Assembly (NCBI RefSeq): GCF_003086295.3 | Contig: NC_092054.1 | Span: forward strand, 52,621,353 to 52,685,352 | DNA length: 64,000 bases | Origin: Arachis hypogaea | Taxonomy: Eukaryota; Streptophyta; Magnoliopsida; Fabales; Fabaceae | Direction: 5' to 3' | Position numbers and translations under genes: made by a program | Part shown: in pieces, positions 1 through 64,000 of the stretch | Numbering within the stretch: the first letter of the stretch is position 1 | How the letters are laid out: every line of letters starts with the position of its first letter | The notes under the pieces: generated by a model | What the model saw: the letters and a program-made list of their open reading frames with translations, nothing else | Database searches by the model: none | Told to the model about the DNA's origin: nothing

Positions 1-217
1 GATCGTGGAAGCCTTGTGCTTTCTCAAGTTGAATTTACTCCTGTTGGTTCTCCTTAAATCCCAGATCTTGATATTGACTTTATTTTATGTTGATTTTTCT
101 GAGTTTTCTGAATTTTCTGAACAGCATGTAGTAATTACTATTGTTCTCAGCTGTTGAACTTTCTGAATTGTTATGTTCCTAACTTTTTTATTGAATTTCC
201 TTTTCCAAGAGTTGTTG
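1..217 (-). other. LINE 3' untranslated region (partial)
   Basis: This lies downstream of the RNase H stop codon. It shows no further domain and no poly(T) tract, so the true LINE 3' end probably lies left of the window. Confidence 0.5.
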
Positions 218-760
218 TCAGCGTTGAGCCTCCATGTTGATAATACGCCGCATCTCCAGTAGTGGTTGCATACTCCAGTTCTGACGAAGGCAATCTGATG
301 CTGCCATTTTAGCAACTGTGTGAGCAAGCAGGTTCCCTTCTCTGGGTGTCCAAGTTAGACCACAATTTGGTAATCTTTTTATTAGCTCTCTAATATCCTG
401 TAATATTGCTTCAGTTTCTCCAATGGAAATATTTGATTTTATGGTTTGGATTAGTTTTAAACTGTCTGATTCAATTAATATTTTCCCCAAATCCAAATTA
501 TCAATAATAATAATAAGGGCTTGCCTAATAGCTATAGCTTCAGCTGTTATACTTGAATGTGCGCTAATTTTTCCAGAGAAGCTCAACACAATTTTTCATT
601 ATTGTTCCTAATGACCACGGATATTGCTCCTTTTCCATCCTCCTTCCTGAAAGCAGCATCCACATTAGCCTTTAACCAATCTTCCGGTGGAGGCCTCCAT
701 CTGATCAAGTGTGCTGTTCTATTTTTTTCGCTCTTCTTTTCTACAAATTGCTGGTCTGTT
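218..760 (-). pseudogene. LINE ORF2: RNase H (RVT_3-type) domain
   Basis: The region at about 590-700 reads PPPEDWLKANVDAAFRKEDGKGAISVVIRN, the usual start of the plant RNase H-like RVT_3 domain. A frameshift near 590 then leads to LSFSGKISAHSSITAEAIAIRQAL and TWTPREGNLLAHTVAKMA (the HxxREgN.lAH.vAk pattern), ending MRRIINMEAQR. Stops are also present at about 730-770. The domain would degrade the RNA strand of the RNA:DNA hybrid, but it cannot be made in one piece here. Confidence 0.85.
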
Positions 761-765
761 GAGTT

Positions 766-1420
766 CTAAAATAGATTATCTATCAGTTTAGCTCTTTTAA
801 TTGTCCATTCTGGTTGAATACTCTGTTGCTGAAATATTTTCTGATTTCTTGTCTTCCACACCTCCCAAGCTAGAAATCCTATTCTACTTATTCTTATCTC
901 TTGATGATCTCCTCCCTGTTTTTTTATTTTTTCTATATATTCCATCAACCAGTCCCCAAACGATTTTACTGAGTCTGCTGTGGGTGTGCATTGACATTCA
1001 GCCCCAAACCAGGTGGCTCGCGTCCATTCGCAGAGAAGCAGGGCATGCTCTGTAGTTTCAGTTTCCGTGTTACACACTTGGCAAATAGGACTAGCTATCA
1101 ATCTCTTCTTGTATAAGTTAGTATTTACGGGTAGGATATCTTGGGATGTCTTCCATAAGAACGTTCTGATTTTTGGGGGAACTTTCATATTCCAAATCTC
1201 ATTCCATATTCCTCTTCTATCAGTGCTTGTTGAAGGGTCATTTTGAGTTTTTTCCTGCACCTCTAATCTTGCTGCTTGATAACCAGTTTTGATTGTATAC
1301 ATACCATCTTCTCTCCAAGGACAATATAGAGTGTCATGCCTTTTTATTGTGCTTATTGGTGTTCTCATTATGCTATCTGCTATCTCTTGTGAAACATTGA
1401 GTAAATTTTGGTTTTGTCCC
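766..1420 (-). pseudogene. LINE ORF2: zf-RVT region
   Basis: The frame contains IWNMKVPPKIRTFLWKTSQD and ICQVCNTETETTEHALLLC, which match the zinc-binding zf-RVT domain found downstream of RT in plant LINEs. It overlaps the end of the RT frame by about 40 nt in another frame, so a single-base frameshift between about 1395 and 1420 separates them. The frame stops at 766 in the spacer before the RNase H domain. It is a displaced segment of ORF2, not a separate gene. Confidence 0.88.
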
Positions 1421-3551
1421 ACTCGCCACTTTCATTGAGTAGCTCCTTCACTTTCCTGTCGTCTGCTATCCCCAAATTAAGTTCTTTTTTCCTCCCCGCT
1501 ATCCAATTGTCCTTTCTTATGCTAACATGAGTACCATCTCCTATACACCACTTTCCCTGTTTCCGGAGCAGCTCCCTACCTTGTAAAATACTCTTCCATA
1601 CCCACGAAGCATTTCTTGAGGCCTTCGCTTCCCAAAAGTTCTCTCTCGGGAAATAAACGGCCTTTAGGATTTGCACCCATGTTGCATTCGGATCTTTTAT
1701 GATTCTCCAAGCTTGCTTAGCCAAATAAGCTAGGTTTTGAATGTCTACATCTTTAAAACCCAACCCCCCGTCCCTTTTACTTGTTGTTATAAAATTCCAG
1801 CTCTTCCAGTGTATGCCTCGCTCTTTTCCTGATGAATCCCACCAAAATCTCACTACCCTTGAGCTCAACCTTCTACAAAAGCCTTTTGGAAATCTAATCA
1901 CGTTCATCGCATAAGACGGTATTGCATGCACAACTGCTTTTATTAAAGTTTCCTTCCCTGCTTGACTTAACATATTTTCTTTCCAACCTTCAATCTTGTT
2001 TATGACCTTCTCCTCGATCCATGCTAAAGCTCTATTTTGGGACCTTCCCCAGTTGGCTGGCAGCCCCAAATACTTCCCCGGAGTATCCCATGACGCTATG
2101 CCGAGAATCTCCTCGATGTTCACTCTAGTCTGTAAAGGCACTTGATATCCAAAGGTGATTCCTGATTTGTCTATATTGATTTTCTGACCCGAAGCTTTAG
2201 TGTATTCATTTAAAACTGTAATGATCTGAAAAATCTCCTCCTCCTTTGCTTCTGCCAAAATAATGCAGTCATCTGCAAAATGTAGATGAGAGATGGTGGG
2301 TGCTGTTGATGCTATTTTGAATCCTGAGATCCTGCCTTCTCTTTGTGCATCACTCATTAGGACTGTTAACACCTCTGCTGCCATTATAAACAAATACGGT
2401 GATAAGAGATCTCCCTGTCGAAGTCCTCTATATGGCTTGATTTTTCTTGATAGCTCTCCATTAATTTTGAATCTATAGGTAACACTTGTAACACATGCCA
2501 TCATCAACTTCACCCACCTGGCTTGAAAACCGAAAGCTGTGAGGACCTTTTCTAGGAAGTCCCATTCAAGCCTATCGTAAGCCTTATTCATGTCAAGCTT
2601 AATTGCTAAATTTTTGGAGATATTTTTTTCTTTTCTGTTAAGGCTATGATAAGCCTCTTGTACTATAATGATATTGTCTTGTATAAATCTACCCCCCACA
2701 AACGCACTTTGAGTTGGCGATACAACTTTTTCTATCATCTTCTTCATTCTTTGTACTAGAACTTTTGCTAGGATTTTATAGATAAAATTGCAACAGCTAA
2801 TGGGTCGCAGCTGGTTGAGGTTCTCTGGGTTCTTGATCTTAGGAATTAGGACCACTGTTGTCTCGCTCACCTCTTCAGGTATGTACCCATTATTGAAAAA
2901 ATCCTTCACTATCACGCACACATCATTCTTAATGACCTTCCAATATTTCTGATAAAACAATCCACTCAAACCATCAGGCCCAGGTGCCTTAAGACCTCCC
3001 ATGCTAAAGACTGTCTTTCTTATCTCCTCTTCTGTAACTTCTTTTAATAGCTCATCATTCATTTCTTCAGTTACCACTCTTGGAATCTTATTGATGGTTT
3101 CTTCGAAATCCTGCCTTTTCGTTGAACTGAAAAGGCTCTGAAAATGGCTCTCAATGTGTTCCATTATTTTCCATTTTCCATTCAGCCATTGTCCCGTACT
3201 ATCTTTTAATTTTTCTATATGGTTCTTGTCTCTTCTCTGAATAGCAGTCGCATGGAAGAATACCGTATTCTTTTTGCCCCACCTTAGCCACTTTATTCTA
3301 GATCGCTGCCCCCAGTATTTTTTCTCTTGCTTCCATAGTTTTGCTATCCCTTCTTTTAACTCTAGGATCCTTTTCTGTTGCTCTTCTGAAATTTTTGATG
3401 CTTGTAGTCCTCTAAGTTCCTCTTTCATCCTTAGAATTTCCCTATCTACTCTTTTGAAGGTCATCTTGCTCCATGTCTTGAGTTCCTCTTTGTAGTTTTT
3501 AATCTTTCCCATCATCTTACTCCAGTTATCTCCATTTGATTTCTCCTTGTT
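1395..3551 (-). pseudogene. LINE ORF2: reverse transcriptase domain
   Basis: About 710 codons. The N-terminus is charged coiled-coil-like sequence (EELRGLQASKISEEQQKRILELKEG). RT motifs follow: KAPGPDGLSGLFYQ, VVLIPKIKNPENLNQLRPISCCN, AFVGGRFIQDNI, KAYDRLEW, GLRQGDLLSPYLF and the catalytic HFADDCIIL (FADD box). The C-terminal part has the usual LINE stretch YLGLPANWG and GGLGFKDVD. The frame opens immediately after the TAG at 3552-3554. It shifts near 1395-1420, where it passes into the zf-RVT frame. The protein would carry out target-primed reverse transcription; this copy is dead. Confidence 0.94.
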
Positions 3552-4334
3552 CTAGCTTTTGGTAACAACTTTCTCACAGTCTTCGTGATCGACCCAATAC
3601 GATTCAAATTTAAAGCTCTTCCCTGATTTGTTTTTCGGCTCTAAATTTAGAATGATTGGGCAATGATCGAAACTTATGGCTGGCATGGCTGTCAAGGTAG
3701 CATGTTGAAACATATTTCTCCAAACCCAATTGGCTAACGCTCTATCTATTCTCTCCCTCGTAATCACTCCATTCCTCGGGTTGCTAAACCAAGTAAATCT
3801 ACCTCCTTTCAACTCTATATCCATTAGAGCATTAGCATCAACAAAATATCTAAACTCCCTTACCTGATTCTGTGGCTTTGGGTGTAGTCTCACCTTCTCC
3901 TCTTGTGCTAATACATCATTAAAGTCTCCTATGAACAGTTGGGGCATGTCTCTATGATTATTACTTGATGTGATATCCTTCCACGACTCCTTTCTTCTGC
4001 TAAAAACAGGATTTCCATAGACAAAATTACAATACCATATATTTCCTTTTTTGTCTTCAATACGAGCTTTAATGTAATTGTCACACCAAAAATAAACATT
4101 AATATTATATATTGCATTCCAAAATAAGCATAGACCACCGGACAATCCCCGAGGTTCAATGCAAAAAGATTCCTCAAAATGTAGCCTTTTCCTAATTTTC
4201 ATGACAGTTTTTCCTTTTGCTCTAGTTTCTATTTCAAATACTATGGCCGGCTTTATCTGTTTACATAAGTTTTGGAGCTCCGAAATTGTCGCGAGAGCCG
4301 CCAACCCACGACAATTCCAACTTATTATACTCAT
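3552..4334 (-). pseudogene. LINE ORF2: apurinic-type endonuclease domain
   Basis: The ORF starts MSIISWNCRGL, the typical first strand of the exonuclease/endonuclease/phosphatase fold used by L1-type LINEs to nick target DNA. GDFNDVL at about residues 137-143 and FDHCPIIL at about 220-227 match the family's catalytic GDFN and (S)DH motifs. It overlaps the ORF1 stop by ATGA. Translation ends at TAG (plus 3552-3554), but the same frame continues at once into the RT ORF, so this is one nonsense mutation rather than a natural ORF end. The product would be about 260 aa instead of one endonuclease-RT polyprotein of over 1,200 aa. Confidence 0.92.
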
Positions 4335-5156
4335 AGCTGAGTTGGAGGCGTGTTAAGGCCCGCCTCCTTAGCCATAAACTCTTCCATGACAGCTTCTCTG
4401 GTTTGCCTTTCTCGTTCCAACATTCCTGAATCTTGCTCCTCCAATTCTGCCTTGCCTTTTTTTCTTGCCTTGATGTTTTGATTCAGCCCCTCTTCACCCT
4501 CTTCCACTTCCATTACATGTGCAGCATCCTCATCCTCCCTTCTTCTTTTCAGCTTCAGGCTATCCCTTATGCATCTTGCTAATTCCATCTCACTCTCCTT
4601 TGCTATGGTAAGCGGCTGATTGTTGTTACTATTCTCTTCCTCATCTTCCTTAACCAATTCCACAAAGTATAAATCTCCATTGGCTGACATGTGTACTTGT
4701 CTTTCTTGTGCCAATCTTGCTGATTTTCCACAATTTCTTTGATTCCAGCATATTTTCTTCTTTTCCACGTGTTCTCCTCTTCCTACTTTATTTTCTACTA
4801 TGACTCCTTGCTTCTTTTGTTGATACACCATGTTGTCTTTATTTTTTTGGACCCCTTTACCCCGCTGTTTCTTTAACATTTCTCCAATAGTTAGTCTTTC
4901 CTCATCTTTAGTCTGGTCTATTTTTTCTTGGGCCTTTTTACCTTCCTTGATCATCATGTAGTCTCTTTTTTCAGCTTGACTCTCACTTGGGCCTAATTCT
5001 TTTCTCCTGATTATACCCATTTTCTCCTTGGTTGCTTGGTGTATTGGGCTTTCCACTGTTTCAGTTTGGCAGAATACCATGTTGGGTTGGACATTATTTT
5101 CTCCTCCTATTGGGCCTGCTCCATCATTCATTTCTTTGCTTTTATGTTTGTTCCCC
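4331..5156 (-). pseudogene. LINE ORF1, C-terminal part
   Basis: This open frame has no recognised domain. It is highly charged, with long K/E/R/Q runs such as RRREDEDAAHVMEVEEGEEG. It is the displaced 3' half of ORF1, whose 5' half is at 13015-14200. Reading through the insertion site with one TCCCC target copy keeps the frame open. Its stop codon TGA overlaps the ATG of the endonuclease ORF in the tetranucleotide ATGA (plus 4331-4334), which suggests ORF2 translation by termination-reinitiation. An internal ATG lies at 5131, but that is not the original start. Confidence 0.8.
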
Positions 5157-6583
5157 TGACGTTAGGATTTTTGCCAGTAAAGAATTTCATAAAAATAGTC
5201 GTGTTGTAGATATAGTCTCTAAACCGACAGAAATCCCTTCGTACAAACGTTTTGGTTGTCACAAGTAACAAACCCCTTAAAAATTGATAACCGAAGTATT
5301 CAAACCTCGGGTCGTCTTCTCAAGAAATTGCAGGGAGGTGTATTTATTATTGGTTATGAGTTTTCTGGGGAATGTTGAGTTTGAGCAATGGGCATAGGTA
5401 TATTTAAATGACAAGTAAAATAAATTAACAATAATAAAATCTCTTGGCAAGGTATGAAGAACTGGAAGTCCTATCCTGGTTATCCTTATCAATTGTAATG
5501 AGAATTGGATTTTTCTCCCACTTTGTTAACCTCTAACTATGAAGGTAAGTTAAGTGGATGAATTAATTTCGAATCCTCAAGTCCTAGTCTTTCCTTGGGA
5601 AAGGCTAGAGTTATAGGATCTCGAATTATTTCTTGAAGAATTCTAATTTTCAATCAACACCTCGAGTTGGATAACTCAAGAGTCACCAATTAATTAATCA
5701 AAGCCAAAAGGAAAAATATCTAAATTAAATTAAAAACATTTATAAATGAAGCAAAGCAAAATTAAATCTGAAAATACCTCGAATTGCATTCACAAAAGAA
5801 CTTAAATCTGACATAGATATTCATAAATTAAATTAGGAAAATAAATAAAAAGAACATTGAACCTGGGATTGAGAGTCACTCCTAAAACTAAGAGAAGTCC
5901 TAAATCCTAATCCTAAGAGAGAGGAGAGAACCTCTCTCTCTAAAAACTACATCTACTCCTAAAATTGTGAATGTGTGAAAGCTTTTCTATGAATGAATGG
6001 ATTCCCTCACTTTATAGCCTCTAATCTGTGTTTTCTGGGCCGCAAACTGGGTCGAAAACAGCCCAGAAATTGCTGGAGAAGAATTCAAACACGCTGATTT
6101 CCGTCACTGCGACGCGGCCGCATGGAGGACGCGGTCGCGTCGCCTAGCGTCAGGGAAACTATGGCATATTATATATCAAATCGAAGCCCCAGACGTTAGC
6201 TTTCCAACGCAACTAGAACCGCGTAGTTTGGACCTCTGTAGCTAAAGTTATAGCTGTTTGAGTGCAAAGAGGTCAGGCTGGACAGCTTTGCAATTTCTCC
6301 AACTTCTTGTATTCCTTCCACTTTTGCATGCTTTCTTTCTATCTTCTGAGCCATTCCTGCCCTGTAATCTCTGAAAGCACTTAACACACATATCAAGGCA
6401 TCTAATGGTAATAAGAGAGGATTAATATTAGCAAATATAAGTCCAAAGAAACATGTTTTCAATTAAAGCACATAATTAGGAAGGCAAATGTAAAACCATG
6501 CAAATAGTATGAATAAGTGGGTAAAGAGTAGATAAAAACCACTCAATTGAGCACAAGATAAACCATAAAATAGTGGTTTATCA
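5157..6583 (-). repeat. Element A 3' LTR
   Basis: Read on the minus strand it begins TGATAAACCACTATTT and ends TAACGTCA. It carries a CG-rich palindrome pair (GACGCGGCCGCATGG, ACGCGGTCGCGTCG) at about 6108-6150, about 430-480 bp from the LTR start. It aligns without visible gaps to 11588-13014. Confidence 0.95.
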
Positions 6584-6620
6584 ACCTCCCCACACTTAAA
6601 CATTAGCATGTCCTCATGCT
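6584..6620 (-). promoter_or_regulatory. 3' polypurine tract and hairpin of element A
   Basis: Minus strand: AGCATG-AGGA-CATGCT (6605-6620), AATG, then TTTAAGTGTGGGGAGGT ending directly at the 3' LTR TGATAAACC. The purine tract is the expected plus-strand primer. Elements B and E have the same hairpin at the same spacing. Confidence 0.85.
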
Positions 6621-7262
6621 AAGCTCAAGAGAAGCTATAAAGATGAAGAGGGATGGTAGAATGTATGAAGTGCAACCTATGAATGTAACTACATGCAAAA
6701 TATTTCTACCTACTTAGTTAAAAGTAAACAAATATTTTAAGAGGAAATATGAACTGGATTTCACTAATTCAAATCATAAAAATGAAGTACAAATAGACTT
6801 GCAAGAAGAAAATAGCTCATGAAAGCAGGGAACAAGGAATTGAGCATCGAACCCTCACTGGTAGTGTATACACTCTAATCACTCATGTGTTTTAGGTTCG
6901 ATTCTCTCAATTCTCTACTAACCTTGATTTCTAAGGCTTGCTCTTCATCTAACAATAAACATAAATTTAATTCACGAATACACAAATCAAGAGGTCTTTT
7001 AAGGGTTGTAATGGGGTTAGGGTCAAGGTAGGATTGTATTTGGTCAAGTGAACTAAAATCTGAATCCTTAATTAACTTAAACTTTTCCCACCTAACTTAA
7101 ACAATCCATGTAATCATAATACAATATCTAACCATCCATTAACCATGTTTTTCACATATTCATGCATTCTAATTTCAAGTACAACTCATATGCATTGCTT
7201 TCACCACATATTTTGGGGCATTTTGTCCCCTTTTACTTATTTGCTCTTTCTCTTTTTCTTTT

Positions 7263-7309
<47 letters not shown>

Positions 7310-8035
7310 TCTTTTTCTTTTGTTTTTTTCAATGCATATGATTAATTTATTGAATGCATGAACATGTCCTAAACATTTCTTTCACATTTTTAGAAAATTC
7401 TAACATACTCAATTCTCAAACCAAATATTTTCAAACCCAATTTTTCCACACTTAAATCATAAGCACTCTCACTAGTCTAAGCTAACCAAAGATTCAAATT
7501 AAGGACATTATTGTTTTTCGCTTAGAGTTAATGATGTGCTAAATAAAAAGAACAAAGGGGTAAAATAGGCTCAAAATTGGTTTGCAAGGGATAATGAAAG
7601 GTAAGGCCATATGGGTATGTAAGCTCAGTGAAACAAAGGCCTCAATCATGTAAGTGTATGCATACATCAAATTATGGAAATATAGAATTAAGCAAGACAA
7701 AGATCACAATTTTAGAGAGAAAAACACACATCAAAAATAAATTATTGGTTGATAAAATACAAACAATCAATTAGGCTCAAAAATCTCACGGGTTTCGTGT
7801 GTTCGAGCTCTAGACCATGTTCCAATATAATATTTCTTCAAACAAGTGTAACAAAAAATTTTATTAGTGAAATGCTCTTAAAAAGGTTTCTTGAAAAAGA
7901 AAATATTACTTCAACCAAGTGGTAAAATATACAAAAAAAAATCAAACAAACATGCAAATGCAACAACTAATCTACAAAGAAAATTTAAACATTGGTGTTG
8001 AGACAAGAAAGTACTAACCCATGGAGATCGGTATC
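6621..8035 (-). other. Conserved noncoding block between the two polypurine modules (A)
   Basis: No gene. Several short blocks recur in elements B and E in the same order, for example the segment with AACCCTCAC and the CACTCTAATCACTC run (6848-6890) and the GGTTGTAATGGGG segment (about 7003). A (CT)n(TA)nTn tract lies at 7255-7330. Confidence 0.6.
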
Positions 8036-8075
8036 GACCTCCCCACACTTAAAGATTGCACCGTCCTCGGTGCAT
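8036..8075 (-). promoter_or_regulatory. Internal hairpin-polypurine module of element A
   Basis: Minus strand: GCACCG-AGGA-CGGTGC (8058-8073) is a perfect 6-bp stem with AGGA loop, followed by AATC and then TTTAAGTGTGGGGAGGTC. The same arrangement lies at the 3' LTR (6584-6620) with a different stem. It resembles a central polypurine tract preceded by a conserved hairpin. Confidence 0.7.
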
Positions 8076-8749
8076 GCTGAGATTTGCAGGTGGACGAGTT
8101 GTTTCAACTGTTGCTTTTCTCGAAGGATTGTGCAGATGAACTTGTCTGTCTCCCTATGTAAACGTCTTCCGCTTCCCTTCCGGGTGGCCATCCTGAAAGA
8201 AAAAGGGAAGAAAGGTAACCCAGTAATAGAGATAAGAAAATAAATGAAGCATGGGTGGGTTAATGCCAAATGAAAAGGGTCTCATTTACATGGAAGCTTC
8301 AACATGTACGTGAGAAAATAATAGAAGCCATGGCATACCAGTGGTTTAAAATTTACAACAATGGGGAAGAGAGTGGGTAATGAAAGACAATGTAAGTTCA
8401 TGTCAATGCAAAAGGAATATCAGTATTATAAAAAGTAGCATTGATTTAAATAATATTACCCAATCTGAATAAAAGAAGTCATGAAGCACCGGGATAATTT
8501 AAGAGAAGATGCAACAGTTGAATAGAAAAATTTTAACACCAATGGTAAAACAATAAATTTAGAAAAGAAAAATAAAAATATGCATAAAATTAAAATGCAA
8601 TGAATGAAATATGCAAATAAAATAAGTAAAATAAAATAAAAGATAAGAAGAATGAGAAGGAAAAGAAGGAAAGAAGAAGTAAGTAAGAAAGGAGGGAGGA
8701 AAAATTAGGATTGGGGCAGAAAAGATAAGATATTTGGCAAATTAGGATA

Positions 8750-9300
8750 AGCTGTGCGGCGCAAGCGACGCGGTCGCGTGGGGCACACGGTCGCGCGACT
8801 TGCGCTTAAACTGATTGACGCGGTCGCGTCGGTCATGCGGTCGCGTGACCCGTTTTATGCTGCTGGCGCGAGGGCAGCCTCGCGCTCGCACAACTCTCTG
8901 TTCAAAATTATTGAATGCCAAATATTAGGCGACGCGATCGCGTGGGGATGCGATCGCGTGAGTGGGCTTTCAGAAGGACATGACGCGGACGCGTGAGGCA
9001 CGCGATCGCGTGAGAAGGATTGCGCGTCCAGCGCCAGTCCAGCACCACTCTAGCACAACTTTCGGATGTGCACCACCTTGACGTCGAAATCCTGGTCACG
9101 CGGCCGCGTGGGGCACGCGGTCGCGTGGGAGGCCATTATTCCCATATGACGTGGTCGCGTCGGTGACGCGATCACGTGGGTAATTTGTGCCATTGGCACG
9201 CCTCCAGCCACGCTCTCGGGTGACTCTCTGTTCAATTTTCTTTCTTCCCAATGCACTGGCGACGCGGACGCGTGGGTGACGCGGTCGCGTCGCGTGCGGT
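8750..9300. repeat. CG-rich palindrome array inside element A
   Basis: About a dozen short, nearly self-complementary motifs of the type GACGCGGTCGCGTG, ACGCGATCGCGTG and GCGGCCGCGTGG, often in pairs separated by GGGCA or GGTCA. They are strongly CpG-rich inside an otherwise AT-rich element. The units differ in their central bases but keep the palindrome. Small open frames across the array are by-products. Confidence 0.85.
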
Positions 9301-9419
9301 TCTTTTTTTTTTAATGCATGAAAAATACAGAATGCAATGCTAATATGAATGTTATACAAAACTCCAGGTTCAATAAAATAAAACTCAAAAACAAATAAAA
9401 CTAAATAAAAATGAAAAAT

Positions 9420-9490
9420 GAACGATCATACCATGGTGGGTTGTCTCCCACCTAGCACTTTTAGTTAGAGTCCTTAAGTTGGACATTTGG
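9420..9490 (-). promoter_or_regulatory. Conserved hairpin block after the gag-like ORF (element A)
   Basis: Minus strand: CCAACTTAAGGAC, then TAGGTGGGAGACAACCCACC. GGTGGG and CCCACC (9435-9452) pair perfectly around a 6-nt loop. Element B has the same block at 39760-39815 with loop AGACAC. It could be an RNA signal such as packaging or dimerisation; this is inference. Confidence 0.6.
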
Positions 9491-9501
9491 TGAGCTCCCT
9501 G

Positions 9502-10994
9502 TTATGGTGGCTTATGCTTGTATTCATCCAGGAATCTCCACCAATGTTTGTGATTCCAGTAACCTCCGGGGTCCCAAACTAGGCATGTAAAGCCCTTAAG
9601 AAGCTTCAGACAGATTCTTAGGCTCCCGGGGTGACAAATGTCAGAGCAGATTCCAGGATCCCAAATCTTGCTTTTACACCCATTTTTGTCGGGATCTGTA
9701 TTTTCCCAGCCGGGTGATAAGTAATTTGAATTCTCACTGCAGCTACCAAACAGCTTCCTAGACCCATTCAATTGAGCTCTACACCAACCCTTGCGTTTAA
9801 ACTTAAAGCTTCCAACCATAATGAACCTTGCAGGACAATTCTTACCACTGACCATCTTCTTCTTACTCTTAATGCCACAAAGAGCTCTAAGTTGACCATC
9901 CGTCTCCAGTAGTCCATATTCAACTGGAATTAGAAAGCTAAGGGATATGAATTTTACTCACTTAAATGTTGTGAAGGATGATGGCAACTTAGGGGGAGGT
10001 GTTTTTAATGAAATTGCAAGGTCCACTCCCTTGTGCTCTTCTCTGATAATTACCACCTATTTGCAAGCTTCTTCAATTTCAACATCTTTCTCTTGGTAGC
10101 TTTCTTCCAATTCAATCTCCTCTTCATTGCTTTCCAAAGGCATGGGAGGTTGTGCTTCTTCTTCTTGAATCTCCATCTCTTGATCAACCTCTTACAAGTC
10201 TTCAACTGTGATATGCCTTGGAGGTTGTACACCCTCCTCAGCATCAATTTCAAACGTCTTGGAAGGGGGTTCTATGACTGGACCTTCCCATGGAGGTTCT
10301 GCATCTCCTAAGTCTTCAACCACTTCTTCTTCTTCAATAATTTCGGCTTCCTTCACTTGTTCCAGTACAAAGTCATGCTCCGTACTGTTCACTGGAGTTT
10401 CTAGTATCTCCTTCATGCTACGTTCTTCATTGGATTGCCCACATGAAGCCATGAGGGTTCCTTGAGTGTCCGAACGTCGGGAAGCTAATTGATTTATCGC
10501 TTGTTCCAATTGACGAATGGTTGCCTAAAATCGATCCACTGTTTCCTTGAAACGATCCTTTGTCTCTTGATGCACTCGGCTTTCATAAATAGGATCATAG
10601 AGCTCTTGGATTGATGGATATGGAGATGGTGAATATTGAAGTGGTGGTTCTTGTGAGTAATTGGGTTGGAATTGGGGTGGTTCTATATATGGTTCATATG
10701 GCTCATAAGGTGGTTGGTATGGTGGTTGAGGGTTAGGGTCATATGGAGGTGAATGGCGGAAAGGGGCTTGTGAGTTTGGTGGTCCAAAGTCATGTTGAGG
10801 AGAGGATTCACAGGTATATGGTGGTGGTTGTTGATAGTCCATTGGAGGTGGTTGTTGCCATGAGGTTTGATCAAATCCTTGTGGCTCCTCCCATCTTTGA
10901 TTGTTCCAACCTTGATGCCTGTTCTCATTGTAATTTCTTCTTCCTGCAACATTATTGTAACCAGACTCATAGCCAAAGAGGTGAGAGTTTATAG
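9502..10994 (-). pseudogene. Decayed gag-like ORF of element A
   Basis: A long, broken minus-strand reading frame. It starts near 10990 (YNNVAGRRNY) and continues through a proline/tyrosine/glutamine-rich part (PPYDPNPQPPYQPPYEPYEP, about 10850-10560). After one in-frame TAG near 10525 comes an acidic part with EEEEVVEDL. Further stops and shifts precede a last segment (9502-9855) rich in W, C and G that ends LDEYKHKPP. No nucleic-acid-binding knuckle, protease or RT is present. Element B keeps only the homologous tail (QDEYKHKSP then stop at about 39720-39750), so the ORF end is shared between elements. Function is unknown; structural gag-like origin is inferred from its position after the PBS. 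Confidence 0.55.
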
Positions 10995-11034
10995 TAGCAA
11001 ATAAAAATTAAAAATAAAAACAAATTTAAATTTA

Positions 11035-11470
11035 AAGGTTATTTAAATTTTGAATTTGAAAATTAAATTTTGAAATTTGAAATTTAAAATTTTGAAATTT
11101 GAATTTTTTGAAATTTGAATTTTAAATTTTTGAAATTTGAATTTTGAATTTGAGATTTTGAAATTTGAAAAAATTTTTAAAATTGAATTTTGAAAATTTT
11201 TAAATTTGAATTTTGAAATTTGATTTTTAAATTTTGAATTTTTTGAATTTAATAAGAAAAGAGAAAAACAATAAAATGACAACAAATTTAAAAATTTTTA
11301 GATCAAAACGAAAAAAACAACTAAGAACAACTTGAAGGTTAAGATGAACACGAAGAACAACCTGAAGATCAAGATGAACACCGAGAAAAAAAAATTTTGA
11401 AAAATTTTTTTTTTTGAAAAAAAAAATTATTTTTTTCGAAAAAAAATTTTTTAATTAAATAAAAACCAAT
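11035..11470. repeat. AT-rich low-complexity leader of element A
   Basis: About 220 bp of degenerate units made from AAATTTGAATTTTGAAATTTG, then long A and T runs at 11390-11450. It lies between the PBS and the gag-like ORF. The open frame across it is only a consequence of low complexity. Confidence 0.7.
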
Positions 11471-11566
11471 AACCTCTTAATTTATGAAAAAAGCAAAAAT
11501 AAAAATAAATAAACAAATAAAAAGCAAATATTTACAATAACCAATAATAAGGCACACGTTTGTAAT

Positions 11567-11584
11567 TTCCCGGCAACGGCACCA
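11567..11584 (-). other. Primer binding site of element A
   Basis: TGGTGCCGTTGCCGGGAA lies 3 nt inside the 5' LTR. Element B has TGGCGCCGTTGCCGGGGA at the same position, and element D has TAGCGCCGTTGCCGGGGA. The shared core marks a tRNA primer site. The exact tRNA was not determined. Confidence 0.8.
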
Positions 11585-11587
11585 TTT

Positions 11588-13014
11588 TGACGTTAGGATT
11601 TTTGCCAGTAAAGAATTTCATAAAAACAGTCGTGTTGTAGATATAGTCTCTAAACCGACAGAAATCCCTTCGTACAAACGTTTTGGTTGTCACAAGTAAC
11701 AAACCCATTAAAAATTGATAACCGAAGTATTCAAACCTCGGGTCGTCTTCTCAAGGAATTGCAGGGAGGTGTATTTATTATTGGTTATGAGTTTTCTGGG
11801 GAATGTTGAGTTTGAGCAATGGGCACCGGTATATTTAAATGACAAGTAAAATAAATTAACAATAATAAAATCTCTTGGCAAGGTATGAAGAACTGGAAGT
11901 CCTATCCTGTTTATCCTTATCAATTGTAATGAGAATTAGATTTTTCTCCCACTTTGTTAACCTCTAACTATGAAGGTAAGTTAAGTGGATGAATTAATTT
12001 CGAATCCTCAAGTCCTAGTCTTTCCTTGGGAAAGGCTAGAGTTATAGGATCTCGAATTATTTCTTGAATAATTCTAATTTTCAATCAACAACTCGAGTTG
12101 GATAACTCAAGAGTCACCAATTAATTAACCAAAGCCAAAAGGGAAAATATCTAAATTAAATTAAAAACATTTATAAATGAAGCAAAGCAAAATTAAATCT
12201 GAAAATACCTCGAATTGCATTCACAAAAGAACTTAAATCTGACATAGACATTCATAAATTAAATTAGAAAAATAAATAAAAAGAACATTGAACCTGGGAT
12301 TGAGAGTCACTCCTAAAACTAAGAGAAGTCCTAAATCCTAATCCTAAGAGAGAGGAGAGAACCTCTCTCTCTAAAAACTACATCTACTCCTAAAATTGTG
12401 AATGTGTGAAAGCTTTTCTATGAATGAATGGATTCCCCCACTTTATAGCCTCTAATATGTGTTTTCTGGGCCGCAAACTGGGTCGAAAACAACCCAGAAA
12501 TCGCTGGAGAAGAATTCAAACACGCTGATTTCCGTCACTGCGACGCGGCCGCATGGAGCACGCGGTCGCGTCACCTAGCGTCAGAGCAACTATGGCATAT
12601 TATATATTAAATCGAAACTCCGGACGTTAGCTTTCCAACGCAACTAGAACTGCGTCGTTTGAACCTCTGTAGCTAAAGTTATAGCCGTTTGAGTGCGAAG
12701 AGGTCAGGCTGGACAGCTTAGCAATTTCTCCAACTTCTTGTATTCCTTCCACTTTTGCATGCTTCCTTTCTATCCTCTGAGCCATTCCTGCCCTGTAATC
12801 TCTGAAAGCACTTAACACACATATCAAGGCATCTAATGGTAATAAGAGAGGATTAATATTAGCAAATATAAGTCCAAAGAAACATGTTTTCAATTAAAGC
12901 ACATAATTAGGAAGGCAAATGTAAAACCATGCAAATAGTATGAATAAGTGGATAAAGAGTAGATAAAAACCACTCAATCGAGTACAAGATAAACCATAAA
13001 ATAGTGGTTTATCA
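11588..13014 (-). repeat. Element A 5' LTR
   Basis: Same length as the 3' LTR with scattered substitutions and no visible indels. It begins TGATAAACC at 13014 and ends CGTCA at 11588, followed by AAAA and the PBS. Confidence 0.95.
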
Positions 13015-14200
13015 TCCCCTCCATGCCTCCAATGGTTTTCTCTACATATTTATTTGGCCTCTCAATCTCTGTACCTTGATTTGATTTATCCCCTGGTCTA
13101 TCCCTTGAACCAGAGGAGATTTCCTCAATCCTTCTTTCTGTCTGAGCCCCATCACCTAATTCCAAGACAGTAGTATTATCATCACCCATCAGCTCATCCA
13201 GATCAGCCCCTTCATTTTGTTCCAGATTTTTCTGCAATGCCACTTGTCTATTTGCCAATAAATCCTGTGTACCATCTACTCTGCCTACTGATTTTACTGA
13301 GACACTAGCCTGAGAGCTCCTTACCCACCCTTGACTAGACTCTCCTTCTCTCTCATGGTGCCTTCTTTGCCATACCCTTTCCTGTTGGCTTCTCTCACGC
13401 GCCTCCCATAGTTCCTCCATCCAGTTGTTTTGATCTTCCTTCTGTCTCCTAATCCTAGCCTTTCTTGCTTCAACATCTATGGACTTCAGACCTGGAGTAG
13501 TGAGCTCAGGACCATATTTGGACATATTAGGATTAACTATGGACATAGCCATCTCCTCAACACAGGTCCTTCTATCATGACCAATCATCCCACACTTATA
13601 GCAGTAGTCATACAGTTTTTCATATTTTAACGATGCCCATGCATGACTTCCATCAAACTTTTTGAACCAGAATCCAGTTTTTAATGGAAGTTGAATATCA
13701 ATCTCAACTCTAACTCTCAAAAAAGGTCTAAGCATATTTCTTTCAACAAAAGGATCTTCTGCAGTTATAACCCTACCCAATATTGCTCCTATTTTCTCAG
13801 CGTTACTTTTATTGATTTTATCATATGGTAATCCATGTATTTGAATCCAAATAGGAAGCTGATTGTAATTTACCTCATCAATGGACAGATTTGAGCTCCA
13901 CCATTGAAGACTAAGCATATGGCCTTCTATTCTCCATGGTCCGCCTTCATAAGCTCTCCTTGCTTCATCTTGACTTTTAAAGTTCAAAATGAAAGACTTG
14001 GAACCTGCACTAGTGATCACCAATCCTTGCAGATCTCCCCACATCTGAAAGATGGTCTTTCGCACTGTAGTCATGTTGAGTGATTTTTTTGTTAGTACTC
14101 TTCCGACTAGTTTTTGATTGGCAGCTGCTTCCTGTTGAACTGGGGCCTCATCAAAGTGAACCACATCTCCCCCCATGCCTTCAAATATCATACCTTCCAT
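13015..14200 (-). pseudogene. LINE ORF1, N-terminal part (DUF4283 and CCHC zinc knuckle)
   Basis: About 395 codons read from an ATG at 14200. Residues about 30-190 have the DUF4283-type pattern of plant LINE ORF1 and related gag-like proteins (GGPWRIEGHMLSLQWW, LPIWIQIHGLP). A CCHC zinc knuckle, CYKCGMIGHDRRTC, follows at about residues 200-213. The protein is expected to bind LINE RNA. The C-terminal half is rich in R, E, Q and S. The frame then runs into LTR sequence at 13014, so the apparent C-terminus (MINHYFMVYLVLD) is encoded by the inserted LTR. The ORF resumes at 5156 in the same frame once one copy of the TSD is discounted. Confidence 0.88.
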
Positions 14201-14410
14201 TCTTCTTCCTAAAAGGATGATTCTTTGTAATGATTGTTAGCACTCTCTTTGTAAAGAAATATGTTGTAGTGTTTTCGAGAAATATGTGTTTAGTGTATTA
14301 ATGTGATCACCGGCTTTGCTTATCGAAGAAGTTGAACTCCACTGCTGGAGAGTTGAAGCTCCACTGCTGGAGAAAAAGGTCGTAGGCTTTGACTCTGTTA
14401 GTGTCTCAAC
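14201..14410 (-). other. LINE 5' leader with duplicated hairpin
   Basis: This is sequence upstream of the ORF1 ATG. It contains two copies of the perfect inverted repeat CTCCACTGCTGGAG (14337-14350 and 14359-14372), 8 nt apart, in a direct repeat of about 22 nt. No ORF is present. The outer limit is a guess because no TSD was found. Confidence 0.4.
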
Positions 14411-14870
14411 TCTCAAGTGAATAACTTATGACATACTTAACATACTTGCCACTACTACATCACATGCCTAGCCACACTAACAAACAATCTTTAGCATTAC
14501 CCTTAGTGCACCAAAAAATTCTTTATACGCCCAATGAAATCACAAAGCTGAATAGAATCCAAAACCAATGAATTACCCAAAAAAAAAAAAAAAAAATCCA
14601 AAACCAATGAACGTGACGGCACAACTTTTGCGACAAATTTTATAATAATTAGAATCTACAAACAATTAAATACAAATATAATTCATAAGCTTTACAACTT
14701 ACAAGATAGGCAGCGATGAACTATGTTACATAGTTGTCTAAGTTCTGATCACCATACACACACAGCTTAACAAAATTTCAGTAAGGTGGTTCTTCATACA
14801 CGCATTTTTTATCTGCACAAAATTTTAAGCAGCTTACAACACATCATAAATATTTTGTTTTCTGGCCTTC
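14411..14870 (-). other. Spacer and NHX1 3' untranslated region
   Basis: No coding sequence. The stretch next to the stop codon (about 14620-14870) is the likely 3' UTR of the exchanger gene; no confident poly(A) signal was chosen. An A18 run lies at about 14580, next to a short direct repeat of TCCAAAACCAATGAA. Confidence 0.5.
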
Positions 14871-17800
14871 TCAATGCCATCCATGGCCATTGCGTTCAGT
14901 TGGAGAACCAGGCTCTACAGGAACAAAACCCCTGCCGCCGAAAACGGGGCGCATGAATGAATCGTCGAACTTACGCCATAATCTGTGGACGGTGTGTGTT
15001 GGCCTGGTTAGCAAGTTGCGAATACTGCTTGGGCGAGTAACTTCATGGCCTTCAAGATCAGCTTCAGATTCTTGGGCTAGAAGTGGGACAGTAACTGATT
15101 TTGGACTCAATATGCTGTTCGTGGAGCTTGTACCTTTATGAGGGTTTGGAGGCAGCAAAAGCATTATGAGTGGTTTAGTCATCAAACCAAACACCTGAGA
15201 AAATGTAATTAAGTTGTGTCATTGCCATCAGCAAGGAAAACTTAATAAAAACCTATAAAAATAGACTATACTTTTTGTCCCTAACATTTGCGTATCCCTA
15301 GTTTTTAATTTTATTCAATTTTGTCCCTAAAGTTTATGATTTATTCAATTTTGACTCTAACGCATTGAATTTGTGTCAAATCTACTCCTGAAGGTTTTCA
15401 ATTTTGTCCCTAACATTTTGGACGAAATTAACGTTCAGAGATAATTTCGACACAAATCGAAAATGTTAAAGAGACAAAATTGAGTGAAATTAAACGTTAA
15501 AAGTATTTTTTGAAAAAAATCACAAACATTCGGGACAAAAAGTATACTTTATCCTAATTTATATTATGACACTAAAGGTTTAACTTCAATATAGTATCAG
15601 CATCAAAAGTTTCAGAGTCTAATCTCTAATCATATACTTCTATATGGAACCATTGAAGGAACTAAGTGGATGACTCGTGTGTTAAACTTTTATATCTATC
15701 AAAAATAATTTCTAGCACTAAAACACATCAAATTTGTATAGATTTGGAATGACCATGAACAGTTACAGAGAAAAAGTGAAATTAGTTGTCCAAAGCAAGG
15801 GAAGTAGACAAATGAATTATATATTTTCACATAACGTATGCAAATATCAATCTGACGTGTGGTTTCATATGATACAGAGAACCCCAAAATGCTAACCCAA
15901 GAGAGCAATTATCAGTCATACATCAATGAAATAACCAGTGACTGTTAGAGATGATGCCAGAAACAAATAGATATCTTACCACTGTGCTGAAAAGCACAAC
16001 TGTGATGGTGCTGGTGATCATGATAGCATTGGATTGCTGTTGTGTATGCCCGGACATAGTGAACTGCATGCCATAAGAGTATGAATTATTCAAGCTGTCA
16101 AGCATGAACTTTAATATCCTAAATAAGTGACCATTAATGCTTTCCTTTATTTTACTCATGCTTAATATTATTTGAGTTTATCTAACTAGTGCCCTATGTC
16201 CATTGGTTATGGAAACAAAAAGGAAAAGTTTGTACTGAAATCTAAAAAACTTTTAACCTTTTAATGTATTAGATGATGTGAAAGTTTAACAACTTTCCTA
16301 CTCTTACATTCATTAGCCAATGACTGTTGGGCACTAGCTAGAAAATCTCTTACGATTTTGCTTACCAGTAGCCAAAGGGGTTTAAAGATACAAGAGTAGA
16401 AACTTTTCATGCCTTCAATGGTATTGGAAACATATAAAAACTTCCTTGGTTAGTAAGCTTAAGAAGTATCTTAGGGCACTCTTTATTAAGATCCTTATTG
16501 TACTTTGTCTGGACAAGTAGCCATTCATTCAAGTTTGCAAACAACCACGACTTATTGTCTGCAGTATTGCTCCTACCTGATTATATGCAAGTGCCATTGA
16601 AACAGCACCTCTCATAAGACCAGCCCACCAAATAATCACCTGCAATAAGGAAAAAAGAAATGAGAAACTTGCCAGCAGAACTTGATGGTAGCACAAGAGA
16701 TCTGGAATGAAGGTACTCATTAATGGAAAATTAATCATACTTGCTGCCTGAAAGTGATTTTCTCGCTTGATGACTTTTTGGCCAAGTTGGATAAGAACGA
16801 TAACGGGAAAACAAAAGCTGCTCTTCCAACAAGTACTAGACCCATCAATACTGCACTCACTGCTACTGATGTTCCAGGTCTGCAGAAGTAATCAAGTGTG
16901 GCACATTAATTTTTTTTTTTTATATATACTGAATATAATAGGGTATACTTTTTGTCCCGATTGTTTGCGATTTTTTTCAAACCCAAATACCCCTAATGTT
17001 TAATTTCTTTCAATTTAGTCCCTAACGTTTTCAATTTATGTCAAAACTACCCTTGGAAGTTTTCAATTTTGTCCCTAACGTTTTACATGAAATTAATGCA
17101 AAGAGTAATTTTTTGACTCAAATCAAAAACGTTAGGGGCAAAATTGAATGTAATTAAACATTAGGGATAATTTTGAAGAAAATTGCAAAGCATTAGGGAC
17201 CAAAAAACATACGTTACCCGAATATAATATTTCAAGAGGAAAAAATGATAGATATAATTTCTGAAAAATGAAAACACCGACATAGAAGAAATCTGTAATA
17301 TACGGACAGTTTCGGTATAATAGCTACCACATACCATTTTTTGATAGAGTATGACATTCAACAATATTTTAGTTTAAAGGATTAGTTTGAATATTTTCTA
17401 GTACCCGGGAGAAAAACAGGACATACCTATCACTGACAAAACTCCACTTTTCAATGTCCAAGGCATCCATACCAACATAAAGGAAGAGAAATATCTCAGC
17501 AACAAACGATATGGTTGCAAATGCGTGCCTGTGAAAGTCAGATTAGTATGCAATTAGAAATTTATAATATAGAGTTTGGTAGCATACATGGCTTGAGCAA
17601 AATCATTTAAAAAATGTACTTGGTGGTGACTCTTGAGCTCTCTGTCACATTATGCCAAGTATAATGAGACATAACAATTCCGCAAAAGAATACAGTGAGA
17701 ATGCCACTCAGATAGCACAACTGCAGACAATGAAGATACATCAGCCTCATGCTAATGACACAGCATAATAAAAACACTGCTAATGCTCTTTAAAACATAC

Positions 17801-20415
17801 CTCGGCCACCATGTAGGAGAGGTATGCCATGAGCATCATGAGAGCAACCTCACGATCTGTAGAGTGTCTGAAAGGTAAGGAGACATTTGTTAACCTCACT
17901 GAATAATTTATTCCCATGCCACACTGAAAAAATAGAGATCTGACTGCCAGACAGAGAATGTAAACGGAAACATAATTCTCTAAAGAAAATACCTGCCAAT
18001 ATACAGCTTCTTTATAATGTAAGCACTAAGCAGCCCTGCCTAGAAGTTGATGGAGATACATTAGACCAAAGCCAAAGTAATATCAAAATCTATTTAAGTG
18101 GGTATCATCTTGATCACAATGGAATTAGTAGGAGAAAGACAGTTACCCCAACTCCAAGCAATGTGCTTGTGAGAAACAGATACAAGAAGTTGCCAATAAA
18201 TTGCAAAGCAATTGACGGGTCAATTTGCTCAAGGTCAAAGCTTTGGATTGCATTGAAAAGCACCACTGATGTGGCATCATTCACAACACCCTCCCCAAAT
18301 ACAAGACTGTACAATAAAGGTGTCTCATCTTGATTTAGCACCTGCATCATCATTTGTGAAGTCAATGATTAGCTCTAACACTTTAGTTTCTGGAATCTGG
18401 AAAAATGCAAAAACTTTATTGATTCAAACCTGCAATGTGCACACAGAATCTGTTGCGGCAAATATTGCACCAATTGCTGAAATATTTACACTAGTCAGTG
18501 AGTTACAAACAGAGCAAGCAGTTGACAAGTAGATAAAACTGATAAACATATTACCTAGATAGTCCCCTATTTCCATAGGACCAATATCCATCCTCTTGAA
18601 AATTTGTGTAACACCTAAAACAATGCATCAAATTTAAGTCAGCAGACTAAAACATATTTATGCACAGTCAGTTTCCAGTTATTATATAGTTTACTTGATC
18701 TAGAATTATATAGATAGACGCACACACACAAAATAAAAGGATTTGAATTGAAAATCTTTTGTTACTAACAAGCTAACATTTGTTATTATTTTGTAACTAT
18801 GCCAAAACTTCTATAACAACGAAAAAAAAAATCCATTTAATGGGAAAAAACATACCGAAGGTTATGATGGTACACGATATTAATGTACCAACTGCACCAA
18901 ACATCATGATGGTGATGAAGTTAACAAAGAACTGCTTCTTTTTCACTTGAAACCTGGAAGAAATATAAAGAACAAACTCATAAGAAAATAGTAAATACAA
19001 TTTACGGCACACCTGTGAAGTTAAAATGGTAAGAATAAAATATAGATTTTCAGAGTAGGGAAGCGGAATAAGAATTTTGGAAGGGGGAAACATGATTTTG
19101 AAGTTTTTCGTCTGCAAGCAAGAGCCAAGAAGACTAAGTAGAATTGTTTAAGTTGTGAGTTGTTGCAGTGGTGAAATAACAAAGCCACAAGCTTAGTATT
19201 CAACAGTTTTAAGTCGCATGCAGGAGAGCAAGCAAGTAGACAGAGTGCTAGTACCAGCTACATTTCAAACACCCAGACTCCACAGATGCCATATGCTCCT
19301 AAAATTTCTCTGCCATTAATTATGTAATTCATGATGACTGGTTCTGCAGAAATACATTCTTTTCAACAAAGATAAAAGGGGGCATCATAAAGATATGCAT
19401 TACTCATTAAGCATGCTGTAGTATCTGAGAAAATCTAGACCTTTAGACCACTTTAACATTGGAGTCTGCGGACAAATTTTCGTTTTCTTTAACGAGCTAA
19501 TGGTTTATACAGTAAAAAAATCTGAATATTACAGCAAAGAAGTAAAGTGCAGAAAAAATTACCCGGCATTGAATATTATAGGTGGAAGAAGGTATATGAA
19601 GAAAAGATCTTCACTGAAGACAAGAATATGCGAGTGTGTACCACCACTGACCAGCAAAATGAACACACCAGTGCAAACGCCCTGAAAAGAATCCAAGTGA
19701 AATTAAGTCACTATCCAACTAGAAACTCAGTGGAAAAAAGGCTGCACCCAACTCCATGTTGAGAAGTTCATTTTGGTCCTCGAGATTGTGGCCATGATTC
19801 AAATTAGCCCTTGAGATTTCAGACGTACCAATTTATTGAAGTTTCAATTTTTTGTTTTTTATCAACTTCGATCCTTTTGTGAACAAAAATAAAGAATCAA
19901 ATTGAATCACGAAGTGTAACTTCAAGGACCAGATTTTGAAATCTCAAGGGCCAAACTAAACCTTTACTCCCCACGTTTTTCTTCTTATCTTTCCAAAAAG
20001 AAAACTACTTTATTTATTTATTCTTTTCCCCATATACAATCTCCGAAAATTATAAGTTATTATGATTTCTGAATATAAAATAACTTAATCCAAACACACA
20101 ACACACATAATATACACATAAAATCACTGCCTCTTAAATTTACAGCAAACAAATTCGGAAAGGAGTGGGATTCTTCACAGTTCATACTTCCTTTCCTTCA
20201 TACTATTGAGAAACAAGTCAGAAAGCAAACTGAACACTTACAATCAAAAGGGCAGTGATAGATTCATTCATCCACCGATTTTCCTCAAGAAGATGGCCAA
20301 TAACAATACAAGCACACAGAAGTGCAACAAAGATGTTCATTGACACCACAGAGGAATGATCAGAAGTGGCAAGATTTTGCAATTTCGAAACCACAGCATC
20401 TAATTCGAACCCCAT
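14871..20415 (-). CDS. NHX1: Vacuolar-type Na+/H+ (K+/H+) exchanger, NHX1 class
   Basis: Fourteen coding exons were read by eye: 20242-20415, 19563-19681, 18856-18953, 18555-18614, 18430-18476, 18147-18341, 17993-18039, 17801-17867, 17620-17720, 17427-17528, 16741-16879, 16577-16639, 15980-16063 and 14871-15194. All junctions are GT-AG and phases match. They total 1,620 nt, 539 aa plus stop, the usual length for the class. The start is MGFELDAVVSKLQ. LFFIYLLPPI, the amiloride-site motif, is at residues 84-93. FGEGVVNDATS with the transport ND pair is at about 187-188. About a dozen membrane segments precede a hydrophilic tail ending FDDSFMRPVFGGRGFVPVEPGSPTERNGHGWH. The protein exchanges Na+ or K+ for H+ across the tonoplast, supporting salt tolerance and vacuolar pH. 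I see no lesion. Assignment to NHX1 rather than a close paralogue rests on overall similarity. Confidence 0.95.
15262..15553. mobile_element. MITE in NHX1 last intron
   Basis: Inverted ends TATACTTTTTGTCCC (left) and GGGACAAAAAGTATA (right) enclose about 290 bp. The interior repeats the phrase TTTTGTCCCTAA in both directions. It resembles the element at 16941-17219. No clear TSD. Confidence 0.7.
16941..17219. mobile_element. Mutator-like MITE in an NHX1 intron
   Basis: 279 bp with inverted ends starting GGGTATACTTTTTGTCCC and ending (reverse) GGGTAACGTATGTTTTTTGG. It is flanked by a perfect 10-bp direct repeat GAATATAATA (16931-16940 and 17220-17229). A 9-10 bp TSD fits the Mutator superfamily. 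Confidence 0.85.
19765..19975. mobile_element. Small foldback element in NHX1 first coding intron
   Basis: Inverted segments: TCATTTTGGTCCTCGAGATTG with CCTTGAGATTTC on the left, and GAAATCTCAAGGGCC with CAAACTAAACC on the right. About 210 bp. No clear TSD. Confidence 0.45.
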
Positions 20416-21185
20416 TTTTGACACAACACTCACTTCCCCAAAAGAAGAAGAAGAAGAAGAAAACAAATTCCAATAATTGCAGAACCAGATGCTGCACTAA
20501 AACTTCAGATTATTATAGCCGAGTTTCCAAGTTCAAAGTCAATCTCGTGTTCCAAAAATCCAAATCTACGTCTCCGAACTGTCCATTCAAGAACCTTAGG
20601 ATCGCATCAACAAGAGAATCTCTGCAATCAGAACAAAACAAACAACATGTAGAAGGCGAAGATCAGTAGCAATATATCAATAACACAAAACGACAACAAA
20701 ATTGGGAAAACGCTTAGCAAAATAAATCAAAATTAGCATCTTAGATTCAACAGTGTCAAATTCTAATTTGCGGTAGCTATCTTAAATACAAACCAATTGA
20801 GAGAGAAAAAAAATTGTTCAGATTAAACAACTCCTCAAAATCTCGGAATTTAAAGTCCAAAACGAGATTTGGACAAAAAAAAAACAGCTCAATCAGCTTA
20901 CAGAAGATTAAAGCAAAGTTCTCACCATGAAAAACAATGCAGAAGGAAAAGCCTCCAGTTTTTTTTCTTTTTTTCTGTTGCTATTACGCAAAGATTCGAA
21001 CAGAAAAAGATTTTGGCGAACCAATTCAGTAGTTCGACTTCCAAGCAAATTGGAAACACTTTGTTTCAGTTCTCAAATAGAGAACTAAATAGGGTTTCCG
21101 ACTTTTCGTTATTGAACGCGAAGCTGAAATGATGAGAGAAGGAGGTAATTGGAATAAGGAAAACCAGAAATCGAAAACCAACGAA
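20416..21185 (-). promoter_or_regulatory. NHX1: NHX1 5' UTR with leader intron and three uORFs
   Basis: A leader intron fits 20622-20925 (donor GTGAG, acceptor TTGCAG). Leader exon 1 is about 20926-21180 and exon 2 is 20416-20621. The last three bases of exon 1 are ATG. Splicing joins them to AGATTCTCTTGTTGA, giving a 5-codon uORF (MRFSC). Two more follow in exon 2: ATGCGATCCTAA and a 6-codon ATG...TAG. The (CTT)n tract at 20444-20461 is typical of plant leaders. Splice sites are predicted, not proven. Confidence 0.65.
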
Positions 21186-21189
21186 GACT

Positions 21190-22480
21190 AGACGAAAAAG
21201 CATCCGGGTTGAAATCATTATAATAATTTCATTAACTATATTATACGAATTTAATTTTAATACACTAATAATATTATTTAATTATATCTATTTTTTTAAA
21301 ATTAAATATGAGATTTAAATTCAAGATCTATAAATAAAAATAAAGAAACTATATTATTTGAATTAGAGTTTTTTAGCTATTTAATTATATCTGTTAGTTT
21401 GAAGTTATTGACATGATATATAATACAATTATGGTAAGTAGACAATAGAAATGATCAACAATATAAGCTAATGAGTTATAATTTAAATGGCATAATCTTT
21501 CCATATTCATCTAAAAAATTGTAAGTTCGAGTCTTCTTATCTTTAATTAAAAAAAATGATAAACAATATAAATAATAAGTTATATTCTAAGTCTACTAAA
21601 CATAAATAAATTTAGTTAATTTAAAATTTAAATTTTCAAATTAAAATTAACTTTTTTTTAACATATTATTTAGATTATTTAAAAAAATGTTATTTTTTTA
21701 TACTTTCTCTATATAATAAGAATAGATGCATCTATAAATTTACTTATAAATCTCTATTATAATTAGTATTATGCGTAAATTTATTTTAAAAAAATTGTTC
21801 CTGTTAAACCATTTTATTCTTATTCTTTAAAAATATATCCAATAAAAAAATTTGTAACAATAATTTACATTCAATAGAAAAATTTTAATAAAATTATAGA
21901 AAAAAATAGATAAAAAATTTTTATTTAACGTAACTAACAGAAGAACTTTTTAAATAATAAATTTCTTTTTAGAAGGAATATCAAAACTTAAATTTAGACA
22001 CTAATTATTATTATATATTGTGTAGATACTAAATGTTAAATTTAGACATCAAAATTTTTAGTATTGTCATTATATATTATTATAAAATAATAATTTAAAG
22101 AAAAAAATATTTTTTATACGTTTATTTAAAAAAATTGTCCTATTTAAATTATTTTATTTTTATTGTTTAAAAATGTACAATAATACTATAATAATTTACA
22201 TTTAATAAAATTTTTTTAATAAAATTACTGTTTAAAATGAGTGAAAATATTTTTTTTAATAATAAATCTCTTTTATTAAAAATAATATTAGAATTTAAAT
22301 TTAGATACCAAAATTTTTAATATTATTATTATATATTGTTAAAGATTTTAAATTATAAAAAAATTAATAATAAACTTTTTCTATTAAAAATAATATTAAA
22401 ATTTAAATTTGGATACTAAAATTATTGTATTATCATTTTATAGATAATATTATTTATTTCTGTATTGTTTTAATTTTTTT
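21190..22480. other. AT-rich upstream region of NHX1 with degenerate direct repeats
   Basis: No gene. A segment at about 21796-22080 recurs in diverged form at about 22133-22340 and 22345-22440 (shared phrases AATAATTTACATT, AAATTTAGA and CCAAAATTTTTA). The NHX1 promoter should lie in the right-adjacent few hundred bases after 21185; no single TATA box can be chosen in such AT-rich DNA. Confidence 0.5.
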
Positions 22481-22489
22481 TTTTTTAAA

Positions 22490-23180
22490 GAAAGAAGTTG
22501 GGATCACGGTGAGAATTGAGAATGAAAACATGGGGCGGTGAAACATCTGGAAAGTTATAGATGTCAGGGGTGAAAAAACGACAAAGACAGACAGAACTGA
22601 AGAAGTAGAGAAAGGGAACACGATTCATAATATCTGGGGTTTATTTGCATGTGGCGTAGGTCATGTTAAGAATAGTGGTGATTGGGTTTTATTCGCCGTT
22701 GATTTTGTGTTTTGAGTTTTGGAGGCTGTTGGATGTGAGATGCGGGGATTTGCTACTGGTCTCCACTCTACAGTAATGCAGCCACTGAAACTTCTTATTT
22801 TTTATGCAATAAATAATGCAGCCATTTATGTGTGAGTTGGGCAATCAGTGCTTAAAAGTTGATACAGCAAAAAAAATGAAAATTTAATTACTTGTAAATT
22901 AAAATAATAAATTCTATACATAATAAAAATTACAAATTTAATCATTATTAAACTTTTATTTTATTATTTTAGTTTTTCTCACTTTAAAACATTTTTTCCG
23001 TCAATGATGACTGATGAGTGACAACCATACAAAAATTCTACTAACAAAAAAAAAACAAAAATACAAAATTAATTAACATAGTTTAATGATTAAAAATTGT
23101 TACTGAAACGTATTAAATTTAATTCTTTGTAATAATTATTTTAAAATGATTAACATTTAATATGGTATGATCAAAGTTGA
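22490..23180. other. Spacer with a less AT-rich island
   Basis: 22500-22800 is noticeably richer in G than its surroundings but shows no ORF, splice pattern or repeat I recognise. 22860-23180 is AT-rich with nothing visible. Confidence 0.3.
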
Positions 23181-23190
23181 TTGGTTAAAC

Positions 23191-24695
23191 GGGACTAAAA
23201 TCCCAAAGTGGTCCTGAGATTGGGCGAGTTATCTATAATCGCCCTTGACTTTTAAAATTTTTTAATAGTATCCCTCACATTCAGCTCCGAGATCCATAGT
23301 TGTCCTGTGACCCTTTCCGGCGCACAGTCAACAAACGGAGTAATGATCTGGCACCTCTCATGCCATGCTGGAGCCAGTAACGACTAACTGACGTGGCAAA
23401 TCTTAATTTTCTACCCAATGTGGTTCTGGTCCCATTAAAACCCTAAAAACTAAGAATGATTATTATATGTAGTATCTCTTTTTCTCTTCTCCTTCGTCCC
23501 ATAATTGTGGTTCACCATTGTGATTTAACAGAGATTCCATTGATGCACTGAAGCAATGTTTGGAGGTAAAGGGCAAGCCAGTGACTATTTAGCTAAGCAT
23601 AAATGCCCTTTATCTCAATCTACTCATTCTATTGATATAATATATAATGCTAAAAATATAAAGAAAAAAATCTTGGACAAATGATAAATATTCACAAGTG
23701 AATTTCAATTCTAATTTTCAAACATGCAATCCAGACCACTGTGCTAGATTGATAATAGGAACAGAAGAATAATTAATACCTGGTTCTTCCTCCTACCAAG
23801 TGGGTGATTAAACTTGCAATTGAATCCAAATTTGCAAATTCCAGTTTTAAGATAGAAAGCACAATCTTCAGCATCAGGCCTCAGTAGATATTGCTGTTGA
23901 ACTCTACCACTGTTTCTATCTTTCTTCTTCTCCACTTCTTCATCACATTCGACTTCAACTTCATCATCACCATTACCATCACCATTAACATCAAAATCTC
24001 CACTTACCTTATCAACCTCACTCTCTTTCACATTCTCATTCCAGCCATAACCCTCATCATCATCCCAACCATCATTATCATCACTCTCTTATGCTTCACC
24101 TGTTTCCGGGGCACAACCACCTTCACCACCCAATTCCTCACCACCATATTCTCCACTACCAGCTACAAAGTCCGAATCTTTTTTCTCATTTTCAGCTACC
24201 ATTTCATCCTCATTCTTCAAATTTAACTTTTTGTGGAACTCTGCACCAAGTTCATCACGAGTTTCATCCTGCAACCCCAAATTTTCACTGAGATCTGGCT
24301 CTGACAGGTAGATTTTATTATGTGGAAAGCACATTTGCACATGTCAATAGAATCTCCGTTAAATCACAATGGTGGACCACAATTATGGGACAACGGAGAA
24401 GGGAAGAAGAGATACTACATATAATAATTATTTTTAGCTTTTAGGATTTTAATGGGACCAGGACCACATTGGGTAGAAAATTAAGATTTGCCACGTCAGC
24501 TAGCCGTTGCTGGCTCCAGCATGGCATGGGAGGTACCAGATCATTATTCCATTTGTTGACTATGTGCCGGAAAGGGTCGCAGGATAATTATGGATCTCGG
24601 AGCTGAATGTGAGGGATGCTATTAGAGAATTTTAAAAGTCAAAGACGATTATGGATAACTCGCCCAATCTCAAAGACCACTTTAAGATTTTAGTC
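23191..24695. mobile_element. Pack-MULE-like element with long TIRs and a captured CCCH gene fragment
   Basis: Inverted arms of about 350 bp (23191-23545 and 24345-24695) match closely over features such as GATTGGGCGAGTTAT, CATTCAGCTCCGAGATCCAT and GACGTGGCAAATCTTAATTTTC. They enclose about 800 bp of genic sequence. The flanks carry GGTTAAAC (23183-23190 and 24696-24703), extendable to 9 bp with one mismatch. Long TIRs, 8-9 bp TSD and a captured exon with a splice donor fit a Mutator-like Pack-MULE. No transposase is present. Confidence 0.78.
23780..24343 (-). pseudogene. Captured fragment of a CCCH zinc-finger protein gene
   Basis: Minus strand: an acidic leader (SEPDLSENLGLQDETRDELGAEFHKKL, then [19 protein letters not shown]) leads to [22 protein letters not shown] and [14 protein letters not shown]. 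The cysteines and histidine have C-x8-C-x5-C-x3-H spacing, the CCCH finger of plant RNA/DNA-binding proteins. A GT donor (GTATTA) directly follows the NQ codons at 23780, so the capture included intron sequence. An in-frame TAA near 24087 breaks the acidic part. No start codon or further fingers are present, so this is a partial copy of a gene located elsewhere. Confidence 0.8.
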
Positions 24696-24901
24696 GGTTA
24701 AACAGTTTAAAATGTGTATAAGAATACGTTACTGTTAGGGAACACACAATTTACTAACTCGCCCAAATATGAAATATCATTCATGATCATGACTTAAATT
24801 AGGTTTTAGTTTTTTTTAATCAAATTAATTACTAACTTTTTTATTATTTAAAATATTTTCATCTTGACGCTCATGAGAGAAGGTAATCATGTCTAGTTGT
24901 C

Positions 24902-24904
<3 letters not shown>

Positions 24905-24951
<47 letters not shown>
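24905..24951. repeat. (TA)n microsatellite
   Basis: Uninterrupted TA dinucleotides of about 46 bp at the left edge of the next inverted-repeat element. Confidence 0.95.
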
Positions 24952-24955
<4 letters not shown>

Positions 24956-25159
24956 GTAAACTACCATTTCTACTCATAAAAATTGAAAACGCTGACATAT
25001 CTATCCATAGAAAACAAAAATTATCATTTGTACCCATAAAAAATGGTTTTTACAAGCAAAATTATCCAAACTCTAAAAAATTAAATAAAATTCCTAAACT
25101 ACCCTTCTCTCCACCACTACCACTATCATCTCCTCCCCCTCCCCCCTCTTCCTTTCTCT

Positions 25160-25420
25160 CTCTCTCAATGTTCTGAGTGACCCAATTCCAACATCAACCA
25201 CATTATCGCTCAATACCACCGTCTCACCCTCCTCCTCAGCCGTCACCCTAACCCTTTCGGCTGCACACTCCTCCATCGATGTCGATCGCGATTCAACAGC
25301 ACCACCACCACCATCACCATCAGTCATCACTGCCGTTAACTTCACCACCTGAATGGATTGGGTTTTCTCTGCACACACACATTCAAAGGCTGCGACTTTT
25401 TTAAGGGTTAATCGAAAACA
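25160..25420. other. Further captured, unidentified segment
   Basis: GC-rich interior sequence next to the GH17-like piece. A minus-strand frame is open (VTAEEEGETVVLSDNVVDVG), but I do not recognise it. It may be a third captured fragment. Confidence 0.35.
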
Positions 25421-25424
25421 CTCA

Positions 25425-25640
25425 TCAGCAAGGTTAAGATCTATGACTCTAACCCTGAATCCTCCAAGCTTTTGCCATTGATTTCATTGTCTCCCTCGAG
25501 AACTCCCGCGTCGCCAACATCAGCTCCGACATCTCCACTGCACACTCCTGGCTCTCCATCCGCATCCTCCCCTTCCTGCCCGCCATCTCCGTCACCGCCA
25601 TCAATGTCGGCAACGAGTACCTCACCACCACCGTTGACAC
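25425..25640 (+). pseudogene. Captured beta-1,3-glucanase-like (GH17) fragment
   Basis: Plus strand, with one frame change: KVKIYDSNPESSKLL, then FAIDFIVSLENSRVANISSD, ISTAHSWLSIRILPFLPAIS and VTAINVGNEYLTTT. The order VK(L/I)YD, a middle W, FLPA and VGNE is that of the N-terminal half of plant GH17 glucan endo-1,3-beta-glucosidases. The catalytic region after VGNE is absent. The family call is from memory of the motif order, so it is moderate. It sits head to head with the MYB fragment inside the same inverted repeats. Confidence 0.55.
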
Positions 25641-25669
25641 AAGTATGGCGGCGCCGGCGCTAACGAAAC

Positions 25670-25930
25670 ATTTGAGTGGCTGCGCGAAGTGAGGATCGTC
25701 GATGGGGTCCATGGAGGCGCACTTGCGTTTGAGGGTGGAGTTCCAGTGGTTCTTAATGGCATTGTCGGTTCTGCCGAAAAAGAGTCAGGCTATGATGGCC
25801 CACTTGTTGCCAAACCGAGCGTGAGCTCTAATTATGGTGCCATCCTCTTCGGAGGGTGAAAGCCCGATGCCCCACCTGTGGGGAGAGCTGGTTGCACCGT
25901 CGGAACCTGCAAGATTTGTCCTAGCGGAAC
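25670..25930 (-). pseudogene. Captured R2R3-MYB fragment (R3 repeat)
   Basis: Minus strand: GKSCRFRRCNQLSPQVGHRAF, then after a frame change SEEDGTIIRAHARFGNKWAI and FGRTDNAIKNHWNSTLKRK. This is the end of R2 and the whole R3 repeat of an R2R3-MYB of the MYB44/MYB73 type (the NAIKNHWNSTLKRK signature). One in-frame stop replaces the Arg/Leu after AIIA. Only part of the DNA-binding domain is present, with no activation region. It is a transduplicated fragment within the 24953-26137 element. Confidence 0.82.
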
Positions 25931-26139
25931 ATTGAGAGAGAGGGAGAGAGGAGGGGGGAGGAGATGATAGTGGTAGTGGTGGAGAGAATGGTAGTTTAAG
26001 GATTTTATTTAATTTTTTAGGGTTTAAATAATTTTGCTTGTAAAAATCATTTTTTATGGGTACAAATGGTAATTTTTATTTTCTATAGGTAGATATGTCA
26101 GTGTTTTTAACTTTATTGGGTAGAAATGGTAGTTTATTC

Positions 26140-26915
26140 TTTTTTTTTAACTAAAGATAGAGAGACTCAAACTCACAATCTATAGGTGAGTATGAAGAGA
26201 CTATGTCGTTTGAGTTATAACTCATTAACTAGTTGTCTACTATATACAATAGAGTTTAAAAGGTATTTAGATATTTTTTAATCAAATTACGCATTTTTAA
26301 CAATATTAATATGAAATAGGGTGAAAAGAAATTATTTAGCATAGAATTCAATTAGGAAGATAAATTATGAAGTACGGATATTTTGTTGAATTTATTAGAT
26401 ATATTTTAGACATGATAATTATTGACATTCGTCTGACACGTGTATCTGCTGTGTTTAAATGTGTCTTGATAAAAATTTTTTTTCTCTTGACATATTTGGA
26501 TACACTTAAATACCATTACATGTCAATATGTTCAATCTTATTCTTAACATATATTTGATAAGATTTTAAAATTTATGTGTCAGTGAATTCATATCGTGTT
26601 GTGTCTCATGTCCGTAAATCATAAAAAGTAAGTATCAATTAATTTTTTAAATACTTTTTATTCTAAATTTAAAATTTAAAATTTAAAATTCTAAATACTA
26701 AATCATGATTATAAATGGTCTAAAAAATATGATTAATAATCTTACAATAGAAAATTAATTAATATTAATCAATTGAAAGTTAATTTTCTATACTTATATT
26801 TTAATCTTATCTTATTTTATAAATTTTTTTTATTTTTTTTAAGTTAAAATGCATGCCTAAGTTTTCTTATTTTAATAAATAGCATTTATTTGTATTTTTT
26901 GGGCCAATTTACAAT
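26140..26915. other. AT-rich spacer
   Basis: No gene, repeat or site that I can support other than the flanking 18-bp direct repeat at 26229-26246. Confidence 0.4.
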
Positions 26916-26919
26916 TTTT

Positions 26920-27150
26920 TGGTTCATAAGATTCAGAAATTTTTATCTCGTCTTTGGCTTGTTCACGTTAAATGGGTGTCCCGAGAAGCCAATATAGTTG
27001 CGAATTAGATGGCTAAATATGATGTCAAGAGTAACTCTAATCATGTTAATTGGTCTGAGCCTGATGTTGATCTCCAATAAATTATCCGCTCGAATTTAGA
27101 ATAGTTTTTACTTTGTTTTTTTCTTTGTTTAGACACAAAAAAAAATTGCG
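26920..27150 (+). pseudogene. 3' remnant of a LINE (RNase H end and A-rich tail)
   Basis: Plus strand translation VHKIQKFLSRLWLVHVKWVSREANIVAN, stop, MAKYDVKSNSNHVNWSEPDVDLQ matches the C-terminal end of the RVT_3 RNase H domain of plant LINEs (the vpREAN.vAd.lA pattern). It ends in an A-rich tail at about 27137. It is a 5'-truncated LINE insertion. Confidence 0.65.
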
Positions 27151-27194
27151 TAATTACAGCATTTTAATATTCGTTACATATAACTGCATTTTAT

Positions 27195-27330
27195 TTATTA
27201 TATAAATTGCTACAAGTCGTAGCGGTTTAAATAAATACATGTAATTTGCTATAACACATCGCAAATTACGAAGGAACACATATATAGCATAAATTACTAT
27301 GACTTGTAGCGATTTATGGATGACACGAGA
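27195..27330. repeat. Cluster of three short inverted repeats
   Basis: GCTACAAGTCGTAGC (about 27209), GTAATTTGC...GCAAATTAC with an 11-nt loop (about 27241-27269), and an imperfect AAATTACTA...TAGCGATTT (about 27291). The three share a TTGCTA/TAGCAA theme. Confidence 0.45.
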
Positions 27331-27486
27331 AACAAGAATTAATTATGACTACACATAGTGGTATACGAAAAAACTACAATAACAATAATCCATTATTCCA
27401 TTATTCGGTGTTTAGTGCTAGACTCGTGTCAAGCAAATTTATGGAAGGCTTATTTTTGGTTTTTTATTTAATTTTTAAAATAATAA

Positions 27487-28816
27487 AATAGAGTAAATAG
27501 GCAAAATCGACCTTAAAAGATACCCTAATCTCTATTTTGGTCCTTGAAAGATAAAGTTAATCGAAATTGTTCCCGAAAGATACACAATTGGTCACGTTAA
27601 TCCTTCCGTCAATTGGATGATGACGTGGGGCTAATGTCACGTGTCACAAGATGATTAGTTGACGTGTCAGCTCAGTGACACCTGGCATGCCACGTGGCAC
27701 TTGACATGTAAAAAAGTTATTTATAATCAAAATAGTCCTTGAAAGTTCAGACGTAAGTTATTTTCATCCCTGAAATTTTAAAAATTAATCAAATTAGTCC
27801 TTATATAATTTTTTTTATTTTTTTTTGATAATAATATTTTTTTATGCTACTAATTTTAATAGAAATGTTTTGACAATCAAAAAATTAGTAATTGTTTTTT
27901 TCTTCTTAAAATTTTTTTCAATAAAATTATCTCTCTCCTTTAATTCTTGTCAAAATCTCTCTTATTCTTTTCTATTCTAAAATCTTTTTCTTACATTATT
28001 ACATTTTGGTGGAATATATATATATATACTCAAAATTAAAATGTAAGTATTTGTTAACCTAAACAAAAGTTATATACTCAAAATCAAAATTTATGTATGT
28101 TAACCTAAATGAAAGTAATACCGTAATGAAAAAAAAGATGTATAAAATTTTATTAACTTTGTTTAACATACATAAATTTTGATTTTGAGCATATAACTTT
28201 GTTTAGGTTAACAAATACATACATTTCAATTTTGAGTGTGTATATATATATATATACTAGCAATATGTAATAATGTAAGAAAAATGTTTTAAAATAGAAA
28301 AGAATAAGAGAGATTTTGACAAGAATTAAAGGAGAGAGATAATTTTATTGAAAAAATTTTTAAGAAGAAAAGATACAATTACTAATTTTTTTATTGTCAA
28401 TTACATTTCTATTAAAATTAGTAGTATAAAAAATAATTTAAATTTAATATTATCAAGAAAAAATAAAAAAATTATATAAGGACTAATTTGATCAATTTTT
28501 AAAATTTCAGGAATGAAAATGACTTACGTCTAAACTTTCAAGGACTATTTTGATTATTAATAACTTTTTTACATGTCAAGTGCCACGTGTCACTGAGTTG
28601 ACACGTCAACCAATCATCTTGTGACACGTGGCATTAGCCCCCCACATCATCATATGCCATGTGGCACTTAACGTGACACGTCATCATCCAACTGACGGAA
28701 GGACTAACGTGACCAATCGTGTATCTTTCGGGGACGATTTCGATTAACTTTATCTTTCGATGACCAAAATGGAGATCGGAGTATCTTTCAGGGACGATTT
28801 TGGCTATTTACTCTAA
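27487..28816. mobile_element. 1.33-kb near-perfect palindromic element
   Basis: Two arms of about 600 bp (27487-28105 and 28165-28816) are reverse complements along nearly their whole length, joined by a centre of some tens of bases. The ends read GAGTAAATAG...CTATTTACTC, flanked by AATAAAA-like direct repeats of 7-9 bp. The arms contain several CACGTG cores (GTCACGTGTCAC, GCCACGTGGCAC). There is no coding sequence. It is a foldback, Mutator-type non-autonomous element. Confidence 0.8.
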
Positions 28817-28819
28817 TAA

Positions 28820-30455
28820 AAGATATTATTAGTTTTGAGAATTATTATTTTGTATCAATTAGAATTAGGTATAAAAAGAGAAAAGATTCAGTCCTTCGAG
28901 CTCTCTTCTCTTCTTCTTTCTGATTCCGTATTTTTACATTTTTTACCATTTCATACTTATAAAACAACGTAGAAATGGTAATATTTTTTTTACGAAGATA
29001 AATTAGATATTATTATATCATTATAATTAATGTTAAAACTTAAAACATATATAATAATATTTTCACAAAAGAAAAACAATATCCATTATTTTTAGAAAAG
29101 TATTTAAAAATGTGATCTAAAATAATATGGATCAATTATGTCAGAAATTGTTTTACATATCACTTTCATTTCGGTGATGTATGTACAATTACGTAGGCTA
29201 AAAGAAAAATGTATTTATTGGTGGTGACAAAGACTTATCGCACTGAGCGAGAGCCTGACAGTCCTTTCTCGGCAATGACGAGAAGCTGGGGTGGCGACAC
29301 ACATTTTCTGCCTCGTCTATAAGAAAGTGAGATAGTTATACACATCTTTTATGCATGAAATGTAGTTGTTCTCCATTTCGTCACTCTGTATAAAATTCTT
29401 CCTTTTTCTTCTCATAGTTTTCAAAAACACTAAAAGTAGGAATGGTAGTGTAATACAATACAGTGAATTAAAAATTAGAGGCATTGAAAGTGAGAAATGA
29501 AGGAAAGAGTGAGTGTGGGTAAATTATTTGAAAAAAATAGTACAAAATTTAATTCTTTCAAAAAAAATATATTGTTGCACATCTAAAACATTCTTAATAA
29601 GTAAGTTATTATTTTATTAATTTATTTATATTAGTATATTTATTTTACTGTTACTGCTATTTTTAAGTTATTAATAATATTCTTATCATTTTAAATGTGA
29701 ATATAAATTAATTAGTAATGTTATTATTAAGATAATGATTCCTAAATGTTAATATTAGAATGTAAAATACAAAAAATATACATTAGTGATATAAAAATTA
29801 ATTTTTTGTATGTAAGTAGTAATTTTTAATATTTTTTATTGTTGATTATTATCTATAGTAATATAAATATGTGTAATAATTTGAGAATTATATATTATTA
29901 TTAAATTTAAAAATATGTGATGTCTTGTGTAATAATCTAAAAAAATAATAAATTATTATAAATTTAAAATATATGACGTTAATATTAATTTAACGAATTA
30001 TTAATGTTAGTACATATTTTAAATTAATATTATATATTAATATTTATATTTTATATTTATATTCATATTTTTTATTGTTCCAACTTATTATCGAATAAAG
30101 AAGTTATTGCATGTAGGATATTATTGTAGTAATGCTAAATATTATATATTAATAATGATATGTTAAATCAATATTATATTAGTATTTATATTCATATTAA
30201 CATTAGAGTATTTTATATATGCGAATATTTTTGTATTAATGCTAAGAATATGGTGTTAAATAAAATATGTAGGGTACGTACATAAATATATCATTAATAA
30301 ATATAGTATTATATTATAATAAGATTAGCACTAATAATATACGTAAGGTACATATATTATAAATAACATGTTACTTTATATATATACTAATTTTAATTAC
30401 GAATATAGGTTTTGTAAATTTTGTTGCATGTTAATTTAATTTTTTTATCTTTATT
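28820..30455. other. AT-rich spacer with a GC-richer hairpin pair near 29230-29300
   Basis: No gene. TATCGCACTGAGCGAGA and TTCTCGGCAATGACGAGAA (about 29236-29292) are short inverted repeats like those at 36640-36885. The rest is AT-rich with nothing visible. Confidence 0.4.
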
Positions 30456-30459
30456 TAAA

Positions 30460-32760
30460 TTTAGACGACGAGAATTTTAAGATTGAAAAAATTAATTCCA
30501 CCAGAACAGTATAGTCATGTGGTGACCAATGCATTACGAAAAAAATTGGTTTTTATCACATATCTCAAATAGGAATAGTGAAATGTAATTTAAATTTAAT
30601 GACATCATTAATAGATAAATGGTGGCCGGAGACACAAACATTTCATTTCTCAATCGGTGAATACACAATTATACTGAAAGATGTAGCACACATCTATAGT
30701 TTTCTGACCAATGGTCATGCCGTAAGTCGAAGAACGAACAGTAGTTTTGCTCACTTGGTCGACAAATGCGTGGCCAACTTCGAGATACCACCGACCGAAA
30801 ATGATCATATATCTAGTGCGATCAAGTTGTCCTGTATCAGGAATATCTGTGATGCGGAGGCATTAGATATTCCATAGTCAGTGCAACACTACGTCCGATG
30901 TCACGTATTTTGCTTCACCGGGACCACTTTATTTCCTGACAAGATGATGTCGATGTTGAGTTGCAAGTACTTGCCATTGTTGAGAATTTTTTCACAAATC
31001 AGGTCTTACAGTTGGGGATCGGCATGTTTAGCATATCTATATAAGTCCTTGTGTCGGGTCTCACATTATGATACGAAGGAGATGGATAGTCCACTAGTAC
31101 TGTTGTATGTCTGGGCATGTGAGTGAATGCCTTGGCTAGCTCCGATTCTCGCACTCGTTCCTCCAGGTGGAGTCTTTGCATTAGCACAAAGGTAAAATCG
31201 TATTTTCACGTGTAAGATAGAATTGTATATCATTATGTTAAGTCAATTTTACTATGTTTCTAATTGGATAGTTTAAAATTTTCAAATGAAACAATTGGAG
31301 GCAACACCAGAACCATAGAGCAATGAAGGTAGCACATCTTAGGCAGATGCTTGATGATATGCAACCAGACCAGGTAATAACTAGAAAAATTGTTTTATAA
31401 TGACAATTATTATCCTTGTTGTTGTTACCATCTGCTCTATTTGATGGAACATTGTATTGCAATTTCAGTGGCTTCTGTATGTCCATAACAACCACAACGT
31501 GCCACACGATGTATACGGTCATCACGAGATATGGACCATTGTTGGCCCCTTAATTGACTTTGAGACCGTAGAATGGGACTTAGCTGATCGAATTCGTCGG
31601 CAATTTGGCTATTCACAACCTCTACTAGGTCTGGAAAAGAGTTTGGAGAAGCATCACAACGTCAGGTTGTATGGTGAACAGAATATGAATTGGAGAGAGT
31701 TCCATAGCGAATGGTTTAGTAGGTGGGAACTAAATCGAACCAGTATACTATTGATGGTTTTTACGTAGATCCTTATTTACCTACGGTTGAGTACACTAAT
31801 TGGTATAAGAGAGAGTTTGGTGGTCATTTGACTATATGCGACAAAGTTTGGATCAATCTGTTTGATGTACAACAACCACCCCGCCACGACAGCCACCACC
31901 ACTACAATATCCACCGCACCCACAGTATCCATCTCCACTAAAGTATCCACCTCCGCCACCACAACATGAACACCTCAGCCACCATAGTATCGACCTCTAC
32001 CATAGTATCCACCTTCGCCACCATATTATCCACCTTGACGACAGTATCCACCTCCACCATAGTATCCACTTCCACCACCATATTATGTGCCACACTATCT
32101 TCCACCGCCACCCTATTATCCACCTCAACCACTTCATTCACAACAACAAGAATGGAATGTTGGAAGTTCTTAAGTATCTCAGTTGTTTGAGTTGGGACCA
32201 AACCAATTTCGATTTCCATTTTGGAATCCTGCCACGCCGGTGACAAGCAGTGCTCAGCAATAACAACCACAGCCTAATGAGGAATCACATGCAGGTTTCA
32301 TTTGAAGTCAAGTAGAACCTAGTCGATGCGTGGGCTTGTCATGGTCCTAGCCATGGTGGCAAGTCTCTTGCACGAATGTCTAAGATTCCAAGAGTAGTTG
32401 CCCTGACGTTAGCTTCGACTACACGTATGAGAGGGCTGATACACGCTTGAGCGAACAAGCTTGGCAAATGCGCAGCAAAGACACATGTACCTACCGACTC
32501 TGACGAAGAAGATGAGGAGGGATTGGAGGATGCAAGAATGGTTGATGATGACGACAGTGATGATGATGATGACTCACCCCATGGTAGTGCAGACGGCCTC
32601 TAACAGTGCGATAGTGGGCATGAGAGGGCGTATTTTCTCTGGACTCATGTAGCACCACCGGATAAACTCAGCCCATTGCCTTTCATGAAGATGCTTAAGA
32701 AGAGAAAGAAGTTTGTTACAGGTGGACCAAGTTGGCTAGGGAAAAGGAAGAAAAAAATGA
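30460..32760 (+). pseudogene. Plant mobile domain (PMD) protein pseudogene
   Basis: Plus strand pieces read LMTSLIDKWWPETQTFHFSIGEYTIILKDV, then HYVRCHVFCFTGTTLFPDKM and SWGSACLAYLYKSLCRVSHY, then MPWLAPILAPLVPPGG. After two plausible introns (donors GTAAAATC near 31191 and GTAATAAC near 31374; acceptor TTTCAG before TGGCTTC near 31471) follows the C-terminal PMD end with WTIVGPLIDFETVEWDLADRI. This is the plant mobile domain, shared by MAIN/MAIL1-type proteins and the 'protein phosphatase 7 long form homolog' family. TAG after ALDIP (about 30876) and TGA after VWACE (about 31125) kill it. A proline/tyrosine-rich tail follows. It is convergent with the MULE transposase at 33577-36000. Confidence 0.85.
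31870..32150 (+). repeat. Degenerate tandem repeat, PMD gene 3' part
   Basis: Irregular units of about 15-33 bp based on CCACCATAGTATCCACCT. In one frame they encode a P/Y/Q-rich tract, and they match the low-complexity tail common in PMD-type transposon proteins. Confidence 0.7.
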
Positions 32761-33111
32761 ACTCTACGTAATGTTTTAGTTTAGCGTACTCGTAGGTAGG
32801 AACTCCGATGTGTATGTTCTGACGTGTATTTATTTTTTTGTGCTAAACACCTTTGGTACCAACTACCTCATGTATTATGCAATGTAATTTTTCATAGTTA
32901 ATTGTTCAATTTCATAATTTTTTATAGTTGACCGTTTGAATTTATTTTCTTAAGTTTTGTTACATTTTTAATCCCCTCACAACAATAGCCTAACAAAAAC
33001 CACAACATTACTTCAAAGACAAATTTAACATATGAATTAATCATATAAACCTGCACCACTTTAACAATTTGATTTTAATGCAATCACAACATAACTAACT
33101 ATGGCACAGGA

Positions 33112-33576
33112 TGTAAGGTCCCACATCGATTGGGGAGGGGAACGAAGCATGCCTTATAAGGGTGTGGATACCTCTCTCTAGCATGACGCGTTTTGACGTG
33201 TGAGTGTGGAGGGGGGCTTCGGCTATCATCCCTATCGTCAAAGGAAAAATCATGAGACCTTGTGTGCTAAAGCGGACAATATTGTGCTAGCGGGTAGTCT
33301 GGGCTGTTACAGATAGTATCAGAGTCGGAGCCCGGATCAATGTGCCAGCGACGGCGCTGGGCTCCCTTAGGGGGGCGGATTGTAAGGTCCCACATCAGTT
33401 GGGGAGGGGAACGAAACATGCCTTATAAGGGTGTGGATACCTCTCCCTAGCATGACGCGTTTTGAAGAGTGAGTGTGGGGGCTTCGACTATCATCCCTAT
33501 CGTCAAAGACAAAACTGTGAGGCCTTGTGTACCAAAGCAGACAATATCGTGCTAGCGGGTGGTCTGGGCTGTTACA
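33112..33576 (+). mobile_element. Complete TRIM retrotransposon
   Basis: Two direct LTRs, 33112-33311 (200 bp) and 33381-33576 (196 bp), begin TGTAAGGTCCCACATC and end GGGCTGTTACA. After LTR1 comes TAGTATCAGAGTCGG (33314 on), close to the TGGTATCAGAGC primer site for initiator tRNA-Met. A GGGGGGCGGA purine tract precedes LTR2. The internal region is only 69 bp and noncoding. A perfect 5-bp TSD CAGGA (33107-33111 and 33577-33581) proves transposition as a unit. It disrupts the 3' end of the MULE transposase gene. Confidence 0.93.
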
Positions 33577-36000
33577 CAGGACCTGCACCACCTGAACTCG
33601 ACCCAGGACGATGAGGGCATCGACTGAGGCTATGGCCATTGCCCCCACAGAAGTTGCATCATCGCGGACCATGCATATGGCGAGCACCCATTTTGTTTAA
33701 ATATTGGGTTGATTTCGGTCTACCTTTACTGCCTCGTCAGAGGACAAGATTAGAGATCAACTGTGGTCCAGTGTCAGCTGGCCATGTGCTTGGATCCCCT
33801 ATCGGTACAAACTCGTGCTGATAAACCCTACGAATTTCATGCATCTTGTAGTTATCATGAACATAAGTTGGTCAATTGAGACGCTGGTTGGCACAAGACG
33901 CAAAGACATGACGACATGGAAGTCGAGTCACCTGGAAGTTACCACAACTGCATACTCTACACTTGAGATCAATGGTATATTCAGCATCACTAGGCATCTC
34001 AGGAACCTCAAACACTTTGTTTCGTCCATCAGACTGATGCACTTGTATGTTCCCCGACGCTTGTAAATTTGCCTGCAGTTTCGCACTGGCAAATTTTGAG
34101 AAGACATATCAAGCAATGATCTGCTCTTGAGCCTCGGCACTCTTCCAAGTAAAAAGCTCATTCAAACGGTAAAATAGTGTTTTGACCAATGCCGTGACAG
34201 GGAGGTTTCGTGCACATTTCAACATAGATTTTATGCACTCAACCAGGTTAGTTGTCATGTGACCCCAGCAATGCTCTTCATTAAAAGTCATCACCCACTG
34301 CTGACGATCGATATTGTTACATCATTGAGTATATGCCTTTCCTCGCTCCCACGACCGCTGGTATTGCTCATTCTATTGTTGCTCTGTCTTAAAATACCCT
34401 ACAGGAAAATTTTTTACAAGATGATACCAATCATTACTTTATAAAAAATTTATAACCAACAAATTTCAACTATATATGAAAATCATGTTTTACCCATATT
34501 TATGATGAATTTCTGCAAGTAAGGTGCCTTGAATCGTCGTAGAAAGTTTGATGCAATATGCTCAATCCAGAACATATGAAATGCCTTAGGAAGACTCCAC
34601 GCACCATTATTTCTAGTCATTGCTGCACTGATAGAATCGTGTCGATTGGAAATAATACCCACGCTATTCCTCCTCACGACATTCCTCCGATGATTATAGA
34701 GGAAAAAGTGCCATACGTCAGCGGTCTCTCTTTCAACAATGGCAAAAGCAAGTGGCACAATATTCTGGTTCCCATCTTGAGACACAGCAACCAAAAGAGC
34801 TTCCTTGTATTCTCCATACAGATGTGTGCCATCAACCTGCACGGGTGATTTATAGTGTCAGAACGCTTTGATGCATGGATGGAAGTTCAAAACACTTGGC
34901 GTATTATCTTGACACCTTCCTCCATCTCAGATCCACGATATGTGGGTATAGTATCTACCTGAACCACAGAACCTGGGTTCTGTGCACATATTGCTATACC
35001 CTATGCTAGCAAGCACTCATAGAAGGCTTTCCAACCTCCAAAAATTTTTGCAATCGACTTTTGCTTTGCCAACCACACTTTACGATAGCTGATCGTATAG
35101 TTGAATTTTGACTGAACATCTGCAATCATGACTTAGACCTTGATAGATGGGTCATCTTCGACTAGAGGCCTTATAGCAACCATAATTGTATTGGAATCCA
35201 GTTTTGAATGGTCTTGAAAAATTGTACCCATAGTACAGGTATGACTTCCATTGTATCGTCTCATTTTTCAATAACATTTTTTCTAAATCAAACTAGCACA
35301 AATCAGCCAATCACAACCTCTACCATATTGTAGGTATTTTGCATAAAATGTCAAATGCTCAAACTCAAAGGCCTTGTAATCGACCCCCCTTAGAAATGGT
35401 GTAATTCCTAATTGCCATGATTATATCTTTCCTGAAACTGAACTCCATTCCAATAGCAAATTCACCATCTTGCATAGAAGGAACACCTATGTATGAAGAA
35501 CATCAATTTTTAAGTTCTATAAAAGTATATTTAGTTATGTTTAACCGGCACCTTAACTAAATTCATAAAAGATGTACTTTTAACAAATATATTTTAAATA
35601 ATTCAACATCTAAATTTAAGATGTATAATTATAATTTAAAGATTGAAAGTAAAATTGTCATGATAAAAAATAAAATAGTGACATACCTGAGTTTACTAAC
35701 TCAGGAAATTCTGGTGCATTTATAACTTCGAAATCCAAAGCACGCATAAAAGATGGCAAACCAAAAGGATGTTGGCTTCCCGCTGTGTTTATTACATCTC
35801 AACATCTATGTCTGTGCTCTCATTTTCTTCGTCATTTTCTCCCAACATGTCATTATTGGTTAAGAACTCATCTTCACTGTCACTGTTGTTTTCTTCTTCC
35901 CAGTTTGTGTTGTCCCCTTCATTTATGAAGGATTCGTCTACTTCGTGACTAATAGCCAACTCTTCGAATTCAACATACAACTTGATCATCGACACATGAG
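33577..36000 (-). pseudogene. MULE (MuDR-type) transposase pseudogene
   Basis: Minus strand, in pieces. The acidic N-terminal region (ELAISHEVDESFINEGDNTN, 35792-35995) is the usual MULE leader. The transposase core at 34483-34842 reads QVDGTHLYGEYKEALLVAVS with AFAIVERETADVWHFFL and SWRLPKAFHM-like sequence. The expected D of the ISDRH motif is N here (GIISNRH), so a catalytic Asp is lost. SWIM finger: CSCGNFQVTRLPCRHVFASC at about 33880-33950. CCHC knuckle: CNFCGGNGHSLSRC at about 33595-33650, just before the TRIM insertion. Probable introns lie at about 34420-34495 and 35500-35690. Several stops interrupt it. The protein would cut and join MULE ends; this copy cannot. Confidence 0.88.
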
Positions 36001-36635
36001 CTTGATTCTATTGATGGATCATTAATATCTCTAGTATGGTGGCTTCATCGGTCACATTCATTACTTGAAACTGTATTAGACCACCGTAAAATAACACGGG
36101 CTATCTGTATAAAATACTACTGACTCTCTTTGAAAAATCACTGTGTATGTATTGTCATAATACACTTTGTGATTCTACAATGACATCGTATAAGGAATAA
36201 TAAAAGATATTAGACTCGTATAGATAAATGTTCATACCCTCATTTGTATATAATATAATCTTACAAAATCAAAATATACTAACAGACACACATTAGAGTC
36301 CATTTCTTCTAAAAAAAAACTTTAGATCTCTAATACTCTTACATTCTAAAACCCTAAGAGAAATCAAATAAGAACACAAGTAGAAATCACAAGTAACAAC
36401 ATAAAGGTAGAAGAAAGGGTAAACATTCTGAAATTGGAAAAGAAATTACAAAAATACAGAAGTAGAAAAAGAGTGAATGAATGTGTAGTTCACTTCTGCG
36501 AGGCTAACTTCTTTATGCTGAAATAAATTTTTTTTAATTATTTTTTCATAAAATAGTAATATTTTATTTGAAATAATATTAAATTATTAATAGTTTATAC
36601 GAGAAAATTGAATTCGTTAATCTAATCTGATAAAA
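36001..36635 (-). other. Upstream region of the MULE transposase
   Basis: AT-rich, no ORF. It probably includes the 5' leader and promoter of the transposase pseudogene. Confidence 0.35.
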
Positions 36636-36639
36636 AAAG

Positions 36640-36885
36640 CTTTTCGCAGTATACGAAAGACTAGAAATGTCTAATCACCCATTTAAAAAAAAATAGAAAA
36701 TCTTTTTACTATCCACCAAATTATTTTTAAAATTAAAAAAAATGTGAAATCCTTCTCGTTAACAATGAGAACCCTTTTTCAAAATTTTAAAAAAGTAAAT
36801 AAATTTTCTCGCATAGTGCGAGATGCTTTTTCTTGTTTAATAAAAAATAAAAATCCAGTATCTCACAGTGTGCGAGAAGGGTGAG
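36640..36885. repeat. Four short hairpins at the right end of the MULE region
   Basis: CTTTTCGCAGTATACGAAAG, CTTCTCGTTAACAATGAGAA, TTCTCGCATAGTGCGAGA and TCTCACAGTGTGCGAGA are spaced 50-100 bp apart. All fit TTCTCGC-loop-GCGAGAA. Two similar hairpins lie at 29236-29292 on the other side of the PMD/MULE gene pair, so these may be subterminal sites of the element. Confidence 0.5.
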
Positions 36886-36889
36886 CCTA

Positions 36890-38030
36890 CCAACCCTCAA
36901 CCCTACAGTCCATGTTTTCATTTTTGAGAATAACACCAAAAATAAATTCATAATCAAATTTTTTGGCCCAATTATGTATCTAGGGTGTTAATTATATATG
37001 TAAATAGATCAAGTCATTTAAAAAAAAAAAAGAGTCTTGCTACACATCCAAGTCCTTTTACAACCAAATTCAACCAAGTTAGTCCAAACCCAACAAAAAT
37101 CAGTTTTATTAGTGAGAGCGTGAATATACGCTCCAACTCCTAGCCACTAATGTGAACGTGAACGTTCATATCCTTCTTCTTCTGCGCGTTTTTTCTTCTT
37201 CTTCTTCTCATTCCTCCTTCTTCTTCACGCATTTTTTCTCCATCGCGATTCTTTTATTGATGCTGTTTATTGCTGTATTTTTTTCTTTTCTTCTTTTTCT
37301 TCCTAATAATTTTGCAGCATTAATTTTTCTTTTCTTTTTTTGGTATTATTTCTCTTAAGAGAGTGAAACAAAAAGAATTATGAGAAAATAAAATAAGCAG
37401 AAGAAGATGAAGAAGAAAAAGATTAAAAAAAAGAAGAAGCAGCAGCAGAAGATGAGAAGGAGGAAGAGGAAGAGTTTTAAATTATACAGAATTTATCAGA
37501 ATAAATAACACTGAAATTTCTTAACAATAACTTATAAATTTATTAATTTTTTTACACAGAAATTTTTCTACAAAAGTACAAAAATGTCTTCTTTAATAAT
37601 GCTGTGTTTTTTCTTCTTCTTTTTATTCTTCTTTTTTTTTCTTTCTTTCTTCTCTTGCTCATATTTCTTCTTTTAGGAGCATTGCTTCTTATATTAGACT
37701 TGAATGAACAAGTTTGTAATATATTGCAATCTTATTTAATTAAATGAATGTAGATTTCTCTTCTTTCTTTTAATTTTGTAGTATTATGTATTTTATTTTT
37801 TTGTTTGATTTTTTCTTATTTTTATTCTTATTAAGAGAGTAAAACAAGAAGAATCAAGAGAAGGTAAAACAAGAAGAAAAGACGAATAAGAAAAGAAGAA
37901 GATGATGATAATGAAGAAGAAGGAGGAGGAAGAGGAGTTTTGAGGTATCATTAAGTAATTTTGATGCATTCTGGATTTAAATAAGGTGCACTTTTAGTCT
38001 GTGTTTATTTTGAATTGAGTTCGTTTGTGT
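36890..38030. other. Spacer with TTC/GAA-rich tracts
   Basis: Pyrimidine-rich (CTTCTT)n at 37170-37320 and 37590-37660, and purine-rich (GAAGAA)n at 37380-37470 and 37850-37940. The end, with GCATTCTGGATTTAAATAAGGTGCACTT (37965-37992), recurs at 44575-44715 on the other side of element B. No credible gene. Confidence 0.6.
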
Positions 38031-38035
38031 GACAT

Positions 38036-39501
38036 TGATGAATCCATATTTGACAATAAATTTTGGATTGATTTGAGTGGATTTTATCATATAAACCCAC
38101 ATTTATTCATCCAAATAGCATACTTTTGTGTTCTCTCCCTAAATTGAGCTTAATTGTGAAAACATGCTATTTTGTGATTAATTTAACTAATTTTATTCCA
38201 CTTTCATTCTATTCAATGCCTTGATACTTTTGATGAGTGATTTTAGGTATAATAGGTTGGAATGGCTTGATGAGAGTGGAGGAGAAGCATGCAATAGGGA
38301 GAAAACATGAAGAAATCAAAGGAGGAGCACACAGCCATGTGTGCGTACGCACAACATCCTGTGCATACGCACGAATCAGCACACGTGACTCACTTAAAGG
38401 AAAACGCTGGGGGCGATTTCTAGGCCTCCAGAGCCCAATTTTGGACTTTCTGAAGCTGATTGATTGCTATATCAAAAGGGCATCATTCCATATCAAGTGG
38501 AGAGCAATTAGGGTAGATTAGAATCATGCTTTAGGTCATATTCTAGAGAGAGAAACTCTCCCTTCTCTTTAGAATTAGGGTAGATTAGGTTAGATCTCTC
38601 TTAGATTTAGGTTTAATTCTTGTTTTTATTTAGTTTTCCTTGCCATTTATTGTTATTGCATCTTTGCTCTTTACTTCTACTTGTTATTTCTTTTCTTTTG
38701 TTCCTTTATGTTTATGACACTTTGTTACTTTTGATTTCAATTAATGCAATTTATTTTTTATGTTTCTTATTGCTTAATTTAATTGTTATTATTGTTTTCT
38801 TTCAATTGGTAGTTGTAGAATTTATTATTTCTTATTATTTTACCATACTTTCCTTTTATGCCTTCCAAGTATTTGATAAAATACTTGGTTGGATTTTTGC
38901 CTGGTTTTTCACACTATTGGTTGGGAAATTGGGTAATTAGGTGAACTTGAGTGGTGAATGTCCATTCTACATTGTGTGAGGATTGTTAGTTGATTTGGTT
39001 TCTACTAACTCTAAGCCTTCCATTAATAGAGTTGGCTAGGACTTGTGGATTGAGATCAATTATGCTCTTTTGACTTATTCTCGATGTTAGGATAGACAAA
39101 TTGGGATTAATTCTACACAATTACCATGTTTGTGGTCCATAACTAGGATAGAAATCCTCAATTCCCCAATCCTTATCAAGAGTCCTTTTTGCCACTTGCA
39201 TTCCATTTTTAATTTACTTGCTTTATGTTTTAATTCCCTTGCATGCTTATTCACTTTCTTGCCTTTTAATTTTCTTGTCACTTGTAATCACAACCCCAAT
39301 TCCCTCATAGCCAATAATATGACACTTGATTGTAATTCCTAAGGTGAACGACCCGGGAGTTTAAATACTCTTGGTTATTTGTGTTGATTGTGACATCTTT
39401 GAATTAAAATTTGATGTTGGTCAATTGTTGGGTTTGGACTATACTTGCAACGGAAATATTCTATCTTGAGAAATTCCAAACCTACTTTTGGCCTTCCATC
39501 A
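38036..39501 (+). repeat. Element B 5' LTR
   Basis: Carries a short palindrome array (GTGTGCGTACGCAC, TGTGCATACGCAC) at about 38336-38372, about 300 bp from the LTR start. It ends CTTCCATCA directly before AGTTTTTGGCGCC. Confidence 0.93.
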
Positions 39502-39719
39502 AGTTTTTGGCGCCGTTGCCGGGGAGTTGCAATGGTGTTATATTATTGGCTATTGTGAATATGTTAATATGTGAATATCTTGCTTTTTGTTTGTTTTCTT
39601 GATTTTTTTTGTATAGAAGGTTATTTTGGGAGCTCATAGCTTGTTGGAAAATCCATCAAAGCTTGGTGCAATCAATTGAGAATTTTGGAGATTCAAGCAT
39701 TGTTGGAAGCTCCAAGATG

Positions 39720-39815
39720 AATATAAGCATAAGTCTCCTTGATTAGAGCCCTCCATAAGTCCAACTTAAGGACAATAAACCAAAGTGTTAGGTGGGAGAC
39801 ACCCCACCATGGTAA
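39720..39815 (+). promoter_or_regulatory. ORF tail and conserved hairpin of element B
   Basis: A short frame ends QDEYKHKSP and stop, then TCCAACTTAAGGAC (39760), then GTTAGGTGGGAGACACCCCACC with a perfect 6-bp stem (39791-39808). Element A has the same three parts in the same order (9540-9430, minus). Confidence 0.6.
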
Positions 39816-40024
39816 CATTGTTCTAACTCCTCTCTTTTTGTTTATATTTTGACTTAGTTGCTTTTTGTTATGACTGGTTGACTTAGGATTAGTTTAATTT
39901 TAAGCTTAGATAGGTTGATTTTGGTATGGATCATGATTTTGTGAAGTTTTGAATGTTGTGGGGTTGAAATTTTGGTTGAGCTAAGGTGCAATGCCTTAGA
40001 TTTTAAAAGAAAATTTTTTGAAAA

Positions 40025-40505
40025 AACAGGGCATGTGCGTACGCGCTACTCTGTGTGCACGAACACCAGCATTTGCAGCCTCTGTTGAGAGCGCTTGCAC
40101 GCCTTATGCGTGCTCATCTCCCTTTGTTTTGCGCTCTGTGCGTACGCACAACCATGTGCGTTCGCATAGAAACCCATTTTTCGTGCATCCTGTGCGAGCG
40201 CACCTCCCTGTGCATGCGCACACTCCCTTCCACCCCTTCTGCTGGGAGCGCTGGCACGCCCTGTGCGTATGAACCCCTATCCAATTTTGTTTCTGTGCGT
40301 GTGCACGGACTTGTGTGCGCACGCACACATGATCCTTTCCCAAGTTAAAAAAAAAGTGTACTGTGCAAATGCACAAGCTTGTGCGCGCGCACACTTCTTA
40401 ATCTCCTCTCTGTTCAGAGCATTCGCATACCTTTGTGTGTCCGCTCACCTTCCATTTTTCACCAAGTGTGCGTACACACACATGTCTGTGTGTACGCACA
40501 GGTGC
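40025..40505. repeat. GC palindrome array inside element B
   Basis: A dozen or more units such as GTGCGTACGC, GTGCGTTCGCA, GTGCGCACGCACA and TGTGTGTACGCACA, each a near-palindrome around GTACGC or GCGCGC. This corresponds to the GACGCGGTCGCGTC array in element A but with a different core. The overlapping small open frames are by-products. Confidence 0.85.
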
Positions 40506-41483
40506 TGTTTTGGGCAAAATTTTGATTGTAGTTTTCCTTGAGCCCTAAAGCACTTCCACCCCCTCCATCCTTTTCTTCTCTTACTTTTGCCCTCTTTTCT
40601 ACTTATTCTAGTTAGTTTTAATTGCTTCTCATTTTCACTTTAGTAATTATATTAGTTTTGGTTTAATTGTTTGTTAATTAAATAAGTTGCAAGTGTTTGA
40701 TTGATGATTGATTGGGTTGATTCTTGCTTGAATTTTGGCTTAATTTTGGATGACTATGTGCACTAAACATTAAGTCCTTATTTGATCGCCTAAATGAATT
40801 GTGAGTTTGATTCATATGTTGTAGCTACCATATGCATTAAACTATATCCTTTTTTGGCATCTTAATCATGAATTGTGCACTTTTACTTTAGTGAATTGAA
40901 TTAAATTACTTGTTTATCATGATTTTCATATCAAATTAATCACATGATCGATACTTGTTTCTTGTTAATGCCTTGCATTTGTTTGAGTGAATTGACTTGA
41001 TTGTTATCAAACTTGTTACTTTTTGCAACAAGTACCTTTACCATGTGTCTTTTTCATTATGTTTCATGATGAATAAGGAGTTTTCTATTCATTATTGGAT
41101 TGGTTATTGTTTATTGTGCTTCTATATAAATTTTGCGCTTTCACTTGCACAATTTCAATATCCAATATCAAATATTCAATTCACTTTAGTTGTGGTTACC
41201 TAGGTTTACTTGTGCTTTACTCCTTTGCTTCTCTTTACTTATAACCTGGGCCACTTAGTTGAGGAACACATGCTATTTCTTTTGCTTGTGTGGTTTCTAT
41301 TTTTACCTGGCCAATGTGTGTTCTAAACTGTGCACACTTCGAATACACACATTGTCTTTTACCATACCACACTACTATGACTTTTTCCTCAATTCTTGTT
41401 TATTTGTTTTCTACAACAACCCGAGCCCCAGTTCCCACCAGCTGAAGGTGGAGCCTCACATCTCTTCACCCCCAGATTATGTG

Positions 41484-41526
41484 CATGTACGGAGGACCGT
41501 GCAACATTTAAGTGTTGGGGAGGATC
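41484..41526 (+). promoter_or_regulatory. Internal hairpin-polypurine module of element B
   Basis: TGTACGG-AGGA-CCGTGCA forms a 7-bp stem with one G-T wobble and an AGGA loop. ACAT and TTAAGTGTTGGGGAGG follow. It matches the internal modules of A (8036-8075) and E (60956-60996). Confidence 0.68.
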
Positions 41527-43069
41527 CACAATTTTGGGGTGTAAAATTCTCTTTCTCAACACTTTGCACTATTTTCTAGCTTTTAGTAGTTTTGAATTTT
41601 ATGAATATTTGTTAGTATTGCATGGCATTGCATTTTGCTTAGTTTGCTTGTATATATCTTAGCTTGCTTATAGTTTTATAGTAGTAAATATTTGCATGTT
41701 GCCTAGTATAGGAAATAAGTTTGGTAGAAACAACAAAGAATTTTCAAGAAATCCCTTCTAGGGCGTTCCATTGATTAGATTTGAAAACTTGTTTTTTTAA
41801 CTTGCTTGAAGTATTTTTATGGAACATAGAAAAGAGTTTGAATAAAACACCAAGTGAGAATTGAGCTTTAATTGTGTGGTTACACATTTTCAACCACAAA
41901 TTTTGTTCTTGTGTGTTATACTCCTTTATAATTGTAATCTTAGATTTGCTTGAATCTTTATATCCTATATTTGATGTTTTGAATGCATTTAGTATGATTG
42001 AGGCCGTTGTTGAAAATTAAACTCACTAACCCATATGGCCAACCCTTACATCTACCTTTGTAAACCACTTTTGAGCCTTTTAATTCCCCTTTGTTCTAAT
42101 TTTAATCACATCTTTCTCCCTAAGCGAAAAACCATTAATGTCCATGAATTGTATCATTGATTAGCTTGGGTTGAGTGTGTGTGTTAATCAAGTGTGGGGA
42201 GAATTTGTAGAAACATTGGTAGAAAGTTACTTCGAGTGTTCATTGAGAATATTTGAAAAAAATGGGTAAACACTCATGCGTTTATTACTTAAAACATATG
42301 CATCTCTTTTATATGATAAAAGAAAAATTTTGGTGTACATACTTTATTTATAAAAAAAAGAAAAAAAAGAAGAAGAAAAAGAAAAAAGAAAGAAATAATA
42401 ATAAAAATATAAATAAAGAATGCATATGTATGAGAATTGGAAAGAAAATGCATGAGTGAGTGTGAAAAAGGAGATGAGTGGGAAGTTAGGTTATTTTCCT
42501 TTGTGTAAATAGGTTAATATAGGATTAGGTGGGATACTTGAGCTAATCAAAGATCCAATCCACAAGTCCACTTAACCATATTAATCCTACCCTTACCCTA
42601 ACCCCATTACAACCCTCCAAAGAACTCATGATATTTGCATTCATTCATTAAGTATTTGTCGATTGTTAGATGACTAGCAAATCCTAGAAAACATGATTAA
42701 AGGAGAATTGAGTGATTAAGCCCTACACACTGAGCGATTAGAGTGTAAACACATCCGGTGAGGGGTTTAATTGCTCAATTCTATGTTTCCATCTCTTATC
42801 CTATATCTTCTTGCAAGTTGCCTGTTAGTTTTTTAAAATTTCAAAATCAAATCTTTGAACATCGATCATATTGCTATATTTTCTTTGCCTTGGCCCTAAG
42901 GCTTATTTTGGATTGATTGGAATTCTCTTGTTTGTTTTTGCTGAACTTAATAGGAAACCATAGTATAGATATAGATATAGATAGATAGCATTTAGTATAG
43001 TTGCATGCATATAAGTAGTTGCATTGAATAAGTTGCTTGCCCTTTTACCCTTCTCCTTTGATTGTGATT
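41527..43069 (+). other. Conserved noncoding block between the two polypurine modules (B)
   Basis: No gene. Shares ordered blocks with A and E, for example the CTAACCCCATTACAACCCTC segment (42598) and AGCGATTAGAGTGTAAACAC with GGTGAGGGGTT (42730-42765). A-rich tract at 42350-42420. Confidence 0.6.
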
Positions 43070-43106
43070 AGCATGAGGACATGCTATTGTTTAAGTGTGG
43101 GGGAAT
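43070..43106 (+). promoter_or_regulatory. 3' polypurine tract and hairpin of element B
   Basis: AGCATG-AGGA-CATGCT (43070-43085), ATTG, TTTAAGTGTGGGGGAAT, then the 3' LTR TGATGAATCC. Confidence 0.85.
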
Positions 43107-44551
43107 TGATGAATCCATATTTGACGATAAATTTTGGATTGATTTGAGTGGATTTCATCATATAAACCCACATTTATTAATCCAAATAGCATACTTTTGT
43201 GTTCTCTCCCTAAATTGAGCTTAATGTGAAAATATGCTATTTTATGCTTAATTTAACTAATTTTATTCCACTTTCATTCCATTCGATGCCTTGATGCTTT
43301 TGATGAGTGATTTTAGGTATAATAGGTTGGAATGGTTTGATGAGAGTGGAGGAGAAGCATGCAATAGGGAGAAAACATGAAGAAATCAAAGGAGGAGCAC
43401 ACAGCCATGTGTGCGTACGCACAACATCATGTGCATACGCACACATCTGTATGTACGCACGAATCAGTGCACGTGACTCACTTAAAGGAAAACGCTGGGG
43501 GCAATTTTCTGGGCCTCCAGATCCCAGTTTTGGACTTTCTAAAGCTGATTGAGTTCCAAGTGGAGAGCAATTAGGGTAGATTAGAAACATGCTTTAGGTC
43601 ATATTCTAGAGAGAGAAGCTCTCCCTTCTCTCTAGAATTAGGGTAGATTAGGTTAGATCTCTCTTAGATTTAGGTTTAATTCTTGTTTTCATTTAGTTTT
43701 CCTTGCAATTTATTGTTATTGCATCTTTGCTCTTTACTTCTACTTGTTATTTCTTTTCTTTTGTTCCTTTATGTTTATGACACTTTGTTACTTTTGATTT
43801 CAATTAATGCAATTCATGTTTTATGTTTCTTATTGCTTAATTTAGTTGTTATTATTGTTTTCTTTCAATTGGTAGTTGTAGAATTTATTATTTCTTATTA
43901 TTTTACCATGCTTTCCTTTTATGCCTTCCAAGTGTTTGATAAAATGCTTAGTTGGATTTTTGCCTGGTTTTTCACACTATTGGTTGGGAAATTGGGTAAT
44001 TAGGTGAACTTGAGTGGTGAATGTCCATTCTACATTGTGTGAGGATTGTTAGTTGATTTGGTTTCCACTAACTCTAAGTCTTCCATTAATAGAGTTGGCT
44101 AGGACTTGTGGATTGAGATCAATTATGCCCTTTTGACTTATTCTCGATGTTAGGATAGACTAATTGGGATTAATTCTACACAATTACCATGTTTGTGGTC
44201 CATAACTAGGATAGGAAGCCTTAATTCCCCAATTCTTGGCAAGAGCTCTTTTTACCATTTAATTTCTATTTTCATTGCTTTTACTTGCTTTCCATTTAAT
44301 TACTTTCCATTTTAATTTCTTTCCTCTTATAATAAAAACCCCCACATCCCCATAGCCAATAATTGAGCATTTCATTGCAACTCTTAGGGAAGACGTCCCG
44401 GGAATTAAAACTCCCGGTTTATATTTGTTTTGAATTGTAACTATTCTTTGATTTAAAATTGGATTGATGGTCGACTGTCGGGTTAGGACTATACTTGCAA
44501 CGCCAATCTTATTTTGAGAAAAATTCCTAGCCCACTCTAGGCCATACATCA
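43107..44551 (+). repeat. Element B 3' LTR
   Basis: It starts directly after the 3' PPT. Its palindrome array (about 43406-43462) has one more unit (TGTATGTACGCAC) than the 5' LTR. From about 44215 onward it differs strongly from the 5' LTR, although both end CATCA. Confidence 0.93.
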
Positions 44552-44556
44552 GACAT

Positions 44557-44996
44557 CATCATTAATTAATTTGGGTGTATTCTGGATTTAAATAAGGTGC
44601 ACTTGGTCTGTGCTTATTTTGAACCAAGTTTGTTCGTGTATCGTCAATAATTTCGATGCATTCTGAATTTAATTTCGGTGTATTCTGGATTTAAATTAGG
44701 TGCACTTTTAGTCTAAACTTGTTTTGAAATGAGTTTATTTGTGTGTCACCATCATTAAGAAATTTCGGTGCATTGGAACTGTTATACATATAAGAAGAAG
44801 ACAACGATGATGATAATAATGATGATGGAGTAGGAGGTGGAAAAGGAAAAGGAAGGAGGAGATCAAAGAAATTCAAAGGAGAAAAGAATGAGGAGAAAGA
44901 GGAGATGGAAGTAGTGGCATGGTGGTGGTGACGACGATGATAATGAAAGAAAAAGATAAAGAAAAAGGAGAAGAAGAAGAAAATGACGATGATGAC
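44557..44996. repeat. Imperfect direct repeats and GA-rich low complexity
   Basis: Units sharing GTATTCTGGATTTAAAT and AGGTGCACTT recur at about 44577, 44640 and 44690, and left of element B at 37965. They are followed by (GAA/GAT)n from 44790. No gene. Confidence 0.6.
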
Positions 44997-46210
44997 TGAT
45001 GGGCGGATATTTTATACGCTTTTTGGCATAGTTTTCATGTAGTTTTTAATATGTTTTATTAATTTTTTATTAAGTTTTTACAGGTTTTAGTGATAAATTC
45101 ACATTTTTGGATTCCACTTTGAGTTTGTGTGTTTTTATACCATTTCAGGTATTTTTTGGCTAAAATTGAGGAGCTGGAGCAAAAGTCTAATCCAGAGACA
45201 GAGAAAGCACTGCAGATGCTATCCAGATCTAACCTCCTTGCACTCATAAGAGATTTTCTGGAGCTACAGAAGTCCAAATGGAGCGTTCTCAATGGCTATG
45301 GAAATCTGACTTCCAGATCTTTCCAGCAATGTATAATAGTTTATACTTTGTTTTGGACTAGAAGGCCCAAAACTGGCATTCAACGCCAGCTTCCTGCCTC
45401 CTTTCTGGCGTCCAGCGCCTAAGGAGCAGAGCCTGGCGTCCAAACGCCCAAAGAGGACCCCCTAGCTGGCGTTCCATGCCCAAAAAACCTCATTGCACAT
45501 GGATTTCACCAAAAGTCAGCCCAAACACTCACCAAGTGGGCCCTGGAAGTGGATTTTAGTACTAAAAAGACTGTTTTACCCTTACTAGTCATTGTTTAGT
45601 ATTTAAGGGATTTTATTCATGTTATTCGAACACTTTTTGACAACTTTACATCACTTTTACCATCATACACGTTATACTATCAGCATGAGTTTCTAAACCT
45701 CCTAGGTTGAGGGGAGGAGCTCTGCTGAGTCCTATCAATTAATAAAAGTATTACTGTTTCCCTTTGATCCGTGTTTGATTAATTCTAAGATGTATATTCG
45801 TTCTTCATCAATGTGAATGCATTGAACTGGCATAAGGTTAGCACATTCTACATGGGTTCAGAGTGCGTCTTTCATCGGACAATGATGAACCACCAGCTTG
45901 AATATACGTATCTCAGACGGCTAATCCACGACTTCGTTGGGGACTTCTCGAGACATCAGTTCAGCCAATTTACGGGGATATTAGGGTCTCTATGGTAGTG
46001 GCTAGAACCCAAGGTGCAGCATTCTCTAATCCGGAAGATCCGACCTTGTCTGTGGCATTTTGGGTAGGATCATTAAGGAGAATAAACTGTACGAGCTTCA
46101 CCCTCAATCAGAATAGATCCGCACTAAGCCTGGGGTTCAGATCTGGAGGAGTATTGGCAGCTGTTCAAACCAGTGTCAATCACATACAGCCTATAAGATC
46201 CAAGACTTTT
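44997..46210 (+). repeat. Truncated TGATG-type LTR
   Basis: Starts TGATGGGCGGATATTTTATACG and follows the LTR of element D (50732 on) with heavy divergence: GGCTAAAATTGAG, CTGGAGCTACAGAAG, CCTTGTCTGTGG. A GGCGTT/AACGCC hairpin array lies at 45370-45475. No PBS or TSD; the 3' end is cut. Confidence 0.75.
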
Positions 46211-49200
46211 GAAAAGTCCTATTTTGAACCAAACTCAAATCATATATTTATTTATAGTTTTAATTTTAGAAATTATTTTTATTGAAAATAATTAAAGGTA
46301 ATTAATTGGATTTGAAATAAATTAAGGTTTTTATCCAAACTCTATACTTATGGATTATTTTCCTATTTATGATTTAAAGTTCTAGAAATTCGAAAATAAT
46401 GAGGTTTGGCTATTTAAATTAGAACTTTCTCTAATTTTATAATTATTGAATTATTTTCTATATTTAAATTATAAAGTTGGTAGTTATAAAATAATAAGAA
46501 TTTTATATGATTTGATTTTAGATAATTTATATTTATATAATTTAATACTTTAAGTTTAAAGATAAAGAAAATTAATTATATTACCATGTATTTTTAATTA
46601 GAGTAATTTATTAATAATCAATTAGTATTTTTATACCACAAATAATATTTTAAAGTAACTTTAGAGATTAAATTAGTTTTTTAAATTAATACTTTATGCT
46701 CCAATTTTATTAAAATTATCTTACTCAAATTAAACCAAAAATCCCCAATTCCATACACAAACCCTAACCCTAATTAAACCACATTTTTTCCTTCATCCCT
46801 AATGAAACCCTAAGCCGCATTCCCTCTGCCAGCAAATAAAAAAATCGACACACACCAACATACGCAGCTTCAGCCAAAACAAAAAGGGAAGAGAGGAGAG
46901 GGATCCGCGGGAAGAAGGGGAGGGGAAAGTGAGGGCGGCGCCGGCGGGCGTCACTGCAGCCGTGCCGTCATGTCGCACAGAGAAGAGAGAGGGAGAGCTA
47001 AGGAAGGAGAAGATAGAGAAGACCGCGCTGTTGCCGCTGTGCTTGCGCCGTCACCCTTATGCCGTCGTGTCGCCACTAGGAGGAGAAGGAGAGGCCGTTG
47101 TTGTCATTGAGCTCGCTGTCGTCCATAGCCGCCACCATTTATGCTCCAGCTCATCGCCACCATCGCAGATCACCGCTGCCACCGTGCCACTCATCGCCAT
47201 CACGAGGAAGACCAGGATCGAGGGAGAGAGCCGCGCGAGGAGAAGGAGTCGCTGTCGCCGCCATTCGCGAGAGAGAGACACGCTGAGCGGGAGTTGCCAC
47301 CGTGGAGTGTGTTGCCGTTGACAAGCCATTGACAAGCCGTTGCTGCCAGATCCACCGCTGCTGGAGCTTCTAGCCGAGCCTCTGCCACTGGAGAACGTCA
47401 CTGCCGCCCCTGAGATCCCCTGCCGGTAAGGTTTTAAGTTGGTTTTCATTTCCTTTGAGTTTCCGGGAGCTTTATCATCGCTACATGTTTGTTACAGTCG
47501 CCGTCGCCAGAGTTTTGATCACTGCTGCCGCTCAAGGTGGTGGCCGGGGCTACCGCCAAACCGGTTTAGCAACCACTGCTGTTTCGTTTTCTTAGTTTGG
47601 TAAGTGTTTATGTTTTGAAAAACCCCTGCGATAGTATTCTGTTATGTTTGGTTATAAACTCTGAGGTTCTGGTAACATAGGGTTGTGTTTTGAGCATTGC
47701 ATGTCACTTTTAAGTTGCTGTAAGTGCTGCGAAAGTGATTAGGGACTGAATTTGCGATTGCTGTTGGTTTCGGGTTGAGCTAAAAGGTTTCGTTGATGCG
47801 TTTTGGGTTATGGTTTCTTCGAGTTGAGGTAGGAGCTTTTCATACAAACTAATTTATTTTAAATTGCAAATGTTATAAATAGATATGACTTGCTAAATGT
47901 ATTTCTGGTGATTATGTAAGTCTTATGCATTGTCTAATTTGTCTTGGATGAATATGGTTGTCTGTTGAATTGTAATAATAACTGATTTTGTTAAATGGAG
48001 GTTTTTGATTATTTTGATTTGAAATGATCTTTAATATTTGAAAGTTTGAATTTGGTTTTATTGAAAACTGATTTGGTCTTGAACCCATTGGAAAGGGGTT
48101 GAGGATTGGTTTGGTTGGGACCCAAAAGGGTGGCAAAGTCCAAGTTTTAAGGGAGATGCTGCCGAATTTTCATGAAAATTTAGATTCTATTTTAAAATGT
48201 GATTTAGGAAAAGAATGAATTTGAGAGGTTCCACTGCTTGGTTTTTGATTTATTAAGAAATAGATGTTTTGAGTTTAATCTGTTTACGGGAAGTTTATGT
48301 TAAGATTTTTTTAAATATGAAAGAACCTATGTTTTGATGTTTAATTAAATGAGTACTTTTGGAAGAGTTTTTAGTGGATTTTAAAAGAAATTGAACTTTG
48401 ATTAATTAAGTTTGTTTTACTTTTAAAATACTGTTTAAATTTTGATTTAGCAAGATTAAACAATTCCGGGCCTTTGAGAAGGTTGCCGATTTAAGAATGA
48501 AATGGAATTGATTTTGGAACTTAGTATTTTAAACATGCTTTGGTTTTTATTTTAAGTCTCTATCTCTATTGACTTCAAATTAAGTAACTATGATTTTTGG
48601 AGATTTCTAAAGAATTTAAGAAATGATGTAGGCTATTCTTCCCTAAAGTCTTGAGTCTTTGCCAAGGTTATTAATTGACAACTCTGTTTTAAAATAGTTT
48701 AACGGATGATTTAAAAAGCGAAAGATTTGTGTCTTTCAAAGAGGATCGATTTTAAAGAAAAGTGGATTATGAACTTGGAACAATTGAGATATGAGGATTC
48801 TGAATTTTGAAACAGAGATGCGTTTGTTTTCTGGTTTTAAAGAAAAAAAGAAGTGACTTATTGCTTGAAGAATGATTGATTTGATATGAACTGTTAATGA
48901 AGTGCGGAATTGATGATGAATAAATGAATATGTGGCTTTTGCACTTCTTTTATCTGAGATACGAGTTTCTCTGGGTAAAGTACCGTGGCTTGCCACCACG
49001 TGTTCCGGGTTGAGACTCGATACTTTGTTGATCCTACGACATAAGGGTGATCGGGCACTTATAAATTCCCAGAAATGGTACCCCTATTGAGCAATTTGAT
49101 ACATATATGAGAAAAAGCTATGCATAGACTCATGGGGATGCGCGTCGGGGGACAGTCCAAGGGTTTAGCAAATCGGACTTGTTGGGTTGGCTTGATAACC

Positions 49201-49246
49201 GACAAATGAGACTCATCAGCCATAGGACAGGCATTCATCATATGTG
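46211..49246 (+). repeat. Large Ty3-type LTR fragment with a GC-rich core
   Basis: A long LTR-like stretch in plus orientation. An AT-rich front (46260-46740) is followed by a GC-rich island (about 46880-47440), a pyrimidine/purine-poor body, and an end with GTGGCTTGCCACCACGTG and GGCACTTATAAATTCCC. The layout resembles large chromovirus LTRs of peanut (FIDEL type, from memory). It is cut at about 49246 by the next element. Open frames in the GC-rich island (46929-47449) have no recognisable domain. Confidence 0.5.
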
Positions 49247-49697
49247 TTCATACCGTGGGTCGAGCTGTATGAGCCAAGATAGAAAACGACCGACCTCTTA
49301 TAAAGGTTGGTTGACACCGACCTCTTCCCAAAGAGAGCTCGGCCAAATTGCTGTAAGGGCCCAAATAGGCCCAAAGCAGAAGATCACAGCCCACCTAAAG
49401 GTGGCTGGCCAAAGATAAGGAGACTCAGCCCAACTAACTTATCTCAAGGGAGGTCACACCATACTACTATAAATACACTAGAGCACCCAGGTATAACTCA
49501 TACTCTGATTTTACACAAAAAAACCTGCTTAAAGCCCATGCTAACTTAAGCATCGGAGTCTCCTGCAGGTACCACCACCCTCCGGTGATCAAGGATCAGC
49601 AACATCTCAAGGTTCAACAAGTCGGACGCGATAGCTCCGGCCACAACAGCAGATCTCCTCCGAGATCGACTTTCAGTTTCAGGTAACCCTCGGAACA
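49247..49697 (+). repeat. Tat-like Ty3 element: 5' LTR
   Basis: A short LTR from about TGTTCATACCG to CTCGGAACA, directly followed by PBS TTGGCGCCATTGCCGGCGAA (49698). It contains TATAAATA (49468-49475), the likely promoter. The left edge is approximate. Confidence 0.65.
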
Positions 49698-49738
49698 TTG
49701 GCGCCATTGCCGGCGAACCTGGAAGTCATCCCATCATC

Positions 49739-50731
49739 ATGGAGGACAACCTTGACAACGATCACAACTCTGGCTTGGAGGATAGAACGCCGCATAAGAA
49801 CACGGAGACCATACCAAAGGATATTCCTCAAAACAAAGGAGACAAACAACCCCCAAATGCAGAAATTTTAGAGGCCATCCGTGAACAACAGAATCGCCTT
49901 AAACAGCTAGAACAAGAAGCTGACCGGCAGCGGGAGGCTGAGTGAGATTTATGAAGAGAAACCAAGAGGTGTCGAGAGCTGGAAGACAAACTCCTTAAAC
50001 TCGAGGCCAACTTCAAAACAAAAGCTACTCGGTCCAATCATGAAGATGGCCCCCGTGAGGATCAAGACCCCTTCACAAAGGAAATTATGAAAGCTGAAGT
50101 CCCAAAAGACTTCAAAGCCCCTGACATGACTCCCTACGATGGTACGTCCAACCTAAGTCATCATCTCAGCAATTTCAGAAGTTAGATGTATCTTACGGAT
50201 GCCTCAGATGCAATCTGTTGTAAAGCCTTCCCGACTACCTTGACTAAAACAGTAATAAAGTGGTTTAACAGTTTGCCACCAAGGTCAATAGTAAGCTTCG
50301 ATGACTTCACCAAGAAGTTTCTAGCTAGATTCTCTATCCAGAAAGACAAAGCCAAGCATGCCCTAAGCCTGTTAGGGATTAAGCAAGGAGATCGGGAAAG
50401 CCTCTGCAGCTACATGGAAAGATTCAACAAAGCATGTCTGGACATACAAAGTCTGCCAACAGAAGCAGCCATCATGGGTCTCATTGATGGCCTACGAGAA
50501 GGACCCTTTAGCCACTCCATGTCCAAAAAGTACCCTACATCTCTGAACGAAGTACAAGAGCGGGCAGAAAAGTACATTAATATGGAGGAAAACTCTCGAT
50601 TAGGAGAAACCTCAAAATCCGGATTCTCCTACCCATCGGATAAAGAATCTAGGAAAAAAGAAGACCATCCTACTGAAAAACCTAGAAAATACCATAAATA
50701 CACTCCCCTCAGGGTGTCCCTTGTGGATGTC
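49739..50731 (+). pseudogene. Tat-like Ty3 element: gag pseudogene
   Basis: Starts MEDNLDNDHNSGLEDRTPHK 41 nt after the LTR/PBS junction. A coiled-coil-like segment (AIREQQNRLKQLEQEADRQ) leads to the Retrotrans_gag core: KAFPTTLTKTVIKWFNSLPP, FDDFTKKFLARFSIQ, GDRESLCSYMERFNKACLD and EAAIMGLIDGLREG. TGA stops near 49943 and 49955 and a TAG near 50183 break it. It is truncated at about 50731 by element D before any zinc knuckle or pol. The protein would form the virus-like particle of a Tat/Ogre-group element. Confidence 0.85.
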
Positions 50732-52408
50732 TGATGAGCGGATAATTTATACGCTTTTTGGCATTGTTTTTAGTATATTTTAGTTAGTTTTTATTATATT
50801 TTTATTAGTTTTTAAATAAAAATCACATTTCTGGACTTTACTATGAGTTTGTATTTTTTCTGTGATTTCAGGTATTTTCTGGCTAAAATTGAGGGACCTG
50901 AGCAAAAATCTAATTCAGAGGCTGAAAAAGGACTGCAGATGCTGTTGGATTCTGACCTCCCTGCACTCGAAGTGGATTTTCTGGAGCTACAGAAGCCCAA
51001 TTGGCGCGCTCTCAATTGAGTAGGAAAGTAGACATCCTGGGCTTTCCAGCAATATATAATAGTTCATACTTTGCCCGAGATTTGATGGCCCCAACCGGCG
51101 TTCTAAGTCAGCATAAAAATTCTGGCGTCAAAACGCCAGAACTGGCATAAAAGCTGGAGTTAAACGCCCAAACTGGCACAAAAGCTGGTGTTTAACTCCA
51201 AGAAAAGTCTCTACATGTAAAAGCTTCAATGCTCAGCCCAAGCACACACCAAATGGGCCTAGAAGAAGATTTCTGCATTAATTACCTATTTCTGTAACCC
51301 TAGGCTAATAGTTTTCTATAAATAGGACCTTTTGCTCTTGTATTTTAAGCCTTTCATATACCTTTTGATCTCTATGTTCACGTTTGGGGGCTGGCCATTC
51401 GGCCATGCCTAGACCTTTTGTTCTTATATATTTTCAACGGTGGAGTTTCTACACACCATAGATTAAGGTGTGGAGCTCTGCTGTTCCTCATGAATTAATG
51501 CAAAGTACTATTATTTTTCTATTCAACTCAAGCCTATTTCTTCTCTAAGATATACACTCGTTCTTCAACTTGATGAATGTGATGATCCATGACACTCATC
51601 ATCATTCTCACCTATGAACGCATGCCTGACAACCACTTCCGTTCTACTAGCAATAGCTTGAGTGCGTATCTCTTAGCCTCCTGGTTCATGACGCATGGTT
51701 GCCTCGCCTGACAACCGAGCCTTCCATTCCATGAGATCAGAGTCTTTGTGGTATAGGCTAGAATCAATTGGCAGCATTCTTGAGATCCGGAAAGTCTAAA
51801 CCTTGTCTGTGGTATTCCGAGTAGGATCTGGGAAGGGATGACTGTGACGAGCTTCAAACTCGCGAGTGTTGGGCGTAGTGACAGACGCAAAAGGATCAAT
51901 GGATCCTATTCCAACATGATCGAGAACCGACAGATGATTAGCCGTGCGGTGACAGCGCATTTGGACCATTTTCACTGAGAGGACGGGAGGTAGCCATTGA
52001 CAACGGTGAAACCCAACATAAGCTTGCCATGGAAAGGATTATGAATGATTGGAAGAAGGCAATAGGAAAGCAGAGGTTCAGAAGGAATAAAGCATCTTCA
52101 TACGCTTATCTGAAATTCTCACCAATGAATTACATAAGTATCTCTATCTTATTTTATGTTTTATTCATATTTCAATTATCTTAAACTCCATAACCATTTG
52201 AATCCGCCTGACTAAGATTTACAAGATGACCATAGCTTGCTTCAAGCCGACAATCTCCATGGGATCGACCCTTACTCACGTAAGGTTTATTACTTGGACG
52301 ACCCAGTGCACTTGCTGGTTAGTTGTGCGGAGTTGTGACAAAGAGTTGAGATTACAGTTGTGCGTACCAAGTTGTTGGCGCCATTGATGATCACAATTTC
52401 GTGCACCA
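50732..52408 (+). repeat. Element D: 5' LTR
   Basis: 1,677 bp, TGATGAGCGGATAATTTATACG...TCGTGCACCA. It carries an array of TGGCGTT/AACGCCA hairpins (about 51093-51200), about 360-470 bp from the start. It is inserted in the gag pseudogene. PBS TAGCGCCGTTGCCGGGGA follows at 52415-52432. Confidence 0.88.
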
Positions 52409-53430
52409 AGTTTTTAGCGCCGTTGCCGGGGATTGTTCGAGTTTGGACAACTGACGGTTCATCTTGTTGCTTAGATTAGGTAATTTTATTTTATGTTTAA
52501 GCTTTTTACTTTTTATTTTCGAAATTTTTTTTTTCAAAAATAAAAAAAATTTCCTATTCTGTTCTTCAGAGTTTTTAAGAATGAATTCTAGAGTTTCATG
52601 ATGATTTGTTGAAGTCTGGCTGGCTGTGAAGCTATGTCTAATCTTTTGGACCGAGGTTTCAACTTATCATCACAAGAGCTTGTTGATTTCTATCAATTTT
52701 ACTGTTGAAAGTAATGATCTGCTAAAGCTTGGCTGGCCATTGGCCATGTCTAGTGTTTTGGAGCGAACCTTTCACTGAAAGCTTGGCTGGCTAGTAAGCC
52801 ATGTCTAATTCCTGGACCGGAGTTTTAGACTAACATTGCATGATTCCTGGAATTCTTATTAAAAATTTTGAATCTCTTTATTTTCTTTTTCAAATAATTT
52901 TCAAAAAATCACAAAATCTTAAAATAAAAAATGTTTTATGTTTCTTGTTTGAGTCTAGTGTCTAATTTTAAGTTTAGTGTCAATCGCATGTCTTTATTCT
53001 TTTAATTTTCGAAAATTACATGCATTATGTTCTTCATTGACCTTCAAGTTATTCTTGATGATTCTCTTGCTTTGATCTTTAAATTCTCTTGTTTTGTGTC
53101 TCTTGTTGTTTCTCATATGTATTTTCAAATTGTTATAGTCGTTAGTATACAAAATTTCTAAGTTTGGTGTCTTGCATGCATTGTTTATTTGATCTTAGTT
53201 TTCCATGATTAATTTCATTTTGTTGTTTCTCATCATTAAAAATTCAAAAAATTTTCAAAATTATGTCTTTTCAAGTCAATAATACAGAGAATTGAAGATT
53301 CAGAACAGACAGCAGAGGAATTACACAAAAAAAGCTGGGCGTTCAAAACGCCCAGTGAGGAAGGAAAACTGGCGTTTAAATGCCAACCAGGGCACCTGGC
53401 TGGGCATTAAACGCCCAAAAGGGTAGTATT
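52409..53430 (+). mobile_element. Element D: truncated internal region
   Basis: PBS, then AT-rich leader. Phrases with GCTTGGCTGGC and GCCATGTCTA recur at about 52612, 52720 and 52785. A hairpin array TGGGCGTTCAAAACGCCCA, TGGCGTTTAAATGCCA lies at 53336-53420. No ORF of note. It ends by joining an inverted LTR fragment at about 53430; no 3' LTR of D remains here. Confidence 0.65.
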
Positions 53431-53960
53431 TTGACCCATCTTGAATTCTGCATGAAATAGTCTCTAGAATGAGTTGAATTTGGGCTTGGGAAGCTCAGAA
53501 ATCATCCCAGCGTTTTTACTTTAATGAGTTCACGTGCGAGCTGCGACGCGTACGCATGGGTCACGCGTACGCGTCACTCGGCAATTTACTTCCCACGCGT
53601 ACACGTCGCCATGCGACTTCATATTCACGCATGTGCGTCTGTTACGCGTGCGCGTCGATGTATGCACTCCAAATCCTTGATTTTTCATGAATTCTCCAGT
53701 TTGCATGCTTTTCTCTCCACTCCTTTGATCAATTCCTAGCCTTTTCAACCTGAATTCACTAACAAACACATCAAGGCATCTAGTAGAATCAAAGGTGAAT
53801 TAAAATTAGCAAATTAAAGGCTTAAAAAATATGTTTTCACACTTAAGCACAAATTAAGGGAGAATTACAAAACCATGCTATTTCATTGAATAAATGTGAG
53901 AAAAGTTGATAAAATCCACTCAATTCAACATAAAATGTACCACGAAATAGTGGTGCATCA
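53430..53960 (-). repeat. Truncated TGATG-type LTR (element C)
   Basis: Minus strand start TGATGCACCACTATTTCGTG at 53960. A palindrome array ACGCGTACGCGTGAC, GACGTGTACGCGTGG and ACGCGCACGCGTAAC lies at about 53535-53660, about 300-425 bp from the LTR start. The far end is lost at the join with element D. Confidence 0.75.
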
Positions 53961-55396
53961 ATCACATAAGCTTCTAAATCATTCAACAATTCTAAATCCA
54001 ACCTAATTCATATTTTCCGATTTCCATTAACCTTATTAACATCAATATAACCACTCACCATTACCATCCATCATCAATGTCACATATTTCCAAACTTCCA
54101 TCCAATAAACACATTATCATCAATTCATCATCATCATCAATACTCAAACTCATTATTCACAATTCTCCACAATACATTCAATTCATCAAACCTCCTCACT
54201 CATTTACATTCAACATGAACCACAATAACCAACAATCCAAAATCATCTTCCACACCCCTTTTCAAACCTCAACACCCACCAATATAACTCATCAATAATC
54301 ATCATCTAACAATATATACATATCATCACATTCAAACTCATTCAACCTACATCCAAGCCATCATGCATAAGAATTATATACAATTAACCATACAATCGCA
54401 TCTTTCAACCTATCTTAAGGTCAACTAGCCTAAGTGTCCAGTGATATTACATATTACATAGAGAAGACCGAAACCATACCTTGGCTGCTCCCCCAAAAAG
54501 CACACCGCACCAAGATTGGAGTCCAACAAGCTTTCAACTCACCAACAAGCTTTCAACTCACCAACAAGCCACCAAAGCTCAACTAACATCATATATGTAT
54601 CAAAAATCAAAACCTGATATACACAAAATAACTAAACACAAGGATTTAGTGAAACCTTACCTTAACCAACGAGATTAGGGGTAAAATCCAATAATTATCC
54701 GCTACTAGAGATCACCTAAACAAGTAAAACCACAAAATCTACTCAAAATTATAACCCAAAAATGCAGAATTCTAGGACTGGAAACTGGGGATTGAGACAC
54801 AATTTCTTATCAGGTTTTCTTAAATAGAATTGAAGAGCTCAACAAGAGTTTCGCGTGGCCGTAAACGGCTCGTCAATCGGAGTCCTGTAGCTCAAGTTAT
54901 GGCTCCTGAAAGGTGGATGTGAATAGTAACACCACCCCTTCTCCTCTCTTCTCTCAAACCGCGCCCCTCTCTCTCTTTTTGCTTCAAATGAGCTGAAATG
55001 CTCATTAATAGGTTTATATAAGTTGGGCCTTAAGCTCGGTTTAGGCCCGGTCCAACCCGTTAGCGTTTTTGGTCCATTTGTCCCACTTTGGGCCAAAATA
55101 ATTAAGGTTAGTACCCGGTTTTCAATTCTAAATTATTTTTTTCTTTTCAAAACAATAAATCAATTTTCCAAAATACACGGTACTGGACAGACTAGAGCCG
55201 GTACTGCCGGCTTAAGTGCCAGTACGCATTTTTACAGAAACTTTTCGAAAAAGATACATTTTCCAACTCAGAAAAATTCATTGAAACCAAATTTCACCTT
55301 TATATTTCCAAATTAAAACTTCTAACTTTTGATTCTATTCCGGGCACTAAAATTATTTTATTAAAATGGTTTTACGTGAAAACTCTGGTTCTTACA
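53961..55396 (-). repeat. 3' LTR of the chromovirus-like element
   Basis: Starts TGTAAGAACC directly after the polypurine tract and runs to the junction with element C. It contains TAC-type inverted phrases (GTACTGCCGGC, GTACTGGACAG). No terminal CA or TSD was seen, so it may be truncated. Confidence 0.6.
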
Positions 55397-56012
55397 TTCT
55401 CCCCTCCTAATAAAATTTTCGTCCTCGAAAATTCGAATCACACGCTATATATATATATGTATGTATTCTCCACGAAGCATTCTACTATCAACGTTATCAG
55501 CCCAACAAGTTGCCAAAGCATCCTGTTCACCATCATCCTAACGTGTCAATGTTCTCTCTCGCCTTCCGCTGCATCACTCTAATTATCGTTATTAAGAATC
55601 CAAAAGTTCTTCCCTTTAAACCAAATGCCGATTTTGTAATAGTTTTCAAAACCTTTAAAACAAGTTCAATCTAAATGAGTTCATTGTTAAAACTTTCTCA
55701 AAAGAGTCAAAAATAATTTATTTGTAAATTAATCACTTTAAAGCATGATTTTTCTAAATTCCTTAAAACCCTTAAATTAGAACCGTTCAATTTAAATCCT
55801 TTTTGATAAGTTAAATTTACAAACCAAAATCGTAAGTTAACAAAATCATAGAACTCACTTTCCTTTCTAAATCGTATCATTTAATCAAAAGTTCGAATCC
55901 TAGTTTCAAAACCAAATCATTTAAACCAAAGTTCCAAACCAAATTTAAAAATCCTTTTAAGCTTTACAACTTTTTCAACAAGAACGACGATAGTCTATAC
56001 TATGAAAATAAG

Positions 56013-57097
56013 TTAAGGTTTGGCTATCGGATCCACGATTACCTCACGTGTTCCTCGATGTGGACAATCTCTAACCAAATGTCCCGGTGCGCCACACTTG
56101 TAACATAGTTTCATACCCAACCGGCATGGCTTATTCGGGTGGTAGTTCCCACACTCATGACATCTCATATCAAGGGAGTAAGCTTGTAGTTCCCACACTC
56201 ATGACATCTCATATCAAGGGAGTAAGCTCTTGACTACTTCTCCTCACCATTTCTCTTGAAGTGTTGCCCCTTGGTCCAAGGTAATCATCATGTTCCCTAC
56301 TAGTGTTTCCTCCACGAGTGTCCCTTGACGAGGCTATCGTCTGTGCATATTCCTTAACAACTCTCGCCTTGTTCACCAGATCGGAGAAAATCCGAATCTC
56401 CAAAGGAGCCACAACAGTCATGAGATTATCCTTCAAGCCCCTTTAATACTTGATACACTTCCAGCTTTCATAGGTCTCCGGGACACCCTGACACACCCTA
56501 GAGAACCTACAGAGCTCCTCAAATCGGCTAGTATAGTCTGCCACAGACGAGGAACCTTGCTTCAGCTGCATAAGTTCCATCTCCTTCGCTTCCCTTGCAG
56601 ATTTAGGAAAGTACTTCTTGTAGAAGGCCATTTGGAATACATCCCAAGGAACATCGGCATGAAGCTGTAGCAAGCGGCACTATCCTTGTCATCAATGTTG
56701 GGCCTCTCCCAAAAGCTGATACGCAGCAAAATCTACATATTAGTTGTTCGGAACATGCTGTGCTTGTAAGGCACGCTCCATGGCTTGAAACCAATTATCC
56801 GCTTCTGTAGGGTTGGTTGAACGTCTGAAGCTTGGCGGATGAACCTTGAGAAAAGTAGCCAAAGTCATCGGAGCACCTCACATGTTATCACCATTTCCTT
56901 CTGCATTATCGTTCTCGTTTCCTTCTCTGTTTCTGTTTCCAGCCGGTTGGCCTAACCTCTGCACAACTTGCAGAGTCGCAGCAGCATTTGCCTCCATGGT
57001 GTTTGCAAGATTCGCCATTGCCGCCATGGTTATCGGCCGGTTGCTCGTTTCTACTCTCTCTTCGTGAACGTGTACGACCTCGTCCGCGAGTAACCAT
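56013..57097 (-). pseudogene. Chromovirus-like gag pseudogene
   Basis: Starts MVTRGRGRTRSRRESRNEQP. The Retrotrans_gag core reads DVPWDVFQMAFYKKYFPKSA, then AREAKEMELMQLKQGSSSVA and DYTSRFEELCRFSRV. A CCHC knuckle (CYKCGAPGHLVRDC) lies near the end. Stops and frame changes occur near 56690 and 56440. A 44-bp perfect tandem duplication (56142-56185 and 56186-56229) shifts the frame just before the knuckle; the frame ends at TAA/TGA near 56013. The protein would package element RNA. Pol is absent downstream. Confidence 0.85.
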
Positions 57098-57330
57098 TAG
57101 GGTTCCTATCTACACCAATCAATCGATATCAAGGTGATCAGTCTCAATATCAAAATCCTAGTGTTTTAATTATCCCAAAAAGGCACTCACAAACAAGCAT
57201 GCTATGAAATATCAAGTAGATAACCTAAATAGCATGAAAAAAAAACAGACCCAGAGTATGCAATGAAGCACAATCGGTCTATCCCTCAAGCTCACGAGGA
57301 CGAACCGCTCTGATACCACGAAGGATCTTA

Positions 57331-57685
57331 ATCTATTTTTGTTGTCATTTTGGTTATTTTAATTAGTATTCTCACTTTTATATTTACCTTTTCCTTAGAG
57401 GCTTACTTTGAGAGTGATATTCTGTATAAGCTGTTTTACTTTCAAAACTCTGTATGTCTGTATTTAATTAGTCGGCCTAAACTCCGCAGGCTTAGACTAG
57501 TATCTTATGATTATTATACTCTTGTATAACTACATATATCTTGTTACCTTAAGTAGTAGATCTTATCTTTTACGCTTGTAGCGCTTGTGAACGTTCGCGC
57601 TTTGTAATGCCATATTTGAGCTTATTTTATTCATCGGGCTTCTAGAATTATTATTCCTTATATATATATATATATATATATATAT
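57331..57685 (-). repeat. Probable 5' LTR remnant of the chromovirus-like element
   Basis: Lies immediately upstream of the PBS on the minus strand. No TG...CA ends could be confirmed. (TA)n at 57660-57683 marks its border with element E. Confidence 0.35.
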
Positions 57686-59218
57686 TGATGAGAGAAACTT
57701 TTGTGTGGTCTAGAAATTTGCGGATAAATCCTCGTTGCAAGTATAGTTTCTAAACCAACAAAAGACCTTTCATACAAACGTTTTGGTTGTCACAAGTAAC
57801 AAACCCCTAAATAAATTGATAACCGAAGTATTCAAACCTTGGGTCGTCTTCTCAAGGAACTGCAGGGAAGTATATTCTTATTATTGGTTATGGAGATTGT
57901 AAATCGGGGTTTTGATAATGAGGAGTGAATAGTTTAATTAGCAAATAAAGTAAATGAAGAACAAGTAATTTAAATGGCAAGTAAAATAAATAAATAACTG
58001 TAAATAAACTTTTGGCAAGGTAGGTCATATCCTAGCTATCCTTATCAATAATGATGAAAATTGAATCTTAATTCCACTTTGTTAACCTTTACCAAGATAA
58101 AGGAAGAAAAGGGATTAATTGGTTTGATGTTCGAATCCTATTTATTTCCTAAGAAAAGATTGGGATTATTGAAGTTCATTTAATTAACAAGATAACAATT
58201 ATCATTCATGTTTGAGTTTGATAACTCCTGAGTTACTGATTTCTTAACCAAGACCAAAAGGAGAAAAGTAAATCTACTGGAATAAAAATGTCTTCAGTTG
58301 GGAATAACAATAATGTAAATAAGAGAAAGCAATATTAAACTGAAATACCTCAAATAACATTAATTCAAAAGAGTAATCTGTAACATGAATGTAGCATAGG
58401 CCAAATAGGCAACATAACTAATATAAGCATTAAAGTATCTAAAAGTAAGAGATAAATATAAAGTAAAAGAACATTGAACCTGGGATCGAGAGCCACTCCT
58501 AAAACTAAGAGAAATCCTAAATCCTAATCCTAAGAGAGAAGAGAGAGGAGAGAACCTCTCTCTAAACTAAATCTAAATCATGAAAAAAAACTAAAGTGGT
58601 GACTCTTTTTGAATGGATGCATTCTCCCACTTCATAACCTTTGGTCTATGCCTTCTGGACTTGGATTTGGGCCAAAAAGGGCTTCAGAATTCGCTGAGAG
58701 CGTTTTCTATAATTTCTGGTGCGTGGCCTTTGTCACGCGTCCGCGTGGGTCACGCGGTCGCATCATTCGGAGTTTTCCTTATCACGCGGTCGCGTCAGTC
58801 ATGCGACCGCGTCATATGTGTTTTGCTTAAGGCGCACGGTCGTGTCAGCCATGCGGCCGCGTCGCTGCTTCTTTGCACTTGGCATGCGTCCGCGTCGCCC
58901 ATGCGATCGCGTGGATGCCAGTTTCTTCACAAACTCCGTTTTATGCTTTCCTTCCATTTTTGTATGTTTCCTTTCCATACTTTAAGTTATTCCTGCCTTA
59001 GAAGATCTGAAACTACTCAACACACTAATCACGACATCGAATGGAAATAAAGGTAATTAAAATAATTAATTTTAAAGCATAGGAAACATGTTTTTCACAT
59101 ACATCATATAATAAGGAAGGGAAAGTAAAACCATGTAATTAATATGAATAAGTGGGTGAAGGATTGAATAAATCACTCAGATTAAGCACAAAATATAACA
59201 TAAAATATGGGTTTATCA
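57686..59218 (-). repeat. Element E 3' LTR
   Basis: Partly alignable to the element A LTR (CCTGGGATCGAGAG, AAAACTAAGAGAA, CGTTTTGGTTGTCACAAGTAACAAACCC). A CG palindrome array (CACGCGTCCGCGTGG, CACGCGGTCGCGTC, ATGCGACCGCGTC, CATGCGATCGCGTGG) lies at about 58733-58915, about 300-485 bp from the LTR start. Confidence 0.88.
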
Positions 59219-59255
59219 ACCTCTCCACACTTAAACAATAGCATGTCCTCATGCT
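59219..59255 (-). promoter_or_regulatory. 3' polypurine tract and hairpin of element E
   Basis: Minus: AGCATG-AGGA-CATGCT (59240-59255), ATTG, TTTAAGTGTGGAGAGGT, then LTR TGATAAACCC. Confidence 0.83.
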
Positions 59256-60955
59256 AAGTCCAAGAGTAATGTTAGGTTAAAGTAGTGGAATGCCATGCAA
59301 TGCAATCTAATCTAAATGCAACTACCTAGATGCATCATGCAATTCTAATTTTTTATTCACTTGTATATAAAACTTGCATGTAGTTGAATTAATTCACATT
59401 CTCAAGGAGTCATATATATATATATATATATAGCCAAACCTTAGATAATGATAAAGCATTTTTACAGTTGAGATGGGAGAGAAAAACATTTTATAAACTT
59501 GCAAGACAATTAATAATTCAAACAGAGATATATGTTAATGAGCTATTGAACCCTCACTGGATTTTGTGTTTACTCTCTAGTCACTCAGTGTTTATTGGGT
59601 TAATCACTCTATTCTTCTTTTTATCCTTACTTTCTATAACTTTGTTCTTCATCTAACCAATCAACAATTATAGAATATAGACATACCAAAAATCATGAGG
59701 TCTTTAGTTAAGGTTGTAATGGGGCCAAGGTAAAGGTAAGGATATATGTATAAGGCTAAGTGAGCTAATAAGTGAATCCTTAATTAGTCTAAGATCTCAC
59801 CTAACATACATACTTTCTAAAGCAAAGCTTCTTTACCTATTTTCCCATGTTTTCCCACTTTTGATGTTACATGCTCATGTTTTAATATTTATTATTTTTA
59901 TCCCATGTGCATTGCTTTATTTCTCATTTGGAGAATTCTTTTGTGTCCCCTTTATTTAAATACTGAATTTTTTTTAATGCACATGGTAATTCAGTTAAAT
60001 TGATTTCACATGAGCATGCTTCCCAAAACTCTTTATTTTGAATTACTTTATTCTTTTCAACTTTTTCGACCTTTTGTTTTTATCATCCATGTTCCCAATA
60101 GGTTTTCTGCATTTAAACCATACATACTTCCTATCTTAAGCTAACCAATGATTCAACTTGGGATTTTTATTTTGTTTTTCTGCTTAAGGCTAGTAATGTG
60201 GTTTATAGAAAAAAAGGGATTTAAAGGCTCAAGGGGGCTAACAAGGGTGATGTGAAAGGTAGGTTATTTTGGGATAAGTGAGCTAAAATCAAATAATGGC
60301 CTCAATCACTCTCTTGGTATGTATTTCTATTCTATAATCGGACATATAGATTAAAACAAAGTAAAGAACACCAGAATACAAAAGAAGGGTGGAACACACA
60401 TGAATAAAATATTATGGTTTGAATGTAACCATACAATTAAGCTCAAAACTCACAGGCTGTGTGTTCTCTAGCTCAAAAATCATTTATCACTTATGTATGT
60501 CATGCAGGTTTAGTTAAAAATTCCCATTATTCTCAATGTAAAACTTATATTGAATGGCTTTAAAGTTCTAGTGTTTCTCCTTGATGAAATGTTGTTAACT
60601 AAGTAACATGTAATGCTATATATACAAGGTGTGTGGATTGTTTCTATTGTGTTCAAGTTCCTAGTTTACTTCCTTTTTATATTTTTCAATTTAAACTAAG
60701 CTATCTTAAAAAAGGGTAAACTATACTAATTAATCCACAATTTCTATAACTAATAAGTTAGAATTGCAACTAAACTAAATGGCTAAAATATGAACTAAAG
60801 TGCAACATAGGATAAATACATAAAAATAGTAATATATATAAGTACTGAGAAAATAAAAATAAAAAAAAATAAAAATAAAGAGAAAAATACAGAAAAGTAG
60901 CAAAATAAATAAAAAGAGTATGTAGTGGTTCACCAAAAAAGAACGCCAGAGATGG
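59256..60955 (-). other. Conserved noncoding block between the two polypurine modules (E)
   Basis: No gene. Blocks shared with A and B include AACCCTCACTGG with the TCTAGTCACTCA run (59547-59590) and GGTTGTAATGGGGCC (59713). (TA)n at 59410-59432. Confidence 0.6.
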
Positions 60956-60996
60956 CGACCGCCCCACACTTAAAATGTAGCATCGTCCCCGATGCT
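60956..60996 (-). promoter_or_regulatory. Internal hairpin-polypurine module of element E
   Basis: Minus: AGCATCG-GGGA-CGATGCT (perfect 7-bp stem), ACAT, TTTAAGTGTGGGGCGGTC. It lies directly downstream of the ORF end. Confidence 0.7.
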
Positions 60997-61077
60997 TACT
61001 CAAGCAGGGTGTGAAGGGGTGTCATCACTGGAAGGGTGGGTAGCTGGGGTCTCTGTGGTGGTGGTCTGAGGATCTGG

Positions 61078-61825
61078 CTACTGCAGAGGAGGTGCTGACT
61101 GGATAGGGATCTCGGGGTCTACAGCCTGAATCTGAGGCGGAGCCTCTTGATGTGATGCTGCCTGCTGGGTGCCTGCCTGCTCTGCCTTGCTCTGGGGATG
61201 GGTCTCTGCCTCGTGATCATCTGCCTCCTCCTCAGATGCCTCGGATGGTGTGTCAGGCTCGGAGGGGATGTCGCCAGAGCATATCATCAGCTTCAGGTGC
61301 TCACAGCGTCGCTTGTCTGGTCAAGCCGTCGAAATAGGCGGTGCACTAAATGATAGATGGGCTCTGGGACAGGTGGAGGTGCAGTGGTGGTGGCAGGGGT
61401 AGCTGTGGAAGAAGAGGGACCGGCAGATGGTGTGGCTGTGTCAGCAGTAGCAGTGAGGAATGGAGGTCTGTAACCCAAAGCCAGAAAGTTCCTGTTGTGC
61501 GGGATAATCTTCTTGCATTCTGCAGCAGGTGGCTTTTCATCAGCATCCTCCCAAGGCACGTCAGCTCGACGTCCTAGCTGTGTAATCAGATAAGGAAAGG
61601 GAAGAGTGCCTCGGACATGGACCCTAGCCATATAGTACCGGATAAAGCGTGGCAGGTACAGGTCCTTACCCTCCATCACACACCATAGGAGGGTGATCAT
61701 AGTGGCTGGTATCTCAGTCTCGTGAGTACTCGGCATAATGAAGTTGCTAAGTATCTGATGCCATAGCCGAGCCTCATCATTCAAGTAGATCCGCTTGATT
61801 CCCTTTGGCATGGTAGTGTTCTGAC
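61078..61825 (-). pseudogene. Element E ORF, C-terminal part ('putative plant transposon protein' type)
   Basis: Minus: [20 protein letters not shown], then RLWHQILSNFIMPSTHETEI and LLWCVMEGKDLYLPRFIRYY, then FPYLITQLGRRADVPWE. This matches the second half of the plant-transposon domain found in non-autonomous Ty3-like elements of legumes (from memory; PF20167-like). A frameshift near 61320 leads to a Glu/Ala/Gln-rich tail (PDTPSEASEEEADDHEAETH) ending at 61078. The N-terminal half lies across the plastid insertion at 62653-63218. Function unknown. Confidence 0.65.
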
Positions 61826-61836
61826 CCATAATCCAA

Positions 61837-62011
61837 AGAACAGGGACGAAAGTCGGCCTTAGTGATCCGACGGTGCCGAGTGGAAGGGCCGTCGCTCAAC
61901 GGATAAAAGTTACTCTAGGGATAACAGGCTGATCTTCCCCAAGAGCTCACATCGACGGGAAGGTTTGGCACCTCGATGTCGGCTCTTCGCCACCTGGGGC
62001 TGTAGTATGTT

Positions 62012-62043
<32 letters not shown>

Positions 62044-62140
62044 TACGTGAGCTGGGTTCAGAACGTCGTGAGACAGTTTGGTCCATATCCGGTGTGGGCA
62101 TTAGAGCATTGAGAGGACCTTTCCCTAGTACGAGAGGACC
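61837..62140 (+). pseudogene. rrn23: Plastid 23S rRNA fragment (domain V to sarcin/ricin loop)
   Basis: Contains universal large-subunit rRNA phrases: GGGATAACAGGCTGATC, CACCTCGATGTCGGCTC, ATTAAAGCGGTACGTGAGC and the sarcin/ricin loop AGTACGAGAGGACC. The plastid-type helix CGACGGTGCCGAGTGG points to a chloroplast origin. It breaks off right after AGAGGACC and is joined to unrelated sequence. A nuclear fragment, not a working rRNA gene. Confidence 0.9.
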
Positions 62141-62413
62141 AAAATTCAACAATCACATATCCAAAATCATGAAACGATTCATGTGTTGTTGAACAGAAAT
62201 ACAGAATGCCAATCTTTGATAATTTTGTCATCATATGATTGTTTTGAAATAGGACCTTTTAGCAATGTAAAATACTACAATGAGCAGAAAAAAAAAAGAA
62301 TAAAAAAAATAAAAAAGGATCTTCAAATTCCAATTAAGAATTCATTAGGTCCCGTAGGAATAGCACTTCAAGTTTCAAATTTTATTCATCGAGATCTGAA
62401 TATGAGTTATTAA
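62141..62413 (+). other. AT-rich piece of the organelle insertion, unidentified
   Basis: An open frame of 76 codons ([40 protein letters not shown]) ends in TAA at 62413. The composition and context suggest a plastid ORF, possibly ycf1-like, but I cannot identify it. Confidence 0.4.
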
Positions 62414-62641
62414 AGTCGACATCCAGGGGTGATCTCGTAGTTCCTACGGGGTGGAGACGATGGGGTCGGTCCATGGATTTTCTTTCCTTTTGCCGCATTT
62501 CGTTCAAAGGGTTGAAGGGAGATAGTGCATCAAGCTGTTCGCAAGGGCCAACTTGATCCTCTTCCCCAGGATCCCAGATGAGGAAACCCTAGGAGAGCCG
62601 CCGACTCCAACTACCGTCCATGTACGATCCCTACTAGATCT
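62414..62641 (+). other. Plastid inverted-repeat spacer fragment
   Basis: Phrases such as GGTGATCTCGTAGTTCCTAC, TGGGGTCGGTCCATGG and GAGCCGCCGACTCCAACTAC resemble the plastid region between rps12 3' and trnV-GAC (from memory). No complete gene. Confidence 0.65.
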
Positions 62642-62652
62642 CCATAATCCAA

Positions 62653-63218
62653 CGAACAGTCGGGTCAAGGGCTATCCGGGCCTTGACTGCATCCTAATCA
62701 AATCGCATGAAGTGCATATCCTCCTTAGCTTTTTGATAACCATCCAGCTAATCAGTTTTAGGCAGAAGCTTCAGAACTTCTTCAATGGCCTATTCAATGA
62801 CCAGAATCTGCTTTCCTCTAAGGTTCACTGCATCTAGGGAGGTTTTGAAGTAATTGCAGTAGAATTTCCGAACCCAAGATGCATTGACCTCAATCAGGGG
62901 TCTTTCCAGGAAGAACCAGCCTCTTTGTTTGATCTGGTCAGAGGTGTATTGCTGAAGTTCTTCTGGGATCTTCAAAGTTCTCTCCAGGTATAGGTTCCTG
63001 GAGGCTGCAAACACCGGATACCTCAGCTCACAGTATCGGTTTGCAAACTTTACTAGATCAGTAGCAGGGATTAGCTGGTCGGCCTTCTCTTGCGGGGTAA
63101 AATTTTTCTCCCGCGAGGAGGCATCATGCATGAGATCTATGATAGACATAGAGGCTTTTCCTCTTTTTTGCTTGCCAGTTGTTGCATTTCCTTTCCCTTT
63201 TCTGTGGGAGTCTGACAT
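62653..63218 (-). pseudogene. Element E ORF, N-terminal part ('putative plant transposon protein' type)
   Basis: Minus: starts MSDSHRKGKGNATTGKQKRG at 63218. RLIPATDLVKF-type sequence follows, then YCELRYPVFAASRNLYLERT, RGWFFLERPLIEVNASWVRK and FYCNYFKTSLDAVNLRGKQI. This is the first half of the plant-transposon domain. After VIE come TAG stops (about 62790, 62744 and 62690) but recognisable sequence continues (KAKEDMHFMRFD, then AVKARIALDPTVRWIM) up to the plastid insertion. The protein has no assigned activity; its presence marks non-autonomous Ty3-like elements. Confidence 0.68.
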
Positions 63219-64000
63219 CCTGAAAAATAGAATTCAAGGATATAATAAAAACAGGAAAATAAGGAGGCAATTTACAAAAGAAGCACATAGTGGCAAAGGA
63301 ACAGGAGAGTAATGAATATGAGCTAAGTAAATGTGCATTAAGGATTGTATAGGGGTTAAAAGTTCGAAAAGAAGAAATCACAATCCAAAATGTAATTGAA
63401 TTCATGTTAAATAGAAAAATTAACATCATGCCATGGTCAGAATGTTAAAAGAAAGTGAAAGAAAATCAGAAGAGAAGTTTTGAAAGGTTAGGTTGGTTAG
63501 AATTGAAAAAGAGTTTAGGAAGTTAACATTAGTGGGTTAGTAAAAATTGGTTTAAAGTAAGTAGCATAATGAAAATATTCCAAGTAACAAGTATTCACAG
63601 TTAGAAGTTATAAGTAACTCATAACCAAATAAGGAAAACAGGTTGATGATGATTCAAATAGATATAGAAATAGCAAAAATTAGAATCAAACATCAAAAAT
63701 GCAATTTATGAACCAGGAAATCAAAAAGGATAAGAAAGCATGCCCTGGCAGTCATGAATTGGTTTGGTTAAAGCAAAGGAAAGCAGAGTTCAAAATGCCA
63801 AAACCAAAACATGAATGAAAACATTTTACAGAAATTTGGGCAGCATCCCGGCTAAAATTGGATTGTCCCGGAAAATAAACAGCAATCAAATAGTTCAGAT
63901 GAATCAAAATTAAAGCTGCAATTACAGATAGGGAATATAAACATGAAAATGCAGTGTACAGAGCAGCAAGAAACAAGAAAGTATAGCATATGAACATTAC
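63219..64000 (-). other. Element E leader region
   Basis: AT-rich, upstream of the element ORF. No coding sequence, PBS or LTR seen before the window ends. Confidence 0.5.

Follow-up and report, generated by a model that had tools for sequence, protein, structure and literature searches.

How reverse transcriptase chooses one purine-rich stretch as its primer is an old question, and several described retroelements contain more than one polypurine tract (PPT). An extra PPT has been reported for Athila4 of Arabidopsis and Calypso of soybean (Wright and Voytas, 2002, as cited in PMC2829016), where it forms part of the linker region; both elements also have an additional ORF (PMC2829016). In Ty1, and with the central PPT of HIV-1, a second PPT is found in coding sequence (PMC2829016). 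Multiple PPTs also occur in the Sireviruses of the Ty1/copia group, for which Bousios and co-workers proposed an inverted repeat at the terminal PPT as a signal for RNase H, citing Ty1 work according to which the PPT alone is not sufficient; this repeat straddles the border of PPT and LTR, one of its arms belonging to the LTR, and the upstream PPTs lack it (PMC2829016).

Here we describe three LTR retrotransposons (elements A, B, and E) of Arachis hypogaea in a window of 64,000 nucleotides, i.e., the whole stretch C19:52,621,353-52,685,352 that was analyzed. Like Athila4 and Calypso, these elements have one extra PPT and, in A and E, an extra or remnant ORF, but each PPT has its own covarying hairpin, and no hairpin is mentioned for Athila4 and Calypso in the account given in PMC2829016. 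With the Sireviruses they share several PPTs upstream of the 3′ LTR and a structure that borders the terminal PPT; unlike the Sirevirus repeat, this structure is a compact hairpin with a 4-nt loop that lies wholly upstream of both PPTs. As in Ty1 and HIV-1, there is a second PPT, here a candidate start site, beside the 3′ PPT. In contrast to those second PPTs, it is located after the ORF (directly so in the three readable copies) and 1.4–1.8 kb from the 3′ LTR, and the term "central" that a preliminary description of this DNA had applied to it is therefore misleading.

As the extra PPT of Athila4 and Calypso is already in print, the second PPT is not new, and the earlier remark that no description was known holds for the hairpin only: in the open literature searched, a scope outside which Wright and Voytas (2002) fell, no description of a covarying hairpin ahead of Ty3/gypsy PPTs came to light. 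As far as this literature goes, the hairpin at both PPTs is new. A covarying hairpin that accompanies the PPT tens of thousands of times in a single genome, and in elements of more than one type, is a direct and testable candidate for the signal that singles out a primer, and the pairing of hairpin and PPT possibly explains why some elements retain two PPTs. In addition, the module offers a simple route to PPTs and LTR edges in plant genomes.

Six hairpin-PPT modules in elements A, B, and E

The features of the three elements are the following (window positions).

5157..13014, minus strand: element A, with LTRs at 5157-6583 and 11588-13014 (97% identical) and the 5-bp target duplication TCCCC on both sides
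6584..6622, minus strand: 3′ hairpin-PPT module of A, TTAGCATG-AGGA-CATGCTAA, PPT, AGGT; abuts the 3′ LTR
8036..8074, minus strand: internal hairpin-PPT module of A, TGCACCG-AGGA-CGGTGCA
11584, minus strand: PBS-like site of A, with two mismatches
38036..44551, plus strand: element B, with LTRs at 38036-39501 and 43107-44551 (88%) and the 5-bp target duplication GACAT on both sides
39508, plus strand: PBS of B, TGGCGCCGTTGCCGGGGA
41485..41526, plus strand: internal module of B, TGTACGG-AGGA-CCGTGCA, with one wobble; PPT with one mismatch
43068..43106, plus strand: 3′ hairpin-PPT module of B; abuts the 3′ LTR
57686..59218, minus strand: 3′ LTR of E, outer end inferred from CATCA
59219..59257, minus strand: 3′ hairpin-PPT module of E, with one mismatch in the PPT; directly next to the 3′ LTR
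60956..60997, minus strand: internal module of E, AGCATCG-GGGA-CGATGCT; the upstream frame ends with TGA at 61002-61000
61000..63218, minus strand: PF20167 ORF region of E, interrupted by stop codons and by a stretch that contains an organelle-type rRNA fragment

Six modules consisting of a hairpin with an AGGA or GGGA loop, a short spacer, and the PPT TTTAAGTGTGGGG had been proposed for these elements, and all six were found at the stated positions. The PPT is identical in four of them and deviates by one mismatch each in the 3′ module of E (TTTAAGTGTGGAG) and the internal module of B (TTTAAGTGTTGGG). The stems pair as proposed, with lengths that are best counted as 7 bp, or 8 bp in the 3′ module of A. 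The spacer is not fixed at 4 nt: within the window, 7-bp stems are followed by 3–4 nt and the 8-bp stem of A by 2 nt, and the common genome family CATGCTT-GG has a spacer of 2 nt.

Of the 26 PPT-like matches in the window (at most three mismatches), these six alone are directly preceded by a 7–8 bp stem with an [AG]GGA loop. In each of A, B, and E, the 3′ copy lies directly next to the LTR, where a functional PPT is expected, and the distance from loop to LTR is 27 nt in all three. In the alignment of A, B, and E, the 3′ module is the most conserved block of 36 columns, with 33 of the 36 identical as compared to 42% of the ungapped columns. A covariance model built from the six modules gave them 50–58 bits and the next window site 11.7 bits; as the model was trained on these same modules, what counts here is solely the drop in score to the next site.

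All considered marks of LTR retrotransposons (TG...CA ends, PBS, PPT, and target duplication) are present in A and B, and one LTR side lies in the window in the cases of E and of element F (see below). A and B are complete and have no long ORF (the longest encode 160 aa and 123 aa); as E is cut by the window edge, the previous designation as non-autonomous is assessable for A and B only. The three elements look Athila-like, although the Athila layout of an extra ORF before a long noncoding 3′ region and a second PPT would, even where shared, by itself be no proof. An Athena probe, as printed in PMC5904367, matched 274 bases of the LTR/PBS region of B at 75%. The PF20167 match of E is above the curated cut-off, and the protein shares 91% identity with one from Arachis hypogaea; all those named among the 28 matches listed are from Arachis, and no relative was found among viral contigs. 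At locus L299, PF20167 is matched in two broken halves with 39.1 and 41.8 bits, each below the cut-off of 45, and the ORF at locus L300 gave no Pfam match. A search of Rfam at gathering thresholds matched an rRNA fragment alone. This bacterial-type 23S rRNA fragment at 61920-62079, inside the broken PF20167 region of E, is probably of plastid origin.

Covariation of the stems

The preliminary description had stated that the stems covary, and this is borne out by an ungapped alignment of the six modules, in which 42 of 42 cells were paired and six of the seven pairs showed a two-sided change. In 500 shuffles, 63.7% of the cells were paired; none of them attained the observed percentage of pairing, the two-sided cell count, or the covariation score, while 19 attained the two-sided pair count and 41 the pair-type count. 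Pairing collapsed in slid controls of the same alignment. As the three 3′ stems are identical, the covariation within the window rests on four distinct stems, and more copies were therefore needed.

The search covered the window's own genome of 2,557,474,382 bases (2.56 Gb), in which the exact pattern GAGGAC-N7-12-TTTAAGTGTGGGG had 15,340 + 15,446 = 30,786 matches and its reversed control 0 + 0. From a list of 100 places, 90 were examined (30 loci and 60 fetched pieces), several of the ten omitted places nearly repeating others. The first six pairs were kept in 90, 88, 83, 89, 88, and 89 of these 90 copies, with pair 1 being set by the search pattern, and the outer pairs 7, 8, and 9 in 75, 52, and 32. 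An unbroken stem of at least six pairs was present in 78 of the 90 copies. The distinct clean stems include TAGCATG/CATGCTA, AAGCATG/CATGCTT, TGCACCG/CGGTGCA, and AGCATCG/CGATGCT, as well as AGCACGG/CCGTGCT, TGTACGG/CCGTGCA, and GGCACCG/TGGTGCC. For 37 distinct arm pairs, the paired fraction was 0.846 versus 0.537 after re-pairing of the arms (sd 0.039, maximum 0.676, n = 2,000), in a set in which some loci overlap, some PPT-like sites lack a hairpin, and relatedness remains after re-pairing. These arms came from 157 of 176 PPT-like sites, the other 19 having no purine tetramer at the right place. By its covariation, and with relatedness partly controlled, the hairpin is a conserved RNA structure, presumably with the strand considered here acting as RNA.

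It was in principle conceivable that the string is conserved as the end of a coding region and that its pairing is accidental, as read-through into the hairpin is possible in A (CTEDGAIFKC) and B (CTEDRATFKC) and CTEDGAIFKC occurs in three database proteins. We consider this highly improbable, because the changes in the stem alter the residues (CTEDGA, CTEDRA, SIGDDA) while the pairs are kept, because the frame ends before the hairpin in E, L299, and L300, and because the 3′ copies abut the LTR and element F has other letters. With the protein tail P0028, an AGGA hairpin of 8 pairs is possible, and at least six pairs were possible in 3% of 300 shuffled tails, which lends this hairpin weak support.

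Paired modules in the genome

When the 100 places were classed by the 3′ arm, 62 were of the 3′ type and 38 of the internal type. Considering same-strand neighbors only, all 15 pairs closer than 2 kb ran from an internal-type to a 3′-type module at distances of 1,392–1,537 bp, and two more pairs, at about 2.95 kb, were 3′-type to 3′-type. Of the 47 3′-type places without an exact partner, 20 were sampled by fetching 2.6 kb upstream, and an internal-type module was present 1,390–1,789 bp upstream in 16 of the 20, in some cases with a decayed stem (e.g., L251). At L250, a second 3′-type unit lies 2,000 bp upstream, and at L252, L255, and L261 (3/20) no internal module was found within the 2.6 kb. 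The geometry of the pairs and the 16 sampled loci together indicate that these elements regularly carry the internal copy. The preliminary description had named two outcomes that would speak against it, an absence of covariation in many copies and internal copies at random positions in these three elements only; neither is the case in this genome.

The internal stems match one another at 7–11 of 14 positions and any 3′ stem at 2–4 of 14, and this closer likeness among internal stems suggests that the duplication may predate these families. Outside the stem, 23 of 24 positions are identical between the two modules of A and 18 of 25 between the internal copies of A and B; the near-identity within A makes an exchange between copies possible and any age assigned to the duplication less certain.

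With respect to origin, the internal unit could be the relic of an ancestral 3′ end, composed of the stop codon of the last ORF, hairpin, PPT, and LTR, to which a later 3′ end was added downstream, and it could persist simply because the elements were copied recently. The internal hairpin indeed begins directly after the ORF, as the stop codon lies 3 nt upstream in E, 3 nt in L299, and 2 nt in L300, and according to the Diaspora paper (PMC1142308), there is a clade in which PPT and LTR come shortly after the stop codon of pol. However, the stems survived two-sided changes while their letters drifted, and the internal unit is still present in the 16 sampled loci mentioned above, so that mere persistence of a relic appears quite unlikely to us. 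As an explanation of how the unit arose, the relic view can be reconciled with a function of the unit as a primer signal.

Similar two-part strings listed from other collections did not form such modules. A stem of at least 5 pairs was found in 0 of the 120 matches listed for a viral collection, and elsewhere in 0 of 31 prokaryote loci and in 0 of 1 viral locus; among the matches listed for the viral and prokaryotic collections, no module with such a stem lies beside an Athila-type PPT. The TTCGAGGACGAA pattern matched two viral contigs of near-identical sequence, and a narrower pattern matched none.

A hairpin before a different PPT

A scan of both strands of the window for [AG]GGA hairpins with a stem of at least six pairs and at most one wobble yielded seven, namely the six modules and one hairpin before a different PPT.

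55397..55434, minus strand: hairpin of element F, GAATTTTCG-AGGA-CGAAAATTT, before the different PPT AGGAGGGGAGAA; inferred LTR start TGTAAGAACC at 55396

From the overall hairpin rate, 2.8 [AG]GGA hairpins were expected, and seven tetraloops (TATA, ATAT, TCGA, and four more) outrank AGGA in hairpin rate; tetramers of the same letters (AAGG, AGAG, GAAG, GAGA, GGAA) gave 0–2 such hairpins each. The unusual point is that all seven [AG]GGA hairpins precede a G-run, as compared to 7.5% of [AG]GGA sites generally. Fragments of gag and of a zinc knuckle lie upstream of the hairpin of F, which by its gag resemblance may be a chromovirus, and no second copy of its LTR was found in the window. The distance from loop to LTR is 25 nt in F versus 27 in A, B, and E.

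In the genome, the pattern GAGGAC-N12-22-GGGGAGAATGT had at least 263 matches. Among 30 examined GGGGAGAATGT loci, the PPT is followed by TGTAAGAA in 7 and by TGTCA in 23. Four of the seven TGTAAGAA loci have 8 pairs (AAATTTTG/CAAAATTT), one has 10 (CATTTTCG/CGAAAATG), one 5, and one 3, and the TGTCA loci have 4 perfect pairs in 22 cases and 3 in one, with longer stems only via a bulge. It is conceivable, if doubtful at present, that plant Ty3/gypsy lineages share a structural priming code, in which an AGGA hairpin would stall the enzyme in minus-strand synthesis at the near-constant loop-to-LTR distance of 25–27 nt and RNase H would cut the primer end whatever the letters of the PPT; the Athila type might then have copied the whole unit as a displacement primer after its extra gene.

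Alternatively, the hairpin could be a binding site of the Gag nucleocapsid that serves as a packaging or chaperone signal, with the purine tetraloop exposing free G bases. Retroviral packaging hairpins have free G bases in the loop, and non-autonomous elements must keep their packaging signals. In line with this, the loop is strongly kept: with the AGCATG/CATGCT stem fixed and the loop free, 21,444 sites matched genome-wide, and those listed have AGGA in all but six (four AAGA, one AGGG, and one AGAA). Nevertheless, we regard binding by Gag as unlikely. In the blind scan of the window, such hairpins invariably preceded a PPT, in one case a different one; the modules described here were otherwise sought via their PPT. 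Furthermore, both copies in A and E lie downstream of acceptor-like sites, as the string TTTCAG directly precedes the ATG of the extra or remnant ORF in both elements and TTTTTCAG lies just before the ATG of the PF20167 ORF region in E. With putative splicing at these sites, both copies would also be present on the spliced RNA and could therefore not mark the genomic RNA.

A putative signal for the plus-strand primer

The position, pairing, covariation, duplication, orientation, and distance of the modules are best explained by the view that hairpin and PPT may form one structural RNA signal for the plus-strand primer, with the internal unit as a second start site. From the sequence comparisons, we assign this reading a probability of roughly 0.55. 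That the hairpin is linked to the PPT, that it stands at a near-constant distance from the LTR, and that its stem letters are free to vary argues for a shape that acts together with the PPT. Within the element RNA, the unit would help reverse transcriptase to place the primer, and the 3′ unit would mark the LTR edge. Primer formation could be set either by the enzyme pausing at the hairpin, which would position its RNase H, or by a hairpin shape that draws RNase H. The internal unit right after the ORF would provide a second plus-strand start, and a plus strand begun at this site would run for about 1.5 kb before reaching the 3′ unit. On arrival, it might displace the plus-strand strong-stop DNA for transfer.

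In Ty3, the polymerase and RNase H sites are about 13 bp apart, and there is no central PPT (PMC5371799). In the elements described here, a 7-bp stem is separated from the LTR by 20 nt, so that a simple ruler misfits, and we claim no exact ruler. The finding that PPT1 alone suffices for Ty1 transposition, as worded in the title of a reference in PMC2829016, counts against this reading.

Single folds also contain an outer helix in which the PPT pairs with a pyrimidine tract upstream of it. It was rejected because it did not go beyond composition, with Stouffer z values of -1.3 against shuffled upstream sequences and -2.7 against random upstream pieces.

Further features of the elements

A third PPT-like sequence that has no hairpin is present in A at 7444-7456 (minus strand, two mismatches), and positions 42187-42199 of B (plus strand) align with it. 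In the sampled loci, such a hairpin-less third site lies about 800–863 bp upstream of the 3′ PPT in 5 of 20 (L253, L257, L264, L265, L267).

Between the modules, there is a strongly conserved noncoding block (CCCCATTACAACC ... GTGAGGG) at 6850-7040 in A (minus strand), 42570-42770 in B (plus strand), and 59540-59760 in E (minus strand). In the consensus fold of this block from A, B, and E, the covariation term was positive, i.e., unfavorable.

A further LTR start of this type at 53677-53962 (minus strand) has no preceding module and probably belongs to a 5′ LTR or a solo LTR. In A, the start of the LTR (6560-6583, minus strand) can form a hairpin of its own (GATAAACCA ... TGGTTTATC), which by eye is partly possible also in the LTR fragment at 53962. 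Elsewhere in the genome, the region G000:C1:16538377-16553266 contains three module pairs on one strand in steps of about 6,665 bp, which resembles a tandem array with shared LTRs.
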